From Synechococcus sp. NB0720_010 (GTDB taxonomy: Bacteria; Cyanobacteriota; Cyanobacteriia; PCC-6307; Cyanobiaceae), in the NCBI RefSeq assembly GCF_023078835.1, contig NZ_CP090898.1, forward strand, positions 932,045 through 996,044: a DNA stretch of 64,000 nucleotides, written 5' to 3'. A program made the position numbers and the translations under genes. The notes under the pieces were generated by a model. It made no database searches. It worked only from the letters and a program-made list of their open reading frames with translations, and was not told the origin of the DNA. Shown here piece after piece: positions 1-64,000 of the stretch (its first letter is position 1; each line of letters begins with the position of its first letter).

Positions 1-2
1 CC

Positions 3-149
3 GCGCAGGCGGTTGAGGCCTTGGGTCAAGCCGGGATCTGGATCCGGCGACTGGATTCACCGGATTGCCTCAGGGCCTGCACCCATCTCTGCACCCTCCC
101 CACAGAAATCGAGGCCCTGAGCGCAGCCGTGAGTGAGCTGCTTCCCTAA
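3..149 (+). CDS. C-terminal end of a class V (NifS-like) aminotransferase / cysteine lyase, partial
   Basis: Only the last 48 codons lie in the window; the reading frame enters from the left edge and stops at 147-149. The tail ([16 protein letters not shown], then a helix ending in SELLP) resembles the C-terminus of PLP-dependent class V aminotransferases of the cysteine desulfurase / cystine lyase type. From memory, a gene of this kind sits beside murE in marine picocyanobacteria. It converges on murE and the two stop codons overlap by a few bases. The family call rests on a short tail and on context, so desulfurase and lyase cannot be told apart. Confidence 0.5.
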
Positions 150-1657
150 CAGGGCCGACTGCGCAGCGCCTTCTCGGCCTCCTCGCGGTCGTCGAAATGG
201 ACCTTCTTGGTCCCCAGGATTTGATAGTCCTCGTGGCCCTTGCCGGCGATCAAGACCAAGTCCTTGGGACCAGCCATGGCGATGGCCGCAGCGATGGACT
301 GGGCCCGATCCACGTCCACTTGGACTGGGGTCCCCTCAGGGATCCCGGCCAGCACATCCTTGAGGATTTGCTCGGGGTCTTCGGTGCGGGGGTTATCGGA
401 GGTCACCAAGACCTGATCGGCCAAGCGGGCGGCGATCGCCGCCATCTGGGGACGCTTGGTTCGGTCACGATCTCCCCCGCAACCAAAGACACAGATCAGC
501 TGCCCTTCCACAAAGGGGCGGCAGGCCTTCAGAGCACTCTCCAAACCGTCGGGGGTGTGGGCGTAATCCACCAGCACCGCCGGAGCAGCGGCGTCGCCGC
601 AGTCGGCGCGAGCCACCTGAACACGCTCCATCCGGCCGGGAACGCCCTTGAAGCTGCCCAGGGCCTCCAACATCGCCCCCAGGGGGAGTCCCTGCTGCAG
701 CAAGACACCAACGGCCTCCAGCAGGTTCATCAGGTTGAACTTGCCTAGCAACGGCGAGCTGAACGCTCCGCGACCCAGCGGGCTGATCAGGGTTCCGCTG
801 ACCCCCTGCGAACCCATCTTCAGTGCCTCCATCCGTAGATCGGCGTCAGAGTCCGGCTCCAAGGAGGCCCGCCAGCAGCGATCCCCCAGGCGCTCGGCCA
901 ATTGCTTGCCCCAGGGGTCGTCGACGTTGACCACGGCCCGGGCCTCAGGGGCCAGGAAGGGCGCTGCAAACAACTTGGCCTTGGCCTCGAAGTAGGCCTC
1001 CATTGAGGGGTGGTAGTCGAGGTGGTCCTGGGTCAGGTTCGTGAAGATCGCCCCGGCAAACCGGCAGCCACTGATCCGCTGTTGATCAAGAGCATGGGAG
1101 CTCACCTCCATGGCCGCAATCCGTGCTCCGGATTCGGCCGCCAGGGCCAACTGCGCCTGCAGCTCATCGGCAAAGGCCGTGGTGTGCTGCGCCGTGATGC
1201 TGTGGCCGGGCCAGCGGTTGATCAAGGTGCCAAACAGCGCAGCTGGGTACCCGCAAGCGCTGGCCAGGTGCTCCAGCAGATAGGTCGTGGTGGTCTTGCC
1301 GTTGGTCCCCGTGACCCCGATCAAAGCCGTGCGTTGACTGGGCTGCTGCCAGAACTCCGCCGCCAGCAGGCCGGCCCAACGGGAGACGGGATCGGAGACC
1401 ACCAACACCGGATCACCATCGGCCGGGGGCCTGGCCTCCGCTGCGGAGCGGCCAATCACCGCCAGGGCCGCTCCCAACTGAAGTGCCTCAGGCCAAAACG
1501 TTCCCCCATCCACCGTGGCGCCGGGCAGCCCCACAAAGACAGTCCCCGGGCCCACACGACGCGAATCGCAGCTCACCCCCTGCACGTCGCCATTGCCCAG
1601 CCCTGGGGGGACAGCCAGCCCGACCTCTCGCAGCAGGGAGTGGAGCCGTTGGGCCAT
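146..1657 (-). CDS. murE: UDP-N-acetylmuramoyl-L-alanyl-D-glutamate--2,6-diaminopimelate ligase
   Basis: Cytoplasmic ATP-dependent Mur ligase that adds meso-diaminopimelate to UDP-MurNAc-L-Ala-D-Glu in peptidoglycan synthesis. The 503-residue product has the usual three-domain length. The ATP-binding loop [12 protein letters not shown] is at about residues 114-125, followed by the Mur central-domain motif with HTTAFADE and an HLDYH segment. The DNPR motif ([11 protein letters not shown]) in the C-terminal domain is the known signature for diaminopimelate rather than lysine specificity. The ATG at 1657 gives an N-terminus that matches the family (UDP-binding domain with CDSRRV). It converges with the aminotransferase at the window edge. 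Several other cell-wall genes (murA, ddl, a PBP) are scattered through this window. Confidence 0.97.
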
Positions 1658-1760
1658 GGGTGGGCGCGCGTTACCGCTGTTTTAAGTCGGTTCTGCGCTG
1701 AAAACGTCGCCGCTGAGACCAGTCCCGTGAGCCTCAATCAAGACACCCCCAGCAGGCGGG

Positions 1761-2018
1761 CTACTGAACCCCCTGTTGAGCCAGCCACAGGGCCAACTGA
1801 GGCGCACCCAACCGCGGTGAAACGCGGGGCAGAACCCTCTCTGCGCCGGTGCTTCGATCCAGCAGCACCGGCACCTCCAGGTCAAAGCGCGCCAGCAGTT
1901 GGGGGTCGAGATCGACATCCACCGCCTCGAAGGACACCCCAGCAGCACGCAACTTCTCCTCAAGCCCCTCGCAGAGGCAGCAGCCCACACGGGTCACCAG
2001 CACCAGAGCTGTCATCAA
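1761..2018 (-). CDS. Glutaredoxin-like (DUF836-type) thioredoxin-fold protein
   Basis: An 85-residue protein beginning with a beta strand and a CCLCEG segment, which places a CxxC redox motif (TRVGCCLC) at the N-terminus of the first helix as in glutaredoxins. A cis-Pro-like EVPVLL segment follows near residue 50, and the C-terminal helix has the family shape. Small glutaredoxin-like proteins of this kind are common in cyanobacteria and probably act in cytoplasmic thiol-disulfide exchange; the substrate is unknown. The start overlaps the stop of yidD upstream by 4 bases, so the two are likely translationally coupled. A longer frame on the same strand (to 1990) is in another phase and was not chosen. 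Confidence 0.75.
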
Positions 2019-2242
2019 TCGGGCACCGGGTCACACCCGCAGGGCGTCCAGGGGTGACAGCGCAGCAGGCGCTTGATCGTCAGCCAACTGCCGCGCCAGG
2101 GGCCATGGCGCTCGATCGCCTCCAGGCCATAGGCGCTGCAACTGGGGATGAAACGGCAGCGGGGAGGGCCCAGCAGCGGCGAGATCGCCAGGCGATAGAA
2201 GCCGATCAGGGCCAGCAGCAGGCGTTGAAGCAGGCTGTTCAT
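2015..2242 (-). CDS. yidD: Membrane protein insertion efficiency factor YidD
   Basis: Small amphipathic membrane-associated protein that assists YidC-dependent membrane protein insertion. The frame is open upstream to 2341, but the ATG at 2242 ([17 protein letters not shown]) gives a 75-residue protein of family length with the diagnostic core [23 protein letters not shown] followed by [14 protein letters not shown] therefore chose it over the longer start. The conserved cysteines (C-x5-C and C-x-C) are present. It overlaps the glutaredoxin-like gene by 4 bases and is divergent from rpsD. Confidence 0.9.
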
Positions 2243-2374
2243 TGGTGCTTCGGGCCGAGCGATAGGATCAACAGCTGGCGTGGCGTTAAGCCTTGCAGCG
2301 GAGTGGGGGTCCCTGGACCACAGCTCCATGCTCTCAGGCAAGCCATGTCTGGATCAACCTGAACATCCGCACCT

Positions 2375-2983
2375 ATGTCTCGCTACCGCGGCCCTCGCCT
2401 GAGGATTACGCGGCGCTTGGGAGACCTTCCTGGTCTCACCCGTAAGTCCGCCAAGCGGTCTTACCCCCCCGGTCAGCACGGCCAAGCCCGTCGCAAGCGC
2501 TCCGAATACGCCATCCGTCTGGAAGAGAAGCAGAAGCTTCGCTTCAACTACGGCATCTCCGAGCGTCAGCTCGTGCGCTACGTGAAGAAAGCGCGCGCCC
2601 AGGAGGGTTCCACCGGAACCAACCTGCTGAAGCTGCTCGAGAACCGTCTCGACAATGTTTGCTTCCGCCTCGGCTTCGGCCCCACCGTCCCCGGTGCCCG
2701 TCAGCTGGTGAACCATGGCCACGTGACCGTGAACGGCCGCGTCGTGGACATCGCCAGCTACCAGTGCAAGGCCGGTGATGTGGTCGCCATCCGCGAGCGC
2801 AAGCAGAGCAAGAAGCTGGCTGAAGCCAACCTGGAATTCCCGGGCCTGGCCAACATCCCGCCCCACCTCGAACTCGACAAGAACAAGCAGGTCGCCAAGG
2901 TGATCAGCAAGTGCGAGCGCGAGTGGGTCGCACTCGAAATCAACGAACTGCTGGTGGTGGAGTACTACTCCCGCAAGGTCTGA
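2375..2983 (+). CDS. rpsD: 30S ribosomal protein S4
   Basis: Primary 16S rRNA-binding protein of the small subunit body. The 202-residue product starts [20 protein letters not shown] and has the conserved N-terminal block, then the S4 RNA-binding domain ([29 protein letters not shown]) at about residues 90-150, and ends in VVEYYSRKV as in cyanobacterial S4. It stands alone as a single gene with an intrinsic terminator directly downstream. Codon use is strongly biased (CGC, CTG, AAG), as expected for a highly expressed gene. Confidence 0.98.
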
Positions 2984-3010
2984 TTCCGATCAGACGCCTT
3001 CAACAGCTCA

Positions 3011-3036
3011 GCCCCCGCTTCGGCGGGGGCTTTTTT
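3011..3036 (+). terminator. Intrinsic terminator of rpsD
   Basis: A perfect GC stem (GCCCCCG / CGGGGGC) with a CTTCGG-like loop is followed by six T residues, 28 bases after the rpsD stop. The convergent trpC ends about 25 bases further on. Confidence 0.92.
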
Positions 3037-3060
3037 ATGCCGACCTGCTAGGAGCAGGCC

Positions 3061-3945
3061 TCAGCCCCCGATCAAGGTCTCCAGGGCTTGGGTGACGTCG
3101 TCCTGGCGCATCAGCGATTCGCCCACCAGCACGGCATCGGCTCCGGCGCTCTGGACGCGGTCGAGATCCTCGCGGCTAAAGAGACCCGATTCGCTGACCA
3201 ACAGGCAGCCCTTGGCACGCAGTTGCTCGCCGTAGCGCTCCATCAACTGCTCGGTCGTCGCCAGATCGGTGTGGAACGTGGCGAGGTCGCGGTTGTTGAT
3301 ACCGATCAGCTCAACACCATCGAGGGCCAGCACCCGCTCGAGTTCAGCCGCGTCATGCACCTCGACCAAGGTCGTCAGCCCCAGGCTCTTAGCCACCTTG
3401 AGCAGGTAACCGAAGTCTTGATCGGTGAGGATCGCCGCGATCAGCAGCGCCGCATCGGCCCCGGCCGCCCGGGCTTGATAGAGCTGATAGGGCGTGAGGA
3501 TGAAGTCCTTGCAGAGCAGCGGCAGGTCCACCACCTGACGCACCTGCACCAGGACCTCAAAGCCCCCCTGGAAGAACGGCTTATCCGTCAACACCGACAG
3601 GCAGCTGGCGCCCCCAGCGGCATAGCCCTGGGCAATCGCCTCGGGATCGAAGTTCTCGCGGATCACGCCCTTGCTGGGGCTGGCTTTCTTCACCTCAGCG
3701 ATCACCGCGGGCTTGCGGCAGGAGGCCTTCAGGGCCGCCAGAAAATCGCGGGGGGCTGGAAGATCGGCTACCTGTTTTTTGAGTTGCTCGAGGCTGACGC
3801 GCTCGCGGGCCGCCGCCACTTCGCGGTCCTTCTCCCAGACGATCTTCTCGAGGATGTTGCGGGGCTCACCCTCCTCGTGGGGAACGGCGTACTCCAGGTG
3901 GGCCACCTTCACCTTGGGGTTCGGGGGCCTGCGGCGGATCTCCAT
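3061..3945 (-). CDS. trpC: Indole-3-glycerol-phosphate synthase
   Basis: TIM-barrel enzyme that closes the indole ring from CdRP in tryptophan synthesis. The 294 residues include an N-terminal extension typical of cyanobacterial TrpC ([16 protein letters not shown]). The catalytic motifs follow in order: [37 protein letters not shown] and [10 protein letters not shown]. Ten bases separate it from lpdA upstream on the same strand, so the two are likely cotranscribed. Confidence 0.97.
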
Positions 3946-3955
3946 GGTCGTCTCC

Positions 3956-5398
3956 TCAGGCGGCGATGGCCATGGCGGCCTGCTTGTAGGCCACTTCCAC
4001 CACCTCGCTCAAGGTCGGGTGGGTGTGCACCTCATTCGCCAGTTGCTTCACGCTCTGGCGGCGGGCCACGGCGTTGGCGATCTCCTGGATCAGATCGGCC
4101 GCATGCAGTCCATAGATGTGGGCGCCCAGCACCTCACCGGTGGCCTTGTTGAACAGGAGCTTCATCAAGCCATCGCTCTCCAGCTCGGCCAGGGCCTTGG
4201 AGTTGGCCTTGAAGTAACTGCGAACCGAGCCCAGTTCAAAGCCCTCCTTGGCCGCCAACTCCTTGGCATCGGCTTCACTCAGACCCACCGAGCTGATCTC
4301 GGGGTGGGTAAAGGTCGCCGCCGGGATCGAGCGGTAATCAATCGTGCGGGGGTGGCCCAGGATGTTGTCGACGGCCACCGTGCCTTGGGCCGCTGCGGTG
4401 TGGGCCAGCATCATCTTTCCGGTCACATCGCCCACTGCCCAGAGGTGGGGCAGGGGAGCACCGTTCACCAGAACCCGCAGCTGGTCGTCCACGGGAATGA
4501 AGCCTCGGTTGGTCTCGATGCCGCAGGCCTCAAGGTTCAGTCCCTTGCTAGTGGGAACCCGGCCGGTAGCCACCAGGACCGCATCAACCTCAAGGGTCTC
4601 AACGGGCTCGCGGGTTTGCATGTCCACCAGCTCGATCTGCACCGGAGCACCGGGCTTGATCGACTTGGCCAACACGCCGGAGCGCGCATCGATATCGCGG
4701 CCATCGATCAAGTTGCGGGCGGCGATCTTGGCGATGTCGGGATCGAAGGTGGGCATCACCCGATCCAGAGCTTCGATCATCGTCACCTCACAGCCCAGGG
4801 CCGTGTAGACGTCAGCGAACTCCAGGCCGATGTAGCCGCTGCCGACGATGGCCAGCCAGCGGGGCAGCCACTCGAGGTTCACGGCCTCATCACTGGTAAA
4901 CACCGTGCGGCCATCGGTTTCGATGCCGGGGGGAACAAAGGGATCTGAGCCGGTGGCGATGATCACGTCACGACCGCTCAGCACCCGATCAACGCCGTTG
5001 ATCTCGCGCACGCCCACCTTCTGGGGACCCTCGAGGCGGCCGCCGCCACGGATGATCGTGACGCCAGCGCGCTCCAGGGTTTTGGTGAGATTGGTGCGGA
5101 TCGTCGCCACCAGCTGGTTAGCGTGATCGGCGATTTTCTGACGCTCAAAGCGCACGGGAGCGGCATGGATGCCAAACCCCTTGAGATGCTCGGCATCGGC
5201 CAGCTCGCGCACTCGGCCGCTGGCGGCGAGCAGTGCCTTGGAGGGAACACAACCGCGGTTGACGCAGGTGCCGCCCATGTCGCGGCTCTCGATGATCGCG
5301 GTGCGCAGCCCGTGTTCAGCGGCGTGCTTCGCAGCATCAAAGCCGCCGTAGCCCGCGCCAATCACGATGACGTCAAAGTCGAAACTGCCGTCGCTCAC
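3956..5398 (-). CDS. lpdA: Dihydrolipoyl dehydrogenase (E3)
   Basis: FAD-dependent pyridine nucleotide-disulfide oxidoreductase that reoxidises lipoamide in 2-oxoacid dehydrogenase complexes and the glycine cleavage system. The N-terminal FAD motif is [13 protein letters not shown]. The redox disulfide is [16 protein letters not shown], the NAD-binding motif is [13 protein letters not shown], and the catalytic His-Glu pair lies in the [12 protein letters not shown] segment near the C-terminus. The open frame extends to 5470, but that would overlap the upstream methyltransferase. The GTG at 5398 starts the protein just before the first beta strand and leaves a 35-base gap, so I chose it. Confidence 0.93.
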
Positions 5399-5433
5399 CT
5401 GAGGCCTGCCCAATTGGGGGGCATTCTCCCCTG

Positions 5434-6237
5434 TCAGCCCCCCAATCCCAAGTTGTGTTGCTGCCGCCATCGCTCAAGCAGCAGGGGAGCCGCCGCCACA
5501 CCGACGTTGAGGGACTCCACGGCCGGGCTGTGGGGAATGGTGACGCGATGGCTGGCCAGGGCCGCGAGCTCGGGATGCAGTCCAGCCCCTTCATTGCCAA
5601 GAAGCAGCACCGTCGGGCGGGTCCAATCCAGCTCCCAGTAGGGGATGGCCCGATCTGGATCCACCAACGTGGCCACCAGCTGGTGTCCCGCGGCGGCCGC
5701 CTCAGCCAGGCGCGCGACCAGTCCCGTTCGATCGAGATCACGCCAGTGCGGCAAAGCCAGGGCCGCCCCCGCTGAAGCCCGCAGGACCTTCGGCTGGCAG
5801 GGGTCAGCGCCGCCCCCGAGCCAAAGATCGTTCACCCCTGCCGCCAGGGCCGTGCGCATCAAGGTGCCAAGGTTACCGGGATCCTGCAGCTGATCCAAAG
5901 CCAGCAAAAAGGAGCCGATTCCTTGCGCCTTCGGCAAGGCGTCCCGCTTGAACGTCGCTACCACCCCGTCGGGGGTTTCAGTCGTGGCAACAGCGGCCAG
6001 AACGGTTTCCCCGACGGGCTGGAGACGCTCATTCAGGTCCCCCAAAAGGGACCCATGGCGCTCCAGCCAGGCCGGGGTCGCCAGGAGCTGCTCAGGCGCG
6101 AGCCCCAACCGCAGCAGCTCCTGGAGCTGGTGGGTGCCCTCAAGCAGAAGCAGGCCCTGTTCGCGGCGTCCCTTGGACTGGTGCAGAGCACGCAACCGGC
6201 CAACCAGGGGATTGCGGCGGCTGGTGATCAGCTCCAT
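5434..6237 (-). CDS. TrmH/SpoU-family RNA 2'-O-methyltransferase
   Basis: SPOUT-fold methyltransferase acting on rRNA or tRNA ribose 2'-OH. The 267 residues begin with the substrate-binding domain (ITSRRNPLVGRLRALHQSKGRR). The catalytic SPOUT domain has motif 1 LALDQLQDPGNLGTLMRTA, motif 2 VLLLGNEGAGL and motif 3 HRVTIPHSPAVESLNVGVAAAPLL, the SAM-binding knot. It probably belongs to the RlmB/TrmH-like group, but the exact modified base cannot be inferred. The start ATG overlaps the stop of the small conserved gene upstream. Confidence 0.9.
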   Translation of the reverse strand: MELITSRRNPLVGRLRALHQSKGRREQGLLLLEGTHQLQELLRLGLAPEQLLATPAWLERHGSLLGDLNERLQPVGETVLAAVATTETPDGVVATFKRDALPKAQGIGSFLLALDQLQDPGNLGTLMRTALAAGVNDLWLGGGADPCQPKVLRASAGAALALPHWRDLDRTGLVARLAEAAAAGHQLVATLVDPDRAIPYWELDWTRPTVLLLGNEGAGLHPELAALASHRVTIPHSPAVESLNVGVAAAPLLLERWRQQHNLGLGG

Positions 6238-6485
6238 CAGAAGGTTTCGTGGCGCCTCACGTGCAGGCCGTCGCCCACAACGAGGCTTTTGTCGTCGAGG
6301 TCCAGGCCCCGCACCGCTGCCACCTCGCCCTTGAGACCCTCCGCCTGCAGATTTTTGATCAGCTCCTTGATCAGGACGTCTTCAATCGTCTTCTGGTCGA
6401 AGGCATCGGGCGTGAGGGCCTCAAGGAAGCGCCCCATCTTCGAGGCCATCACTTCCGGGGCATTGGAGATCTTCAGGACGAGCAT
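6237..6485 (-). CDS. Conserved cyanobacterial small protein, function unknown
   Basis: An 82-residue mixed alpha/beta protein with no signal peptide or membrane segment (MLVLKISNAPEVMASKMGRF at the start, DDKSLVVGDGLHVRRHETF at the end). I recognise the type as a small protein shared by picocyanobacteria but cannot name a domain. It lies between tRNA-Leu and the TrmH-family gene and overlaps the latter by one base, so it is probably the first gene of that operon. The codon use and GC match the neighbours. Confidence 0.7.
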   Translation of the reverse strand: MLVLKISNAPEVMASKMGRFLEALTPDAFDQKTIEDVLIKELIKNLQAEGLKGEVAAVRGLDLDDKSLVVGDGLHVRRHETF

Positions 6486-6556
6486 CGACTCAAAAACAGA
6501 AGGAAGCGCTGAGTGGGCACCGACCCAAAGCTGGCAACAGCCGCCTGGATCAGCAA

Positions 6557-6586
6557 TAAAAAAGCTCCTCCCCGAGGGGAGGAGCC
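6557..6586 (-). terminator. Intrinsic terminator after tRNA-Leu(CAG)
   Basis: On the minus strand a strong stem (GGCTCCTCCC / GGGGAGGAGC) is followed by a run of T residues, a few bases 3' of the tRNA gene. Confidence 0.88.
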
Positions 6587-6591
6587 TTCAG

Positions 6592-6675
6592 TGCGGATGG
6601 GGAGACTTGAACTCCCACGACATTGCTGCCACTAGTACCTGAAACTAGCGCGTCTACCAATTCCGCCACATCCGC
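6592..6675 (-). tRNA. tRNA-Leu(CAG)
   Basis: Class II tRNA with a long variable arm. The 7-bp acceptor stem is GCGGATG / CATCCGC with discriminator A. The anticodon loop reads TTCAGGT with anticodon CAG (codon CUG), and the T arm contains GTTCAAGTC. No CCA is encoded. A second leucine tRNA follows murA. Confidence 0.95.
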
Positions 6676-6861
6676 GAGGTGTGGGGCGTCGCTCGGCGCG
6701 ACCAGCGAAATGTACCCCATCAAGGGACCCGGCCTGGGGAGGGAAGAGATCGGCCACAAACCAGGCCAGCAATGGCCTCGAGCCAGTTCGAATGCCGGCC
6801 GTCTTGCCGGTCTCATTCGTTGTTGTCAGGATAGGGCCCCTCAGGCGGGACGCCTTTAGCC

Positions 6862-8157
6862 ATGACCGCGACTCTCGTCCCGTCTCAACAGATTCTCACC
6901 CCGCAACTGGAAATTGCCGGTGGTCGCCGACTCGCAGGCGAGCTCCGTGTCAGTGGAGCCAAGAATTCAGCCCTGGTCTTGATGGCCGCCAGCCTGCTCA
7001 CCACCGAGCAGCTGCGCCTGCGCAACGTGCCTCCCCTCACCGACATCGGTGGGATGGCCGAGATCTTGGTCTCCCTGGGTGTCGCCACCTCTCACCACGG
7101 CGACACCCTTGAAATGGATGGGTCTGGACTGAACCAGTCCGCTCCGCCCTACGAGCTGGTCAACAGCCTGCGGGCCAGCTTCTTCTGCATCGGCCCCCTG
7201 CTCGCCCGCACCGGCATCGCTCGAGTGCCTCTGCCCGGCGGCTGCCAGATCGGCACCCGCCCCGTGGTGGAGCACGTCAAAGGACTCAAAGCCCTCGGCG
7301 CCCAGGTCACGATTGAGCACGGTGTTGTCTCCGCCGTCGTCCCGGGCCGCAGCCACCGCCTCACCGGCGGACGAATTCACCTGGACTGCCCAAGCGTTGG
7401 TGCCACCGAGACCTTGATGATGGCCGCAGCCCTGGCCGAGGGCGAGACCGTCATTGAAAACGCCGCCCTCGAACCCGAGGTGGTGGACCTCGCGGGACTC
7501 CTCCTGGCCATGGGCGCCAAGGTGCGCGGCGCCGGCACCCCCACGATCACCATCGTTGGCGTCGAGCGTCTGCACGGCGCCGACTACGCCGTGATCCCGG
7601 ATCGCATCGAAGCCGGAACCTTCCTTCTGGCTGCCGCCATCACCCGCTCCTGCCTCACCGTGGCACCGGTCATCACCGATCACCTGGGTGCCGTACTGAC
7701 CAAGCTCGAAGAGGTGGGCTGCAAATTGGAGATTGATGGCACCAACGTGACCATCAGTGCTGACGACATTCAGGGGGTGGACCTGCGCACCCAGCCCTTC
7801 CCGGGTTTCCCCACGGACCTGCAGGCACCGTTCATGAGCCTCTTAGCCACCGCCAACGGCAACAGCGTCGTCACGGAAAACATCTTCGAGAACCGGCTGC
7901 AGCACGTCGCCGAGCTCCAGCGCATGGGAGCCGCGATTCGCACCCAAGGCAACACCGCTTTCATCGAAGGGGTCCCTCGGCTCAGCGGAGCACCGGTGCA
8001 GGGCTCCGACCTGCGGGCCTCCGCCGCGATGGTCCTCGCCGGCCTGGCCGCTGAGGGCATCACTTCCGTCCAAGGCCTGGAGTACCTCGACCGCGGCTAT
8101 GCCGATTTCGAGGGCAAGCTGAACGCGGTTGGCGCCTCGATCCGCCGACTCGGCTGA
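6862..8157 (+). CDS. murA: UDP-N-acetylglucosamine 1-carboxyvinyltransferase
   Basis: First committed step of peptidoglycan synthesis: transfers enolpyruvate from PEP to UDP-GlcNAc in the cytoplasm. The 431 residues form the inside-out EPSP-synthase-like barrel. The substrate motif GAKNSAL is near residue 33. The catalytic loop [12 protein letters not shown] retains the cysteine that forms the fosfomycin adduct, so the enzyme is predicted to be fosfomycin-sensitive in type. The C-terminal [17 protein letters not shown] and IDRGY-like ([15 protein letters not shown]) blocks are also present. It sits between two tRNA-Leu genes. Confidence 0.97.
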
Positions 8158-8176
8158 CCCCTAAAGTCACCTACGC

Positions 8177-8258
8177 GGGAGCGTGCCGGAATTGGTAGAC
8201 GGACTCGACTCAAAATCGAGCGCCTTCGGGCATGTGGGTTCAAGTCCCACCGCTCCTA
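8177..8258 (+). tRNA. tRNA-Leu(CAA)
   Basis: Class II tRNA just 19 bases after murA. The acceptor stem GGGAGCG pairs with CGCTCCT (first pair G-U), with discriminator A. The anticodon stem CTCGA / TCGAG encloses CTCAAAA, giving anticodon CAA (codon UUG). The T loop is GTTCAAGTC. Confidence 0.92.
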
Positions 8259-8299
8259 TTTCTCCCCCACCGACCACATCGCCGTCTGAGACGGCGGTG

Positions 8300-9514
8300 A
8301 TGAACACCTACGGCCGTTTCCCCCTGGAGCTCGTCCGGGGACGCGGCGTGTGGGTCTGGGACAAGCAGGGCCGCCGCTACCTCGATGCGGTCGCCGGCAT
8401 CGCCGTCTGCACCCTCGGTCACAGCAGCCGCGTGATGCGCAAGGCCCTGGAGCGCCAGCTGCGCAAACTGCAGCACGTCTCCAACCTGTATCGGATCCCC
8501 GAGCAGGAGCAACTGGCGGGCTGGATTCGAGACAACAGCTGCGCAGAGAGCGTCTTTTTCTGCAATTCCGGCGCCGAAGCCAACGAAGCGGCCATCAAGC
8601 TCGCCCGCAAGCACGGCCATCAGGTGCGGGGCATCGACACCAGCCACGAGCGGGGCCCGCTGATCCTCACGGCCCACGCCAGCTTCCACGGCCGCACCCT
8701 GGCGGCGGTCACCGCGACCGGTCAACCGAAGTACCACCAGGGCTTTGAGCCCATGGTCCAGGGCTTCCGCTACTTCCCCTACAACGACATCTCCGCCTTT
8801 GAGGCGCTGCTGCATCGCTGCGAAGCCGCAGGCCCCCGCGTCGCTGCGGTCCTGCTGGAGCCCCTTCAGGGTGAAGGGGGCGTGAACCCCGGAGATGTGG
8901 CCTTCTTCCAGCGGGTTCGTGATCTCTGCGATCAGTACAAAATCCTGCTGATCTTTGATGAGGTCCAGGTGGGTGTGGGGCGTACGGGCCGCCTCTGGGG
9001 CTACCAAAAACTGGGGGTTGAACCGGATGCCTTCACCCTGGCCAAGGGCCTCGGTGGTGGCTTCCCCATCGGCGCCCTCTGCGTCAAAGCCTCAGCAGAT
9101 CAGCTCAAACCAGGCGAGCACGCCAGCACCTTCGGCGGTAACCCCATGGCCTGCCGCGCCGGCCTGACGGTGGCCTCCGAACTGCAGCGCCGAAACCTGC
9201 CGGCCCATGCCGAGCAGATGGGTGCGTTGCTGCAGAACCTCCTGTTGGAGCTGGTCGAACGCCATCCCCAACTGGTCAAGGGCGTGCGCGGCTGGGGACT
9301 GCTGCAGGGCCTGGTCCTGCAGGCAGGCGGTCCCAAGGCGATTGACGTCGTCAAGGCCGCGATGGACCAGGGTCTGCTGCTGGTTCCAGCCGGCACCGAT
9401 GTGGTGCGTTTTGTTCCCCCCCTGACGATCCAACCGCGGCACCTGCGCTTGGCGGTCAAGCGACTCGAGAAAGCCCTGCTGGCGTGTCCCTCCCCGACCC
9501 CTTCAGCGAGCTGA
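8300..9514 (+). CDS. argD: Acetylornithine aminotransferase
   Basis: PLP-dependent class III aminotransferase of arginine synthesis, converting N-acetylglutamate semialdehyde to N-acetylornithine. The frame is open through the tRNA-Leu gene, but the ATG at 8300 (MNTYGRFPLELVRGRG) is the first start downstream of it and matches the family N-terminus; a GTG three bases earlier is possible. Motifs seen are FFCNSGAEANEAAIKLAR, FHGRTLAA, LLIFDEVQVGVGRTG and the PLP lysine in FTLAKGLGGGFPIGA, then STFGGNPMAC. The length of 404 is normal. The 3' end overlaps folC by 31 bases. Confidence 0.96.
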   Translation: MNTYGRFPLELVRGRGVWVWDKQGRRYLDAVAGIAVCTLGHSSRVMRKALERQLRKLQHVSNLYRIPEQEQLAGWIRDNSCAESVFFCNSGAEANEAAIKLARKHGHQVRGIDTSHERGPLILTAHASFHGRTLAAVTATGQPKYHQGFEPMVQGFRYFPYNDISAFEALLHRCEAAGPRVAAVLLEPLQGEGGVNPGDVAFFQRVRDLCDQYKILLIFDEVQVGVGRTGRLWGYQKLGVEPDAFTLAKGLGGGFPIGALCVKASADQLKPGEHASTFGGNPMACRAGLTVASELQRRNLPAHAEQMGALLQNLLLELVERHPQLVKGVRGWGLLQGLVLQAGGPKAIDVVKAAMDQGLLLVPAGTDVVRFVPPLTIQPRHLRLAVKRLEKALLACPSPTPSAS

Positions 9515-10683
9515 TTGCTCCCTTCAGCCGCCGGGGTGTGGACCTCGGGCTGAACCGCATTCAGGCGGCTCTCGCTGAACTCGGCCATCCCGAAGGGCGC
9601 TTCAAAGCCGTTCAGGTGGCCGGGACCAATGGCAAGGGGTCCATCGCCACGATGATCGAGCGGATCGTCAGCGCCGCTGGGACGCGCTGCGGGCTCTACA
9701 CCTCCCCCCACCTGCTGAGTTGGTGTGAGCGCATCCGCCTGCCCGAGGGCCCCATCGGCGAAGAGGCTCTCAAAACGCTGCTGCAACGGCTGCAACCGCT
9801 GGCGCTGCGCCATGACCTCACCCCCTTTGAACTGATCACCGTGGCGGCCTTTGTCGCCTTTGCTGAAGCGGAGGTGGAGCTGGCCATCCTCGAGGTGGGG
9901 CTCGGGGGGCGACTCGATGCGACCACAGTCCACCCCCAGCGGGACGTTCTGGCCTTCGCATCCATCGGCCTGGATCACGTCGAACACCTCGGCCCCACCC
10001 TCGAGGCGATCGCCCAGGAGAAGGCGGCGGTCATGGCGCCTTCGGCCATCGCCGTCAGCGGCCCCCAGGCCCCAGAGGTCCAGGCCGTGCTGCAGGCGCA
10101 GGCCGAGGCACGCGCCTGCGAACTGCGCTGGAGAGAACCTGTCGCCAGCGCAGCCAATGGGGGACCGCGCTTGGGGCTCAGTGGCGCGCTGCAACGCAGC
10201 AATGCCGCCGTGGCGATCGCCGCCGCGGAGGCCCTCAGGGAGAAGGGGTTCGAGGTCACAGATGAGGCCATCCGCCGCGGCCTGCTGCAGGCCCGCTGGC
10301 CCGGCCGACTGGAGCAGCGCCAGTTCCGCGGCCAGCCACTGCTGATCGATGGCGCCCACAACCCGCCTGCCGCGGCCGCCCTACGCCGGGAACTCCAACC
10401 CGGTCAGCGGCGCTGGTTGATCGGGATGCAACGGCACAAGGACGCACCCGATCTGCTGCGCCATTTACTGGAGCCCGGTGATCTGGTCCGGGTCGTGACC
10501 CTGCCGGAGCACAGCAGCTGGAGTGCCGCTGAACTGCGTCAGGACGTCCCTGGCATCGAAGAGGGGTCCAGCGACCTGAGCGAGAACCTGGAGTGGCTGG
10601 TGCAATCAGAGCGCCTGCCGGTCGCCTGCGGCTCCCTGTATTTGGTGGCGGCCCTCCTGCCGCTGCTTGACCCGACAGACTGA
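9484..10683 (+). CDS. folC: Bifunctional folylpolyglutamate synthase / dihydrofolate synthase
   Basis: Mur-ligase-fold enzyme that adds glutamate to dihydropteroate and to folates. It starts at GTG 9484, inside the end of argD, which suggests coupling. Motifs seen are VAGTNGKGSIATMIE (P-loop), LYTSPHLLSWCERIRL, LAILEVGLGGRLDATT and GLDHVEHLG, followed by the C-terminal domain with LIDGAHNPPAAAAL. At 399 residues it is slightly short but complete. Confidence 0.95.
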   Translation: MSLPDPFSELIAPFSRRGVDLGLNRIQAALAELGHPEGRFKAVQVAGTNGKGSIATMIERIVSAAGTRCGLYTSPHLLSWCERIRLPEGPIGEEALKTLLQRLQPLALRHDLTPFELITVAAFVAFAEAEVELAILEVGLGGRLDATTVHPQRDVLAFASIGLDHVEHLGPTLEAIAQEKAAVMAPSAIAVSGPQAPEVQAVLQAQAEARACELRWREPVASAANGGPRLGLSGALQRSNAAVAIAAAEALREKGFEVTDEAIRRGLLQARWPGRLEQRQFRGQPLLIDGAHNPPAAAALRRELQPGQRRWLIGMQRHKDAPDLLRHLLEPGDLVRVVTLPEHSSWSAAELRQDVPGIEEGSSDLSENLEWLVQSERLPVACGSLYLVAALLPLLDPTD

Positions 10684-10704
10684 AGTCCCGGCCCCACCAC
10701 CGCC

Positions 10705-11232
10705 ATGACCTTCACCCGTCTCTTTAGCTGGCTGTGGGCCGTGGTGATCCTGCTGGGAGCCCCAGGCCTGACCCAGGCCCTCGACACCTCAGCCGGAGTG
10801 GGCCTCCAGGATCGAGCCCTGTTCCAGGACACCGTCGACTACACGCTCACCAACCAGAGCGGCAAGGACTTCTCCGGCCAGCAACTGGCCAACACCTCCT
10901 TCGCCGGCGCCGTGGGTAAGGCCGCCAACTTCAGCGGCGCCGATCTCCATGGCGCGATCTTGACCCAAGGGGCCTTCCCCAACGCCAACTTCAACGGCGC
11001 CGACCTCTCGGATGTGCTGCTGGATCGCACCGACATGAGCGGCACGGACCTGCGCAATGCCGTCCTGGTTGGGGTCATCGCCTCCGGCAGCACCTTCACG
11101 GGTGCACAGGTGGAGAACGCCGACTTCACCGACGCCCTGCTCGATCGCGCCGATCAGCGCAACTTCTGCATCAGCGCCTCAGGCACCAACCCGACAACGG
11201 GCGCCAACACCCGCGCCAGCCTGGGCTGCTAG
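10705..11232 (+). CDS. Pentapeptide-repeat protein with signal peptide (likely lumenal or periplasmic)
   Basis: The 175-residue product begins with a classical signal peptide (MTFTRLFSWLWAVVILLGAPGLTQALD, predicted cleavage after TQA). About 15 pentapeptide repeats of the A(D/N)(L/F)xG type run from about residue 50 to 145 (NFSGADLHGAIL, NFNGADLSDVLL, DMSGTDLRNAVL). The C-terminus carries two cysteines (NFC and LGC) that could form a disulfide. It resembles the thylakoid-lumen pentapeptide proteins of cyanobacteria, whose role is not settled. It follows folC by 21 bases and overlaps the convergent FAD oxidase by 4. Confidence 0.85.
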   Translation: MTFTRLFSWLWAVVILLGAPGLTQALDTSAGVGLQDRALFQDTVDYTLTNQSGKDFSGQQLANTSFAGAVGKAANFSGADLHGAILTQGAFPNANFNGADLSDVLLDRTDMSGTDLRNAVLVGVIASGSTFTGAQVENADFTDALLDRADQRNFCISASGTNPTTGANTRASLGC

Positions 11233-12626
11233 GTCCAGCCGCGCAACTTGCCCGGGTTCATCAACCCAGCTGGGTCATAGGCCCGCTTGGCATCCACCTG
11301 ATCCGCATCCACCACCCCGAGGCCTCCGTCCTCCACGCTGATGACGTGGGGGTTGAACAGCAGGCAGCCCAGATCACGGGCCTGGTCGATCAGCTCCTGC
11401 AGGGCTTGCGCTCCCCGCCAACGCACCAGGGGCAGACAGGCGAAACGCTGACGACCCTGGCTGCGAACCGCCTCCAGGTGCCACAGCAGATCCTCGCCCC
11501 AGCGCTCCCGCAGGGCCTCCAGTGCGGGCGCCTCCGGCTGCGGCAAGAGCAACTGCAGATAGGTCCAACCTGAATCCTGACTGCGTACATGCAGGGTCGT
11601 GTGGTTCCAGGTGAGCTCCCGCAAGGGAACGCCGCGGCTCTGCCCTTGGGGAGCGCTCCAACTCAGCCGTCCCCCCAACTCCTTGATCCACGACTCCAGG
11701 ACGGCCGTGGCATCCGGTGCCGCCAGGAGCAACAGGCGATGGGCGCCGCCACTGCCGTCCGGACAGCCCTGGGGCCAGGGCAAGCGTGCGGCCACGGCGG
11801 CCTCCAGCACACACAGCGCTTTGAGTTCCAAGGCCGAGCCAGAGAGCTGCTGGGCCGCCGCCAGGGCCGTAGACCAATTCTCAAAATCGAGCACCCACTG
11901 CTGCCAGACCACCGCCGGCGCCGACGCCATGGTCAAGGCCGTGAAGATTCCATTGGTGCCATAGGCGTGGTTCAGGGGACGGGCGGCGCTCGCCTCGAGC
12001 TGCAGCAGCCGTGGCTGCGCCTCGAGCGTCACCATCTCCACCCCAAGCAGGTGGCCGGGATCCCGCAAAAACCCCCAGCGCAGCGAGCCAATCCCGCCGG
12101 ATCCCCCCGCCACATAGCCGCCGAGACTGGCGGTACGCACGGTGCTCGGCAGCAGCCGTTGCTCCCGTCCATGGGCGAGCAACTGGCGATCCAGCTCCGC
12201 CAAGACAATCCCGGGTTCCGCCGTAAACACCCCGGAACTGGCATCCACGTGCCGCAGGCGGTTCAGGCCGCTGGTCTCCAGCAGCAGGCCACCGGCCAGG
12301 GGAATGCACTGGCCATAGTTCCCGGTCGCCGCACCCCGCACCGTCAGGCTGACGCCATGGCGACTGCAGGCTGCGGCCACCTGGAGCACCTCCTCGGGGG
12401 CCTGCACCCGCACCCCGATCTGAGCGCGCAGGCCACAGAGCAGCGGTTGCAGCACCGGCGAATAGACGAACCCATCGGCCGCCAGGCTCTCCAGCTCACC
12501 GGCACTGCGCATCAGCGGCAATCCAGCCGCCCGCAGATCCGAAGCCAAGGCCTCCAGCTGAGCGGCGCTGGCGGGATCGGGGAGCCCCTGGGGCAGGGAG
12601 CCTGGGAGATCGGGGGTGCTCTGCAT
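11229..12626 (-). CDS. FAD-binding oxidoreductase (PCMH / glycolate-oxidase-type)
   Basis: A 465-residue flavoprotein of the FAD-linked oxidase C-terminal family. The PCMH FAD-binding domain spans about residues 55-230, with VRGAATGNYGQCIPLAGG, the acidic/Gly segment FTAEPGIVLAELDRQL, and TASLGGYVAGGSGGIGSLRWG. The C-terminus has FNPHVISVED and AYDPAGLMNPGKLRGW, the usual end of glycolate oxidase and D-lactate dehydrogenase relatives. The substrate is unknown. The open frame extends to 12857, but the ATG at 12626 overlaps the upstream stop as TGATG, typical of coupling, and I chose it. Confidence 0.85.
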   Translation of the reverse strand: MQSTPDLPGSLPQGLPDPASAAQLEALASDLRAAGLPLMRSAGELESLAADGFVYSPVLQPLLCGLRAQIGVRVQAPEEVLQVAAACSRHGVSLTVRGAATGNYGQCIPLAGGLLLETSGLNRLRHVDASSGVFTAEPGIVLAELDRQLLAHGREQRLLPSTVRTASLGGYVAGGSGGIGSLRWGFLRDPGHLLGVEMVTLEAQPRLLQLEASAARPLNHAYGTNGIFTALTMASAPAVVWQQWVLDFENWSTALAAAQQLSGSALELKALCVLEAAVAARLPWPQGCPDGSGGAHRLLLLAAPDATAVLESWIKELGGRLSWSAPQGQSRGVPLRELTWNHTTLHVRSQDSGWTYLQLLLPQPEAPALEALRERWGEDLLWHLEAVRSQGRQRFACLPLVRWRGAQALQELIDQARDLGCLLFNPHVISVEDGGLGVVDADQVDAKRAYDPAGLMNPGKLRGWT

Positions 12627-13918
12627 CAGCCCAAATTGGCAAGCCGAGGATCGGGATGGGCCTGATCCGGCGGCGGCAGCCAACGGCCCTGCCGCAGGAC
12701 CCGACGCTGGGGGGAATGGGCCAGAAGTTCCGACCAACTCCCGGAACTGGTCAACAGCAGATCCGCGGGTCCACCCACCCGCAGCACCCCGTCCCAATCC
12801 AGGCCGAGCAGGCGGGCGGGGGTCGTCGTGAACGGCATCAGTCCCTGACGTTCCCAAGGGGGGGTGTGGGTGGCGCGGAAGCTCAGCCGCAGCAAATCCA
12901 ATGGATCAAAGTCGCCACCCGGGTACCAGGGGTCCTGGACGTTGTCGGCCCCCAGGGCCACCGCGACCCCCTCCTGCTGCAACAGCCGCAGGGGGGCCAG
13001 GGGACGGAAGCCGGAACTCACGCTCTGCTCGCGCCCCAACAACCAGAAATTGGTGGTGGGCAAGGCCACAACCGCCACCCCCAGGCGCTGCAACCGCCGG
13101 GCCAAGGGCCGGGCCTGGGCTGCACTCAAGAGCCCCATGCTGCTGGCATGACTGCAGGTGATCGGCACCCCAGGGTGGAAGCGCTCGAGCCTCTGCACCA
13201 GCAGTTGCACTCCGGCGGCGGGGGCCTCGGAGGACTCATCGATGTGCAGATCAATGCCACACCCCAACCTGCCGGCCAAGCGCAGCAGCTGATCCAGTTC
13301 CGCCCCATCGCGGCCACTGCTGGGGAAGGGAGGTCCCAAGACCCCACCCAGGAGACCGCCCGCAGCCGCCACCCGCTTGGCTAACGCCAAGCCCTCACTG
13401 GAGCCCCAGTGGGCCAGGGGAGCCAAGGCCACCAGCTGCAACTGGACCCGCTCCTGCCAGCGCTGCTGCAACTGCAGGAGCGCATCCCAGCTGGGGCGCG
13501 AACAGGGGCCACCGCTGTCGATATGGCTGCGCAGGCCCCGCAGGCCATAGCGCCAGGCTTGATCGAGGGCCCGCTCACCCCGCTCCAGCACCTGCTGGGC
13601 ACTGCGCTCTTGTCCCTCTACAAGGTTCAGCTCCAGGGCCGCCTGCATCCGGCCGCTGTAGTTAGGAAAGCCTGGCCAGCTGAAGGCCTTGTCGAGATGG
13701 ACATGGGGATCCACCAAGGGGGTCAGCGCCAACGGCAACCCGCTCTGCCGGCAGGGTTGGATCGAGCGGAGCTGAGTGCCCTGCCACGCCAACTCAACCG
13801 GGAGCAATCCCTGGGCATCGCCGCAGGGCAAGTCCCTGCGCTCGGGATCAAGCAGGGCCCGCGGCACCAAACACTGCAGCCGCTGCTCGAGGCCTGACTC
13901 CATCTCCAAGGCGATCAA
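12626..13918 (-). CDS. Amidohydrolase family protein, cytosine-deaminase-like
   Basis: Metal-dependent hydrolase of 430 residues with the CodA-like set of ligands: DPHVHLDKAF (HxH) near residue 70, RSHIDSGG, DLHIDESSEA, CSHASSMGLL and GADNVQDPWYPGGDFDPLDLL. The acidic Asp in GADN is the expected catalytic residue. These match cytosine deaminase and related N-heterocycle deaminases; the actual substrate is not proven. It is coupled at both ends: its ATG overlaps the DUF4359 stop by 4 bases and its stop overlaps the FAD-oxidase start. The three genes therefore form one operon, suggesting that an amidohydrolase and an oxidase act on a shared metabolite. Confidence 0.8.
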   Translation of the reverse strand: MIALEMESGLEQRLQCLVPRALLDPERRDLPCGDAQGLLPVELAWQGTQLRSIQPCRQSGLPLALTPLVDPHVHLDKAFSWPGFPNYSGRMQAALELNLVEGQERSAQQVLERGERALDQAWRYGLRGLRSHIDSGGPCSRPSWDALLQLQQRWQERVQLQLVALAPLAHWGSSEGLALAKRVAAAGGLLGGVLGPPFPSSGRDGAELDQLLRLAGRLGCGIDLHIDESSEAPAAGVQLLVQRLERFHPGVPITCSHASSMGLLSAAQARPLARRLQRLGVAVVALPTTNFWLLGREQSVSSGFRPLAPLRLLQQEGVAVALGADNVQDPWYPGGDFDPLDLLRLSFRATHTPPWERQGLMPFTTTPARLLGLDWDGVLRVGGPADLLLTSSGSWSELLAHSPQRRVLRQGRWLPPPDQAHPDPRLANLG

Positions 13919-14340
13919 CGCTGCGCCAAACCCTGCGCCGCTTGTTCTGAACTCTGAATCACCAGGAGCTGACCCGCGCCAGCCAGGGTCACGGCCCGGT
14001 AGCGGGGGATCGTGAGGCCGGGCAACAGGGTCTGACCGCCCAGTTCAGTGGTGTAGACGCTGAACAGACCAGCGTTGTAGCGGCGGCTGGAGGCGGCCGC
14101 CAACTGACCCAGCACCGTGCGCTGACTGGCCACAAGCTGGGGGCAGTCCTGAATCACCAAACGTGCCAGGAGCGGTAGGGATCCAGGGGCGCAGAGCTCC
14201 CTGGAGGCGGCCCGCACCAACTGATCGCCGGCAAAGGCCTCGAAGTCCTCTGTCCCGGGGTTGGTCACGGCCAACGCCAGGAGGCCGACACCGGCTGCCG
14301 CCACCCAAGTCCAGCGACCATCACCCGTGGAGGCAGTCAT
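13915..14340 (-). CDS. DUF4359 family protein with N-terminal membrane anchor
   Basis: A 141-residue protein starting at ATG 14340. A single hydrophobic segment (WVAAAGVGLLALAV) is followed by the family-like motif TNPGTEDFEAFAGDQLV. Cysteines at ELCAPG and IQDCPQL could pair outside the cytoplasm, and the domain ends in a beta-rich part (FSVYTTELGGQTLLPG, YRAVTLAGAGQLLVI). DUF4359 has no established function. The frame is open to 14394, but that start would run into the tRNA-His region. It heads the amidohydrolase / FAD-oxidase operon. Confidence 0.75.
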   Translation of the reverse strand: MTASTGDGRWTWVAAAGVGLLALAVTNPGTEDFEAFAGDQLVRAASRELCAPGSLPLLARLVIQDCPQLVASQRTVLGQLAAASSRRYNAGLFSVYTTELGGQTLLPGLTIPRYRAVTLAGAGQLLVIQSSEQAAQGLAQR

Positions 14341-14380
14341 CGATCGAGAGCCGTTGCATTGGTAAGATCGGGGCGCCCTG

Positions 14381-14453
14381 GCGGGCGTAGCCAAGTGGTT
14401 AAGGCACCGGGTTGTGGTCCCGGCATTCGGGGGTTCAAGTCCCCTCGCTCGCC
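14381..14453 (+). tRNA. tRNA-His(GTG)
   Basis: The acceptor stem GCGGGCG pairs with CGCTCGC, with C as discriminator and a genomic G at position -1, both typical of tRNA-His. The anticodon loop contains TTGTGGT with anticodon GTG. The T arm reads GGGGGTTCAAGTCCCC. Confidence 0.96.
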
Positions 14454-14460
14454 CCTTCCA

Positions 14461-14495
14461 GAATCCCCTGATTCTCTCTGAGGATCAGGGGATTC
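14461..14495 (+). terminator. Inverted repeat after tRNA-His, possible terminator
   Basis: A perfect 12-bp stem (GAATCCCCTGAT / ATCAGGGGATTC) with an 11-base pyrimidine-rich loop lies 8 bases after tRNA-His and 4 bases before the 3' end of the convergent DUF1611 gene. The T-tract is weak (CCCTATTT), so it may simply be a stable 3' end for both transcripts. Confidence 0.55.
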
Positions 14496-14498
14496 GCC

Positions 14499-15581
14499 CT
14501 ATTTGGAGCAAATCGCAGCCTCCAGCAAGGCTGCCAACAAAGACGAGGCTCCATGGCGAACGGGATCCCAGACGGGAAGACCCGTCTGCGCCTGCAAAGC
14601 CGAGCGTTCCTGCTCGGCCTGCTCCTCCGTCAGCAGGGCGGTGTTGAGGCAGATCGCCCGCACCTTGGGACGCGCGCCATCGGGGCGCGCCAGGGCGGCC
14701 AGGGCCTCGTTGGCCGCAATCACCTCAGGCACTGGCGGTATCGCCACCAAAGCCGCCCCCGGCCGCGTGCGCACATGGGTCTGCCCCGCCCGGTGCACCA
14801 GCAACAGGGCCGTCGGCTGACTGCCCCGAATCAAGGGCAAAGTGGCCGTCGAGCCGGGATGACAGAGGGAGCCCTGCCCCTCCACCAGCACCAAGGTCTC
14901 GGCCGTGGCTCCCTCGGCCGCCTTCAGCACCGCCGTTTCCACCGCGCCGGCGGCGTAGTCGACGCGCACCGCATCCAAGGCCACGCCCTGGCCACTGATC
15001 AAAATCCCCGCCTGACCGGTGCCGACAAAGCGCACGTCCTGGCCCTGCTGCTGGCCGCAGCGCTGCAACTCCAAGCAGGCGCTCATCTTGCCCACGGCCA
15101 TGTCGGAGCCGACCGCCAGCACCCGCCGGCCCGGCAGGGCGGCGCACCGGGCGGTGGCCACCTCTAAATCCGCCGGCTCATGGCGTAGATCCCAGATCCA
15201 CTGGCCTGCCGCCAGGGGAATCGCCGCGAACTCAGGGTCATCCGCAAGGCGGCTGTGCAAACCACTGGCGAGGCTCAATCCCGCCCGCAGGGCCTGCACC
15301 ACATCAGCCCGCATCTCCATCGGTAGGCGGCCGCCGGAAGGCGCCAGGCCCACCACCGCCACCTCGGGTCCATAGGGCAGCGCCGCCTCCAGATTCGCCA
15401 GCACCGGGACGGGGCGCTGAATCCCGGTCACTGCTTCGAGGGACTCACCCGCGTGGGCCGGGTCCACCACTGCCACGATCGGGCCAGAGCGGTAGCGCAG
15501 CATCGCCAGGCCGGTCTTGCCCGAGAGGTTGTCCAGCCCGCCGTGCTGCAGCAGCACCACCGGACGCTCAGCAGAAAGCAT
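14499..15581 (-). CDS. DUF1611 P-loop protein, DgcN-like (possible D-glutamate N-acetyltransferase)
   Basis: A 360-residue protein of the DUF1611 type. It has an N-terminal Rossmann-like part (VVAVVDPAHAGESL, EVAVVGLAPSGGRLP) and then a P-loop-like GSDMAVGKMSACLELQR at about residues 158-174. VLVEGQGSLCHPGS and a C-terminal ICLNTALL region follow. DUF1611 proteins from marine bacteria have been described as DgcN, which N-acetylates D-glutamate, working with the epimerase-like DgcA. The gene directly upstream and coupled to this one (TGATG overlap) is exactly such an epimerase, which supports that role here. The assignment is by family and context only. Confidence 0.75.
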   Translation of the reverse strand: MLSAERPVVLLQHGGLDNLSGKTGLAMLRYRSGPIVAVVDPAHAGESLEAVTGIQRPVPVLANLEAALPYGPEVAVVGLAPSGGRLPMEMRADVVQALRAGLSLASGLHSRLADDPEFAAIPLAAGQWIWDLRHEPADLEVATARCAALPGRRVLAVGSDMAVGKMSACLELQRCGQQQGQDVRFVGTGQAGILISGQGVALDAVRVDYAAGAVETAVLKAAEGATAETLVLVEGQGSLCHPGSTATLPLIRGSQPTALLLVHRAGQTHVRTRPGAALVAIPPVPEVIAANEALAALARPDGARPKVRAICLNTALLTEEQAEQERSALQAQTGLPVWDPVRHGASSLLAALLEAAICSK

Positions 15582-16636
15582 CAGCCCACCTCCTGGACAC
15601 CCAGGCCGGGCAGGGCCGCCGGAAGCAGCCGGTCCCCGTGGCGCTCGGGCCCCGAGAAGGGGTCATCCACCAAGTTGAGGTGGCTATCGAGATCCGGCCA
15701 ATGCACCAGGGGCAGCAGCTGGGCTGCACCGCTGTTGAGCAATCCGCCATCGGAGTAGCAACCGAGCATCACCTTCAACCCCAAGCGATGGGCCGTGCGG
15801 GCCATCAGCCATCCCTCGCTGAGGCCGCCGCACTTCACCAGCTTGATATTGATGCCATCGACATGGGGGGCCAGACGCAGGAGATCACCCAGATCCCAAC
15901 AGCTCTCGTCGGCCACCAGTGGAATGGGCGCCAGGCCATGCAGCGCGGCAAAACCCGCCCGGTCGGCTTCTAGATCGAGGAGAGGCGGCAAGGGTTGCTC
16001 CACCAGCACCACGCCTTGATCGGCCAACCAGGGAATCATCTGGCGAGCGCCATCCAGCGTCCAACCGCCATTGGCATCGATCTGCAGTTCATCGCCTGGG
16101 CGCAGGGCCGAGCGCACCCCTGCCACCAACTGACGGTCATGGTCCAGGCCATCGGGGGATCCCAACTTCAACTTCACCCGCGTGGCGGGCAGCTGCTGCC
16201 GCCAACGCTCCAGCCGCGCCAACACGGACTCCAAGGCGCCCAATCCCAGGGTGACGCTGGTAGCGACGCAGGCCGCTGGATCCAGCCCCCAAAGCCGATG
16301 CAACGGTTGCCCCAGCCGCTGCCCCCACCAGTCGTGCAGGGCCAAATCCAAGCCGCAGCGGGCCGGGGGGCTGAGGTCCTTGAAAAGGTGCTCCAGGGCC
16401 TGCAAGGGCTGGGGCTCCAGGGACTCCAACTGGGGGGCCAGGGCCTCGAGTTCCGCGGCAACCGCGCCGGTCTCGTAGTGCCGGTGGCCTGTATCAAAGC
16501 CGCCGGTCTCGCCCCGGCCCGAGATGCCGCCATGCTCCAGTTCCAGCAGCAGGTGCTCGACAGCGGCGGTCGTGCCGCGGCTGATGGCCAAGGGCACCGC
16601 TTTGCTGAGGCGAAAACGGCTCAGACGGAGGCGCAT
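15581..16636 (-). CDS. Enolase-superfamily dipeptide epimerase / DgcA-like racemase
   Basis: A 351-residue muconate-lactonizing-enzyme-type protein. The N-terminal capping domain starts [21 protein letters not shown]. The barrel has the catalytic KxK motif ([12 protein letters not shown]), the metal ligands in [19 protein letters not shown] and LVADESCWD, and the second catalytic lysine in [15 protein letters not shown]. These fit the L-Ala-D/L-Glu epimerase subgroup. Coupled to a DUF1611 protein, it may instead be DgcA, which converts N-acetyl-D-glutamate to the L form; recycling of the peptidoglycan dipeptide is the alternative. It is divergent from miaB with about 70 bases between the starts. 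Confidence 0.8.
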
Positions 16637-16706
16637 CGAAGGACAGCTGCCCCTTCAAGCTGGCACGGATCGCACCCCCGCGCCGCCCATACCGGAAACT
16701 GGTGGC

Positions 16707-18092
16707 ATGACGGCGACACAACTGAGCGCTCCCCAGTCCACGACGGGACGCGGCAGCTACTGGATCACCACCTTCGGCTGCCAAATGAACAAGGCGGATT
16801 CCGAGCGCATGGCCGGGATCCTCGAATCGATGGGCTACAGCGAAGCCACAGCTGAACTCGAGGCCGATCTGGTCCTCTACAACACCTGCACGATCCGCGA
16901 TAACGCCGAGCAGAAGGTCTACAGCTACTTGGGCCGCCAAGCCCAGCGCAAACGCATCAACCCCAAGCTGACCCTAGTGGTGGCCGGCTGCGTTGCCCAA
17001 CAGGAGGGGGAATCGCTGCTACGCCGGGTGCCGGAACTGGACTTGGTGATGGGGCCGCAGCACGCCAATCGCCTCGATGTCCTGCTCAGCCAGGTGGAGC
17101 AGGGCCAACAGGTGGTGGCCACCGAGGAGCACCACATCCTTGAAGACATCACCACCGCCCGCCGCGACAGCAGCATCTGCGGCTGGGTGAATGTGATCTA
17201 CGGCTGCAACGAGCGCTGCACCTACTGCGTCGTGCCCTCGGTGCGCGGCAAAGAGCAGTCGCGCCTGCCCGAGGCCATCAAGCTTGAGATGGAGGGTCTG
17301 GCCGCACAGGGCTTTAAAGAGATCACCCTGCTCGGGCAAAACATCGATGCCTATGGCCGCGATCTGCCTGGGATCACGCCTGAGGGGCGCCGTCAGCACA
17401 CCCTCACGGATCTGCTGCAGTTCGTCCACGACGTCGAGGGCATCGAGCGGATTCGCTTCGCCACCAGCCATCCCCGTTATTTCACCGAGCGCCTGATCGA
17501 CGCCTGCGCAGATCTCCCCAAGGTCTGTGAGCACTTCCACGTCCCCTTCCAAAGCGGAGACGACGACGTGCTCAAGGCCATGGCCCGGGGCTACACGATT
17601 GATCGCTACCGCCGGATCATCGACCGCATCCGCGATCGCATGCCCGACGCCTCGATCAGCGCCGATGTGATCGTGGCCTTCCCCGGTGAGACCGATGCGC
17701 AGTACCGGCGCACCCTCGATCTGATCGACGAGATCGGCTTTGACCAGGTCAACACCGCCGCCTACTCGCCCCGCCCCAACACCCCGGCGGCCGACTGGCC
17801 CAACCAGTTGAGCGAAGAGGTGAAAGTGCAACGGCTGCAGGAGATCAACGCGCTGGTGGAGCGCAAGGCCAAGGAGCGCAGCGCGCGCTACGCCGGCCGC
17901 ACCGAACAGGTCCTCGTTGAGGGGGTGAATCCCAAACAGGCGGACCAGGTGATGGGGCGAACCCGCACGAACCGCCTGACCTTCTTCCCCGCCGCCCGCG
18001 CCTCTGGAGGCCAGTGGCAAGCCGGCGATCTGGTGGAGGTTCGTATCGAGGAGGTCCGGGCGTTCTCCCTCAGCGGAATCGCCCTGTCCTGA
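16707..18092 (+). CDS. miaB: tRNA-2-methylthio-N6-dimethylallyladenosine synthase
   Basis: Radical SAM methylthiotransferase modifying A37 of tRNAs that read UNN codons. Starting at ATG 16707, the 461 residues hold the N-terminal UPF0004 domain with its three cysteines ([39 protein letters not shown]). The radical SAM cluster motif [17 protein letters not shown] follows, then the conserved [11 protein letters not shown] and a C-terminal TRAM domain (residues about 390-460). The frame is open upstream to 16524, but that part overlaps the divergent epimerase and has no family similarity. Confidence 0.97.
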
Positions 18093-18145
18093 CGCTGGCT
18101 AAGGGCGGAATCACTGATACGTTTGGCCCCTGATCTGACGCCCCT

Positions 18146-19240
18146 ATGAGCTCCGAAACCATCAATTTGGGTTTGGTGTTTGGGGGTGTCTCGGGCGAGC
18201 ACGCCGTCTCGATTCGCTCGGCCAACACCGTCGCCGCTGCCCTGCGCTCCGGAGCCAACGCCCAGCGCTATCGGCTCGACTGTTTCTATATCGACCAATG
18301 GGGCCATTGGTGGCCGCCTACGGTGGCCGATGCCGTGCTGGCCAAGGGCACACCCGCCGAACGCAGCGAACTGCCCGCAGCACCCCTGCGGCCTGGTTTT
18401 CAAGGGTTCCCAGAAGGGGCCCTGGACGTTGAACTTTGGGTGCCTGTGCTGCATGGCCCCAACGGAGAAGACGGGACGATCCAAGGGCTCTTCAGCCTGA
18501 TGCAGGTGCCCTTTGTGGGCTCAGGAGTCCTGGGCTCGGCCGTCGGCATGGACAAACAGGCGATGAAGGCCGCCTTTGCTGCGGCGGGACTGCCCCAGGT
18601 GCCCTACGCCTGCGTCGATGCCCAGGAGCTCGAGGAGCAACCGGAGGCGCTGGTTCAGCAGCTGGAAGCGCAGCTCGGTTATCCCTGCTTCATCAAGCCC
18701 GCCAACCTGGGCTCATCCGTTGGCATCAGCAAAGCGAGCAACCGCGCTGAGCTGATGCAAGGCCTTGCCCTGGCGGCCCAGCACGATCCGCGCATGGTGG
18801 TGGAGCAGGGCATCCAAGCCCGGGAACTGGAGTGCGCGGTCCTTGGGGGGCAGCAGATGCGCGCCTCCGTGCTCGGCGAGATCTGTTTTGACGCCGACTG
18901 GTACGACTACGACACGAAATACAGCGACGGCAAAAGCCACACGGTGATTCCTGCGGAGGTGCCCGAGGCCCTCAGCGAGCGGGCCCGAACGATGGCCATC
19001 GCCGCCTGCCGTGCGGTCGGCGCCTCCGGATTGGCCCGGGTGGACTTCTTCTATGAGCAGGCCAGTGGCGCCCTTTGGCTGAACGAAATCAACACCCTGC
19101 CGGGCTTCACCAGCCAGAGCATGTACCCGATGCTCTGGGCCAAAACAGGGTTACCGCTTGAGGAGTTGGTGCACGAATTGGTGCAACTGGCGCAAGAATC
19201 GGCGCAGCCCAGCCACTCCAGGAGGACCGAAGCGGCATGA
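18146..19240 (+). CDS. ddl: D-alanine--D-alanine ligase
   Basis: ATP-grasp enzyme making D-Ala-D-Ala for the peptidoglycan stem. The 364 residues show [17 protein letters not shown] at the N-terminus, [35 protein letters not shown], a tyrosine-containing omega-loop region ([17 protein letters not shown]) and the metal-binding end [18 protein letters not shown]. The Tyr supports D-Ala rather than D-lactate specificity. It leads a coupled run: ddl, a small membrane gene, ftsQ, then ftsZ. Confidence 0.97.
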
Positions 19241-19647
19241 GTCACGGTCTGATCTGGTTGCCTCTGTTGGTGATCTTTCCGTTGATCACCGCCCTCGGTT
19301 GGCTGGAGCGCCGCCGCCAAAATTTGTTTCGGGCCTGGGCTGAGGGTGCCGAGCTCTCCAAGCTGGACGACGGTGGCGGCGCTCGCTTGATTGACGGGAC
19401 CATCGCCTGGTGCGTCTTCGAGTCGGGAAAGCTCAACGAGAAGGGCAGCTTTGAGGTCAAGGGACTCGATCAGGTCGATCTCTTGGCCTTGGGTTCCGGG
19501 GAAGCGCCCCTGACCGAGGAAGCGCAGGGTGCCTGCCGACTGCGGCTGATGGGCGGTGGCCAGCAAGCGGATGTGCCCTTTGCCGATGCTGAGCGCGCAC
19601 GCCGCTGGCGGGATCAGCTGATGTCCCGCTCCCGCTGCGAGTTGTGA
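19237..19647 (+). CDS. Conserved cyanobacterial membrane-anchored protein in the division cluster
   Basis: A 136-residue protein with one N-terminal transmembrane segment ([20 protein letters not shown]) and then a soluble beta-rich domain ([34 protein letters not shown]). It overlaps ddl by 4 bases (ATGA) and ftsQ by 4 bases (GTGA), so all three should be translated together. I do not recognise a named domain. The position suggests a link to cell wall or division, but that is inference. Confidence 0.7.
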
Positions 19648-20480
19648 GCGCAGCCTCCTCGCGCTCGGGCCAAGCCCTCGAGCGCAGACGCCAGCTCCGG
19701 CAGGAACGGCGGCAAGAGCGTTTGAAGCAGATCTGGCGCGTGACCGTGCTGGCCGGCAGTGCCGGGGCCCTGGGCTGGGGTCTCTTGCAACAGGGCTGGG
19801 TGGTGCGGGATCCAGACCAAATCGAAGTCCTTGGCAGCCGGCAGGTCAGTCGAGCCCAGGTGATCCGTGAGGGGGACCTTCAACTCCCTTTGCAACTGCT
19901 GACCTTGCAGCCCAAGCGATTGGCCCAACGCCTCTCGGCGGGCCTGCCTGTCGAGCAGGTCCAGGTCAACCGCCTGATGCTCCCCCCTCGGCTCCAGATC
20001 TCTCTGGTGGATCGAGAGGCCGTTGCCCAGGCCCAACGCCGAACCCGCAAGGGCTTTGAGATGGGCTACGTCGATCGCCTGGGGAACTGGATGACCCGCC
20101 GTCAGCAATCCGCTGGCGCCCCGGCGGCCGCACCCACGGTGATGGTGCTGGGCTGGCAGGAGCGTCTCCGTCCTTCACTCTCGCGGGTCCTGGCCGAGCG
20201 GGATGCCCTGGGCAGTCCGCTGCTGCAGGTGCGCTTTGAACCCAATGGCAGCCTCTGGCTCCGCACCGCGGCCCTGGGGGACATTCACCTCGGGCCCACC
20301 GATGACAAGTTGGCCAAGCGCCTAGATGTCCTGCGCCACCTCTCCTCAGAGCTCCCCGGTCAAATCAACAATCTGAAGCTGAAGTCCATTGACCTCAGCG
20401 ATCCGGATCAACCCGAACTGGGCCTACCGGCCAAACCGGTACCGAAGGCGGACAAAACACCCCCGCCCGCAGCGGACTGA
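19644..20480 (+). CDS. ftsQ: Cell division protein FtsQ
   Basis: Bitopic divisome protein. It starts at GTG 19644, with a basic N-terminal cytoplasmic tail (RRRQLRQERRQERLKQIWR), one membrane span (VTVLAGSAGALGWGLLQQGW) and a POTRA domain (about residues 58-125: QIEVLGSRQVSRAQVI, AQRLSAGLPVEQVQVNRL, LQISLVDREAVA). A beta domain follows. The 278-residue length fits cyanobacterial FtsQ. The C-terminal tail is proline- and lysine-rich. ftsZ follows after about 106 bases. Confidence 0.9.
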   Translation: MSAASSRSGQALERRRQLRQERRQERLKQIWRVTVLAGSAGALGWGLLQQGWVVRDPDQIEVLGSRQVSRAQVIREGDLQLPLQLLTLQPKRLAQRLSAGLPVEQVQVNRLMLPPRLQISLVDREAVAQAQRRTRKGFEMGYVDRLGNWMTRRQQSAGAPAAAPTVMVLGWQERLRPSLSRVLAERDALGSPLLQVRFEPNGSLWLRTAALGDIHLGPTDDKLAKRLDVLRHLSSELPGQINNLKLKSIDLSDPDQPELGLPAKPVPKADKTPPPAAD

Positions 20481-20530
20481 AGCTCCGGGGCAAAAACCCG
20501 TAAACGGTGACAGGGCATTGCGCTAAAGCC

Positions 20531-20544
20531 CTTTGCCGGCAAAG
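20531..20544. promoter_or_regulatory. 14-bp perfect palindrome upstream of ftsZ
   Basis: The palindrome CTTTGCCGGCAAAG lies 43 bases before the chosen ftsZ start, in the 106-base ftsQ-ftsZ spacer. It could be an operator or part of the ftsZ promoter/leader. No regulator can be assigned from the sequence. Confidence 0.35.
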
Positions 20545-20586
20545 GTATGTCGATCTAGGCCTGTGATTGGCAGGAACAACGACATA

Positions 20587-21729
20587 ATGCAGCGAAGCAC
20601 CAACGGCACTGCACCGGCTATGGAGATCGCACCCGAGGGCCTGAGTGCCGTCACCAGCAATGGTTCTGCGGGGATCGTGCCTAGTCAGTCCGCTCGCATC
20701 GAGGTGATCGGCGTCGGCGGCGGCGGCAGCAATGCCGTTGGTCGCATGATCCTCTCGGATCTCGAGGGCGTTGGATACCGCGTACTCAATACAGATGCCC
20801 AAGCCCTGCTGCAGTCGGCAGCTAAACAGCGCGTTCAGCTCGGCCAAAAGCTGACCCGCGGCCTGGGTGCAGGCGGCAACCCGGCCATCGGCCAAAAAGC
20901 GGCTGAAGAATCCCGCACCGATCTGGCGCAGACCCTCCAGGGTGCCGACCTGGTCTTCATCGCCGCTGGCATGGGCGGTGGCACAGGAACCGGTGCCGCT
21001 CCGGTTGTGGCCGAAGTCGCCAAGGAATGCGGCGCCCTGACCGTGGGCATCGTCACCAAGCCCTTCGGCTTTGAAGGTCGCCGCCGCATGCGTCAGGCCG
21101 AAGAGGGCATCGCCCGCCTGTCCGAGCATGTGGACACCCTGATCGTGATTCCTAACGACCGGCTGCGGGAAGCCATTGCTGGTGCACCCCTGCAGGATGC
21201 CTTCCGCGCCGCCGATGACGTCCTGCGGATGGGCGTGAAGGGCATCACCGACATCATCACCAAGCCCGGCCTGGTGAACGTTGACTTCGCCGATGTGCGC
21301 TCGGTCATGAACGACGCCGGCACCGCACTGCTGGGTCTGGGCGTCGGCTCCGGCCGTTCCCGCGCCAGCGAAGCCGCCCAGGCCGCCATCAACAGCCCGC
21401 TGTTGGAGTCCGCACGGATCGACGGCGCCAAGGGCTGCGTCATCAACATCAGCGGTGGCAAGGACATGACCCTTGAGGACATGACCACCGCCTCTGAGGT
21501 GATCTACGACGTGGTCGACCCCGAGGCCAACATCATTGTTGGTGCCGTGGTGGACGAGAAGCTGGAAGGCGAGATCCACGTCACGGTGATCGCCACGGGC
21601 TTCGAAGGCGGCGGCGCCTATCGCCCCGAGCGGCCCTTGAACAGCTTTGTGGCCGGCGACAATGGCGAAGGCGACCTGCCCGGTGCAGCCATCCCCTCCT
21701 TCCTGCTCAACCGCCAGAACAACAACTGA
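20587..21729 (+). CDS. ftsZ: Cell division GTPase FtsZ
   Basis: Tubulin homologue that forms the Z ring. The ATG at 20587 ([19 protein letters not shown]) gives 380 residues; the frame is open to 20533, but the extra codons cross the spacer palindrome. Signatures seen are [13 protein letters not shown], the tubulin GTP motif [31 protein letters not shown] and the T7-loop segment [14 protein letters not shown]. The C-terminal conserved peptide region ends [11 protein letters not shown], as in many cyanobacteria. Confidence 0.97.
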
Positions 21730-21750
21730 GTTCTGGAACGAGAACCAGCA

Positions 21751-21777
21751 AAAAGGGGCCCCAGGGGCCCCTTTTTT
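21751..21777 (+). terminator. Bidirectional intrinsic terminator between ftsZ and the SRP RNA
   Basis: GGGGCCCC-A-GGGGCCCC is flanked by an A run on the left and six T residues on the right. It can therefore terminate ftsZ on the plus strand and the convergent SRP RNA on the minus strand. Confidence 0.92.
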
Positions 21778-21794
21778 ATTGCGGTTGAAATGGG

Positions 21795-21892
21795 GTGACC
21801 CGGAGTCCACGCCTGCCAAGAGCATCCCGTGTGGCTGCTCCCTTCCGGTCCTGACCAGATTTGGGCGTCCGGGCCGCATGGGTCCGAGTCCG
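21795..21892 (-). ncRNA. ffs: Signal recognition particle RNA (4.5S-type)
   Basis: Read on the minus strand, the region contains the universal SRP domain IV hairpin: GTCAGGACCGGAAGGGAGCA with its GGAA tetraloop and asymmetric loop. Flanking arms (CCCGGACGCC on the 5' side, GGCGTGGACTCCGGG on the 3' side) pair into the long helix of a small bacterial SRP RNA of about 100 nt. Exact ends are approximate. It pairs with Ffh protein for cotranslational targeting and ends at the shared terminator after ftsZ. Confidence 0.9.
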
Positions 21893-21935
21893 TCGGATGC
21901 TAGCAATGAGCCCCCGTCCATGAGGTGATCGCCGG

Positions 21936-22772
21936 GTGCGACCTGCTGATCTACTCACCTGCAAGCAGGAGGGCCGGCCCATCGCCGTGCTCACAGCCTG
22001 GGATGCCCTCTCAGCGGCCCTCGTGGAAGAGGCCGGGGCGGACGCCATCTTGGTGGGCGACTCTCTGGCGATGGTGGTCCTCGGCCATGCCACCACCCTC
22101 CCGGTGACCCTGGAGGAGATGGTGATGCACACCCGGGCCGTGGGCCGCGGGCTGCAGCGCCCCGCCAACCAGCAACCGCTGATCATCACGGATCTGCCCT
22201 TCCTCAGTTACCAGTGCGGCCTCGATCAGGCCGTGGCCGCAGCAGGACAGGTGCTGAAGAACAGCCCCGCTGCCGCCGTCAAACTCGAGGGCGGGGAACC
22301 GGAAACCCTGGCCGTTGTCGATCGGCTCGTGCGCTCCGGCATCCCTGTGATGGGACACCTGGGGCTCACCCCCCAGTCGGTCCATCGCCTGGGCTACCGG
22401 CGCCAGGCCCAGGACCCCATTAGCCAAGAGCGCCTGAAGCGCTCAGCCCGCGACCTCCAGGCCGCCGGCTGCTTCGCGCTGGTGCTCGAACATGTGCCCG
22501 CCGAGTTAGCCGGCGCCCTCAGCCAAGAGCTCCAGATCCCCGTCATTGGCATTGGCGCCGGAGAACAGTGCGACGGGCAGGTGCGGGTGACCGCCGACCT
22601 CCTGGGGCTCACCGCCAAACAACCACCGTTCTGCCCGCCCCTGCTCCAGGGCCGCGAGCTCTGTGTGGACGCCCTCAGGGGCTGGGTGGGGGGCCTTCAG
22701 CCTGCTCCTCCCACCAGTCCAACCACTCCCGCAGCACCGCATTACTCAGAGCCAAGCCCTCTGGATCACTGA
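21936..22772 (+). CDS. panB: 3-methyl-2-oxobutanoate hydroxymethyltransferase
   Basis: First enzyme of pantothenate synthesis, transferring a hydroxymethyl group to ketoisovalerate. It starts at GTG 21936. Motifs seen are [19 protein letters not shown], the metal/substrate segment [38 protein letters not shown]-like, [12 protein letters not shown] and [15 protein letters not shown]. The 278-residue length is normal. The last 33 codons overlap the 3' end of the convergent HemW-like gene; the Pro-rich tail there looks unconstrained. Confidence 0.95.
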
Positions 22773-23946
22773 GCCGCCAACGCTGGCCTTCCCGGCGGAG
22801 CAGACCACGCTCCAGATAGGGCTGCCAGCGCTGCATCAGTCCCGCCGGATCGAGCCCTGCCAGAAGCGGCGTGAGCAGGACACCCTCACGCCGGCGCAAA
22901 CCGACCATCACCCGCTCATCGTTGGGCATGGGCTGGGGAGGCCCAAGCTCGCCAGGGTCCTGTTGCAGCCAGGCGGCGTAGCCCTCACGGGTGCGGGGGC
23001 GCGGCTGCCGCACCCCCCAGGGGGCAGCCGTCGCCCCCATGCCGAAGCCCCACCAGCCCGCACCGCTCCAGTAGACGCGGTTGTGGCGGGAGGCATGGCC
23101 CGGCAGGGCGTAGTTCGAGATCTCGTAGTGGCCAAAGCCAGCCGCCGCCAAGGTGCCGGCGGTCAGCTCCATCAAATCGGCAGAGAGGTCCTCCTCAGGC
23201 AGCTGCAATTCACCGCTGGACTCCAGCCGCTCAAACACCGTGCCGGGCTCCACGATCAAGTCGTAGACCGAGAGGTGGGGGGGCTCCAGCGCGAGGGCCT
23301 GCTCCAGCTGCGCCCGCCAGTGCTCGGCCGTCGCCCCCGGCAGGCTCTGGATGAGATCCAGGCTCCAACTGCTCAGTTCCCCCTGGACGCATGCCTGCTG
23401 AAGCCAGGCAGCTGCCTCAAGGAGATCCCTGCGGCGGTGCCTGCGCCCCAGACGTCCCAGAACGGCGTTATCAAAACTCTGACCGCCCAGGCTGACCCGA
23501 TTGACCCCCGCCCTGAGATAGCCCTGCAGGCGCGTCTGATCAAAGCTGGCGGGGTCCAGCTCCAGGCTGATCTCCGCCCCCGACGCGAAGCCATAGCGCC
23601 TCTTCAAGCTCCGCAGCACAGCCTGCAGCTGCTCGGCCGTCAGCATTGAGGGGGTACCGCCCCCGACATAAATGGTGGAAAGCGGCGGTCCAGCCGGCGA
23701 AGCCTCAATCTCCCCGCAGAGCAGCTCCAGATAGGCCTCGATCGAGCGACTGCCGGACTGCCCGGGCGCCCCACCGGCTCGATCCCCCAGGGGCACCACC
23801 GGGAAGTCGCAATAGAAGCAACGGCGATGGCAAAACGGTATGTGCAGGTAGGCGCTGCGCGGGAGAGGCCGGTTACCTCCCTGGGCCAAACCCGCCGCAA
23901 TAGGGCATGCTGCTTCCGAGCGACTGGCAGCCACAGCACCCGCCAT
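22675..23946 (-). CDS. HemW-like radical SAM protein (coproporphyrinogen III oxidase-like)
   Basis: The radical SAM motif [16 protein letters not shown] near residue 38 has the HemW form (CxxxCxxC followed by Asp-Phe rather than a fourth Cys). [30 protein letters not shown] and [17 protein letters not shown] follow, with a HemN C-terminal domain. HemW proteins are regarded as haem chaperones rather than true oxidases. The open frame runs to 24300, across the PIN/TRAM gene. The ATG at 23946 gives 423 residues; GTG or TTG codons 4 and 19 residues further in are also possible, because the ATG overlaps the start of the divergent gene. Confidence 0.87.
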
Positions 23947-25132
23947 GGTGGACACCCTCATCCTGGTGCTGTTCGTGATCTCCGGAGCCGCCGCGGGCTG
24001 GCTCGGGGTGGATCTACTGCCAGAGCAACAGTTAATCCGCATCCAGAACCTGGAGCAGCTGAGCTGGATCCTGGGGGGTGGCGGCGCCTTAGCGGGCCTC
24101 TTCGCGGGCTTTGTCTTCCAGCGCCTACGGCGCCGGCTGATGGAGCAGGTGCGCACCATGCCCACCGATCTGCTGGTGAGCCGGGCCGTGGGTCTGATCC
24201 TGGGCCTGCTGGTGGCCAACCTGCTGATCTCCCCCATCCTGTTCCTCTCCCTGCCTTGGGAGCTGGTGCTGGTGAAGCCGCTGGCGGCCATTGCGGCCAA
24301 CGTCTTCTTTGGTGTCTCGGGCTACAACCTCGCCGAGGTCCATGGCCGCACCCTGCTGCGCCTGTTCAACCCCAACAGCACCGAAGCCCTGCTGGTGGCC
24401 GATGGGGTGCTGATGCCCGCCAGCGCCAAGATCCTCGACACGAGCGTGATCATCGATGGCCGCATCCGCGGACTGCTTGATTCGGGGCTTTTGGAAGGTC
24501 AGGTGATCGTGGCCCAGGCGGTGATTGATGAGCTGCAGGCCCTGGCCGACTCCTCCAACACCGAGAAACGGGGCAAGGGACGCCGCGGCCTCAAGCTGCT
24601 GAGCAACCTGAGAGAGCGTTACGGGCGTCGCCTGGTGGTCAACACCACCCGCTACGAGGGCAACGGTGTCGACGACAAGCTGCTGAAGCTGACCGCCGAC
24701 ACCGGCGGCACCCTGCTGACGGCCGACTACAACCTCGCCAAGGTCGGCGAGGTGCAGGAGCTGAAGGTGATGAACCTCAGCGAACTGGTCATCGCCCTTC
24801 GCCCTGAGGTGCAGCCGGGCGATGAACTCAGCATCAAGGTCGTCCGCGATGGCAAGGAATCCCACCAGGGGGTGGGCTACCTGGAGGACGGAACGATGGT
24901 GGTGGTCGATGGTGGCCACGGCCTCAGCGGCGAGCGCCTCCAGGTCACCGTCACAGGCGCGCTGCAGACCCCGACCGGCCGGATGGTCTTCGCCAAGCGC
25001 GATGGCTGGGAGGGAACCGAGAGCGCAGGCCCCACTCCTCCAAAGGGAAGCGGTAGCAATGCACGCAATCGCAGCAAGGCCAGCGGGAAACGCGGCGGCA
25101 AAGGCGATCAGGACCCCGCCAACCCCCGCTAG
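23945..25132 (+). CDS. PIN/TRAM-domain membrane protein (YacL family)
   Basis: A 395-residue protein with four hydrophobic segments in the first 130 residues (TLILVLFVISGAAAGWLG, ILGGGGALAGLFAGFVF and two more). A PIN nuclease domain follows, with the acidic residues in KILDTSVIIDGRI, VIDELQALAD and LLTADYNLAKV. A TRAM RNA-binding domain comes next (about residues 290-350). The C-terminal tail is basic and low-complexity. The layout is that of YacL-type proteins found in cyanobacteria and Gram-positives, with an unproven RNase role. clpR follows after 11 bases. Confidence 0.9.
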   Translation: MVDTLILVLFVISGAAAGWLGVDLLPEQQLIRIQNLEQLSWILGGGGALAGLFAGFVFQRLRRRLMEQVRTMPTDLLVSRAVGLILGLLVANLLISPILFLSLPWELVLVKPLAAIAANVFFGVSGYNLAEVHGRTLLRLFNPNSTEALLVADGVLMPASAKILDTSVIIDGRIRGLLDSGLLEGQVIVAQAVIDELQALADSSNTEKRGKGRRGLKLLSNLRERYGRRLVVNTTRYEGNGVDDKLLKLTADTGGTLLTADYNLAKVGEVQELKVMNLSELVIALRPEVQPGDELSIKVVRDGKESHQGVGYLEDGTMVVVDGGHGLSGERLQVTVTGALQTPTGRMVFAKRDGWEGTESAGPTPPKGSGSNARNRSKASGKRGGKGDQDPANPR

Positions 25133-25143
25133 GCTCCGGCTTC

Positions 25144-25842
25144 ATGCCAGCAGTGGATCCGCGGATGTCGGTGTCAGCCCCCTACTACGGCGATTCGGCC
25201 GTGATGCGCACCCCACCGCCTGACCTTCCCTCCCTCTTGCTGAAGGAGCGGATCGTCTATCTGGGTTTGCCCCTCTTCAGCGATGACGATGCCAAGCGTC
25301 AGATGGGCATCGACGTCACCGAGCTGATCATTGCCCAGCTCCTCTATCTGGAGTTCGACAACCCGGAGAAGCCGATCTTCTTCTACATCAACTCCACCGG
25401 CACCAGCTGGTACTCAGGCGATGCCATCGGCTTTGAGACCGAGGCCTTCGCCATCGCCGACACGATCCGCTACGTCAAGCCGCCGGTGCACACCATCTGC
25501 ATCGGCCAGGCGATGGGCACCGCGGCGATGATCCTGAGCGCCGGCACCAAGGGCCACCGGGCTGCTCTGCCCCACGCTTCGATCGTGCTGCACCAGCCCC
25601 GCAGCGGCGCCCGCGGCCAGGCCAGCGACATCCAGATCCGGGCCAAGGAGGTGCTGCACAACAAGCGCACCATGCTCGAGATGCTCGCGGCCAACACCGG
25701 CAAGAGCACCGAAGAACTCTCCAAGGCCTCCGATCGGATGACCTACCTGACCGCGGAGCAGGCGGTGGAGTTCGGCCTGATCGATCGGGTCCTGACGAGC
25801 CAAAAAGACCTCCCCTCACCCGTGCCAGGCGGCATCGGCTGA
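25144..25842 (+). CDS. clpR: ClpR, inactive ClpP-like subunit of the ClpP3/R core
   Basis: A ClpP-fold protein of 232 residues. The active-site serine region reads ICIGQAMGTAAMILSAG instead of the catalytic GxAxSM form, so the nucleophile is lost. The His (IVLHQP) and Asp (GLIDRV) positions persist. In cyanobacteria ClpR forms a mixed essential core with ClpP3 that works with ClpC. The directly downstream clpP3 (36-base gap) fits that arrangement. The N-terminus (MPAVDPRMSVSAPYYGDSAV) has alternative starts at residues 8 and 21. Confidence 0.92.
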   Translation: MPAVDPRMSVSAPYYGDSAVMRTPPPDLPSLLLKERIVYLGLPLFSDDDAKRQMGIDVTELIIAQLLYLEFDNPEKPIFFYINSTGTSWYSGDAIGFETEAFAIADTIRYVKPPVHTICIGQAMGTAAMILSAGTKGHRAALPHASIVLHQPRSGARGQASDIQIRAKEVLHNKRTMLEMLAANTGKSTEELSKASDRMTYLTAEQAVEFGLIDRVLTSQKDLPSPVPGGIG

Positions 25843-25878
25843 TTTCTCTTTCCCCGTTCTTCACTCACCCGAAAAGCC

Positions 25879-26481
25879 ATGCCCATCGGTACCCCGAGCG
25901 TTCCTTACCGCCTTCCCGGCAGCCAGTACGAGCGTTGGGTCGACATCTACACCCGCCTCGGTGTGGAGCGCATCCTCTTCCTCGGCTCTGAGGTCAACGA
26001 CGCCATCGCCAACAGCCTGGTGGCGCAAATGCTGTACCTCGACTCCGATGACAACAGCAAGCCCATCTACCTGTACATCAACTCCCCCGGTGGCTCGGTG
26101 ACCGCGGGCCTGGCGATCTACGACACGATCCAGTACGTCAAGAGTGACGTGGTGACCATCTGCGTGGGCCTGGCGGCCTCCATGGGTGCCTTCCTGCTCG
26201 GCGCCGGCACCAAAGGCAAGCGGCTCGCCCTGCCCCACAGCCGGATCATGATTCACCAGCCCCTGGGCGGCACCAGCCAGCGCCAGGCCAGTGACATCGA
26301 GATCGAGGCGCGGGAGATCCTGCGCATGAAGGACATGCTCAACAACAGCATGGCGGGCATGACCGGCCAACCGGTCGAGAAGATCGAGAAGGACACCGAC
26401 CGGGACTACTTCATGAGTGCCGAGGAGGCAATGAACTACGGCCTGATCGACCGCGTGATCGCCCATCCCAACGAAGCCTGA
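25879..26481 (+). CDS. clpP3: ATP-dependent Clp protease proteolytic subunit ClpP3
   Basis: Serine peptidase of 200 residues with an intact triad. The Ser is in [14 protein letters not shown], the His in [10 protein letters not shown] and the Asp in the [16 protein letters not shown] region. The N-terminal segment [12 protein letters not shown]-like ([20 protein letters not shown]) matches the P3-type paralogue. It is cotranscribed with clpR to form the ClpP3/R barrel that degrades ClpC-delivered substrates. Confidence 0.95.
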
Positions 26482-26505
26482 GGGAGCCGGCCGGCGCTTT
26501 CGTAA

Positions 26506-27537
<1,032 letters not shown>

Positions 27538-27556
27538 TTCAGGCCGCTCTGCAGCC

Positions 27557-28582
27557 ATGACGCTGCTCGCTTCAGGGGTGGATTCCTTCTCGGGGATCCA
27601 CCCTTTTTTATTGGTCCTCGCCGCGGCCGGTCTCGACCGACTGGTGGGGGATCCGCGCTGGTGCCTGCACCCGGTTGTGGTGATGGGCTGGTGGATCAGC
27701 CGGCTGCGCCAGCTGGCGGAGAGCTGGGCCAAAGGATCCCCGAGGCGCCTGCGGCTGGCGGGCTGTGGCATCACCCTGCTGTTGGTGCTCGGCAGCGGCG
27801 GCGCCGGCTGGTGGCTCGAGGAGATCTGCCAGACGCGCTCCTGGACCTGGCCGCTGCTGGTGATCGCGCTGGCCAGCGCCCTGGCCGGCCGCAGCCTGGA
27901 GCAGGCGGTGCAGGCCGTCCTGGCGGCGCTCAAAACGTCCACGGAACTCGGGCCAGCGCGAACAGCCTTGGGTTGGATCGTTGGGCGAGACACGACGGAG
28001 TTAAGCCGCCAGGAGATCCTGCGAGCCGCCGCGGAGACCGCCAGCGAAAACGCCGTTGATGGGCTGTTCGCGCCGCTGTTCTGGATGTTGATCGGGGCTG
28101 CCCTTTGGCCGTATGGGGGGCCTGGCCCGTTGGCGTTCGCCTGGGGGTTCAAAGCCGCCAGCACCCTCGATTCGATGCTCGGCTACCGCCGCGGGAGCCT
28201 GCGCTGGCTAGGCACCGCCGGAGCCAGGCTCGATGACCTGCTGGTCTGGCTGCCCTGCCGGCTCGTGGCCCTGAGCTTGCCGCTGGTGCAGGGACGCACC
28301 GTCAGACGGACCCTGCCCCTCGCCCAGCTGGCCTTGCAGGAAGGCAGGCCCGATCCCTCACCCAATGCTGGGGTGTCCCAGGCGATCTATGCCCACTGCC
28401 TAGGCGTTCAACTGGGTGGGGTCAATCGCTACGGGGAGCGGGAGGCCCAGAAACCGCTTCTGGCAGCGGGAGCTCCGGCCCCCGAGGCCAGTGATGTGGA
28501 GCGGCTCCTGGGCCTGAGCCGCCGGCTTGAGGTCCTGTGGTTGGCGGCAGCGCTGTTAGTAGGCGCCGCGGTCCATCGGTAG
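27557..28582 (+). CDS. cbiB: Adenosylcobinamide-phosphate synthase
   Basis: Membrane enzyme attaching aminopropanol phosphate during cobalamin (here probably pseudocobalamin) synthesis. The core begins VLAAAGLDRLVGDPRWCLHPVVVMG. It continues with hydrophobic spans, the ETASENAVDGLFAPLFW motif, GFKAASTLDSMLGYR and the PSPNAG motif (DPSPNAGVSQAIYA). The ATG at 27557 gives 341 residues, but an ilvC terminator covers codons 7-18. A TTG at 27611 (323 residues, starting VLAAAGLDR) may be the true start. The 3' end overlaps the convergent sugar transferase by 27 bases. Confidence 0.9.
   Translation: MTLLASGVDSFSGIHPFLLVLAAAGLDRLVGDPRWCLHPVVVMGWWISRLRQLAESWAKGSPRRLRLAGCGITLLLVLGSGGAGWWLEEICQTRSWTWPLLVIALASALAGRSLEQAVQAVLAALKTSTELGPARTALGWIVGRDTTELSRQEILRAAAETASENAVDGLFAPLFWMLIGAALWPYGGPGPLAFAWGFKAASTLDSMLGYRRGSLRWLGTAGARLDDLLVWLPCRLVALSLPLVQGRTVRRTLPLAQLALQEGRPDPSPNAGVSQAIYAHCLGVQLGGVNRYGEREAQKPLLAAGAPAPEASDVERLLGLSRRLEVLWLAAALLVGAAVHR
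27576..27609 (+). terminator. Intrinsic terminator of ilvC, inside the annotated 5' end of cbiB
   Basis: The stem GGGTGGAT(TCC) / (GGG)ATCCACCC of 11 pairs, with loop TTCTCG, is followed by six T residues. It begins 39 bases after the ilvC stop and falls within the first codons of the longest cbiB frame. Confidence 0.9.
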
Positions 28583-29239
28583 CAGCACCACTCCAATCGT
28601 GCGCAGCACTATGCCTAGATCGAGCCAGAAATTGCGGTTGCGGGCGTAGAAGAGATCAAGCTTGACCCGGGTTTCGTAGGGCAGGTTGTTTCGGCCGGAG
28701 ACCTGCCAGAGGCCGGTCAGACCCGGGCGGACCGCCAGCACCTCATCCATCGTGCGGCCGTAGCGCTCCAGCTCATCCCAAACGATCGGTCTGGGGCCCA
28801 CCACGCTCATCTCGCCCTTGAGCACATTGATGAACTGGGGCAGCTCATCGAGGCTGGAGCGACGCAGGAAACGGCCGATGGGCGTGATGCGGGGATCATT
28901 CTTGAGCTTGAAATCCCGCTCAAATTCAGCCCGCAGCACCGGATCGGAAGCCAGGACCGATGCCAAAACGCGATCGGCGTCCTTGCGCATTGTGCGGAAC
29001 TTCAGGCAGCCAAAGCCCTTGTAGCCGCGGCCAATGCGGCGCTGGCAATAGAAGACCGATCCCTTGGAGCTGAGCTTGACCAGCAGGGCCAAGAGCAACA
29101 GAAGCGGCGAACCCAGGATCAAGACCAACAGCGAAAAGCTGATGTCACCGACACGCTTGAGGATGCGTCCGCGCTTTGACTGAGCCCTCAGCCAAGAACT
29201 GGCCGTGGATTCAGCGGGAATCGAGTCAACGGCGGACAA
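28556..29239 (-). CDS. Undecaprenyl-phosphate sugar transferase (WcaJ/WbaP type)
   Basis: Bacterial sugar transferase starting lipid-linked exopolysaccharide or O-antigen repeat units. It has one membrane segment near residues 33-56 (ISFSLLVLILGSPLLLLLALLV). The catalytic domain follows with FYCQRRIGRGYKGFGCLKFRTM, ITPIGRFLRRSSLDELPQ, GEMSVVGPRPIV and RPGLTGLWQVSGRN. The only start available upstream of the membrane span is TTG at 29239. It overlaps the 3' end of cbiB. The glycosyltransferase gene next door on the same strand suggests a small polysaccharide unit. Confidence 0.92.
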   Translation of the reverse strand: MSAVDSIPAESTASSWLRAQSKRGRILKRVGDISFSLLVLILGSPLLLLLALLVKLSSKGSVFYCQRRIGRGYKGFGCLKFRTMRKDADRVLASVLASDPVLRAEFERDFKLKNDPRITPIGRFLRRSSLDELPQFINVLKGEMSVVGPRPIVWDELERYGRTMDEVLAVRPGLTGLWQVSGRNNLPYETRVKLDLFYARNRNFWLDLGIVLRTIGVVLLPMDRGAY

Positions 29240-29315
29240 ACGGCGCAGTGATTGGGCAGCTTCCAGCTGTCATTAAAGAAGTCGAGTGTTCGCAGCGACA
29301 CCCCGCCGCGGTCAC

Positions 29316-30512
29316 TCAAGCCATAGGCACAGGCAAGGCTCGGCTGCGTTCCTGCCGGGTCCGTTGATGGCGGTTCCAGCTCTGCTCAATCACCGCCTCC
29401 ATCCGCGCGCGGAAACGCAGGGGGCTGAAGCCCTCCGCCCAGCGCCGGAGCCGTTCAGCGGGGAGTTGCTGCCAGAGCCGCCGCTGCTCAAAGATCTCGA
29501 GGGCCGCAACGAGCGAGGCCACCTGCTGGTCCGGGAAGAGCAGGCCCGTGGGCTGGCTGTCCCCGCGTTGGATGCAGCGGACCGTATCCAATAGGCCGCC
29601 CTGCCCCAAGGCAATCACCGGCGCCCCAGCCGCCATCGCCTCCACCGGAGCGATACCGAAGTCCTCGAGGCCGGCGTAGACATAGGCGCGGCAACGGCTC
29701 AACCAAGCGTTGACGTCGTCCTGGGGAAGGCGACCCAACAGGCGAACATTGGGGCCAGCCATGGCCTGCAGGCGAGCGCGCTCAGGCCCATCACCGATCA
29801 CCACCAAGGGGAGCCCGGTGCGGTTGAAGGCCTCGACCACCAGATCCACACGCTTGTAGGGAACCAGCCGGCACAGGCAGAGGTAGACGTCATCTCGGGG
29901 TTGATCCCAACGGAAACGATCAACCTCCACCGGGGGGTGCACCACGGTGGACTCGCGGCCCCAGTAGCGGCGGATGCGCGAGGCCGTAAAGCGGGAGTTC
30001 GCCAGCAGCTGATCCGGTCGCTGGCCGCTCAGGACATCCCACTGACGCAGTTGATGCAGCTGCGCGCGAATCAAGGGCCCCAGACCACGCCGGGCCAGGG
30101 CGGACTGGCGCAGGTAGGCGTGCATCTGATCCCAGGCGTAGCGCACGGGGGTATGGACATAGCTCAGATGGCACTGATCCGGACCGGTCAGCACACCCTT
30201 GGCCACCAGATGGCTGCTGCTGAGCACCAGGGGGTAACCCGTCAGATCGAGCTGCTCAATCGCCATCGGCAGCAGCGGCAGGTACTGCTGAACGTGACTG
30301 ACCCCAAAGGGCAGGCGCTGAACAAAGGAGCTGGTGATCGAGCGACCGGCGAGCCAACTGCCGCGGCGACGACTCTCCCCATCCACCAGGGCAAACAGTT
30401 GGGGCTGCTGCAGCAGGGCATCGAGCTCCTGCACCACCAGCTCAGAGCCGCCCACCGACCGGGGGGTGAACCACTCGTGCACCAGGGCGATCGGCCCAAT
30501 TCCAGCAAGCAT
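29316..30512 (-). CDS. Glycosyltransferase family 4 (group 1)
   Basis: GT-B glycosyltransferase of 398 residues. The N-terminal Rossmann domain starts PIALVHEWFTPRSVGGSE. The C-terminal donor-binding domain has YLCLCRLVPYKRVDLVVEAF, LVVIGDGPERARL, and the EX7E motif in YAGLEDFGIAPVEAMAAGAPVIA. Its sugar and acceptor are unknown; with the adjacent sugar transferase it probably makes a surface polysaccharide. It is the last recognisable chromosomal biosynthetic gene before the island. Confidence 0.92.
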   Translation of the reverse strand: MLAGIGPIALVHEWFTPRSVGGSELVVQELDALLQQPQLFALVDGESRRRGSWLAGRSITSSFVQRLPFGVSHVQQYLPLLPMAIEQLDLTGYPLVLSSSHLVAKGVLTGPDQCHLSYVHTPVRYAWDQMHAYLRQSALARRGLGPLIRAQLHQLRQWDVLSGQRPDQLLANSRFTASRIRRYWGRESTVVHPPVEVDRFRWDQPRDDVYLCLCRLVPYKRVDLVVEAFNRTGLPLVVIGDGPERARLQAMAGPNVRLLGRLPQDDVNAWLSRCRAYVYAGLEDFGIAPVEAMAAGAPVIALGQGGLLDTVRCIQRGDSQPTGLLFPDQQVASLVAALEIFEQRRLWQQLPAERLRRWAEGFSPLRFRARMEAVIEQSWNRHQRTRQERSRALPVPMA

Positions 30513-30628
30513 GGGCCGAAGCCTAAGGGCGTTCCCTTGAAGTTTGATTGCCCGTCAGGTCACGAAACCTCTCAGCTGATTGCCGGCGAACGGCGAACTC
30601 TGAATGCTGAGAGGACTGTTCCTGAGCC

Positions 30629-30871
30629 ATGGCCATCCGCGAGCTACTGGAAGACGAGCTGAAGGCTCCCTCCATTGGCACAACCGATTGCTTTAGCTGG
30701 CACGCCACCTCGGTGGGAATCGCCGCCCTCTGGACCGCCGGTCAGGCGCCGACGCCACCCCCCTATGACAACGCCCTTAAGGAGGGTCTCCAGGTCGGAC
30801 TCGATCTGAGCCGCGAAGAACGGGAATTTCACCAGGTCAGCCAAGGGCTGGTCCTGGTCTTCCACAGCTGA
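30629..30871 (+). CDS. Small hypothetical protein at the left edge of the island
   Basis: An 80-residue frame (MAIRELLEDELKAPSIGTT, ending VSQGLVLVFHS) with chromosome-like GC and no recognisable domain or signal. Its stop lies only 9 bases from the tRNA-Ser-derived repeat, so it is probably the last native gene before the island. A longer antisense frame (30644-30988) crosses the repeat and looks spurious. Moderate support only. Confidence 0.45.
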   Translation: MAIRELLEDELKAPSIGTTDCFSWHATSVGIAALWTAGQAPTPPPYDNALKEGLQVGLDLSREEREFHQVSQGLVLVFHS

Positions 30872-30879
30872 TCGATAAC

Positions 30880-30892
30880 AACGGAGAGGGTG
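30880..30892 (+). repeat. Left copy of the tRNA-Ser 3' end (candidate attL)
   Basis: AACGGAGAGGGTG is identical to the bases at 50832-50844 that contain the last acceptor-stem bases of tRNA-Ser(CGA). Displaced 3' tRNA ends are a usual footprint of integrase-mediated insertion. Confidence 0.7.
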
Positions 30893-30962
30893 CTCTTCCA
30901 TTTGGGTTGCAAACAGGACTCCAGAGGACGCTTTGCGACGAAGTTTCCAGACGGGAGTCCGA

Positions 30963-30995
30963 TTCCACCCACACTTCCACCCACACATTTATCGG
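30963..30995 (+). repeat. Left copy of the 33-bp direct repeat with two CCACCCACA units
   Basis: Matches 50696-50728 at 32 of 33 positions. It contains CCACCCACA at 30965 and 30977 (12-base spacing) and ends in CACATTTATCGG. It is either the attachment core of the resident integrase or an arm-type binding region. Confidence 0.85.
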
Positions 30996-31160
30996 GACCT
31001 CTGAGGACTTTTATGGCCCAATCCAGTGGGCAGCACTAAGGGCACCAACACTTTCATCGCTCCCCCTGACTGCCATCAAGAGACTTGCCCACGCCGTTTG
31101 AGTTGGCTCTGCGGCCATATCAGCGGCACATTGATAGAGGACCTGCGCGGCATCAGGGGC

Positions 31161-31589
31161 ATGCAGCTCCTCCTGAGAAGACTTGTAGTCCTGCTGGGCT
31201 GCTGCCTGCTGGCCTTTGGGTCCGCCTATCGGCTTGAGGCAGCTTCCAGCGGCACTGGAGGAGCTGATCTGAGCCCGATTGAGTACTCCATCCTCAAAAA
31301 CTTCTCAGCTGAGTTCTGTGAGGCCGTTGAGGACGGGGTATCCGTGCCCAGCGCCTACGAAGTCGCGATGCAGGCGGCTCTTTGGAAATCCGCTGGAAGC
31401 ATCGTTGGTTACGTGCTGGGAAGCATTGGACAGGAGAGCGACCAGGCAGAGGCAGACGCCCCATCAACCACCGACGATCAGTTCCAGGAGATGGTCCTCA
31501 AGAAGACTCATAAGTGCCTCACCACCGCTCAGAGCGAGGAGCTGAGGATGGTCATGGCCGAGCAGTGGAATCCGCAAGAAACCGGCTAA
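31161..31589 (+). CDS. Hypothetical secreted protein of the island
   Basis: A 142-residue product from ATG 31161. It has an N-terminal signal sequence (MQLLLRRLVVLLGCCLLAFGSAYRLEA) whose LGCC could be a lipobox-like site, although the Cys pair lies early. The mature part is helical and acidic with cysteines at EFCEAVED and HKCLTTAQ. The frame is open upstream to 31026, but the signal peptide fixes the start. No known domain was recognised. It is the first gene inside the left end. Confidence 0.6.
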   Translation: MQLLLRRLVVLLGCCLLAFGSAYRLEAASSGTGGADLSPIEYSILKNFSAEFCEAVEDGVSVPSAYEVAMQAALWKSAGSIVGYVLGSIGQESDQAEADAPSTTDDQFQEMVLKKTHKCLTTAQSEELRMVMAEQWNPQETG

Positions 31590-31662
31590 CCGACTGCAGT
31601 AACTGGCTTTTCGATGCAGATCACTGGGTTGAAATAGCCTTTAAGAAGCCAACGCAGCAGGT

Positions 31663-32178
31663 ATGACCTCCTCTCCCTCAGCACCCAAAGAGGCGAAGAC
31701 AGGAGCCGGCCGCTTTCCCCTGGTCCACAAGCTCGTTCAGTTCGCCGACCTGCGGCGGTACTACGCAGAAATGCGGGAGGCACTAAAGGCCTCTAACCGG
31801 CAAGCAGGTGCCTACAAGGGCTGGGTCACCCGCTGGAAGAACAAATACGAGGGAGTCGAACTCGAGAAGAAGCGACTCGAGGTCGAGATCGAAAGTCACC
31901 TCCACGACAAGAAGGTCCTGTCTGATCAGCTCCAAAAGATCAGTACGGACTACCAAGCAATGGGCAACACCCTGGCCAAGCTCGAGCATTTCGAAAATGC
32001 GATCAACGAGCTGCGCCGCCTAAAGCTGATTGCTGACGAACAGGGCCTCACAGCCGGCTACTGGTCTGCCAATGCCCAGAGCGACCTACGGGCCGGTGTG
32101 GACGACTTCCTAGAGGCTGTCGACGAAATCATGGACGACGACTGGGTCGCACCAGAGCAGCCCTCCTCTGACGCGTAG
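31663..32178 (+). CDS. Coiled-coil protein upstream of the type I R-M genes
   Basis: A 171-residue soluble protein with a long predicted coiled coil from about residue 35 to 125 (WKNKYEGVELEKKRLEVEIE, SDQLQKISTDYQAMGNTL). An acidic tail follows (FLEAVDEIMDDDWVAPEQ). The stop overlaps the GTG start of the next gene by one base, and a third gene, hsdM, follows 31 bases later. All of these read in the same direction, so it probably belongs to the restriction operon. Its function is unknown. Confidence 0.65.
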   Translation: MTSSPSAPKEAKTGAGRFPLVHKLVQFADLRRYYAEMREALKASNRQAGAYKGWVTRWKNKYEGVELEKKRLEVEIESHLHDKKVLSDQLQKISTDYQAMGNTLAKLEHFENAINELRRLKLIADEQGLTAGYWSANAQSDLRAGVDDFLEAVDEIMDDDWVAPEQPSSDA

Positions 32179-32597
32179 TGGCTAAGAGGCCTCTATCGGA
32201 GCAGTTTCGCGAGCAACTGCAGGAGCTGGGCTCGAGCCTTGCTGCTCACACCCGTTCACTCGAGCAGCACTTCGAGACCCAAGAGGCCTTCCTGACGCTT
32301 CGGCATCAGGAGCTGGAGGAAGCCCAACAGGCATTGCCAGGGTCTGAGGAAGCCCTGGAAAACCTCGAAACAGCACTTGCCCCCCTGGTCAATGGCGACT
32401 TGGGATCCATGACCATCCCAGAGCTAAGGAAGCTTTGCTCCAAGGCTGGGCTGAGCGGCTACTACAAGTTCAAGAAGGGCGAGCTGGTCGCGTTCATGCA
32501 GGCCAAGGAGATTGCAGCCCCACCGCTACCCGTGAAGAAGCTCAAGAAGGACCAGCTGGTGGCAATTGTGGAAGCCCTTCTTGCAGCTCGTACATAG
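32178..32597 (+). CDS. SAP/Rho-N-like small protein upstream of hsdM
   Basis: A 139-residue product starting at GTG 32178. The N-terminal half is an acidic coiled coil (LEQHFETQEAFLTLRHQELE). The C-terminal half contains a helix-extended-helix pattern, MTIPELRKLCSKAGLSGYYK then FKKGELVAFM, like the SAP / Rho N-terminal nucleic-acid-binding motif. A second lysine-rich half-motif (KKLKKDQLVAIVEALL) follows. It probably binds DNA or RNA. It is translationally linked to the coiled-coil gene and sits 31 bases before hsdM. Confidence 0.65.
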   Translation: MAKRPLSEQFREQLQELGSSLAAHTRSLEQHFETQEAFLTLRHQELEEAQQALPGSEEALENLETALAPLVNGDLGSMTIPELRKLCSKAGLSGYYKFKKGELVAFMQAKEIAAPPLPVKKLKKDQLVAIVEALLAART

Positions 32598-32628
32598 GCA
32601 CCTGCTTTAGCCACGCAACCACTGCAGG

Positions 32629-34391
<1,763 letters not shown>

Positions 34392-34395
<4 letters not shown>

Positions 34396-35717
34396 GCTTT
34401 CCGAAGCGTAACCGCGGGAAGGCTATCCAGACACCCTGGTTCAGCGAAATACCGGAAGAGTGGGAGACCAAGCCAATCAAAGCGGCCCTCACGGCTGTAA
34501 GCCGACCAGTCGGGGACTCCTGGAGTGACACCACTCTTCTCTCGTTGACACAGTCTGGGATTATTCCGCGAGATATTGAATCAGGAAAGGGCAAGTTTCC
34601 CACGGACTTCTCCAGCTATCAGCATGTCAAGCCTGATGACCTTATCTTTTGCCTGTTTGACATTGACGAGACCCCTCGCGCCGTAGGCCTCTCTAAGCTG
34701 GATGGCATGGTTACGGGAGCGTATAGCGTTTTCGAGGCAAATAAAGGCAACTCCCCAGGCTACCTAAGCTACTTTTTTCACTGGATTGACGATGGCAAGC
34801 TTCTTAGGCCTTACTACACAGGCCTCAGAAAGGTTGTAAGGCCCCAAACATTTGGAGCCATAAATATCCCCTTGCCTCCTTTTTCCGAGCAAGGGCAGAT
34901 TGCAAATTTTCTCGACCGCGAAACCGCGAAGATTGACGCCCTTATTGCCGAGCAGCAACGCCTGATAGAGCTACTGCAAGAGAAGCGGCAGGCGGTCATC
35001 TCCCATGCGGTGACCAAGGGGCTGAACCCGAATGCACCGATGAAGGACTCGGGAGTGGAGTGGCTGGGAGAGGTGCCGGAGCATTGGGAGGTCAAACCAA
35101 TGCGCTACACGCATACCAAAAAGAGTGGCGGAACACCGTCCAAGTCGGAAGAACGCTACTGGCTAGGCGGTGAAATCCCTTGGGCATCTTCAAAAGACCT
35201 GAAGCAGGAGAAGATTGACGACACAATTGACCACATAACTGACGCGGCAGTCTCGGAAGGAGCAGCCGAACTTCGTCCAGCTGGGATGGTACTGATATGC
35301 GTCAGAGGGATGATTCTTGCTCACACCCTCCCAGTAAGCATATCCACAGTCCCGATGTCAATCAATCAGGACCTTAAAGCGCTTATCCCTTGCGAGGGAG
35401 TAAGTGTTGAGTACTTAGCCGCAATGCTAAGAGGTGCATCCAAAGAAATTTTAGCAAGGGTAGATGAAGCCGCTCACGGCACAAAGGTACTTCGCATGAA
35501 TGACTTCGATTCCTTTGTCGTTGCGATTCCCCCTTTAGAGGAGCAAGAAGAAATCATCCAATTCATCAACCAAGAGTTGGATGCCATTGCAGCTCTTCAA
35601 GCAAGCAGCATCAAGAGCACTCATTTACTAATTGAACGCCGCTCGGCCCTCATCTCCGCCGCTGTAACCGGCCAAATAGATGTCCGAGGACTGGCAACGG
35701 AGGAGGAGGTGGCATGA
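34392..35717 (+). CDS. hsdS: Type I restriction-modification specificity subunit S
   Basis: A 441-residue subunit with two target recognition domains. TRD1 spans about residues 10-170 and ends in [24 protein letters not shown] conserved helical spacer follows ([20 protein letters not shown]-like). TRD2 spans about residues 225-395 ([26 protein letters not shown]) and ends in [19 protein letters not shown]. Base composition drops in both TRDs, as expected for modules that are exchanged between strains. It overlaps both neighbours by 4 bases. Confidence 0.93.
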
Positions 35718-36652
35718 GCACTCCCATCGGGAAACTCCAGAGAGTTCATCTGCGTGAGGTCTGGCGCCATGAGGCCTACGACTTCACCCAGTGGCTACAG
35801 GAAAACATCGAGATCCTCAACGAGTCCCTGGACCTCGAACTGGTGTCAGCTGAACGCGAACAAGCGGCTGGTTCCTTCAGCATCGACATCGTCGCTGAGA
35901 GTAGTGACGGCGATACCTACGTGATTGAAAACCAGCTGGAGAAAAGCAACCACGACCACTTGGGGAAGGTCATCACATACCTCACAGCCATGAAGGCTCG
36001 TGGTGCCATCTGGATCGTCTCTGAACCGCGGCAAGAGCACGTCAATGCAATGGCCTGGCTCAACGAAGCCAGTAGTGCTGACTTCTACCTCGTAAAGGTC
36101 GAGGCTGTTCGCATTGGCGACTCACCCGCAGCACCGCTACTCACGTTGATCGTTGGACCATCGGCAGAAGCGAAGGAAGCAGGCCGTGCCAAGCAGGAGA
36201 TGGCAGAGCGCTACGACATCCGTAAGCAGTGGTGGTCCCAGCTCGTCCAGCTACCTGGGGCCAAGCTTCATGCCCACATCACTCCTGGCCAATACGCCTG
36301 GATCGGGACCTCGAGTGGAGTGCGTGGACTCAACCTCAACTACGTGGTCACCAAGACCGAGTCAGGCGTTGAGCTGTACATCGACCGCGGCAAGGACTGC
36401 GAGGAAGAAAACGAAGCCATCTTTGATCAGCTCCTGGAGTCGAAAGACAAGGTCCAAGCTGCTGTGAAGTTCCCTTTGAGCTGGCAACGGCTCGATGGCA
36501 GAAGGGCATGCAGGATTCGCATAGACCTCCCAGGCGGCTACAGGTCTCCAGACTCCGAATGGCCTGAGATCCAGCAACGGATGACAGACGCTATGACTCA
36601 GTTGGAAGCGGCCTTCAAACCCGTGCTCAGAGGCCTCAAGCTCGGGAGCTAA
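35714..36652 (+). CDS. DUF4268 protein with PD-(D/E)xK-like N-terminus, within the hsd operon
   Basis: A 312-residue protein. The N-terminal half has a nuclease-like pattern: Asp58 in SFSIDIVAES, then Glu72-Asn-Gln74 in YVIENQLEKSNHDHLGK, which resembles a PD-(D/E)xK fold with Gln in the usual Lys position. The C-terminal half matches the DUF4268 type (MAERYDIRKQWWSQLVQ, VELYIDRG, WQRLDGRRACRIRI). Such genes are often inserted in restriction loci, but no role is proven. It is coupled to hsdS (4-base overlap), with hsdR 7 bases downstream. Confidence 0.8.
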   Translation: MSTPIGKLQRVHLREVWRHEAYDFTQWLQENIEILNESLDLELVSAEREQAAGSFSIDIVAESSDGDTYVIENQLEKSNHDHLGKVITYLTAMKARGAIWIVSEPRQEHVNAMAWLNEASSADFYLVKVEAVRIGDSPAAPLLTLIVGPSAEAKEAGRAKQEMAERYDIRKQWWSQLVQLPGAKLHAHITPGQYAWIGTSSGVRGLNLNYVVTKTESGVELYIDRGKDCEEENEAIFDQLLESKDKVQAAVKFPLSWQRLDGRRACRIRIDLPGGYRSPDSEWPEIQQRMTDAMTQLEAAFKPVLRGLKLGS

Positions 36653-36658
36653 CCAGCA

Positions 36659-39600
36659 ATGGCACTGCATAACGAGATCGAGTTCGAAAAGGAGATCTGC
36701 GAGTACCTAGGCAGTAACGGCTGGCTGTACCAAGAAGGTGTCGCTGATGACTACGACCGCAAGCTCGCGCTCTATCCCCCTGATCTCTTCTCCTGGCTCG
36801 AGTCATCGCAAGAAGAGGCCTGGCAGACCTATCGGCAGAAGAACGGCTCCAAAGCAGAAGCCCAACTGCTGCAACGCATTCGCGATCAGCTCAACCAGCT
36901 CGGAACGCTGGATCTCCTGCGCCAGGGGATCGAAGTCATTGGCCTCTCCAAGCCCCTAAAGCTGGCGGAGTTCAAACCCGCCCTTGGGCTGAACCAAGAA
37001 ATCCTTTCCCGCTACAACGCCAACCGGCTGCGCGTCATCCGCCAGGTCCGCTACTCACTCCACAACCAGAACAGCATCGACCTGGTGCTCTTCCTCAATG
37101 GAATCCCTATTGCCACCGTCGAACTCAAGACCGACAACACTCAGTCCATCGCCGATGCGATCTGGCAGTACAAGGACGACCGCAACCCCAAACCACCAGG
37201 CCAAACCCCAGAGCCGCTGCTGACCTTCGCTAGCGGTGCGCTCGTGCATTTCGCGGTCAGCACGCGAGAGGTGGAGATGACCACCAAGCTGTCTGGACGA
37301 GCAACACGCTTTCTTCCCTTCAACCGCGGATCGGATCCAGGCGGGAACAACTGCGGTAAGGGGAACCCGACTCCAGCAGACGACTACCCGACGGCCTACC
37401 TCTGGAAGGAAGTCTGGGAACGCGAAAGCCTGCTTGAAATCCTGGGTCGCTACTGCATCGCCGAGCGCGACAAGAAAAAGCAAATCTCCCGGATCCTCTT
37501 CCCCCGCTATCACCAGCTGATCGTCACGCGCCTGCTGCAACGGGCTGTTCTTCAGGAGGGACCAGGGCAGAAGTATTTGATCCAGCACTCCGCTGGTTCA
37601 GGCAAAACCAACTCCATCGCCTGGACTGCTCACTTCTTCTCAGAACTGCACGACGCCAACGACGAGAAAGTCTTTGATTCCGTCCTGGTGGTCAGCGACC
37701 GCAACGTGATCGACACCCAGCTCCAAGAAGCGTTGGAGTCCTTCCAGCGCCGTAAGGGAGTCGTCGCCTCCATCACCAGTGACGAGGGAAGCAAAAGCGC
37801 CAAGTTGGCGGCAGCCTTGAGCGGCGACAAGAAGGTGGTCGTCTGCACAATCCAAACCTTCCCCTATGCCCTTGAGGCAGTCAGGGAGCTTGCAGCGACA
37901 GGCGGAAAGCGATTCGCCGTCATCGCCGATGAAGCGCACAGCTCGCAAACGGGGGAGGCGGCAACCAAGCTCAAGCAAGTCCTCAGCTCGTCTGAAGTGG
38001 GGGATCTGGAGGATGGGGGAGAGGTGGATGTTGAAACCATCCTCCAAGCCCAAATGGCTGATCGCGCCAAGGAAAGCGGGATCACCTACGTCGCCTTTAC
38101 CGCCACACCCAAGGCGAAAACGATGGAGCTGTTTGGCAGAAGGCCGAACCCATCGGAGCCTGCGGGCGAAGGGAATCTGCCGGAGCCGTTCCATGTTTAT
38201 TCGATGCGGCAGGCCATCGAAGAAGGCTTCATCCTCGACGTTCTGCAGAACTACACCTCCTACAAGCTGGCTTTCCGTTTGGCTCAAGACGGCCAAGCCA
38301 TCTCAGACGAAGAAGTCGAACGCAGCTCTGCACTCAAAAAGCTGATGGGCTGGGTGAAGCTCCACCCCCACAACATCGCTCAGAAGGTTCAGATCGTTGT
38401 CGAGCACTACCGCCAGTTCGTCTGGCCGCTGCTGGATGACAAGGCCAAGGCCATGGTCGTGGTGGGCTCCAGGAAAGAAGCTGTGCGCTGGAAGCTGGCG
38501 ATTGATCAGTACATCGCCAAGCAGGGCTATCCCATCGGAACACTGGTTGCCTTCAGCGGCGAGGTCAACGACAAGGAGTCAGGACCTGAGCCGTTCACTG
38601 AACGCAGCGCCAACCTCAACCCGGGGCTGAAAGGAGATATCCGGGAGGCCTTCAAAGGTGATGACCGCCAGATCCTTCTGGTGGCTAACAAGTTCCAAAC
38701 AGGCTTCGATCAACCGCTCCTCTGCGGCATGTACGTCGACCGCAGGCTGGCTGGGATCCAAGCAGTGCAGACCCTCTCGAGGCTGAACCGCTGCTACGAC
38801 AACAAGACCACAACCTACGTGGTGGACTTCGCCAATGAACCCAGCGAGATCCTGGAAGCCTTCCAGACCTACTACCAAACGGCGCAGCTCTCAGAAGCCA
38901 CCGATCCAAACCTGATCCTGGATCTGAAGACCAAGCTGGATGCCCAGAACCATTACGACGAGTACGAAATCGACCGCGTGGTGAAGGTGCTGCTGGATGC
39001 AAACGCAAAGCAGAGCCAGCTAATCAGTGCATTGGAGCCAGTCGCGCAGAGGCTGATGAACACCTACAAGGAAGCCCGTCAAAAGCTGAGAAATGCCGAG
39101 GACTGCAACGATGCCGATGGCACCAAAGAAGCCAAGGAAGAACTGGAAGCACTGACCCTCTTCCGCAGGGACATGGGGACCTACGTGCGCTTCTACACGT
39201 TCCTCTCCCAGATCTTTGACTACGGCAACTCGTCCCTTGAGAAGCGGGCGCTCTTCTACAAGAGGCTGCTGCCTCTGCTGGAGTTCGAGCGGGAGGTCAA
39301 CACCGTTGATCTCTCCAAGGTGGTCCTCACCCACCACCATCTCCGCAACCTGGGCCAACGGGACTTAGCCCTCGGCGGAACCAAGCCCTTGCCCCCTTCC
39401 AAACCAGGAGAAGGGTCTGTTCAAGAGAAGGAAAAGGCGCTGCTCTCTCAGATCATCTCCAAGCTGAACGACCTGTTCCAGGGAGAACTCACCGACGAAG
39501 ACAAGATCACCTACGTCGGCACCGTTATCAAAAACAAGCTGCTCAACTCCGAAAAGCTCCAGCGCCAGGCAGCAAGCAACACCAAGGAGCAGTTCAGCAG

Positions 39601-39778
39601 TTCACCGGACTTGATGCCGGAGCAGCTGGATGCGGTGATCAGCAGCCTCGACGCTCATCAGTCCATGAGTGCCCAGGTCGTCAACGACCAAACCCTGCAA
39701 CGTCGAATGCTGGAACTCCTCCTCAACAACTTCAACCTCTACGAAGACCTCAAGGCCAGGGCAGGGCAAGCATCCTGA
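36659..39778 (+). CDS. hsdR: Type I restriction endonuclease subunit R
   Basis: ATP-dependent translocase-nuclease of 1039 residues. The N-terminal PD-(D/E)xK nuclease has Asp141 and E155-L-K157 (IDLVLFLNGIPIATVELKTD). SF2 helicase motifs follow: Walker A SAGSGKT at about 311-317, DEAH at 424-427 (VIADEAHSSQTGE), VAFTATPKAK and the later ANKFQTGFDQPLL and QTLSRLNRCY motifs. The C-terminal helical domain is present, so the enzyme looks intact. No frameshift was seen in the operon, so the system is predicted to be functional. Confidence 0.95.
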   Translation: MALHNEIEFEKEICEYLGSNGWLYQEGVADDYDRKLALYPPDLFSWLESSQEEAWQTYRQKNGSKAEAQLLQRIRDQLNQLGTLDLLRQGIEVIGLSKPLKLAEFKPALGLNQEILSRYNANRLRVIRQVRYSLHNQNSIDLVLFLNGIPIATVELKTDNTQSIADAIWQYKDDRNPKPPGQTPEPLLTFASGALVHFAVSTREVEMTTKLSGRATRFLPFNRGSDPGGNNCGKGNPTPADDYPTAYLWKEVWERESLLEILGRYCIAERDKKKQISRILFPRYHQLIVTRLLQRAVLQEGPGQKYLIQHSAGSGKTNSIAWTAHFFSELHDANDEKVFDSVLVVSDRNVIDTQLQEALESFQRRKGVVASITSDEGSKSAKLAAALSGDKKVVVCTIQTFPYALEAVRELAATGGKRFAVIADEAHSSQTGEAATKLKQVLSSSEVGDLEDGGEVDVETILQAQMADRAKESGITYVAFTATPKAKTMELFGRRPNPSEPAGEGNLPEPFHVYSMRQAIEEGFILDVLQNYTSYKLAFRLAQDGQAISDEEVERSSALKKLMGWVKLHPHNIAQKVQIVVEHYRQFVWPLLDDKAKAMVVVGSRKEAVRWKLAIDQYIAKQGYPIGTLVAFSGEVNDKESGPEPFTERSANLNPGLKGDIREAFKGDDRQILLVANKFQTGFDQPLLCGMYVDRRLAGIQAVQTLSRLNRCYDNKTTTYVVDFANEPSEILEAFQTYYQTAQLSEATDPNLILDLKTKLDAQNHYDEYEIDRVVKVLLDANAKQSQLISALEPVAQRLMNTYKEARQKLRNAEDCNDADGTKEAKEELEALTLFRRDMGTYVRFYTFLSQIFDYGNSSLEKRALFYKRLLPLLEFEREVNTVDLSKVVLTHHHLRNLGQRDLALGGTKPLPPSKPGEGSVQEKEKALLSQIISKLNDLFQGELTDEDKITYVGTVIKNKLLNSEKLQRQAASNTKEQFSSSPDLMPEQLDAVISSLDAHQSMSAQVVNDQTLQRRMLELLLNNFNLYEDLKARAGQAS

Positions 39779-39782
39779 AGCA

Positions 39783-40244
39783 ATGAGCCACGGAAGCGTT
39801 GGATACGGATGGAAGTGGAACTCCGCTAGGAAGTCTTTCTCAAGGGTTGCAGGTTGCTTCGCAATCGGTACATGCCTCAGCTGCGGAGTTGCTCTCGATC
39901 AGGGACTAAGCGAACCGTTGGCAATACGAAACTGCTATGCGGCAATTCGCGATGGGAAGTACAAGTCGACAAAGGACTGCAGCGAATACGCGAGGTTCCA
40001 TTTGGCGCTATACACAGAAATCGATCAGAGCACTCCTTATCGCGCAGCCTGCGGCTTCTCGCAACACAGACTGGACTACGTAAGGAGCATGCACCCCAAA
40101 GAAAAGAATCTGGTTAGCGAAGCAGAGAAGCTAAGAGACGAGGACTGCCTCGGGATCTTCAAAAGAGAAGAATTACAGACGGGGCAGAGGCCAGAAGGAA
40201 TGAAAGGAGAAGCCAGGAGGGGAGAAGAGGATAAAGACGAGTAG
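39783..40244 (+). CDS. Hypothetical Cys-containing protein after hsdR
   Basis: A 153-residue product from ATG 39783, 4 bases after the hsdR stop. A hydrophobic segment near residue 22 (VAGCFAIGTCLSCGVAL) could be a signal anchor. The next part has several cysteines (RNCYAAIRDG, KDCSEYARF, RAACGFSQ, EDCLGIF). The C-terminus is highly charged (EARRGEEDKDE). No family was recognised. The frame continues upstream inside hsdR, but that part is a shadow. It could be the last gene of the restriction operon. Confidence 0.5.
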   Translation: MSHGSVGYGWKWNSARKSFSRVAGCFAIGTCLSCGVALDQGLSEPLAIRNCYAAIRDGKYKSTKDCSEYARFHLALYTEIDQSTPYRAACGFSQHRLDYVRSMHPKEKNLVSEAEKLRDEDCLGIFKREELQTGQRPEGMKGEARRGEEDKDE

Positions 40245-40257
40245 CCAAGATCCAGCC

Positions 40258-41079
40258 ATGCCTCAAAGACCACAAAGAACAAAAAGGATGACTTCCGACG
40301 CAGAGATCAGAGAGCACAACGAGAAGGTTAGAGTGAAGTTTCGATCACTACTAGAAGTTTTAGTCCTCGAAGACGGCTCACCTCTTGAAGCAAGAGACGA
40401 GAGCAATCAAGAAGAAACAAGAAAACTTTTCAAGGAAGAAGGCAAGAGCGACTTTGAACACCAATCCTGGAGAGAGACCGAGATGCTGCCTGAGATGATC
40501 AGGCTGCACATAAACAAATATCTAAAACTCAACCCCGCGGAAAGACACGCTTTCTACACCGGTTTAGGCCAGAGTCTCAGCTTCGAAGAAAAGATGAGAT
40601 TTGAGGAAGACGTCGATGCAGACGGTCTGAGCGACAGTGAACGGTTGAAAGGCAGAAGGCTTATCGCTCCCACACACTCCCGACGGCAACTCGAGACCTG
40701 GGCAGCCGAGATTTTTTTAACGCGGGAGAAGAAGAGTCACACCAGACAAAAAGCAGGCAACGACCCGACTCCAGCAGGAAACAGGAATCCGGAACTCAAT
40801 TACGAGGAACTGATGAATAAGGCTGTAATCGTGAAAGGCACCCGCGAGGAGAAACGCATGAATACCAGAGGGACAGCAAACAAAGCCATAAACAGAGCCC
40901 TCAAAGGAAAGAACAAATCAGATCTCCCAATCAAGATTCAGAACTGCGGCAACCTAGACAAATACGAGATAAGCAGTCTTGGCGAGCCAAAGCCATGTGG
41001 AACGAATGGTGAAATGCAGATATCTCCAACAGATTGCTTGTACCGAAAGATTTCCAGCAAGCCCCAGGATCAAGACTGA
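40258..41079 (+). CDS. Hypothetical charged protein of the island
   Basis: A 273-residue soluble, very charged protein (Lys/Glu/Arg-rich) with no membrane segment. An acidic segment reads EEDVDADGLSDSERLKGRR, a form that resembles a calcium-binding DxDxDG-type loop (DVDADGLSD). The C-terminus is Cys-containing. An internal ATG at 40288 is an alternative start. The codons are A-rich compared with the flanking chromosome, consistent with acquired DNA. The 3' end overlaps the convergent DNA-binding gene by 10 bases. No function is assigned. Confidence 0.5.
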   Translation: MPQRPQRTKRMTSDAEIREHNEKVRVKFRSLLEVLVLEDGSPLEARDESNQEETRKLFKEEGKSDFEHQSWRETEMLPEMIRLHINKYLKLNPAERHAFYTGLGQSLSFEEKMRFEEDVDADGLSDSERLKGRRLIAPTHSRRQLETWAAEIFLTREKKSHTRQKAGNDPTPAGNRNPELNYEELMNKAVIVKGTREEKRMNTRGTANKAINRALKGKNKSDLPIKIQNCGNLDKYEISSLGEPKPCGTNGEMQISPTDCLYRKISSKPQDQD

Positions 41080-41402
41080 ATCAGCGAAACGCTTGTTTTG
41101 ATTGCGACTGGCTGAGCACCGTTCAGCCAGCGAAGAGCAGACACCGGATTAACGAGATAGCGCTTGCGCTGAGAAGAGGATGAAGACCGATCCATAAAAT
41201 CAATCCCAGGCCGCAAGACCCCAGACTTGATCTGTGCAACCAACCAGTCTCTTCCACAGTGGAGGTGGCGGACGGCCTCGTTGATTGGAACAAAACGGTC
41301 TGGGACTTTCTGCTGCGAGAGCCTTGAGACATCCGACTGAAGACGATCAAGCCTCTTTGTGATGTCAGACAAAGCTGCAGCAACCCTTGAAGACGAATCC
41401 AT
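41070..41402 (-). CDS. Putative excisionase-like / helix-turn-helix DNA-binding protein
   Basis: A 110-residue protein. A short N-terminal coiled coil (ALSDITKRLDRLQSDVSRL) is followed by a winged-helix-like pattern (FVPINEAVRHLHCGRDWLVA, a wing at RPGIDFMDR, then RYLVNPVSALRWL) similar to MerR/AlpA/Xis-type domains. That suggests a recombination directionality factor or repressor, but the similarity is weak. Immediately upstream is a 340-base AT-rich intergenic region. Confidence 0.5.
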   Translation of the reverse strand: MDSSSRVAAALSDITKRLDRLQSDVSRLSQQKVPDRFVPINEAVRHLHCGRDWLVAQIKSGVLRPGIDFMDRSSSSSQRKRYLVNPVSALRWLNGAQPVAIKTSVSLIQS

Positions 41403-41745
41403 ATAAACAAGACTTTCTCCTACTAATTAATTCTAAATCAGTTAATCCACAGAAAGATAGGAGCGCTGCGCTCGTAGAAGTCTGAAGTCAGACATGCTGG
41501 CAGCGAAGAAGGAAGTTTCTATAGAAGGCCAAAAAGAGCACAGCGGCACCTGAGACATCTCCAACACCTTGCCCGATCAGGAAGGTGGAAAGAAAAAAAA
41601 GAAAGGGGGGGGTTAGTGAATTAATTGCGTTCATAAAAGAAGTCTTGATGAATAAAGCATTCATGTGCTCTTGGCTCCATGGCGGCCTTCGCCATAGATA
41701 AGTCCAAGGCCATTGCCTATCGGCACAACCAATCTCATTACAACC
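41403..41745. other. AT-rich intergenic region, probable divergent promoters
   Basis: A gene-free stretch between the divergent 41402 and 41746 starts. It contains AT-rich tracts (CTACTAATTAATTC, GTGAATTAATTG), a poly-purine run at about 41590-41610 and short inverted repeats (GAGCGCTGCGCTC near 41461; CATGGCG / CGCCATAG near 41680). No RNA gene was recognised. It probably carries promoters for the genes on both sides. Confidence 0.4.
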
Positions 41746-42105
41746 ATGAAACTACTTACCGCAATCAGCGCTCTACTCCCCCAAGTACATGCCTTCCTCG
41801 ATGAAGAAGGTTTCTACCAACTGGGGGCCACGTGGATCGCCGCAGATGGCCTACGCGAACAACACAATCTGGAGATGCGCTACACGCACAACTCTGAACG
41901 TCTTGCGTTGCAGGGAGAACCAATGCCAAATGGCAGTTGGCGATACGTCTCAGCCAATGGACGTGCACACACCATCTCCGCGAAGCGAGCCAGGGAGTTT
42001 ATGGAAACAACCCACCGTCACGCAACGGTGATGGTGGGAATGCTGGATCGCCTCAAGGAAGCAGGTATCGCAGCTCCCACCTTTGAAGCAGAGCCAAATC
42101 TCTGA
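41746..42105 (+). CDS. Hypothetical protein of the island
   Basis: A 119-residue product from ATG 41746 (MKLLTAISALLPQVHAFLDE). Although the first residues are hydrophobic, there is no clear cleavage site. The remainder is a mixed alpha/beta domain (YQLGATWIAADGLREQHNLE, GSWRYVSANGRAHTISAKRA) ending in a long helix. No known family was recognised. It is followed after 94 bases by another orphan on the same strand. Confidence 0.5.
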   Translation: MKLLTAISALLPQVHAFLDEEGFYQLGATWIAADGLREQHNLEMRYTHNSERLALQGEPMPNGSWRYVSANGRAHTISAKRAREFMETTHRHATVMVGMLDRLKEAGIAAPTFEAEPNL

Positions 42106-42199
42106 GGCACTGCCTTAGCAAGAAACACCAGACGAACTTCTGCATTGCGCTTGCGGGTGCAGAGGTTCCTGATACCAAACCCATTTAAAACTTCCGAAC

Positions 42200-42802
42200 A
42201 TGAACATGATCACCAACATCTCGACCAGCGGAGCTGCTGGACCAATCACGCCAAACCTGATCACACCTGCGATGTTGGGGTGGCGCCACCCGCGAAAGGT
42301 GGCGTACATCCATCGCCATCCACAGCTCAATGACCACTGCTTGTACTTCTGGGACCACCAGGAGAACATCCCAGTGCCCACGGACTCCCAGGATCTGAGC
42401 TTCCTGCTGGAAGACATCTACGTTGAGGAGCGCGGGCAATTCAAAGCCAACAAGCTGATTATTGACGCCGACTTGGGACTCGATGGCCGACTGCGATTAG
42501 TCGTTGGGTTTTCCACTGCCTGCGCCACAACCTTGATGGCATCGCTTTCAGCACTCTCACCAGCGCTGCTGAATGGTCCACTGGCCCTCAGACTCCGGGC
42601 CGGCAGTAGTCAGGGTGTAGTCCTACCAGCGATCTACATCGATAACGAATGGATTGATGGCCGCCCACTCTCTCGTGATGACAAAGGAAATGCACTCCCG
42701 CCAATCGATCTCCTAACTGAGGTTCAGACCCTGCTACGACACGGCATGGAAGTAGAGATGCTTCCGCATCAAATACGTAAAGCCCAGCGGAGCATCCCTT
42801 GA
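42200..42802 (+). CDS. Hypothetical protein of the island
   Basis: A 200-residue protein without signal or membrane segment. It has beta-rich segments (RKVAYIHRHPQLNDHCLYFW, KLIIDADLGLDGRLRLVVGF) and a TALMASLSALSPALLNGPLAL-like helical region. The domain pattern (IYIDNEWIDGRPLSRDD) resembles small single-stranded-DNA-associated or single-domain phage-type proteins, but I cannot assign it. It sits in the same orientation as the gene before it. Confidence 0.5.
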   Translation: MNMITNISTSGAAGPITPNLITPAMLGWRHPRKVAYIHRHPQLNDHCLYFWDHQENIPVPTDSQDLSFLLEDIYVEERGQFKANKLIIDADLGLDGRLRLVVGFSTACATTLMASLSALSPALLNGPLALRLRAGSSQGVVLPAIYIDNEWIDGRPLSRDDKGNALPPIDLLTEVQTLLRHGMEVEMLPHQIRKAQRSIP

Positions 42803-42869
42803 TTCGGCAATAGCCAACGTCCTTAAGAGCAACTCAGGGGGCAGCTTGAAAAGAATGCTTAAACAGTGA

Positions 42870-43031
42870 CTAGTCCGGAGTGGAAGAGTCATCAAAACCA
42901 GCCAACTCGGTGAGCAAACGATTAAGGACTGCATTTCTGGAACGCAGCCCAAGCTCAACTCGAATATCTTCAATCCACTCAATGAGACGGGGCTCGAGAG
43001 AAACGGTGACCTTAACGAGATCCTGCTCCAC
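42870..43031 (-). CDS. 53-residue ribbon-helix-helix protein, last gene of the minus-strand cassette
   Basis: A small frame starting at GTG 43031, 3 bases after the stop of the 608-residue gene. The product reads VEQDLVKVTVSLEPRLIEWI at the start and then EDIRVELGLRSRNAVLNRLL. That is the strand-helix-helix pattern of CopG/Arc-type regulators: the beta strand VKVTVSL, helix 1 RLIEWIEDIR, and helix 2 RSRNAVLNRLLTELA. It ends in an acidic tail. Such proteins often repress their own operon. It is easy to miss because of its length. Confidence 0.7.
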   Translation of the reverse strand: MEQDLVKVTVSLEPRLIEWIEDIRVELGLRSRNAVLNRLLTELAGFDDSSTPD

Positions 43032-43034
43032 GAT

Positions 43035-44861
43035 TCAGAAAACGAAACCAGGAGGAACTATAAAGTCCATATAATAATAATCAAGTGGGTCGTCTTGGTA
43101 TCGGAAGACCTTTTTCTGAGAAGCCTCAACATCATGACCTGAAATGGTCAACTTGATATCAGTTGTCAAGCTATGAGCTGGAGCGTGAAAGTGCGAATAA
43201 CGCCGAAGTAGCTTAATCGAATCATAATTAGGTTGCTGCCTTTCTATACCAGCCGCAAACGGCCGATAAAAGTATGAGTTGGAATCAATTTTGAAGACTT
43301 GAAGAGGTAGGACACGTTGCCCCTGCGTGACCAGGGCTGGCAAGAGCCGGAAGTAGATATTGCCATCATCTCTCTTCATCCTTGAGAATATAAGTCGACG
43401 AAGCCTAGGTGCCATAACTTGCGCTCTAGACCAGGATAAGAAGGAATGTTCATCCTGATAGAAGAGCAGATGAGGGTCTGGCAAAAACTCCTCAACTCTT
43501 TTCCCGCGGTCCGTTTCAATTCGCCCCATATTTCTTCCGAAAAACGGGGCGAATGGATTCATAGTAAAAACACCAAGCAAGGAGCCGACGATGGTTCCAA
43601 GGCGGGCATTTTCTTTGGCCAACAAATCCTTTTTATCTCCAACTTCGGCCAAAGTAAAGCGATGCATCTCCTTGACAAGCCTTGAATACATATCCTCATC
43701 AAAACACGGGAGACTTAAGACATCATCATTAAGTCCGGAGTCAACAATCAAAGGAAGGTCATTAAAGAATGACTGAAAAGAGATCTCTGGATTAGCAAGT
43801 GCAAACTTCAAATCAGCCTCATGAGAGCCAGTGGGAGTAAAACCCGCAGGAATGGATGCTAAAGACGCAGAGAAAACAGGCAGTACACCAGCAACTGGCG
43901 CCAAAGAACCATTGGCAACGGCTTTAGCAGTTGTGATATTTGCTGAGCAAGCTGCAGATGAGGATGTTATCTCCGATTGATTACGTGAAAGAGTTGTATC
44001 AGAAGTTGAGAGTGGAGAACCTGAAATGCGTAACTTCGCGACAACTTGTCCAGAAACAACCCAGGAGTCTTTTGGACAGAGGATGGACTCCAAGGTTCCA
44101 TCAAATGAAGATCTGACAAAGATTCGTTGACCAGCCCAATCAACGGAAAAGACGGCATCTCCCTTTTTAACCGAAGCACCTTCGAATGCGATCCAAGAAG
44201 AGATAAAGCCCGTATATGTTATATCGTGCACCTTTGGCATTTTGACATCCAACAATCCGCCAGAGTCGGCGCCCTCCTGATTACTTGAAGTGCGCGCAGA
44301 ATAAGCCTGCAAAATAGACTTCGGATGCCGCTTTTCTTGATACTGATAACGCAGAAAAGGAGAGGACCCCACGGTAAAGTCGCATTTCAGCCTGACAATG
44401 CTGTCAAAGTTGCACAAGGTATTTAAAAAGTCGCTAGGTATAGCGACTGATGCACACTTTATGTATGTAAGGATGGAAAGACAAAAGTCTTTCGCAAGCG
44501 GGTCGGAGTTTCTTTGCCACTCCAGAAGACAGATTTGTGCAATATTCGCCCATATTTCACATGCCTGAAAATGAGGACGAGTGCAAAACATCCTCACAAC
44601 TGATCCGTCCGCAAGAACTAAGTGCAGGAATTCTTCTTCAACAGCTAGTGAATCAAGATCCTGATAACCCCACCCTAGGGCCTCAGAATTTGCACCATCA
44701 TTAAGGCCAAGAAGGAAACCTGAGTCAGTAAGACTTAGTTTTATTCTAAGGCCCTTAGAATTCAGAAACTTTCGGAGAGCAGACTCAGAAGATGCGCGAA
44801 AAATGCGACCCCCAAACGTAGGCTCATATTCATAGATAACCCGTACATCATCCACGAGCAA
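43035..44861 (-). CDS. Large island protein with a lipoyl/biotinyl-like domain lacking the modified lysine
   Basis: A 608-residue protein of no recognised family. Residues about 203-278 follow the biotinyl/lipoyl-attachment fold: VKMPKVHDITYTGFISSW, EGASVKKGDAVFSV, then the hairpin DWAGQRIFVRSS and FDGTLESI, and VVSGQVVAKLRI. At the tip, where lipoyl domains have Asp-Lys, it has Ala243-Gly244, so it cannot be lipoylated or biotinylated there. A Ser/Ala-rich linker (280-340), a helical part, a Gly-rich hydrophobic stretch (IVGSLLGVFTMNPFAPFFG, about 424-442) and a beta-rich C-terminus follow. It is coupled to the RHH gene. Confidence 0.65.
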   Translation of the reverse strand: MLVDDVRVIYEYEPTFGGRIFRASSESALRKFLNSKGLRIKLSLTDSGFLLGLNDGANSEALGWGYQDLDSLAVEEEFLHLVLADGSVVRMFCTRPHFQACEIWANIAQICLLEWQRNSDPLAKDFCLSILTYIKCASVAIPSDFLNTLCNFDSIVRLKCDFTVGSSPFLRYQYQEKRHPKSILQAYSARTSSNQEGADSGGLLDVKMPKVHDITYTGFISSWIAFEGASVKKGDAVFSVDWAGQRIFVRSSFDGTLESILCPKDSWVVSGQVVAKLRISGSPLSTSDTTLSRNQSEITSSSAACSANITTAKAVANGSLAPVAGVLPVFSASLASIPAGFTPTGSHEADLKFALANPEISFQSFFNDLPLIVDSGLNDDVLSLPCFDEDMYSRLVKEMHRFTLAEVGDKKDLLAKENARLGTIVGSLLGVFTMNPFAPFFGRNMGRIETDRGKRVEEFLPDPHLLFYQDEHSFLSWSRAQVMAPRLRRLIFSRMKRDDGNIYFRLLPALVTQGQRVLPLQVFKIDSNSYFYRPFAAGIERQQPNYDSIKLLRRYSHFHAPAHSLTTDIKLTISGHDVEASQKKVFRYQDDPLDYYYMDFIVPPGFVF

Positions 44862-44887
44862 ATACGAAGATGTTCAGGAAATATGGA

Positions 44888-45178
44888 CTAGAGATAAGAA
44901 TTGGCTATCTCACTATCCAGCTGCAAGTCCAACTGATCATGCAAGAAGTCTCCATTCGTATATGCTCCATCCTCAACTACTGATTGAGCTACTTTTGCCT
45001 CTAGGATTTGGTGCTCGACATCGCTTAAAGAACCATCTGTAGTTAGTGCCATACTCGCTGCAAGATCAGCAGTCATCGCCGCATCCGCGATGACTGAGTG
45101 GGTCAGCTCTTCGCCAGCTATAACATGGCCCATCAGCTGGCCACCAAAGACAGCATCAGCAAGGTCACTCATACCCAA
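44888..45178 (-). CDS. Small acidic helical protein of the cassette
   Basis: A 96-residue acidic protein (starting MGMSDLADAVFGG; an alternative start at MSD, 6 bases in). It is rich in Ala, Asp and Glu with long helical stretches (LSDVEHQILEAKVAQSVVED) and few basic residues. It has no cysteine and no signal. It lies 26 bases upstream of the 608-residue gene and 24 bases downstream of the membrane gene, in one orientation. It could be an antitoxin-like or adaptor subunit, but that is speculation. Confidence 0.55.
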   Translation of the reverse strand: MGMSDLADAVFGGQLMGHVIAGEELTHSVIADAAMTADLAASMALTTDGSLSDVEHQILEAKVAQSVVEDGAYTNGDFLHDQLDLQLDSEIANSYL

Positions 45179-45202
45179 GTCTCAGCTTCGGACCAGACTA
45201 CC

Positions 45203-45697
45203 TCAGTTCTGGAGTGCGGGCCGAAATCGGCCCAATGCAATTCCTGCATCAAAGGCCAAAGTCCGTAGCTCCTGCCTTTGATCGTCAGACAGGCCGTCCC
45301 AGAACGCATCGAAGAGATCCAAGGTCGCTTTACCTGTTCCGACCAGGCCTAGGACTGAAAGCGGGAATGCCATCCAGGGAAATACGAGCAAAACCACCGC
45401 GAGGACAGCGCTGACAGCTGCTCCTTCCTTTACTGAAGCCCATACAGTCTGAGCGACCAGCTTGATTTGGATGGTTCTGCTCAATTCCCCTCTGCGGCGC
45501 ATGGCCTCTGTACGAAGACCGGTTAAGAGGGCTTGGTAGATGGCATAGACCGCCATGCCACCAAGGGTGGATTCACCTAAAAACTCAGTTGCCGGAACGG
45601 GTCCAATGCTTCCGTTGACGTTAATAGAGGCCAGGCCCGCGAGTGGTGCAACCTCAAATCCCGCTTTGGGTATCTGAAACGGATCCATGGATCGCAT
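45203..45697 (-). CDS. Small membrane protein, first gene of the four-gene cassette
   Basis: A 164-residue protein with an N-terminal Gly/Pro-rich region and two adjacent hydrophobic segments at about residues 95-135 (EGAAVSAVLAVVLLVFPWMA, LSVLGLVGTGKATLDLF). They are preceded by an amphipathic helix rich in Arg and Gln. An alternative ATG lies at 45688. No domain was recognised. It begins a run of four genes with gaps of 3 to 26 bases. Confidence 0.55.
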   Translation of the reverse strand: MRSMDPFQIPKAGFEVAPLAGLASINVNGSIGPVPATEFLGESTLGGMAVYAIYQALLTGLRTEAMRRRGELSRTIQIKLVAQTVWASVKEGAAVSAVLAVVLLVFPWMAFPLSVLGLVGTGKATLDLFDAFWDGLSDDQRQELRTLAFDAGIALGRFRPALQN

Positions 45698-45824
45698 AAG
45701 TCATGCCACCAGTGGTAGCAGGCTAGCCAGTTGTGGAGGGGGAGCCAGCTTCCCTTATGGGAAGTCCTGCGCTGGTATGGATCTAAGCGGCAATAGAGGG
45801 GGAGAAGAGGAACCTGTTGACGCC

Positions 45825-46157
45825 TCAGCCACATATGCGACAAATGCCATATTGCTGACCTGTGCTTCTTCTCCCATAGCAACAGATCAGTTGATCACCG
45901 GCATCCAACACCGCGTCACCAGGTCCAACCCATTCGCCATACATCGAGCCCCATGGAGTAGAGGCCTCAACCGTCTTACCACCTGATGGATAGATTCGAA
46001 TCGTTGAACCCGAAAACATATTCCCCCAGTCATAACAATATCCTCCACCTCTCCACGCAGTTAATGCACATTGAGCCTTGGCAGGCAAAGCCAAGAGGAC
46101 TACTGCGACCAAGGCAACTAATGCTCTTATAAAAAGGCTTTTGCTCAGAAGCCGCAT
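45825..46157 (-). CDS. Small secreted Cys-rich protein of the island
   Basis: A 110-residue product from ATG 46157 (a GTG lies 6 bases upstream). A clear signal peptide (FIRALVALVAVVLLALPAKA) ends before QCALTAWRGG. The mature chain of about 80 residues has six cysteines (QCAL, YCYDWG, ICCYGRR, ICRICG), probably forming disulfides. No family was recognised. A secreted disulfide-rich protein within a mobile element could act at the cell surface or on neighbouring cells, but nothing proves it. Confidence 0.6.
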   Translation of the reverse strand: MRLLSKSLFIRALVALVAVVLLALPAKAQCALTAWRGGGYCYDWGNMFSGSTIRIYPSGGKTVEASTPWGSMYGEWVGPGDAVLDAGDQLICCYGRRSTGQQYGICRICG

Positions 46158-46295
46158 TATCACAAAACCACTACAAGGTGGTCAGACTGACAGCAACCGC
46201 AGTCATCCTAATCCAAGGATTATTTGACATGTAGAGAATATCTGATGCACAGCTCCCTCATCCCCCACAGGTGAGAATGACTGCAGCGCAGTGGC

Positions 46296-46326
46296 TCTGA
46301 TAGGGGAGTAAAGCTCCCCCATCAGA
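46296..46326 (-). terminator. Hairpin just 3' of the DUF3987 gene
   Basis: The stem TCTGAT-A-GGGGAG / CTCCCC-C-ATCAGA (12 pairs plus one mismatch) with loop TAAAG lies 12 bases after the stop codon. It lacks a T tract, so it may be a 3'-stabilising hairpin or a Rho-type terminator. Confidence 0.5.
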
Positions 46327-46338
46327 CCAGGCCTCCAC

Positions 46339-48786
46339 TTAAGGGAGAGGCTTCAGGACCTGGTATGAAAGCCCACCACGACCACCATTCACAATCTTCC
46401 CGACTCCGGCCGCTTCAAGTTCCTCCATAGATTTACGAGCATCATCAACTGTCTTTCCCTTTCGCTCCATTGAATTCATTTGCTTTCGGATGTCAGCCCA
46501 GGTGACTGGCAGCTTTGACTTCGATGCAAGCTCATGAATCCTGCGTGTAAAGGCTGAGAAACCCGTAGTTGTTTTTGATGCAACCTTTGAATGCATGGCA
46601 ATAGTATTTGCATCCATCAAGTCGCTCAACCTAATTGCCACCTGTAGAATCCAAATAGGGATATATTGACTAGGAATCCTGTTACTCGCATAACTCCAAA
46701 GGATGTGCAGTATCCCCGAATATCGAAGAACCTTTCCGGCAGACTTGCCAAATAAGGATTTGTGGGCAGACAGCTTAGAAGCCCGAGCATCCTTCTGCTT
46801 TTGGAATTCGTACTGACTAAACAACTGCAGTGCATGAGAATCCAGGAAATAAGTACGAGCCTCTAAGGCATAGAGCCATGAAGCAACCTTTTTCAGATCT
46901 CTTTCTGCCTTTTCACGTGCGAGTATCTCCTCTTGGGTCACCTTAGTAGGCAAAGGCTTGACGACATCAGGAAGAATTACAAATGCAAAGCGTGCCCACT
47001 TACCACTATCGTCTCCATTCTTGATCAGACTGTCAAGAACACCAGGTTGTATTGCTCCCAGGATACTAACTGCTGCTCTGCTATAACCACGATCAGCATC
47101 ACCAATACGGAGCGAGCGACAAGCCGTACCGTCATACAACTCCAGCAACTGCTGCTCATCAGCTCCCCGACCTGCTCGATAAGCATTGAAATTAGAGAAT
47201 AGGGCACTGATCTCATCTCTTTGGATCAATAGTGCACGGCCATACTCATCAGACTTTTTAAGAGCATTTACAAGTGCTTCACCTGTATAGTCATTAATTC
47301 GCAGCTCAAGTGGAACTGGCCTTGGGGGACGCTGATCCTTGCTTTTTCCTAGACACGACTGCTCCCATGATTTGATGAGTCTGGTATTACGTGCCGCATT
47401 CTCAAGGAGAACATCTTTAACCGGTTCATCAGAAAAGATCTTAAGAAGAGGCGTCTTCTTTTGCCCGGAATCTCCAACAGCAGCCGTAAATGTATTAATC
47501 GGTACTTCATAGTTAGTTGCTTGACTGCCATTAACGCGAGTCTCAAGGCGAAGCATGTTGACCATGCTGGTCATGAAGACCATGGCCATACTCACATCGT
47601 CGTAAGGGAGGTGCTCTCCAATCAGACGAAGAGCATTGGCGATTACAGGAGGAAAAATCTCAGGAAGCGTAATTTCTTCTAGATGATCAGAAGACGGAGC
47701 ATCTGCTGGTTGATCCTTCCCTTGCGTAGAACCCTTTAAGGGATGGCGAGACCCACTTGCCTCAGACGATTCAAACCGTCGTACAGCCTCTTCAAAGAGG
47801 TGTTCTTCTTCATCAGGATCTGGTACGTAATCATCAAATCCATTCAGTTCCGCATCCTCGAGTTCTTCATCAATGCAGAGATCATCTGATTCATCCTCAA
47901 CGTCAAAATGAATGCCAAGCTCTTCTGACGCAGCAGCCCACATGAAGTGCTTAGAAGTCTCTGGAGAGATCAGCCTTACCTGCCGATCCAGTACATAGGA
48001 AGGAGAAAGAGGAACGAACCGATGCTTAAACACAGCACCAGCTGCAGTATTTGACCCGTTAAGAGCAAAGGACTGACAACTGCCATCAGCAAAGATCTCC
48101 TTGAGTTCTTCGTTGTCATCAAAAGGAAGATGCACATAGCACCAAAGACTTGATCCGTTAGTCTCCAGCCGCCGTTTGAGTGGCCACCGCAAAGTCCTTA
48201 TGACATCACTCGATGTATAGAAGACGGCATTTGGTCGTGAAGTACTGGGATCATTGAGATAAGAGATTGAGTGCATCTGAGCCGCAAGACCCAATGCGAT
48301 TTGGTTGTCTTCAGCCAGCTGGATTTGTTCATGAACAGAAGCCACACTGATCTCCTTGGACAGTGGATGAACAACAGTCCAGCCACCATCTTTCGATATG
48401 TGTGTTCGAAAGAATCCATAGAACCTTTGCCCATCTTCAGACCAACGACCTCGGATCTCTGTTCCCTCAAGGCCAAGCTGGAAGTGTGCAAGGTCGATAT
48501 CTGAGCAGTCACCAGATTCAACAAGGTCCTGAAAGTCGGAGAAACCCGTGTAGTCGTCACGGCTGAAGGTCGCATTGATGCATGGAATCACTGAAAGATT
48601 CATCTCAGCCAATGCATCAGCCGAAAGACGAAGCTGCTCGTAATACTCAGGCGTGAGGTCGTACTGCAAAACCAAAAGGCAACAACAAAGAAGCCTTGCT
48701 TTATTGCTCAAAAAAGTCCAGATCTTTTGAGCGACAATTACAGCGACATGAGCGACAAAATTGTCGCTGGTTTGTCGCTGCGACAT
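46339..48786 (-). CDS. DUF3987 domain protein, probable element replication (primase-helicase-like) protein
   Basis: Up to 815 residues. The C-terminal half (about 370-800) matches DUF3987, with a modified P-loop region AAVGDSGQKKTPLLKIFSDE at about 433-452, then INDYTGEALVNALKK, IQRDEISALFSNFNAYRAGR and SILGAIQPGVLDSLI. The N-terminal part is a separate domain with an acidic linker (about 295-335). DUF3987 proteins are frequent in integrative elements and phage satellites. The start at 48786 is doubtful because the first 40 codons cross the GCGACA box cluster; the conserved part begins near QYDLTPEYYEQL. Confidence 0.75.
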   Translation of the reverse strand: MSQRQTSDNFVAHVAVIVAQKIWTFLSNKARLLCCCLLVLQYDLTPEYYEQLRLSADALAEMNLSVIPCINATFSRDDYTGFSDFQDLVESGDCSDIDLAHFQLGLEGTEIRGRWSEDGQRFYGFFRTHISKDGGWTVVHPLSKEISVASVHEQIQLAEDNQIALGLAAQMHSISYLNDPSTSRPNAVFYTSSDVIRTLRWPLKRRLETNGSSLWCYVHLPFDDNEELKEIFADGSCQSFALNGSNTAAGAVFKHRFVPLSPSYVLDRQVRLISPETSKHFMWAAASEELGIHFDVEDESDDLCIDEELEDAELNGFDDYVPDPDEEEHLFEEAVRRFESSEASGSRHPLKGSTQGKDQPADAPSSDHLEEITLPEIFPPVIANALRLIGEHLPYDDVSMAMVFMTSMVNMLRLETRVNGSQATNYEVPINTFTAAVGDSGQKKTPLLKIFSDEPVKDVLLENAARNTRLIKSWEQSCLGKSKDQRPPRPVPLELRINDYTGEALVNALKKSDEYGRALLIQRDEISALFSNFNAYRAGRGADEQQLLELYDGTACRSLRIGDADRGYSRAAVSILGAIQPGVLDSLIKNGDDSGKWARFAFVILPDVVKPLPTKVTQEEILAREKAERDLKKVASWLYALEARTYFLDSHALQLFSQYEFQKQKDARASKLSAHKSLFGKSAGKVLRYSGILHILWSYASNRIPSQYIPIWILQVAIRLSDLMDANTIAMHSKVASKTTTGFSAFTRRIHELASKSKLPVTWADIRKQMNSMERKGKTVDDARKSMEELEAAGVGKIVNGGRGGLSYQVLKPLP
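48731..48785. repeat. Cluster of six GCGACA boxes between DUF3987 and AlpA-like genes
   Basis: Within 55 bases GCGACA occurs at 48731, 48743, 48752 and 48780, and its reverse complement TGTCGC at 48762 and 48773. Two pairs form palindromes (AGCGACAA-AA-TTGTCGCT and TGTCGC-T-GCGACA). The arrangement fits iterons of a replication origin or a multi-site operator for the divergent genes. Confidence 0.7.
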
Positions 48787-48841
48787 GCCACCACAGACCA
48801 GGCTTTCCTGTAATCATGTTTTTCGTTGGCACAAAAAACCA

Positions 48842-49042
48842 ATGAGTACTTCTCAAAATCAACTTCGACTTCTTCGGCTTCCTGAAGTCAAGAAGCGCAC
48901 AGGACTCTCCAAGTCAACGATCTACGCACGTATCGCCCAGGGTTCATTTCCAAAGCAGGTCGTCTTGGGACCACGAATTGTCGCTTGGTCTGAGAAGGCG
49001 ATTAATAACTGGATTGAAGAGCAGATCGAGTTGTTTTCCTAG
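48842..49042 (+). CDS. AlpA-family transcriptional regulator
   Basis: A 66-residue protein from ATG 48842 (MSTSQNQLRLLRLPEVKKRT). It has the AlpA/Xis winged-HTH signature (LLRLPEVKKRTGLSKSTIYA, then AQGSFPKQVVLG and IVAWSEKAINNWIEEQIE). In P4-type elements AlpA controls the integrase and excision, so it could act on the GCGACA boxes just upstream. It is divergent from the DUF3987 gene. The stop overlaps the end of the integrase remnant on the other strand. Confidence 0.85.
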   Translation: MSTSQNQLRLLRLPEVKKRTGLSKSTIYARIAQGSFPKQVVLGPRIVAWSEKAINNWIEEQIELFS

Positions 49043-49350
49043 TTGATCAACTTCAACGAGTGTTGTTGATCAACCAAGTCAGCCGAGGCCTGCATCATCG
49101 TGGTTCTTTGCTCCAGGTACTCGACACGGTTGTAGGCAGCCATCACCTTGTTCTTCTCGACATGAGCCAGCTGTCGATCCACCACTCATAAATCGACCTT
49201 CAGTTGTTCCACGACATTAGTTAGAGCAAAGGACCGGAACCCATGACCGCACATGCGGGCATCGAATCCCATCCGTTTCAGGGTCATGTTCAAGGTGTTG
49301 TTGCTGAGGTAACCGCTATTGGTTCGGCAGTCCTTAAAGAGCAAGAGGAA
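49039..49350 (-). pseudogene. C-terminal remnant of a P4-type tyrosine integrase, with in-frame stop
   Basis: Translated on the minus strand, the stretch keeps the catalytic half of a P4-family integrase. It reads CRTNSGYLSNNTLNMTLKRM, then MCGHGFRSFALTNVV with the catalytic HxxR. After an in-frame TGA at 49186-49188 it continues VVDRQLAHVEKNKVMAAYNR with the active-site His and Tyr, and ends at a TAG. The N-terminal half is missing, because the complete integrase gene begins right next to it. It is a decayed second integrase, different in sequence from the intact one. Confidence 0.85.
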
Positions 49351-49355
49351 TCTCC

Positions 49356-50648
49356 TCACAGATTGCTGAACTTCATGCCCTGTTCGAGCAGAGCATCAGA
49401 CCACGCTTCCATGAACTTACGACGCTCATCAAGGAAGTCGTGCTTGTCGTAAATACCTCGAATCTTGTCCTTCACCTGGTGTCCGATTTGGAGTTGGATG
49501 ATTTGAGATGAGAATCCCAGTTCCCTCTGTCCATAGGTCAAAACAGTCTTGCGTATCCCGTGACCCACGAAGTCACTCCCAAACCCCAGGTTTTTGATGT
49601 GCTGAGTGATGGATGAGGGATTGATGTGCCTGGTGTCGGTCCTGGGAGAAGCAAAGACGAACTCAGTTGCCCCATTCACTGCCTCCATCTCCGTCAGCAG
49701 GTCCTTGATGGGACCTGTGAGCGGGACCAGGTGGTTCTTCTCCCCTTCATCCCAGGTCTTCATCCGAGATGCAGGAACCAGCAGGAGGTCCCTCTCCGAA
49801 TCAACCTCCTCCCATCGCATCGCAGACACCGCCCCAACCCTCAACCCCGTCAGGAAGGTCATGAGAAGAGCACCACGAGTGCTCACCTGACCATTGGGTT
49901 CATTGCGGTCAAAGACTGCAAAGACCTCAGGGAGTTGCTCCCAAAGCGGATAAGGGTGCCCTTGGGTCTTGTGAGATGCCTTGTCTTTGGGGGAGGTGAT
50001 GGAGACCGCTGGGTTCTGGTCTCGCTTCATCCATCCCTTGCGGATTGCGTTCTCAAAGACCCCTTTGAGGACCATCTGCTGTTTGCGTGCTGATGTCGGT
50101 GCCTTTGCCCTGACCTTGCTCAGGTAGTCGGTCATCAACTCCCGCCCCGTCTTCCCCCCTGGGTGCTGGTGGTCCCACGACAGGAACTCCACAGGGGTCT
50201 TGTGCCCGAAAGCAGGAAGCACCTGGTTCCACAGCAGGTTCCTGTATTCCCGCTTCCCTTGCTCAGAGCAAGAAGTCCATTCAGAGAGATACGACTCGCA
50301 TGCCTGCTCCAAAGAGGGTGAGGTCGTCTGCTGGATGAATGCCTTCTGCTTATCCCGCTTCCTGTCCCTGGGGTCTCTTGCGTTCTCCTTGCTCCACGCC
50401 CGAATCAGGTCCCACTCATCCCTTGCTTCTTTGAGGGACCACTTCCCTGGTCCCTTTCCATAGACACCGATTCGCACATCCACCACAGGATTTCCCCGTC
50501 CAGGAGGGAAACGAGTGCGACCGACAAAGGACTTCCCACCTCCCTTAGAGATGGGTTCCACCACCAGGAAGAGAGAGTCCCCACAACTTTGCTTCTGACG
50601 CTTGTCCGTCGCTTTGTAAGCACGAACCTGCGAGTCAGAGAGGGACAT
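49356..50648 (-). CDS. Tyrosine integrase of the island
   Basis: Site-specific recombinase of 430 residues with all catalytic residues. Arg270 lies in FLTGLRVGAVSAMRWEE, His363-x-x-Arg366 in VGHGIRKTVLTYG, His390 in LQIGHQVKDK and Tyr400 in RGIYDKHDF. The N-terminal arm-binding part is P4-like (SDSQVRAYKATDKRQKQSCGD), then the core-binding domain at about residues 110-225. It lies between the integrase remnant and the right end, reading away from tRNA-Ser, the usual position for an element that inserts at a tRNA. It likely recognises the CCACCCACA repeats upstream. Confidence 0.95.
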   Translation of the reverse strand: MSLSDSQVRAYKATDKRQKQSCGDSLFLVVEPISKGGGKSFVGRTRFPPGRGNPVVDVRIGVYGKGPGKWSLKEARDEWDLIRAWSKENARDPRDRKRDKQKAFIQQTTSPSLEQACESYLSEWTSCSEQGKREYRNLLWNQVLPAFGHKTPVEFLSWDHQHPGGKTGRELMTDYLSKVRAKAPTSARKQQMVLKGVFENAIRKGWMKRDQNPAVSITSPKDKASHKTQGHPYPLWEQLPEVFAVFDRNEPNGQVSTRGALLMTFLTGLRVGAVSAMRWEEVDSERDLLLVPASRMKTWDEGEKNHLVPLTGPIKDLLTEMEAVNGATEFVFASPRTDTRHINPSSITQHIKNLGFGSDFVGHGIRKTVLTYGQRELGFSSQIIQLQIGHQVKDKIRGIYDKHDFLDERRKFMEAWSDALLEQGMKFSNL

Positions 50649-50657
50649 CTCAGCATT

Positions 50658-50718
50658 CCACCCACACGCATTTTATCCACCCACACAAGGGTCATTTCCA
50701 CCCACATTTCCACCCACA
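50658..50718 (+). repeat. Four CCACCCACA units upstream of the integrase
   Basis: Exact copies at 50658, 50677, 50698 and 50710, with spacings of 19, 21 and 12 bases. The last two lie within the 33-bp direct repeat, and the left end has two copies with the same 12-base spacing. This looks like an array of recombinase or accessory-protein arm sites. Confidence 0.75.
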
Positions 50719-50728
50719 CATTTATCGG
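50696..50728 (+). repeat. Right copy of the 33-bp direct repeat
   Basis: Matches 30963-30995 with a single C/T difference, in the same orientation. It lies 48 bases upstream of the integrase start and about 105 bases from tRNA-Ser. Confidence 0.85.
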
Positions 50729-50833
50729 ACACTCTGGTTTTTCCTGGGACCAACCAGGACAACAGAGCACCAAAAAAGTCCCTCACCGCAATGGGTTTGG
50801 GACTTCCAGGGTCTTGTCGGGACCTTCTCTGAA

Positions 50834-50918
50834 CGGAGAGGGTGGGATTCGAACCCACGGAAGGTTGCCCTTCAAACGATTTCGAGTCGTTCGCTTTCGA
50901 CCACTCAGCCACCTCTCC
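50834..50918 (-). tRNA. tRNA-Ser(CGA), integration site of the island
   Basis: Class II tRNA of 85 nt. The acceptor stem GGAGAGG pairs with CCTCTCC, with discriminator G. The anticodon loop CTCGAAA gives CGA (codon UCG), followed by a long variable arm and the T arm GGTTCGAATCC. Its 3' end plus two bases is duplicated at 30880-30892. Confidence 0.95.
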
Positions 50919-50954
50919 AGGCGACCCGGCCAGTGTACGGATCAAGCCGCCAGC

Positions 50955-52931
50955 TCAGCTCTGGTGCCATCCGCTGGTGGAACCGGCAGGGGGCCACCAG
51001 GCCGTAAGCCCCCGGCGCTGTTGGAGCTCCTTGCGCTCGCGGGCCGTTGGCACAAAGCCAAGCCAGAGCGAGCCGCCGCTGCGGCCCTGGCGACGCCAGC
51101 TCCACCAGGCCTGCCGATCGGGCAGCACCTGCCAGCGCTGCCGCCCAGCGCTCAGCAGAAGGCCCTGGCTATCGGCGCTGAGGCGGCTCACCTCCAAGCC
51201 CGGACTCCTCAGGCGCTGCTGCGGCAAGAGCCGATCGACCGTCGTCAGCGCCAGACGCGACCAACAGCCCTTGGGCTCGGCCGGCAGCGGATCCAGCAGG
51301 AGCAGCCAATCGAAGCGGGCAATCCCCAGTCCCTGGGCCAGTTGCTCCGCGCGGCGGCAACTGCTGGCGTCGGCCTTCAGGCTCACCAGGCCTGCCCGGC
51401 CCTGGTGGCGCGCCACGATCCACTGACGCGGGGCCTGACGCACCAGCAGCAACTGGTCTCGGCTCTGCTGCCAGAGGCGCAGGCCGAGGGCCAGCGGCAG
51501 CAGCAAGAGGCGCCAGCGGCGTGCCGCCGGCAGCCACCACGGCAGCAGTCCAACCAGGGCCAGCAACAGCAACAGCGGTCCGAGCCGGCCGATCGGCAAC
51601 TGGGCCAGCGGCAAGCCCGCCATCAGCTGCGTCAGGGCCAGCAACAGCTGGGCCAGCGGCACCAGCAGGAATGCCATGGCCGCGAGCAGCGGCGGCAGAA
51701 GCACCGCCGTCAGGGCCATCGCCATGGCCCCCAAGGTCAGGGGCGTCAGCAGCGGAGCGGCCAGGACATTGGCCAGGACGGCGTAACTGGGCACCACCCC
51801 GAAGTGCAGCAGCTGCAGCGGCAGGGTCCAGAGCGAGGCGGCCAGAGGAATCGCCAGTGCGCCGGCGGCCCAGCTCGGGAGCCCAAGGCCTAACCGCTCC
51901 TCCAGCGGGCCGGCCGAGAGGATCAAACCCGCTGTGGCTGCCGCGCTCAGCTGAAAGCCCACATCCAGCAGCCAGCTGGGGCGCCAAAGCAGCATCAACA
52001 GCAGACAGAGCAGCAACAAGGCCAAGGGCCGCGAACGCCGGCCGCTCTCCTTCAGGACAAACGCCATCGCCCCCATCAACAGGGCCCGAACCACCGAGGC
52101 CTGACCACCCGCCAGCAGGCCAAAGAGCGCCATCGCCCCGAAGGCCGCCGGCCAGCGCACCAGGGCCGAAACACGGCGCGTCAGCAGCAGCACCGCCCCA
52201 AGCAGAACGCTCAGATGAAACCCACTGGCCGCCAGGGCATGGGAGAGCCCCGCCGCGCGGAAGGCCTCCTTGACGCTCAGCGGCAAGGGGACCATCGCCT
52301 GCCCCAGGACCAACGCCGCCAGCAGCCCCCCCTGTTGCTCTCCGCCAACCCGCCGCAGTTCCGCCGCAATCCGTCGCCGCAGATCCGCCAGGGGTGTGGG
52401 CGGGCGGGCGATCAGGCTCCAGCGCTCGACCTGGAGTTCACTCCACACCCCTTTGCCGGCCAAACGCTCCGCCGCCCCAGGCAGCAGGGGGTGCGGTCCC
52501 GAACGCAAGCGCTGCAGGCGTCCCTCAAGTTGCAGCCGCCAGCCCTGGTGGAGCTGCGGGCAGTCCAGAAAGCGCAAACGCAGCCGCCCCTGCGGCAGCT
52601 CCGCCAACACCGCACAGCCCTCGCCCATGGGACGCGTGTCCTGGAGCAGGCCGGCCTGGAGCTGAACCGGGACGGAACGCTGCGCCGCCGGGATCCAATG
52701 CACCGGGTCCGCCGCCAAGGGATGGGGACGGCCGATCCAGCCCCAGGTCCCCAGAAGCAGCAAGGCCAAAAGCAGGGCCAGCCGCCTCAACAACGGCCAG
52801 CCCCGACGGCTGCAGCCATAGAGCTGAAGCAGCCCCAGCAGAACAGCCAGAGCTGTTCGAGCAGCGAGCGGAAGGGGCAGCACCCCAAGCGACAACGCCG
52901 CCAGGGCTCCGCTCAACAGCAACAGCGGCAA
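50955..52931 (-). CDS. comEC: ComEC/Rec2-type DNA uptake membrane channel
   Basis: Polytopic inner-membrane protein for uptake of single-stranded DNA in natural competence. At 658 residues it has several N-terminal spans, an OB-like soluble segment (VPVQLQAGLLQDTRPMGEGC), then the competence core with SHALAASGFHLSVLLGAV and about seven more spans. The C-terminal region is short and lacks a clear metallo-beta-lactamase HxHxDH motif, so the nuclease-like domain seems reduced. A stop codon lies just upstream, so the start must be TTG 52931 or further in. It is the first gene right of the island. Confidence 0.88.
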   Translation of the reverse strand: MPLLLLSGALAALSLGVLPLPLAARTALAVLLGLLQLYGCSRRGWPLLRRLALLLALLLLGTWGWIGRPHPLAADPVHWIPAAQRSVPVQLQAGLLQDTRPMGEGCAVLAELPQGRLRLRFLDCPQLHQGWRLQLEGRLQRLRSGPHPLLPGAAERLAGKGVWSELQVERWSLIARPPTPLADLRRRIAAELRRVGGEQQGGLLAALVLGQAMVPLPLSVKEAFRAAGLSHALAASGFHLSVLLGAVLLLTRRVSALVRWPAAFGAMALFGLLAGGQASVVRALLMGAMAFVLKESGRRSRPLALLLLCLLLMLLWRPSWLLDVGFQLSAAATAGLILSAGPLEERLGLGLPSWAAGALAIPLAASLWTLPLQLLHFGVVPSYAVLANVLAAPLLTPLTLGAMAMALTAVLLPPLLAAMAFLLVPLAQLLLALTQLMAGLPLAQLPIGRLGPLLLLLALVGLLPWWLPAARRWRLLLLPLALGLRLWQQSRDQLLLVRQAPRQWIVARHQGRAGLVSLKADASSCRRAEQLAQGLGIARFDWLLLLDPLPAEPKGCWSRLALTTVDRLLPQQRLRSPGLEVSRLSADSQGLLLSAGRQRWQVLPDRQAWWSWRRQGRSGGSLWLGFVPTARERKELQQRRGLTAWWPPAGSTSGWHQS

Positions 52932-52935
52932 ACAT

Positions 52936-52956
52936 CACCCCAGCCAGACTGGGGTG
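52936..52956 (-). terminator. Hairpin between glyQ and comEC
   Basis: The perfect 8-bp stem CACCCCAG / CTGGGGTG with a 5-base loop lies 13 bases 3' of the glyQ stop. No T-run follows, so termination may be weak; it also sits at the comEC start. Confidence 0.45.
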
Positions 52957-52969
52957 AGCGTTCCCGCAG

Positions 52970-53857
52970 TTAGGCCGCGACCGCCGTCTCTTGCTTGAGC
53001 AGCGGGAACCCCAACGCCTCGCGCTCCTCCAGCCAGGCCTCGGCGACTTGACGGGCCAGGTTGCGGATCCGGCCGATCGTCGCGGTGCGCTCGGTCACCG
53101 AGATCACGCCGCGGGCCTCCAGCAGGTTGAAGGTGTGGCTGCACTTCAGCACAAAGTCCAGGGCCGGAGCCGGCAGCTTCTTGGCCACCAGATCCGCGGC
53201 CTCGGCCTCATAGATCGCGAACAGCTGCTTGAGGCGCTCGGGATTGGAGGCCTCAAAGTTGTAGGTGCACTGGCCCTTCTCAAATGGCAACCAGATGTCG
53301 CCGTAGGAGCGGTTGCCGTCCCAGGAAAGATCCCAGATGCTCTCGACGTCCTGGAGATACATGGCCAGACGCTCCAGGCCATAGGTGATCTCAATCGACA
53401 CCGGCCGGCAGTCGATGCCACCGCACTGCTGGAAGTAGGTGAACTGGGTCACCTCCATGCCATCCAGCCAGACCTCCCAGCCCACACCCCAGGCGCCCAG
53501 GGTGGGGGACTCCCAGTTGTCCTCCACAAAGCGGATGTCGTGCTCCTTGGCGCGGATCCCCAGGGCTTCCAGCGAGGCCAGGTAGGTCTCCTGGATTGCA
53601 TCCGGGCTGGGCTTGATCAGCACCTGGTACTGGAAGTAGTGCTGCGCTCGGTTGGGGTTATCGCCATAGCGGCCATCGGTGGGCCGGCGGCAGGGCTCGG
53701 GATAGGCCACAGCCCAGGGCTCCGGCCCGATTGCCCGCAGCACCGTGTGGGGGCTCATCGTTCCCGCACCCTTCTCCGTGTCGTAGGGCTGAAGGATCAG
53801 GCAACCCCGCTCGGCCCAGAAACGGTTCAGGGTCTGGATGATGTCCTGGAAGTGCAC
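52970..53857 (-). CDS. glyQ: Glycyl-tRNA synthetase alpha subunit
   Basis: Catalytic alpha subunit of the bacterial alpha2-beta2 GlyRS. The 295 residues start [20 protein letters not shown] and include [60 protein letters not shown] and [13 protein letters not shown], all typical. The beta subunit gene (glyS) is not in this window. It stands between comEC and glycerate kinase on the same strand. Confidence 0.97.
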
Positions 53858-53904
53858 GGATGCTGTGGCGACTGGGTGGGCAGGGCTGCCTTGGGGGATT
53901 GTCG

Positions 53905-54843
53905 CTAACCGCCCGCCAGCCCGACCGCCTCTAGCCCGCGCTGGGCCGTCACCTGCAGCACCACATCGGGTGAGCGGCCGGCCACCAGTGCCGCTTCCGG
54001 CATGCAGACCTGAAGACTGCGCGTCATCGCCTCGAGCTCTGAATCACTCAGGCCAGCGCCCGTCTGCTGCTGCTGGGTCTGGTTCTGCTGACGCTTCCAG
54101 GCCATCACATGGGAGAGGGCCGTGGACCTGAGCTGCCAGAGGCAATCGAGCTCGCGCCAGAGCGCTTGGTAGGGGGCGAGGTTCCGCTGAATCACCGGCC
54201 GATAGGCCGATTCCGAGGGGGCCAGGGACGTCAGCTCAGGCTCGCTCGCCGGCCATGGACCCGCCCCGACAAACCAACCCTCCAGGATCAGCAGATCAGC
54301 CTTCAGCGCTCTCCAGCCGGCGCGATCACCGCGGCCCTGCCGCAGGGCCTTCTCAAACACGGGGGACTCAAACGCACCGTCGCTGCGCCACTGGCCAAGG
54401 CAGCGCTGCAGGAGCTCCACGTCATGGCTGCCGGGAATGCCCCTGGGCGCCCGCCATGGGTTGTCCCGCATCGCCGCGTCCAGCGCCGTGCCCTCGAAAT
54501 AGAAGTCATCGAGGGACAGCACCTCGACGGCCAGGCCCTGGGAGGCCGCTGCCCGCTTGAGCCAGGCACAGAGCGTTGTTTTGCCGCAACCCGGCATCGC
54601 CGCCAGACCGAGCAGGGAACGCTCTCCAGCGCGATCGAGCCGCTGGAGCTGATCCAGCAGCGGCAAACCCACCGCTGCGATCCAGGCCGGATCAACGCCG
54701 GGCGGCCAGAGCTCCTGAGCAATGCTCAGGCCACCTCTGGCGCTCCAACTGGCGATCCACTGATCCAGCGAGCTGTAGCCCAAGGCGATGACCAGGGCCT
54801 CAAACCCCGCAATCTCCCTGCAACGCTCGAGGGGCAAGCTCAA
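53905..54843 (-). CDS. glyK: D-glycerate 3-kinase (GLYK type)
   Basis: P-loop kinase phosphorylating D-glycerate to 3-phosphoglycerate, the last step of photorespiration. The 312 residues have Walker [18 protein letters not shown] near residue 80, [12 protein letters not shown], the LILEGWFVG segment and a C-terminal region rich in Gln ([15 protein letters not shown]). The start is TTG at 54843, overlapping the stop of the gene upstream as TTGA; later starts are possible. It belongs to the plant/cyanobacterial glycerate kinase family. Confidence 0.87.
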
Positions 54844-55088
54844 GGGGTGGGCTTCACCAAGGCACCGCCATTGCAGAAGCGTGCGGACCAGGCCTTCTGT
54901 TCATCCAGGCTCAGGCTCGGTTGATTGCGCTGATACCACTCCAGCGAGGTGTTGAAGCACTTGTTCCAACGCACCGACTGCCCGCCAATCGCACCGAGGG
55001 ACAGGGCAATCGACACCGAACTGGCCGTGGCAATCAGGGCCAGCACCGGAAAGAGGTGGGCGTTGATCATGTCCCGTGCCTTGCTCAT
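54840..55088 (-). CDS. Conserved cyanobacterial small membrane-anchored protein
   Basis: An 82-residue protein with one N-terminal membrane segment (LFPVLALIATASSVSIALSL). A short extracytoplasmic part follows, with two cysteines (NKCFNTS and RFCNGG) that may pair. I recognise it as a picocyanobacterial conserved hypothetical type, but no domain name is certain. It is coupled to glyK by a 4-base overlap. Confidence 0.65.
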   Translation of the reverse strand: MSKARDMINAHLFPVLALIATASSVSIALSLGAIGGQSVRWNKCFNTSLEWYQRNQPSLSLDEQKAWSARFCNGGALVKPTP

Positions 55089-55149
55089 GAACCGTCAGCC
55101 GATCACTGCCCAGAGAGTAGTGATCACAGAACTGAATGGACAGAGCACC

Positions 55150-55812
55150 TCAGCAATCCCAACGCCGCAGCAGGTTGCTGTAGCTGCGGCTGATGAGATC
55201 AAAGACCTCGTCTTTTCCCGTCCTCGAGAACAGTGCCCTGCGCGCGGTATCGAGCTCAAACAACAGCTCCCGCTGCTCCGCCTGGCGAATCCGGCTTTCA
55301 ATCCAGCCCACCAGCACATAGCGCTCCCCTGCCAAGACCGGCTCGACGCTGTGGAGTTCGGTGCTGGGATAAACCAAACCATGTCCCGCAGGCAGGCGGA
55401 AGCTCTCGCTTCCCCCAGGAGTCTCCAGCGTGAGGGCACCCCCGTCGTAGTCAGCAGGCGGGCTTAAAAAGACGGTGAACGAGAGGTCGCTCCGTCCTCC
55501 CTCCATCCAGGCGTTGTCGATGTGACGCCCATAGCCCTCGCCAGCGGTGCAAGGGCTGAACAGCAAGCTGTGGATCGAGCGCGGAAAGGCCGCAGCCTGA
55601 ACTAGGGGATGCGCGGCCAAGCGCGGTTCAATCGCAGCCACCAGCTCCCGGTGCAGCGGGCTGGAGCGATCCAACTGCTGATTGTTTTTCACCCCCCGGG
55701 CATGCCAACCCGCGCTCTCCTGCCCCGAGCGCCAGTCCGCGGCGCGGCGCAATCGCCCGCAAATCTGCGCTGCCTGTTCAGGAGACAACAGGGGCTCCAA
55801 TGAAAAGCGCAT
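55150..55812 (-). CDS. PiuC-type Fe(II)/2-oxoglutarate-dependent dioxygenase (PKHD-type)
   Basis: A 220-residue oxygenase from ATG 55812 (MRFSLEPLLSPEQAAQICGR). The double-stranded beta-helix motif has the metal ligands HxD in GRHIDNAW and the distal His in TELHSVEPVLAGERYVLVGW, with the 2-OG binding Arg in GERYVL. It matches PiuC/YbiX, found near iron-uptake genes in many bacteria. The open frame to 56223 is a shadow of the divergent oxidase gene. The hydroxylated substrate is unknown. Confidence 0.88.
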   Translation of the reverse strand: MRFSLEPLLSPEQAAQICGRLRRAADWRSGQESAGWHARGVKNNQQLDRSSPLHRELVAAIEPRLAAHPLVQAAAFPRSIHSLLFSPCTAGEGYGRHIDNAWMEGGRSDLSFTVFLSPPADYDGGALTLETPGGSESFRLPAGHGLVYPSTELHSVEPVLAGERYVLVGWIESRIRQAEQRELLFELDTARRALFSRTGKDEVFDLISRSYSNLLRRWDC

Positions 55813-55834
55813 CGCGTGACGACAGCAGCGACTG

Positions 55835-56830
55835 ATGCATGATCGAGCAAGCCGCGCCGATGCGCTGGATCCCTCTCTCGCGACGGGTTGGTCACGCCGG
55901 CGCCTCCTGCAGCTGGGAACCCTGGTGATCGGCTGCGGAACGCTCGCTGGCCTTGGCTTGAAGTCTTCGGCGCAAGCGAAGCAGGAACCCGTCCCGCCGT
56001 TTGATCCCACCGAGGCCCTACGGGCGTTCAACCGCGGGACTCGCATCGAGGAAAACGGACGCAGCATCAGGGTCTTTGAGGTGGAAGCGCAAAGCACCAC
56101 GGTCCCCCTTGGAGCGGGCGTGTTGTTTCGGGCCTGGACCCTCGAGGGCCGCATCCCTGGACCGACCCTGCGGGCCCAACAGGGCGAGCGGATCCGGGTG
56201 GTGTTCCGCAATGGAGACAGCACCTCCCACAGCCTTCACTTCCACGGGGTCCATCCAGCGGCCATGGATGGGATCGAGCCGGTGCGCCAAGGGCGCAGCA
56301 CGATCTATGAATTCGACCTGGATGAGGCCGGGCTATTCCCTTATCACTGCCACATCGCCCCAGTCACCCGGCATGTGGGCAAAGGTCTCTTTGGCCTGCT
56401 GCTGGTGGACCCCATCGTTGCGAGAGCACCAGCCGATGAACTCGTGCTGGTCATGCATGGCTACGACCTCAACAACGACGGGCAAAACGAGCTCTATGCC
56501 TTCAACGGGCTACCTGACTGGTATCACCATCACCCCATCCAGATCCAACAGGGACACCTCGTGCGCCTCTTTCTGTTGAACATGACCGAACTGGAAGCGC
56601 CGTTGACCTTCCACATTCACGCCAACAGCTTTGATGTCCTCCGCTCAGGATTTCGTGAGCGAACCGATGTGGTGACGCTTGGAATCGCGGAACGCCAAAT
56701 TCTCGAATTCCGCTATCCCTTCTCAGGGCGCTACATGTTCCATCCCCATCAAGATCAAATCGCTGAGCGGGGCTGCATGGGACTGTTTGAGGTGACCCCT
56801 GCACGGGATCGCCAACCCAGTGCCATTTGA
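55835..56830 (+). CDS. Two-domain multicopper oxidase with Tat-type signal
   Basis: A 331-residue exported oxidase. The N-terminus has a Tat-like signal (SRRRLLQLGTLVIGCGTL). Four copper motifs are visible: SHSLHFHGVHP (HxH), FPYHCHIAPVTRHVGKGLFG (type 1 and type 3 ligands), APLTFHIHANSF and YMFHPHQDQIAERGCMGLFE. The two-cupredoxin layout is that of small laccases and copper nitrite reductase relatives; oxidation of Fe(II), Mn or Cu(I) is plausible. Its start lies 22 bases from the divergent dioxygenase start. Confidence 0.88.
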   Translation: MHDRASRADALDPSLATGWSRRRLLQLGTLVIGCGTLAGLGLKSSAQAKQEPVPPFDPTEALRAFNRGTRIEENGRSIRVFEVEAQSTTVPLGAGVLFRAWTLEGRIPGPTLRAQQGERIRVVFRNGDSTSHSLHFHGVHPAAMDGIEPVRQGRSTIYEFDLDEAGLFPYHCHIAPVTRHVGKGLFGLLLVDPIVARAPADELVLVMHGYDLNNDGQNELYAFNGLPDWYHHHPIQIQQGHLVRLFLLNMTELEAPLTFHIHANSFDVLRSGFRERTDVVTLGIAERQILEFRYPFSGRYMFHPHQDQIAERGCMGLFEVTPARDRQPSAI

Positions 56831-56904
56831 TACGACCTGGCGTGACCTGAGGGCCTCGACAAGGGGCCGCAGGACGACAAAGTCGGTGCTCAACCTGGCG
56901 CGAC

Positions 56905-57678
56905 ATGGCCGCTCCCCGCAAAGCCCTTGAGCTGTTTCTCAGCCTCAGCATGAGCACTGGGGCGGTGCTGGCACCCTTCAGCCCAGCGCTGGCCGCCCCC
57001 GCTGACCACCATGGCCACAGCACCAGCCTGGGAGAGGGGGGTGAAGGCGGTGAAGGGGAGCGCACCATCGACTCCGAGCTCGATCTGCTGGTGGTCCTCG
57101 AGCAGATGCGCGGTCACCTGCTCATCGCCGAAGAACTGCTGGCCAGCAACGACCCCAGCGGGGCTGAGCCCCATGTGGGACACCCAGTGGACGAGCTCTA
57201 TGGCGCCGTGGAGTCCCCCTTGCAGGAGCGGCAGATCCCGAGCTTCAAATCCCAGCTCGAGGACCTGCGCCAGCAGGTGCGGCTCAATCCTGAGCCAGCT
57301 CTGGTCAAGGCAAAGCTCGGCACTGCGCGCCAAGGGATTCAACAGGCGGAACGGGCCCTTGCGCCGGCACCCCTCAGTAGCCCCCAGGCGATCGCTGTTG
57401 CTCGCGCCCTGGCCGCTGTCGCCGCCTCGGAATACACCGCCGCAGAAGCGGGGGGCCAGATCGTCGAGACGATCGAATACCAAGATGCCCGCGGTTTTCT
57501 GCTGGCTGCCTCCGCCGTCATCCAAGCGGCCCTGGCGCAACCCAATACGGAGCGCTCAACGCTGATCCAGGCCCAAACCACCCTGCAAGCGATGTTGCAG
57601 GCCCTGCCCAGTGCCACCCCGCCGCAACGGGTCGGCGTGAGCCCCCTCCAGCTGCAAAGCCTCGCGGGCCAACTCTGA
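56905..57678 (+). CDS. Hypothetical exported protein with His/Gly-rich N-terminus
   Basis: A 257-residue protein with a signal peptide (LELFLSLSMSTGAVLAPFSP, cleavage near ALAAPA). A possible metal-binding patch (ADHHGHSTSLGEGGEGGEGE) comes next, then a long helical domain of about 200 residues (ELDLLVVLEQMRGHLLIAEE). No family was recognised. It lies between the multicopper oxidase and the porin in the same orientation, 8 bases before the porin, so a metal-binding role is a reasonable guess. Confidence 0.65.
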   Translation: MAAPRKALELFLSLSMSTGAVLAPFSPALAAPADHHGHSTSLGEGGEGGEGERTIDSELDLLVVLEQMRGHLLIAEELLASNDPSGAEPHVGHPVDELYGAVESPLQERQIPSFKSQLEDLRQQVRLNPEPALVKAKLGTARQGIQQAERALAPAPLSSPQAIAVARALAAVAASEYTAAEAGGQIVETIEYQDARGFLLAASAVIQAALAQPNTERSTLIQAQTTLQAMLQALPSATPPQRVGVSPLQLQSLAGQL

Positions 57679-57685
57679 CCCTGCC

Positions 57686-59290
57686 ATGACGATGATCACG
57701 CGGCTGAGTCCGCTCCTCCTGGCTGGCCTTTTGGGACTGAGCCAGCCCAGCCCCGCGGCGGAGCAGGAACGGGTCAACACGCTGAGCCAGTTCTCCGATC
57801 TTCAACCCAGCGATTGGGCCTATCAAGCACTCAGCAACCTGATCGAGCACTACGGCTGCGTCGCCGGCTACCCCAACGGCAACTTCAGCGGGACGCAGGC
57901 ACTGAGCCGCTACGAGGCCGCCGCCCTGCTGAACACCTGTCTCGATCGAATCACAGAGGTCACAGATCAACTCAAGCGACTGACGAAGGACTTCGAGCGG
58001 GAGCTGGCCGTCTTACGAGGCCGGGTCGATGCCCTTGACGCCAAGGTGGGCGTGCTGGAGGCCAGCCAGTTCTCCACCACCACCAAACTCTCCGGCCTGG
58101 CGGTCTTCGTGGTCGGTGGCAACCAGTTCTATGGCAATGCCCAAAGCCGGAACGTGAGCCGCTGCCCCGAAACCCTGGACGTCGAAAAACAAAACGACGA
58201 CCCCCAGTTCCTGCAGTACGGCATTGAACAATCCAGGCGCTGCTTCGGCGCCGCCTCCTTCAACTACGAACTCGAGCTGTACTCCGACACGAGCTTCAGC
58301 GGCAAGGACCTGCTGCGCCTGGTGATGCGGACCGGAAACTTCACGCTCTCCAGCAATAGTTTTGGAGGCCCCTTCCCCGCACCGACCCACCTCTCGCAAC
58401 TGGAGGTGGCCTTCCAAGAGATCGGGAAGCCCAACGAGATCTCAATCGACCGGCTCTTCTATCAATTCCCTGCCGGCGACTTCACCGTCTCACTCGGTGG
58501 GCGCATCGGCCAGGACGACATGCTGGCCATCTGGCCCAGCGTCTACCCCAGCCAGACAGTTCTCGATGTCACCAGCGTCAACGGTGCACCCGAGGCCTAC
58601 AACAAGAACCTCGGCACCGGGGCGGGACTCTGGTGGCAGAAGGATGGATGGTCCGTCAGTGCGAACTACGTCGCGGACCGCGGCGGCCTGGGCGATCCAG
58701 CCATGGGCGGCATCGCCACCGCGGGATCTGGCGGAACCGGCACGGTCCAGGTCGGCTACGGCCGCGATCGCTTTGGCCTGGCGGCGATCTACTCCCTCCT
58801 CCAGAACCAAACACCCTGGATTGGCTACAGCACCAACTTCGTGACTGAAAGCCAGCTCCACCATGCCGGCAGCACAGCGGCCTATGGCCTCAGTGGCTAT
58901 TGGGTCCCCGCCCAAGACGGCTGGATCCCGTCGGTGAGTGCCGGCTTCGGCCTCAACACCACGACCTATGCCGCCGATGTCGAGCGCGACGGACTCGCCA
59001 AGAACAGCCGCTCCTGGACCGTCGGGCTCCAGTGGACCAATGCCTTCGTGCAAGGCAACAGCGCCGGCATGGCGGTGGGACAGGCCACCTATGCCACCAG
59101 CCTCTATGGGGACCTGGGCGCCAACGACGCCAACTACGTCTGGGAGTGGTGGTACGCCTTCCAGGTCAGCGACAACCTGGCGGTGACGCCGGCGCTCTTC
59201 TACCTGAGCCGGCCGCAGGGAGCCAATACCCCGAGCGGCGAGAGCTTCAACCAGCTCGGGGCCCTGGTCAAAACCACCTTCCGCTTCTGA
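57686..59290 (+). CDS. SLH-domain OprB-family porin (iron-uptake-porin type)
   Basis: A 534-residue outer-membrane protein. The signal peptide is followed by one SLH domain (about residues 36-95: FSDLQPSDWAYQALSNLIEH, GYPNGNFSGTQALSRYEAAA) that binds peptidoglycan, then a short coiled coil (residues about 95-125). A C-terminal beta-barrel follows with many aromatic strand ends, finishing in LVKTTFRF with the C-terminal Phe of outer-membrane barrels. It resembles SomA/SomB of Synechococcus. The preceding small exported gene is close enough to be cotranscribed. Confidence 0.92.
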   Translation: MTMITRLSPLLLAGLLGLSQPSPAAEQERVNTLSQFSDLQPSDWAYQALSNLIEHYGCVAGYPNGNFSGTQALSRYEAAALLNTCLDRITEVTDQLKRLTKDFERELAVLRGRVDALDAKVGVLEASQFSTTTKLSGLAVFVVGGNQFYGNAQSRNVSRCPETLDVEKQNDDPQFLQYGIEQSRRCFGAASFNYELELYSDTSFSGKDLLRLVMRTGNFTLSSNSFGGPFPAPTHLSQLEVAFQEIGKPNEISIDRLFYQFPAGDFTVSLGGRIGQDDMLAIWPSVYPSQTVLDVTSVNGAPEAYNKNLGTGAGLWWQKDGWSVSANYVADRGGLGDPAMGGIATAGSGGTGTVQVGYGRDRFGLAAIYSLLQNQTPWIGYSTNFVTESQLHHAGSTAAYGLSGYWVPAQDGWIPSVSAGFGLNTTTYAADVERDGLAKNSRSWTVGLQWTNAFVQGNSAGMAVGQATYATSLYGDLGANDANYVWEWWYAFQVSDNLAVTPALFYLSRPQGANTPSGESFNQLGALVKTTFRF

Positions 59291-59293
59291 GCC

Positions 59294-60028
59294 CTAGGCG
59301 ATCAGTTGCAGCAGCCCCATCTGGCCGCCGGCCAGGAGTTGATGCCGCGCGTGGCTGAAGCCAGCCTCGATGGCCAAACGCTCCTGCTGGGGGCCGGTGG
59401 GGAAGCGCGCCAGGCTGTCCTCCAGGTAGGCGTACTGGGCCTCCAGGCCAGCGCGTTTCGCCAGGGGCACCACCAACTGACGCAGGTACACGCGCTGGAA
59501 CTGGGCCGTCAGTCCCTGGGGATTCAAGGCGCGGTTGAAATCGAGCACCGCAGCGCGACCACCGGGACGGAGCAAGCGCCGCAGTTCCTGGAGACCAGCG
59601 GCGGGGTCCGCCAGGTTGCGCAGGCCGTAGGCCATCACAGCACCGTCAGCCCAGGCGTCGGACAGCTCGGTGGCCTGGGCATCGGCCTGGCGGAACTCCA
59701 GGGGTAGCCAGGGGCAACGGGAGGCCCGGCGCCGGGCCTGCTCCAGGGGCGCCGCCGCCGCATCCAACCCCAGGACCAAGCCCGCGGGGCGCACCTTCTC
59801 GGCGAGCAGCAGCGCGAGATCCCCCGTCCCGCAGCAGAGGTCCAGCAAGCGCTGCCCCGGGGCTGGCTGCAGCCAAGCCACGGCCTGACGCTTCCAGAGG
59901 CGATGGAGCCCCAGGCTCAACAGGTCATTCAGCCGGTCGTACTGCGGAGCGATCCGGTCGAACAACTCGCGCACCGCCTCGGGATTGCCAGGCGGGATGG
60001 CAGCGAAGGACTCAGGGCTCGGCGGCAT
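59294..60028 (-). CDS. menG: 2-phytyl-1,4-naphthoquinone / demethylmenaquinone methyltransferase
   Basis: SAM-dependent UbiE/MenG methyltransferase, which in cyanobacteria makes phylloquinone for photosystem I. It starts at ATG 60028 (MPPSPESFAAIPPGNPEAVR), giving 244 residues. Motifs are the UbiE block FDRIAPQYDRLNDLLSLGLH, RLLDLCCGTGDLALLL and AYGLRNLADPAAGLQELRRL. The start overlaps the upstream membrane gene by 17 bases; an alternative start would lengthen the N-terminus. Confidence 0.93.
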   Translation of the reverse strand: MPPSPESFAAIPPGNPEAVRELFDRIAPQYDRLNDLLSLGLHRLWKRQAVAWLQPAPGQRLLDLCCGTGDLALLLAEKVRPAGLVLGLDAAAAPLEQARRRASRCPWLPLEFRQADAQATELSDAWADGAVMAYGLRNLADPAAGLQELRRLLRPGGRAAVLDFNRALNPQGLTAQFQRVYLRQLVVPLAKRAGLEAQYAYLEDSLARFPTGPQQERLAIEAGFSHARHQLLAGGQMGLLQLIA

Positions 60029-60329
60029 CCCAAGGCAGCGAGATCGAGTCGAGACTGACACCCGCCGCCATTAACTCGGACTCATTCGTTTCAAGGGCCG
60101 AGAGATAACCCTGGGCCTCCAGACGCTCTGCACTGGTGAAGGTCATGACCATCACCGTCGCCAGACCAATGGCCGCGGAGCAGACCATGCAGCCCGCCAA
60201 CATCAAGGAGAATTCCTTGCGATCACTGGCGGCCTGCATCAACTGCAGGGCCCAGGCCACCATCACGATCACCACGAGCACGATGGCTCCGGCCAGCACT
60301 GGGGAATGGCTCTGATCGAGGGCCAGCAC
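60012..60329 (-). CDS. Conserved cyanobacterial membrane protein
   Basis: A 105-residue protein starting at GTG 60329. It has two predicted membrane segments (VLAGAIVLVVIVMVAWALQL, MLAGCMVCSAAIGLATVMVM) and an acidic C-terminal part (NESELMAAGVSLDSISLPWD). No domain was named. It overlaps menG downstream and follows hisF with a 40-base gap. Confidence 0.65.
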   Translation of the reverse strand: MLALDQSHSPVLAGAIVLVVIVMVAWALQLMQAASDRKEFSLMLAGCMVCSAAIGLATVMVMTFTSAERLEAQGYLSALETNESELMAAGVSLDSISLPWDAAEP

Positions 60330-60368
60330 TGGTGCGCGAGGGAAAGCTGAGCGGATTGTAACGGCGGG

Positions 60369-61160
60369 TTAAGCGGCGCGCGACCCGGCCTCCAGCGGCC
60401 GAATGTTCAGGCCCCGGCCGAGCAGGTCGGTCTTGATCTGCTCCACCGTCAGCACCCCGTCATGGAGCAGAGACGCCAACAGAGCGGCAGAGGCATGGCC
60501 ACCGCCTGGTGAGGTATCGAGGGCCTGGGCGATGTGGTCGATGCAGCCGGCGCCGCCGCTGGCAATCACCGGCACATCCACGGCATCGGAGACCGCCCGG
60601 GTGAGGTTCAGCTCGTAGCCCGCCTGGGTGCCATCCCCATCCATCGAGGTCAACAGAATCTCCCCGGCGCCCAGCTCCACCACGCGGCGCGCCCAGGCGA
60701 CCGCATCGAGCCCCGTGTTCTCGCGGCCACCTTTGACATAGACGTCCCAGCCGTCCTCACGGCGACGGGCGTCGATCGCCACAACGATGCACTGGCAGCC
60801 AAAGCGTTCCGCGCCACGGGCCACCAGCTCCGGATCCCGCACGGCCGAGGAATTGAGGCTGACCTTGTCGGCCCCTGCCCGCAGCAGTTCAGTGATGCCC
60901 TCCACAGAACTGATGCCTCCACCCACGGTGAAGGGGATCGTCACCGCCTCGGCAGTGCGCCGCACCAGATCCACCAGGGTGGCCCGCCCCTGGTGGCTGG
61001 CGGCGATGTCGAGAAAGACCAACTCATCGGCCCCGGAGGCGCTGTAGCGGCAGGCCAGCTCGACGGGATCACCGGCATCGCGCAGGCCAACAAAGTTCAC
61101 CCCCTTCACCACCCGACCGTCGGCCACATCCAGGCAGGGAATGATCCGTTTGGCGACCAT
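60369..61160 (-). CDS. hisF: Imidazole glycerol phosphate synthase subunit HisF
   Basis: Cyclase subunit of histidine biosynthesis, joined with HisH. The 263-residue TIM barrel shows the catalytic aspartates in [16 protein letters not shown] and [20 protein letters not shown], plus [19 protein letters not shown] and [10 protein letters not shown]. It begins at ATG 61160, divergent from the DUF2862 gene. Confidence 0.97.
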
Positions 61161-61214
61161 GGGGGCAAGGCTTGCAGCGGGTTAGCCTGGCGCCACTTTT
61201 TCGTCGCGCCGGAC

Positions 61215-61427
61215 ATGTCCCAGGCTGCCATCACCGTCGGCTCGAAGGTGCGGGTCACCCGGGTGCGCGATCGCATCCCCGCCGACTTGGTTTCCGCCCT
61301 GCAGAGCGATGCCACCGGCACCGTCAAGGACTTCAAGGTGACCGATGGCAAGGGCATCGGCGTGGTGGTTGAGCTGAGCAACGGCACCACCACCTGGTTC
61401 TTCGACGACGAAATCACCGCCGCCTGA
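61215..61427 (+). CDS. DUF2862 family small protein
   Basis: A 70-residue protein from ATG 61215 (MSQAAITVGSKVRVTRVRDR). It is a compact beta-rich SH3-like sequence (GTVKDFKVTDGKGIGVVVEL, then TTWFFDDEI). I recognise it as the cyanobacterial DUF2862 type, often found near chlG; its role is unknown. The frame is open upstream to 60534, but that is a shadow of hisF. chlG starts 10 bases downstream. Confidence 0.75.
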   Translation: MSQAAITVGSKVRVTRVRDRIPADLVSALQSDATGTVKDFKVTDGKGIGVVVELSNGTTTWFFDDEITAA

Positions 61428-61437
61428 CGCCCCTTTC

Positions 61438-62421
61438 GTGAGCGAATCCCCCAACCCCACCGCCGCCACTGGTGGCGGTGCCCGGCAACTGCTGGGCATG
61501 AAAGGTGCCAGCGGCACCACCAACATCTGGAAGATCCGGCTTCAGCTGATGAAGCCCGTCACCTGGATTCCCTTGATCTGGGGGGTTCTCTGCGGAGCCG
61601 CGGCCTCAGGCAACTTCCACTGGAGCATCTCTGAGGTCGGTGCCTCGATCGCCTGCATGGTGATGAGCGGCCCGCTGCTGGCTGGGTTCACCCAGACCAT
61701 CAACGACTACTACGACCGCGAGATCGACGCGATCAACGAGCCCTACCGGCCGATTCCCTCCGGAGCGATCCCCCTCTGGCAGGTCAAGGCGCAGATCTGG
61801 GTGCTGCTGCTGGCCGGACTCGGCGTGGCCTACGGCCTCGATCGTTGGGCCAACCACGACACCCCCGTGCTCTTCCTCCTGGCTCTGGGGGGCTCGTTTG
61901 TCAGTTACATCTATTCGGCTCCCCCGCTGAAGCTCAAGCAGAACGGCTGGCTGGGGAACTACGCCCTGGGCGCGAGCTATATCGCCCTGCCCTGGTGGGC
62001 CGGCCAGGCCCTCTTTGGTCACCTGACCTGGACCACTGCGTTCCTGACCCTGGCCTACTCCCTGGCGGGCTTGGGCATTGCCGTGGTGAACGACTTCAAG
62101 AGCGTCGAGGGAGATCGCGCCCTTGGTCTGCAATCGCTCCCCGTGGCCTTTGGCATCGAGAGGGCCAGCTGGATCAGCGCCGGAATGATCGATGTTTTTC
62201 AGCTGGCGATGGTGGCGGTGTTGATTGCCATCGGCCAACATTTCGCTGCCGTTCTGCTGGTGCTCTTGATCGTTCCTCAGATCACCTTCCAGGACATCTG
62301 GCTGCTGCGCGATCCGGTGGCCTTTGACGTGAAGTATCAAGCCAGCGCCCAGCCCTTCCTGGTGCTCGGCATGCTCGTCACCGCTCTGGCCATCGGCCAC
62401 AGCGACCTGGTGGTGATGTGA
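61438..62421 (+). CDS. chlG: Chlorophyll synthase (ChlG)
   Basis: Membrane prenyltransferase that esterifies chlorophyllide with phytyl (or geranylgeranyl) diphosphate. It starts at GTG 61438, giving 327 residues. The UbiA-type motif QTINDYYDREIDAINEPYRP carries the conserved aspartates, followed by IPSGAIPLWQ and about eight hydrophobic spans. The second motif region is VVNDFKSVEGDRALGLQSLP. This gene is diagnostic of an oxygenic phototroph. Confidence 0.96.
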   Translation: MSESPNPTAATGGGARQLLGMKGASGTTNIWKIRLQLMKPVTWIPLIWGVLCGAAASGNFHWSISEVGASIACMVMSGPLLAGFTQTINDYYDREIDAINEPYRPIPSGAIPLWQVKAQIWVLLLAGLGVAYGLDRWANHDTPVLFLLALGGSFVSYIYSAPPLKLKQNGWLGNYALGASYIALPWWAGQALFGHLTWTTAFLTLAYSLAGLGIAVVNDFKSVEGDRALGLQSLPVAFGIERASWISAGMIDVFQLAMVAVLIAIGQHFAAVLLVLLIVPQITFQDIWLLRDPVAFDVKYQASAQPFLVLGMLVTALAIGHSDLVVM

Positions 62422-64000
62422 AGCAGCGGCGCCGGCGGCAGCTGATCTCAGCCGGTCTCGTCGGAGCCGGTGCCGGCCTAGCGGTGGGGCTCACCCAGGC
62501 CGTCGTCACCCGCAGCGTCGACAGCCTGCTGCCGAATGTGCGTGGCGTCAGCAGCTACAACCGCCCTGGCACCTTGACCCTGCTGGCCAGCGATGGCCAG
62601 GTGATTCAAAAGCTCGGTCCGGCGACCCGCGAGAAGCTCGTCACCGGCCAGATGCCCCTGCTGGTGCAGCGGGCCTTCATCGCCGCTGAGGACCGCCGCT
62701 TCTACCAACACGACGGCATCGATCCAATCGGCATCAGCCGGGCGATGGTGCGCAACATCTCCAGTGGCTCGGTCGAAGAGGGTGCGAGCACCATCACCCA
62801 GCAGCTGGCGCGCACGGTCTTCCTCAGCCAAGACCGCACGATCATTCGCAAGCTCAAGGAAGCGCTGCTGGCCGGCAAGCTTGAGCGCCAGCTGAGCAAG
62901 GAGCAGATCCTTCAGCAGTACCTCAACTACGTCTATCTGGGCGCCGGGGCCTACGGGGTCTCGGATGCCGCCTGGATCTACTTCTCCAAAACGCCCTCCG
63001 AGCTGAACCTGCCTGAGGCGGCCCTGATTGCCGGACTACCGCCGGCCCCCTCGATCTATTCACCGCTGGTCAATCCCGACCTGGCCCTGCAGCGCCGAGC
63101 GATCGTGCTGCGGCGCATGCGCGAGGCCGGCTTCATCGATGACCTGCAGCTCGAGAACGCCAACAGCTCCCCCCTGTTGCTGAAGCCGGCGGAGCCGAAG
63201 TACTTCACCAGCCGCGCCCCCTACTTCACCAGCTGGGTCGCCCAGGAACTGCCCAACGTGCTCTCCAAGGAGCAACTCGAGGTGGGTGGCCTGACCATTC
63301 GCACCAGCTTGAACATCGACTGGCAGGAGAAGGCCCAAAGCACGATTAACCGCCACGCCCCCGGGGCGATGGAAGGGGCAGTTGTCTCGATGGAACCGGG
63401 GACCGGCTTGGTTCGCTCGATGGTGGGCGGCAAGGACTTCAACGCAAGCCAGTTCAACCGGGCCTCCCAAGCACTGCGCTCCCCCGGCTCGACGTTCAAG
63501 CTCTTCGTCTACCTAACGGCCCTGAAAGAGGGCATGAAGCCTGAGGACAAGATCACCGACCGCCAGGTTTGCTACGGCGGCTACTGCCCGAAAAACTTCA
63601 AGAACAAGTACTACGGGACCGTGCCGCTCTGGGTGGCACTGCAGAACTCGCTCAACACGGTCTCGGTCAGCCTGCTCAAGCAGGTGGGCTTCGACAAGGT
63701 GATCGCCACGGCCAACAGCCTTGGAATCACCAAGGAGCTGGGCCGCTTCTACCCGTTGGGGGTGGGCGCAACCGAGCAGACGATCCTGGACATGACGGCC
63801 GCCTATGCCGGCATCTTCAACCGCGGCGTCTACATCAAGCCGACGCCCTTTGAGGAGATCCTGGGCCCGGGCGGTGAACTGCTCTGGAGCCGACGCGTCA
63901 ACGGCGATCCCGGCAAGCGCGTGGTCCCAAGCGACATCGCCGACGCGATGCTTTGGATGCTGCAGAAGGTCGTCAGCGGCGGCACGGGCTATGGCGCGGT
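62418..64000 (+). CDS. Class A penicillin-binding protein (PBP1A-type), partial at the window edge
   Basis: A frame beginning with GTG 62418 (overlapping the chlG stop by 4 bases) and still open at the window edge, so it is partial. An N-terminal membrane anchor (LISAGLVGAGAGLAVGLTQA) comes first. The glycosyltransferase domain has AAEDRRFYQHDGIDPIGIS and GASTITQQLARTVFLSQDRT. The transpeptidase domain has the active-site SxxK in SPGSTFKLFVYLT and an SxN-like SLNTVSVSLL. The final KTG motif would lie beyond the window. Confidence 0.95.
   Translation, partial: MKQRRRRQLISAGLVGAGAGLAVGLTQAVVTRSVDSLLPNVRGVSSYNRPGTLTLLASDGQVIQKLGPATREKLVTGQMPLLVQRAFIAAEDRRFYQHDGIDPIGISRAMVRNISSGSVEEGASTITQQLARTVFLSQDRTIIRKLKEALLAGKLERQLSKEQILQQYLNYVYLGAGAYGVSDAAWIYFSKTPSELNLPEAALIAGLPPAPSIYSPLVNPDLALQRRAIVLRRMREAGFIDDLQLENANSSPLLLKPAEPKYFTSRAPYFTSWVAQELPNVLSKEQLEVGGLTIRTSLNIDWQEKAQSTINRHAPGAMEGAVVSMEPGTGLVRSMVGGKDFNASQFNRASQALRSPGSTFKLFVYLTALKEGMKPEDKITDRQVCYGGYCPKNFKNKYYGTVPLWVALQNSLNTVSVSLLKQVGFDKVIATANSLGITKELGRFYPLGVGATEQTILDMTAAYAGIFNRGVYIKPTPFEEILGPGGELLWSRRVNGDPGKRVVPSDIADAMLWMLQKVVSGGTGYGA

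Follow-up and report, generated by a model that had tools for sequence, protein, structure and literature searches.

The window, the whole stretch of 64,000 nucleotides analysed here, holds four neighbouring minus-strand ORFs that a sequence-only reading had taken for a four-gene cassette of unrecognised proteins. All four lie where that reading placed them, and they are called A to D below.

A, 45203..45697, minus strand: 164 aa, one strong hydrophobic stretch (residues ~98-116); the family is common among genomes of this cyanobacterial family.
B, 44888..45172, minus strand: small acidic protein, 94 aa, probable start ATG 45172; in 2/400 family genomes, each time flanked by A and C.
C, 43035..44855, minus strand: three-part protein, 606 aa, probable start GTG 44855.
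D, 42870..43031, minus strand: 53-aa ORF, ribbon-helix-helix-like by eye; not conserved with A-B-C.

As listed, B runs over 44888-45178 (96 aa, TTG 45178) and C over 43035-44861 (608 aa, TTG 44861). With these starts the intergenic gaps are 24, 26 and 3 bases, in agreement with the 3-26 bases first reported. Judged from the relative in genome G363, the true starts are probably the ATG and GTG given above. The spacing of B and C varies with the start codon chosen; for the window it comes to 26-32 bases, for G363 to 47-56.

What carries these genes? The stretch 30880-50832, about 19.95 kb, is an integrated element in the tRNA-Ser gene of this 2.41-Mb picocyanobacterium. Its landmarks are as follows.

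50832..50844, no strand: att core, near end, at the 3' end of tRNA-Ser(cga) (50833-50919, minus strand).
30880..30892, no strand: att core, far end; exact empty sites in G092 and G269.
49356..50648, minus strand: tyrosine recombinase (Phage_integrase; NCBIfam/Pfam).
48761..49042, plus strand: AlpA-type excisionase/regulator (PHROG/Pfam).
46339..48786, minus strand: DUF3987 / helicase-like protein (Pfam, PHROG).
32629..39778, plus strand: type I restriction-modification operon with hsdM, hsdS, a DUF4268 protein and hsdR.

The three marks of a tRNA-integrated element, att repeats, tyrosine recombinase and empty site, are all found, the empty sites being those of two congeners. The GC content is 0.528 in the island against 0.659 and 0.658 in its flanks, which bears out the earlier remark on a composition unlike the core genome. 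The restriction genes already noticed on the island form an operon on the same mobile element. Tycheposons of marine picocyanobacteria are tRNA-integrated islands with defence cargo. The carrier is like such islands, satellites included, in its tRNA att site, tyrosine recombinase, AlpA regulator, DUF3987 helicase-like gene and restriction operon. A-B-C differs from their defence cargo, as it matched no catalogued system and is also present outside the island, in G363. A related island in G225 is a remnant, where nothing could be recognised beyond A, one fragment of hsdM and pieces of recombinase. Does the DUF3987 gene follow the cassette? Relatives of its protein are found in 22 of 230 other genomes (E<=1e-20), and twelve loci were read, eleven from these positive genomes and one from G265. 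A, B, C and the recombinase are all absent from the stretches read around DUF3987, thus the replication module and B-C do not go together. G265 does have an A gene, some 6.5 kb away from DUF3987 and beyond the stretch read. A portal gene was seen at one of the DUF3987 loci (L093) and a weak W187 row at another (L099). The PHROG comparison of the DUF3987 protein gave a weak 'head morphogenesis' row (phrog_324, E 8.6e-4) and a stronger helicase row (5.4e-11).

C is the largest of the four proteins, and three parts can be told apart.

44505..44855, minus strand: residues ~1-117 (606-aa numbering), PH/PTB/FERM-F3-like fold in a low-confidence model.
44031..44249, minus strand: residues 205-277 (608-aa numbering), Biotin_lipoyl (PF00364), with Gly in the lipoyl-lysine column.
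43035..43883, minus strand: residues 327-608 (608-aa numbering), C-terminal domain, 56% identical in G363.

The claim that no protein here matches a family fails for C. Its residues 205-277 score 26.9 bits against Pfam Biotin_lipoyl, above the cut-off of 22.1, over profile positions 2-73 of 73, and the piece searched alone scores 30.5 bits. The region is also hit by several E2 models of NCBIfam (best E 1.4e-8), whose cut-offs lie far above the scores reached, and the G363 relative reaches 12.5-15.9 bits, under the Pfam cut-off. C shares this profile match with Biotin_lipoyl proteins such as the 2-oxoacid dehydrogenase E2 (1ghj), but it differs from E2 in that no acyltransferase domain was found and Gly replaces the lipoyl lysine. 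In the alignment with 1ghj, Gly (DWAG) of C stands opposite the lipoyl Lys (ETDK), leaving no modifiable lysine in the beta-turn; the corresponding stretch of G363, IDDNRG, has no Lys by eye. The model of residues 1-117 (mean pLDDT 53.8) has strands and a helix in the order expected of a PH-like domain, for which a seven-stranded barrel with a C-terminal capping helix is typical. Foldseek gave a best E of 1.3e-3 and none at E<=0.001, and VIA gave Z up to 9.3. Foldseek gave 973 matches; the best 50 of these, like the 50 VIA rows, are presumably PH, PTB, FERM or EVH1-like proteins or contain such domains, judging mostly from their titles. On this low-confidence model the N-terminal domain, which has no Pfam match, may be PH/PTB-like, with structural neighbours in the PH/PTB/FERM-F3 superfold. 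The model of full-length C is unusable (mean pLDDT 31.5). For the C-terminal domain, nothing believable was found among PDB sequences and no relative on phages; a lone weak match to 1dus (MJ0882; E 0.037, 16.5 bits) was not believed, and a G716 row of 50 residues with 2 stops (E 0.0011) was dropped. This domain has a Gly-rich hydrophobic stretch near residue 422 (606-aa numbering), with a Kyte-Doolittle value of 1.37 over 19 residues and 1.66 in G363. The strongest hydrophobic stretch lies elsewhere, near residue 317 in the window (1.67) and near 105 in G363 (1.79). Since the C-terminal stretch is modest and not the strongest in either protein, membrane insertion of C is doubtful.

Each of the four proteins was compared with Pfam, PHROGs, NCBIfam and PADLOC, and the PDB sequence comparison covered C, A, the C-terminus of C and D, not B. 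PADLOC gave nothing at E<=1 for A, C and D. For B, which has a pI of 4.05 and a net charge of -16, its sole row was DpdH (11.5 bits, E 0.011, 70 of 1206 positions), which we regard as noise and dropped as an identity. No PHROG fell below E 0.072 for any of the four, and the PHROG scan covered ten proteins of the island region, all outside the restriction operon. Pfam and NCBIfam gave no toxin-antitoxin family for the four proteins, and no toxin, nuclease or defence family matched B or C in any of the four libraries. C has no plasmid relative, and on phages solely its lipoyl part was matched; three Listeria phage rows of this kind were set aside. A has no relatives on phages or plasmids, and the viral-contig scans gave no relative of A, B or C. 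Rows for DUF4064, TRAP-delta, OsmF and IMS_C were weak or below cut-off and were dropped. Thus the earlier statement stands that no known defence, phage or plasmid family accounts for the cassette proteins. The word undescribed refers to these family libraries and to a literature search, in which no paper joining PH, lipoyl and phage defence was found. D had been called a ribbon-helix-helix protein, a label made by eye that the searches do not bear out. Pfam gave nothing for it at E<=1, and the four PDB rows (E<=10) include no clear repressor of this type, only one weak AvtR row (E 0.46). The best of these rows, 7on8 (SAKe6AR; E 5.6e-8), aligns 16 residues with no stretch passing alone and was set aside.

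Is the cassette conserved as a unit? The survey comprised 400 genomes of the cyanobacterial family, the window's own (G000) among them. A full-length relative of C was found in one other genome, G363, which belongs to another genus, and the single full-length relative of B is again in G363, so that each is present in 2 of 400 genomes including our own. The other 44 of the 46 genomes in the C search have matches confined to residues 196-352, mostly in open frames of ~430-520 aa; these were not counted as relatives and are read as probable E2 lipoyl proteins. The relatives of B and C in G363 stand in the same order as in the window, behind a relative of A. This A-B-C block is a discrete AT-rich insertion of 3.1 kb (contig 8853-11952) with a GC content of 0.45-0.51, while its neighbours have 0.60-0.68. 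Of 12 homologous loci examined (7 genomes), 11 have the two flanks joined without the insertion. A, B and C are therefore linked and mobile as a unit. The recurrence of their order in a separate insertion of a distant relative makes joint travel and a joint function probable. D has no tblastn match at the G363 locus, so the unit first proposed holds for three genes and not for the fourth. Then how does a short block without a recognised recombinase move? The insertion raises this question. Its ends look faintly attC-like by eye, as those of an integron gene cassette would. In a comparison by folding alone they are no more stable than shuffled sequences (z 0.27 and -0.66), and there is no exact inverted repeat of >=8 bases between the outer 200 bases.

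Restriction genes lie within some kilobases of A-B-C at both loci. For G363 they are about 2-9 kb off and comprise Mrr, an N6-methylase with HsdR_N, AAA_21 and, by eye, a putative specificity-subunit gene. High-GC TPR and 232-aa genes stand between them and the 3.1-kb insertion. With these intervening genes and only two loci, the co-occurrence of A-B-C with defence is weak.

The two copies also allow a comparison of codon positions. Between the window and G363, the differences in B are 0.60 at third and 0.25 at second positions, and in residues 326-606 of C they are 0.66 and 0.26, which indicates constraint on B and the C-terminus of C. The N-terminus and middle of C show little contrast. Protein identity follows the same division, with 56% in the C-terminus, 27% in the N-terminus and 25% in the middle. 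By its codon positions the C-terminal domain is constrained, and it is without known relatives. A conserved C-terminus beside a fast N-terminus and middle would fit a fixed effector with variable sensors. Neither B nor C contains a stop in either genome, and the cassette copy of A in G363 has 3 stops in 162 codons.

A has a different distribution. Its family is found in 89 of 400 family genomes (own genome included), which is a second exception to the claim of no family match, and it is usually single-copy and at varied chromosomal places. The closest relatives are the broken copy in G363 (74%) and the copy in G225 (72%); cassette A is 42-71% identical to ten other copies aligned. G363 has a second A-family gene without stops outside the cassette, while G000 has the cassette copy alone, also without stops. 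As A is broken in one of two cassette copies, it may not belong to the unit, and the view of A as a dedicated membrane component is not upheld. Homologues occurring singly and never together, named beforehand as evidence against a system, describe A but not B and C. At some A-family loci a 228-aa gene stands behind A, while behind cassette A come B and C instead. Apart from the window's own genome, 88 are A-positive; of the 50 of these that were searched, 7 have this partner (E<1e-50), every time directly behind A, and of 30 A-negative genomes none has it. Five further genomes, among them the A-negative G200, gave weaker rows and are left out of the count. The 228-aa gene is absent from G000, and its product has no similarity to B by eye. 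It does not help in explaining B or C. For G195 and G102, A-family or related genes were seen beside phage head genes.

What might the cassette do? A-B-C is an accessory cassette that moves between picocyanobacteria, and here it is cargo of the tRNA-Ser integrative element. In our favoured but tentative reading it could be a membrane-associated conflict module, for defence or for exclusion of competing elements. Its core would be C. Variable docking or sensing would fall to the PH-like N-domain and to the lipoyl-like domain, which is taken to be unmodified, and action at or within the membrane to the conserved C-terminal domain with its Gly-rich hydrophobic stretch. B, small and acidic, may restrain C or serve as its chaperone, and A may be a membrane partner for which a chromosomal relative could substitute. 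The data show the genes, their common order in two genomes, the discrete G363 insertion, the carrier element and the codon-position constraint on B and the C-terminus of C; the membrane location, what A and B do and a part in conflict are inferred. The stricter version, an undescribed mobile conflict system in which C joins PH-like, unmodified lipoyl-like and new C-terminal effector domains and is restrained by B, and which can use its own or a chromosomal A, is doubtful. On the whole the earlier observation is partly confirmed and its interpretation partly supported. Several points speak against a conflict module: PADLOC gave no match above noise, only two copies of the cassette are known and A is broken in one of them, the full-length model of C is unusable and no active site can be named in it, the C-terminal hydrophobic stretch is modest, and the lipoyl score in G363 is under the cut-off.

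One other explanation, possible but far from secure, is that these are accessory genes without a part in conflict. C would then work in trafficking, secretion or envelope assembly, with B to help it and A in the membrane, and the three would be niche cargo. Lipoyl-like barrels are found in membrane-fusion proteins, and lysine-less lipoyl-like domains and PH-like folds are general interaction modules, as in adaptor and membrane-fusion proteins. The lack of a toxin, nuclease or defence match for B and C, together with the scattered, usually single-copy A family, would suit this explanation; the extreme rarity of B and C and their place in a short insertion are unusual for a housekeeping or envelope function, and no transporter gene was recognised beside A-B-C in the window or on the G363 contig. 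It is rather unlikely that B and C are a toxin-antidote pair which retains the element, with C the growth inhibitor, B the acidic antidote and A and D bystanders. The small acidic B is directly upstream of the large C in both genomes, and so the two resemble, on a sample of two genomes only, a type II toxin-antitoxin pair, in which a small acidic protein is kept together with an adjoining partner. B and C are found only together, and their G363 copies are free of stops against three in A. Usual type II toxins are far smaller than C, however, and no toxin-antitoxin family was matched.

That A-B-C does not function as a system, its genes being hitch-hikers in decaying mobile DNA, we consider unlikely. 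The stops in A of G363, the remnant state of the related island in G225 and the little codon-position contrast in the N-terminus and middle of C would be expected from decay; stop-free B and C in both genomes, and third-position differences more than twice the second-position ones in B and the C-terminus of C, would not. Least probable, and disfavoured by us, is a part of a phage or satellite, such as a structural, ejection or helper-interference protein. A carrier with a tRNA site, recombinase, AlpA and DUF3987 does resemble satellites and similar islands, there are the A-family or related genes next to head genes in two genomes, and the DUF3987 protein has its phrog_324 row, weaker than the helicase row. 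Against this stand the PHROG results for A to D, the phage and plasmid searches, in which C was matched on phages in its lipoyl part only and A on neither, and the viral-contig scans.

If the conflict reading is true, picocyanobacteria have in this cassette a module for defence or exclusion that is put together in an unfamiliar way. Even without a function assigned, the C-terminal domain of C adds a constrained domain with no known relatives. Natural controls are at hand: one copy is free of stops, in the other A is broken, and the empty sites lack the element altogether.

Does the cassette exist as a unit outside the island that carries it? Its four minus-strand open reading frames (ORFs) are present where the sequence-only reading had placed them: A (164 aa, 45203-45697), B (96 aa, 44888-45178), C (608 aa, 43035-44861) and D (53 aa, 42870-43031). 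Comparison with the relative in G363, a genome of another genus, suggests ATG 45172 as the start of B (94 aa) and GTG 44855 as that of C (606 aa). C has matches in 46 of 400 family genomes, 44 of them around its lipoyl-like part only. The full-length protein was found in two of the 400, the window's own genome (a single contig of 2,410,448 bases) and G363, whose copy is 38% identical. B occurs in the same two of the 400 (57% identical), and the order A-B-C is found in both. The G363 contig, CAIZOZ010000465.1 (contig 465), comes from a metagenome bin of an uncultured cyanobacterium, with a listed contamination of 4%. It was the sole relative of C in a contig scan of one genome per species over 84,980 species, which relies on short conserved peptides so that distant relatives can escape. 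When the C-terminal domain of C was searched by itself against 377 genomes from the phylum, no further credible match appeared (G363 was not among the matches); no relative of C was found in viral contigs or on plasmids, and a phage search with C matched the lipoyl part alone.

The G363 locus (L032) shows how the unit is placed there. GC content falls to 0.45-0.51 across 9.1-11.9 kb of the contig, while the neighbours have 0.60-0.68. In 11 of 12 homologous loci from seven genomes, the sequences before 8853 and after 11952 join directly or with at most 30 bases between them; the twelfth, L110, differs. These loci were taken from 20 listed matches to the neighbouring 232-aa gene, leaving out G363 itself and seven weaker ones; this gene has no match in 26 of 39 genomes searched. 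Thus G363 holds a 3.1-kb insertion (L032 8853-11952). This is no artefact of a contig end, since a single contig spans both junctions and relatives have the flanks in collinear order, although the listed contamination of the bin is a caveat. The insertion contains A (broken), B, C and an 88-aa convergent ORF with no credible family. No recognised recombinase was found in it, nor exact inverted repeats of at least 8 bases in its outer 200 bases, and its ends fold no better than shuffled sequence. The main new result is that A-B-C was found as a unit outside the window's island, beyond mere sharing of one island. The sequence-only reading had proposed a four-gene unit with D as a small DNA-binding regulator; A-B-C survives as such, while D drops out, having no counterpart at the G363 locus by tblastn. 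The 232-aa gene (L032 8173-8871) lies next to a TPR gene and has up to three matches per related genome. Upstream of A in the window, a 112-aa ORF (45825-46163) has a signal-peptide-like start and several cysteines; it gave no credible family and no tblastn match in the G363 locus.

In the window, the cassette genes sit on an integrated element with the following features beside them:

50833-50919, minus strand: tRNA-Ser(cga)
49356-50648: tyrosine recombinase
48761-49042: AlpA
46339-48786: DUF3987 helicase-like protein
32629-39778: type I restriction operon

A 13-base tRNA-end sequence is present twice, at 30880 and at 50832, and 70-100 bases inward from each end there is a 41-base repeat whose copies are 90% identical. 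GC content is 0.528 in the island, against 0.659 and 0.658 outside. In the empty sites of the genomes G092 and G269 the outer flanks are continuous and overlap by exactly these 13 bases. Eleven of the 14 congener loci obtained were read: two have the exact joint, four (L128, L130, L133, L134) place the two flanks within some 330 bases, and in the remaining five no left flank is seen. In one congener locus (L123, genome G064) homology with the window extends as far as 50140, within the recombinase region, which makes it probable that the same tRNA-Ser gene there holds a related element. A DUF4268 protein gene (35714-36652) is located inside the restriction operon, between hsdS and hsdR.

Which parts of the unit are conserved? 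Between the window and G363, differences at codon positions 1/2/3 are 0.37/0.25/0.60 in B and 0.35/0.26/0.66 in residues 326-606 of C, but 0.61/0.49/0.65 in residues 1-120 and 0.63/0.51/0.70 in 121-325. The C-terminal part of C is 56% identical at the protein level, the two parts before it 27% and 25%. By this measure B and the C-terminal domain are clearly constrained and the remainder of C is fast. Residues 205-277 match Biotin_lipoyl (26.9 bits, cut-off 22.1; 12.5-15.9 bits in the G363 relative), and alignment with 1ghj, an E2 lipoyl domain, places Gly at the position of the lipoyl lysine. A full-length model of C was unusable (mean pLDDT 31.5). The N-terminal 127 residues modelled alone (pLDDT 53.8) give strands followed by a last helix, in the order of a PH domain. 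Among the 50 Foldseek matches listed, which we take to be PH, PTB or FERM-type structures or proteins with these, the best E-value is 1.3e-3 and none is at E<=0.001; the highest VIA-align Z is 9.3, across 97 residues, and 126 of 995 chains score Z>=8. As the model is weak, we grade the N-terminal domain as likely PH-like, no more.

Then what may the cassette do? No library searched with its proteins named a function. We tentatively infer that A-B-C is a conflict module, which is preferred over housekeeping for its constrained end, fast docking domains, small acidic neighbour, occurrence as a unit, and restriction genes some kb off in both hosts. Against it, only two copies were found, the defence neighbourhood counts two cases and is in G363 physically separate from the cassette, D is outside the unit, and the hydrophobic stretch in the C-terminal domain of C is weak, being the strongest neither in the window's protein nor in that of G363. 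A non-conflict adaptor or envelope role is only slightly less probable than the conflict module. A plain toxin-antidote pair, whose biochemistry overlaps with that of a conflict module, is somewhat less probable than either; decay or phage-related roles take up the rest.

A has a wider distribution, in 89 of 400 family genomes and 20 of 59 genera, with two matches in seven of the 89 and one in the others; its neighbourhoods differ among 11 loci read. The nearest relatives of the window's A are in G363 (74% identical, with one internal TGA, TAG and TAA each) and in the genome G225 (72%). In G225 (L043 9042-12343) tRNA-Ser(tga) on one side and a tRNA-end repeat on the other enclose an A gene without stops and an hsdM 5' fragment 81% identical to the island's hsdM, with recombinase fragments just outside; we read this stretch as the remnant of a related island. 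Being common, in variable contexts and in this remnant, A is not a component exclusive to this cassette. Elsewhere in G363 there is another A-family gene, free of stops (C312, 55% identical), while the window's genome has the cassette copy only; this would fit an A that is needed but replaceable, though two genomes are an anecdote.

Directly behind A, a 228-aa gene was found in seven of 50 A-positive genomes tested, with a strong match in none of 30 A-negative ones. This arrangement is seen at L044, L046, L047, L048, L066 (in pieces), L067 and L068. By eye, the first half of the 228-aa protein is HNH-like and the second has hydrophobic stretches in a pattern resembling A. Three of these loci, L046, L048 and L068, have a PD-(D/E)XK nuclease-like gene in front of A, for which Pfam was run on L046 only. 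A-type or related genes also adjoin phage head genes in two cyanobacterial genomes, at L066 (G195) and L065 (G102). Major head protein phrog_212 is there in both, and L065 has scaffold phrog_206 and portal phrog_145 besides; these genes may be what is left of a prophage, satellite or transfer agent.
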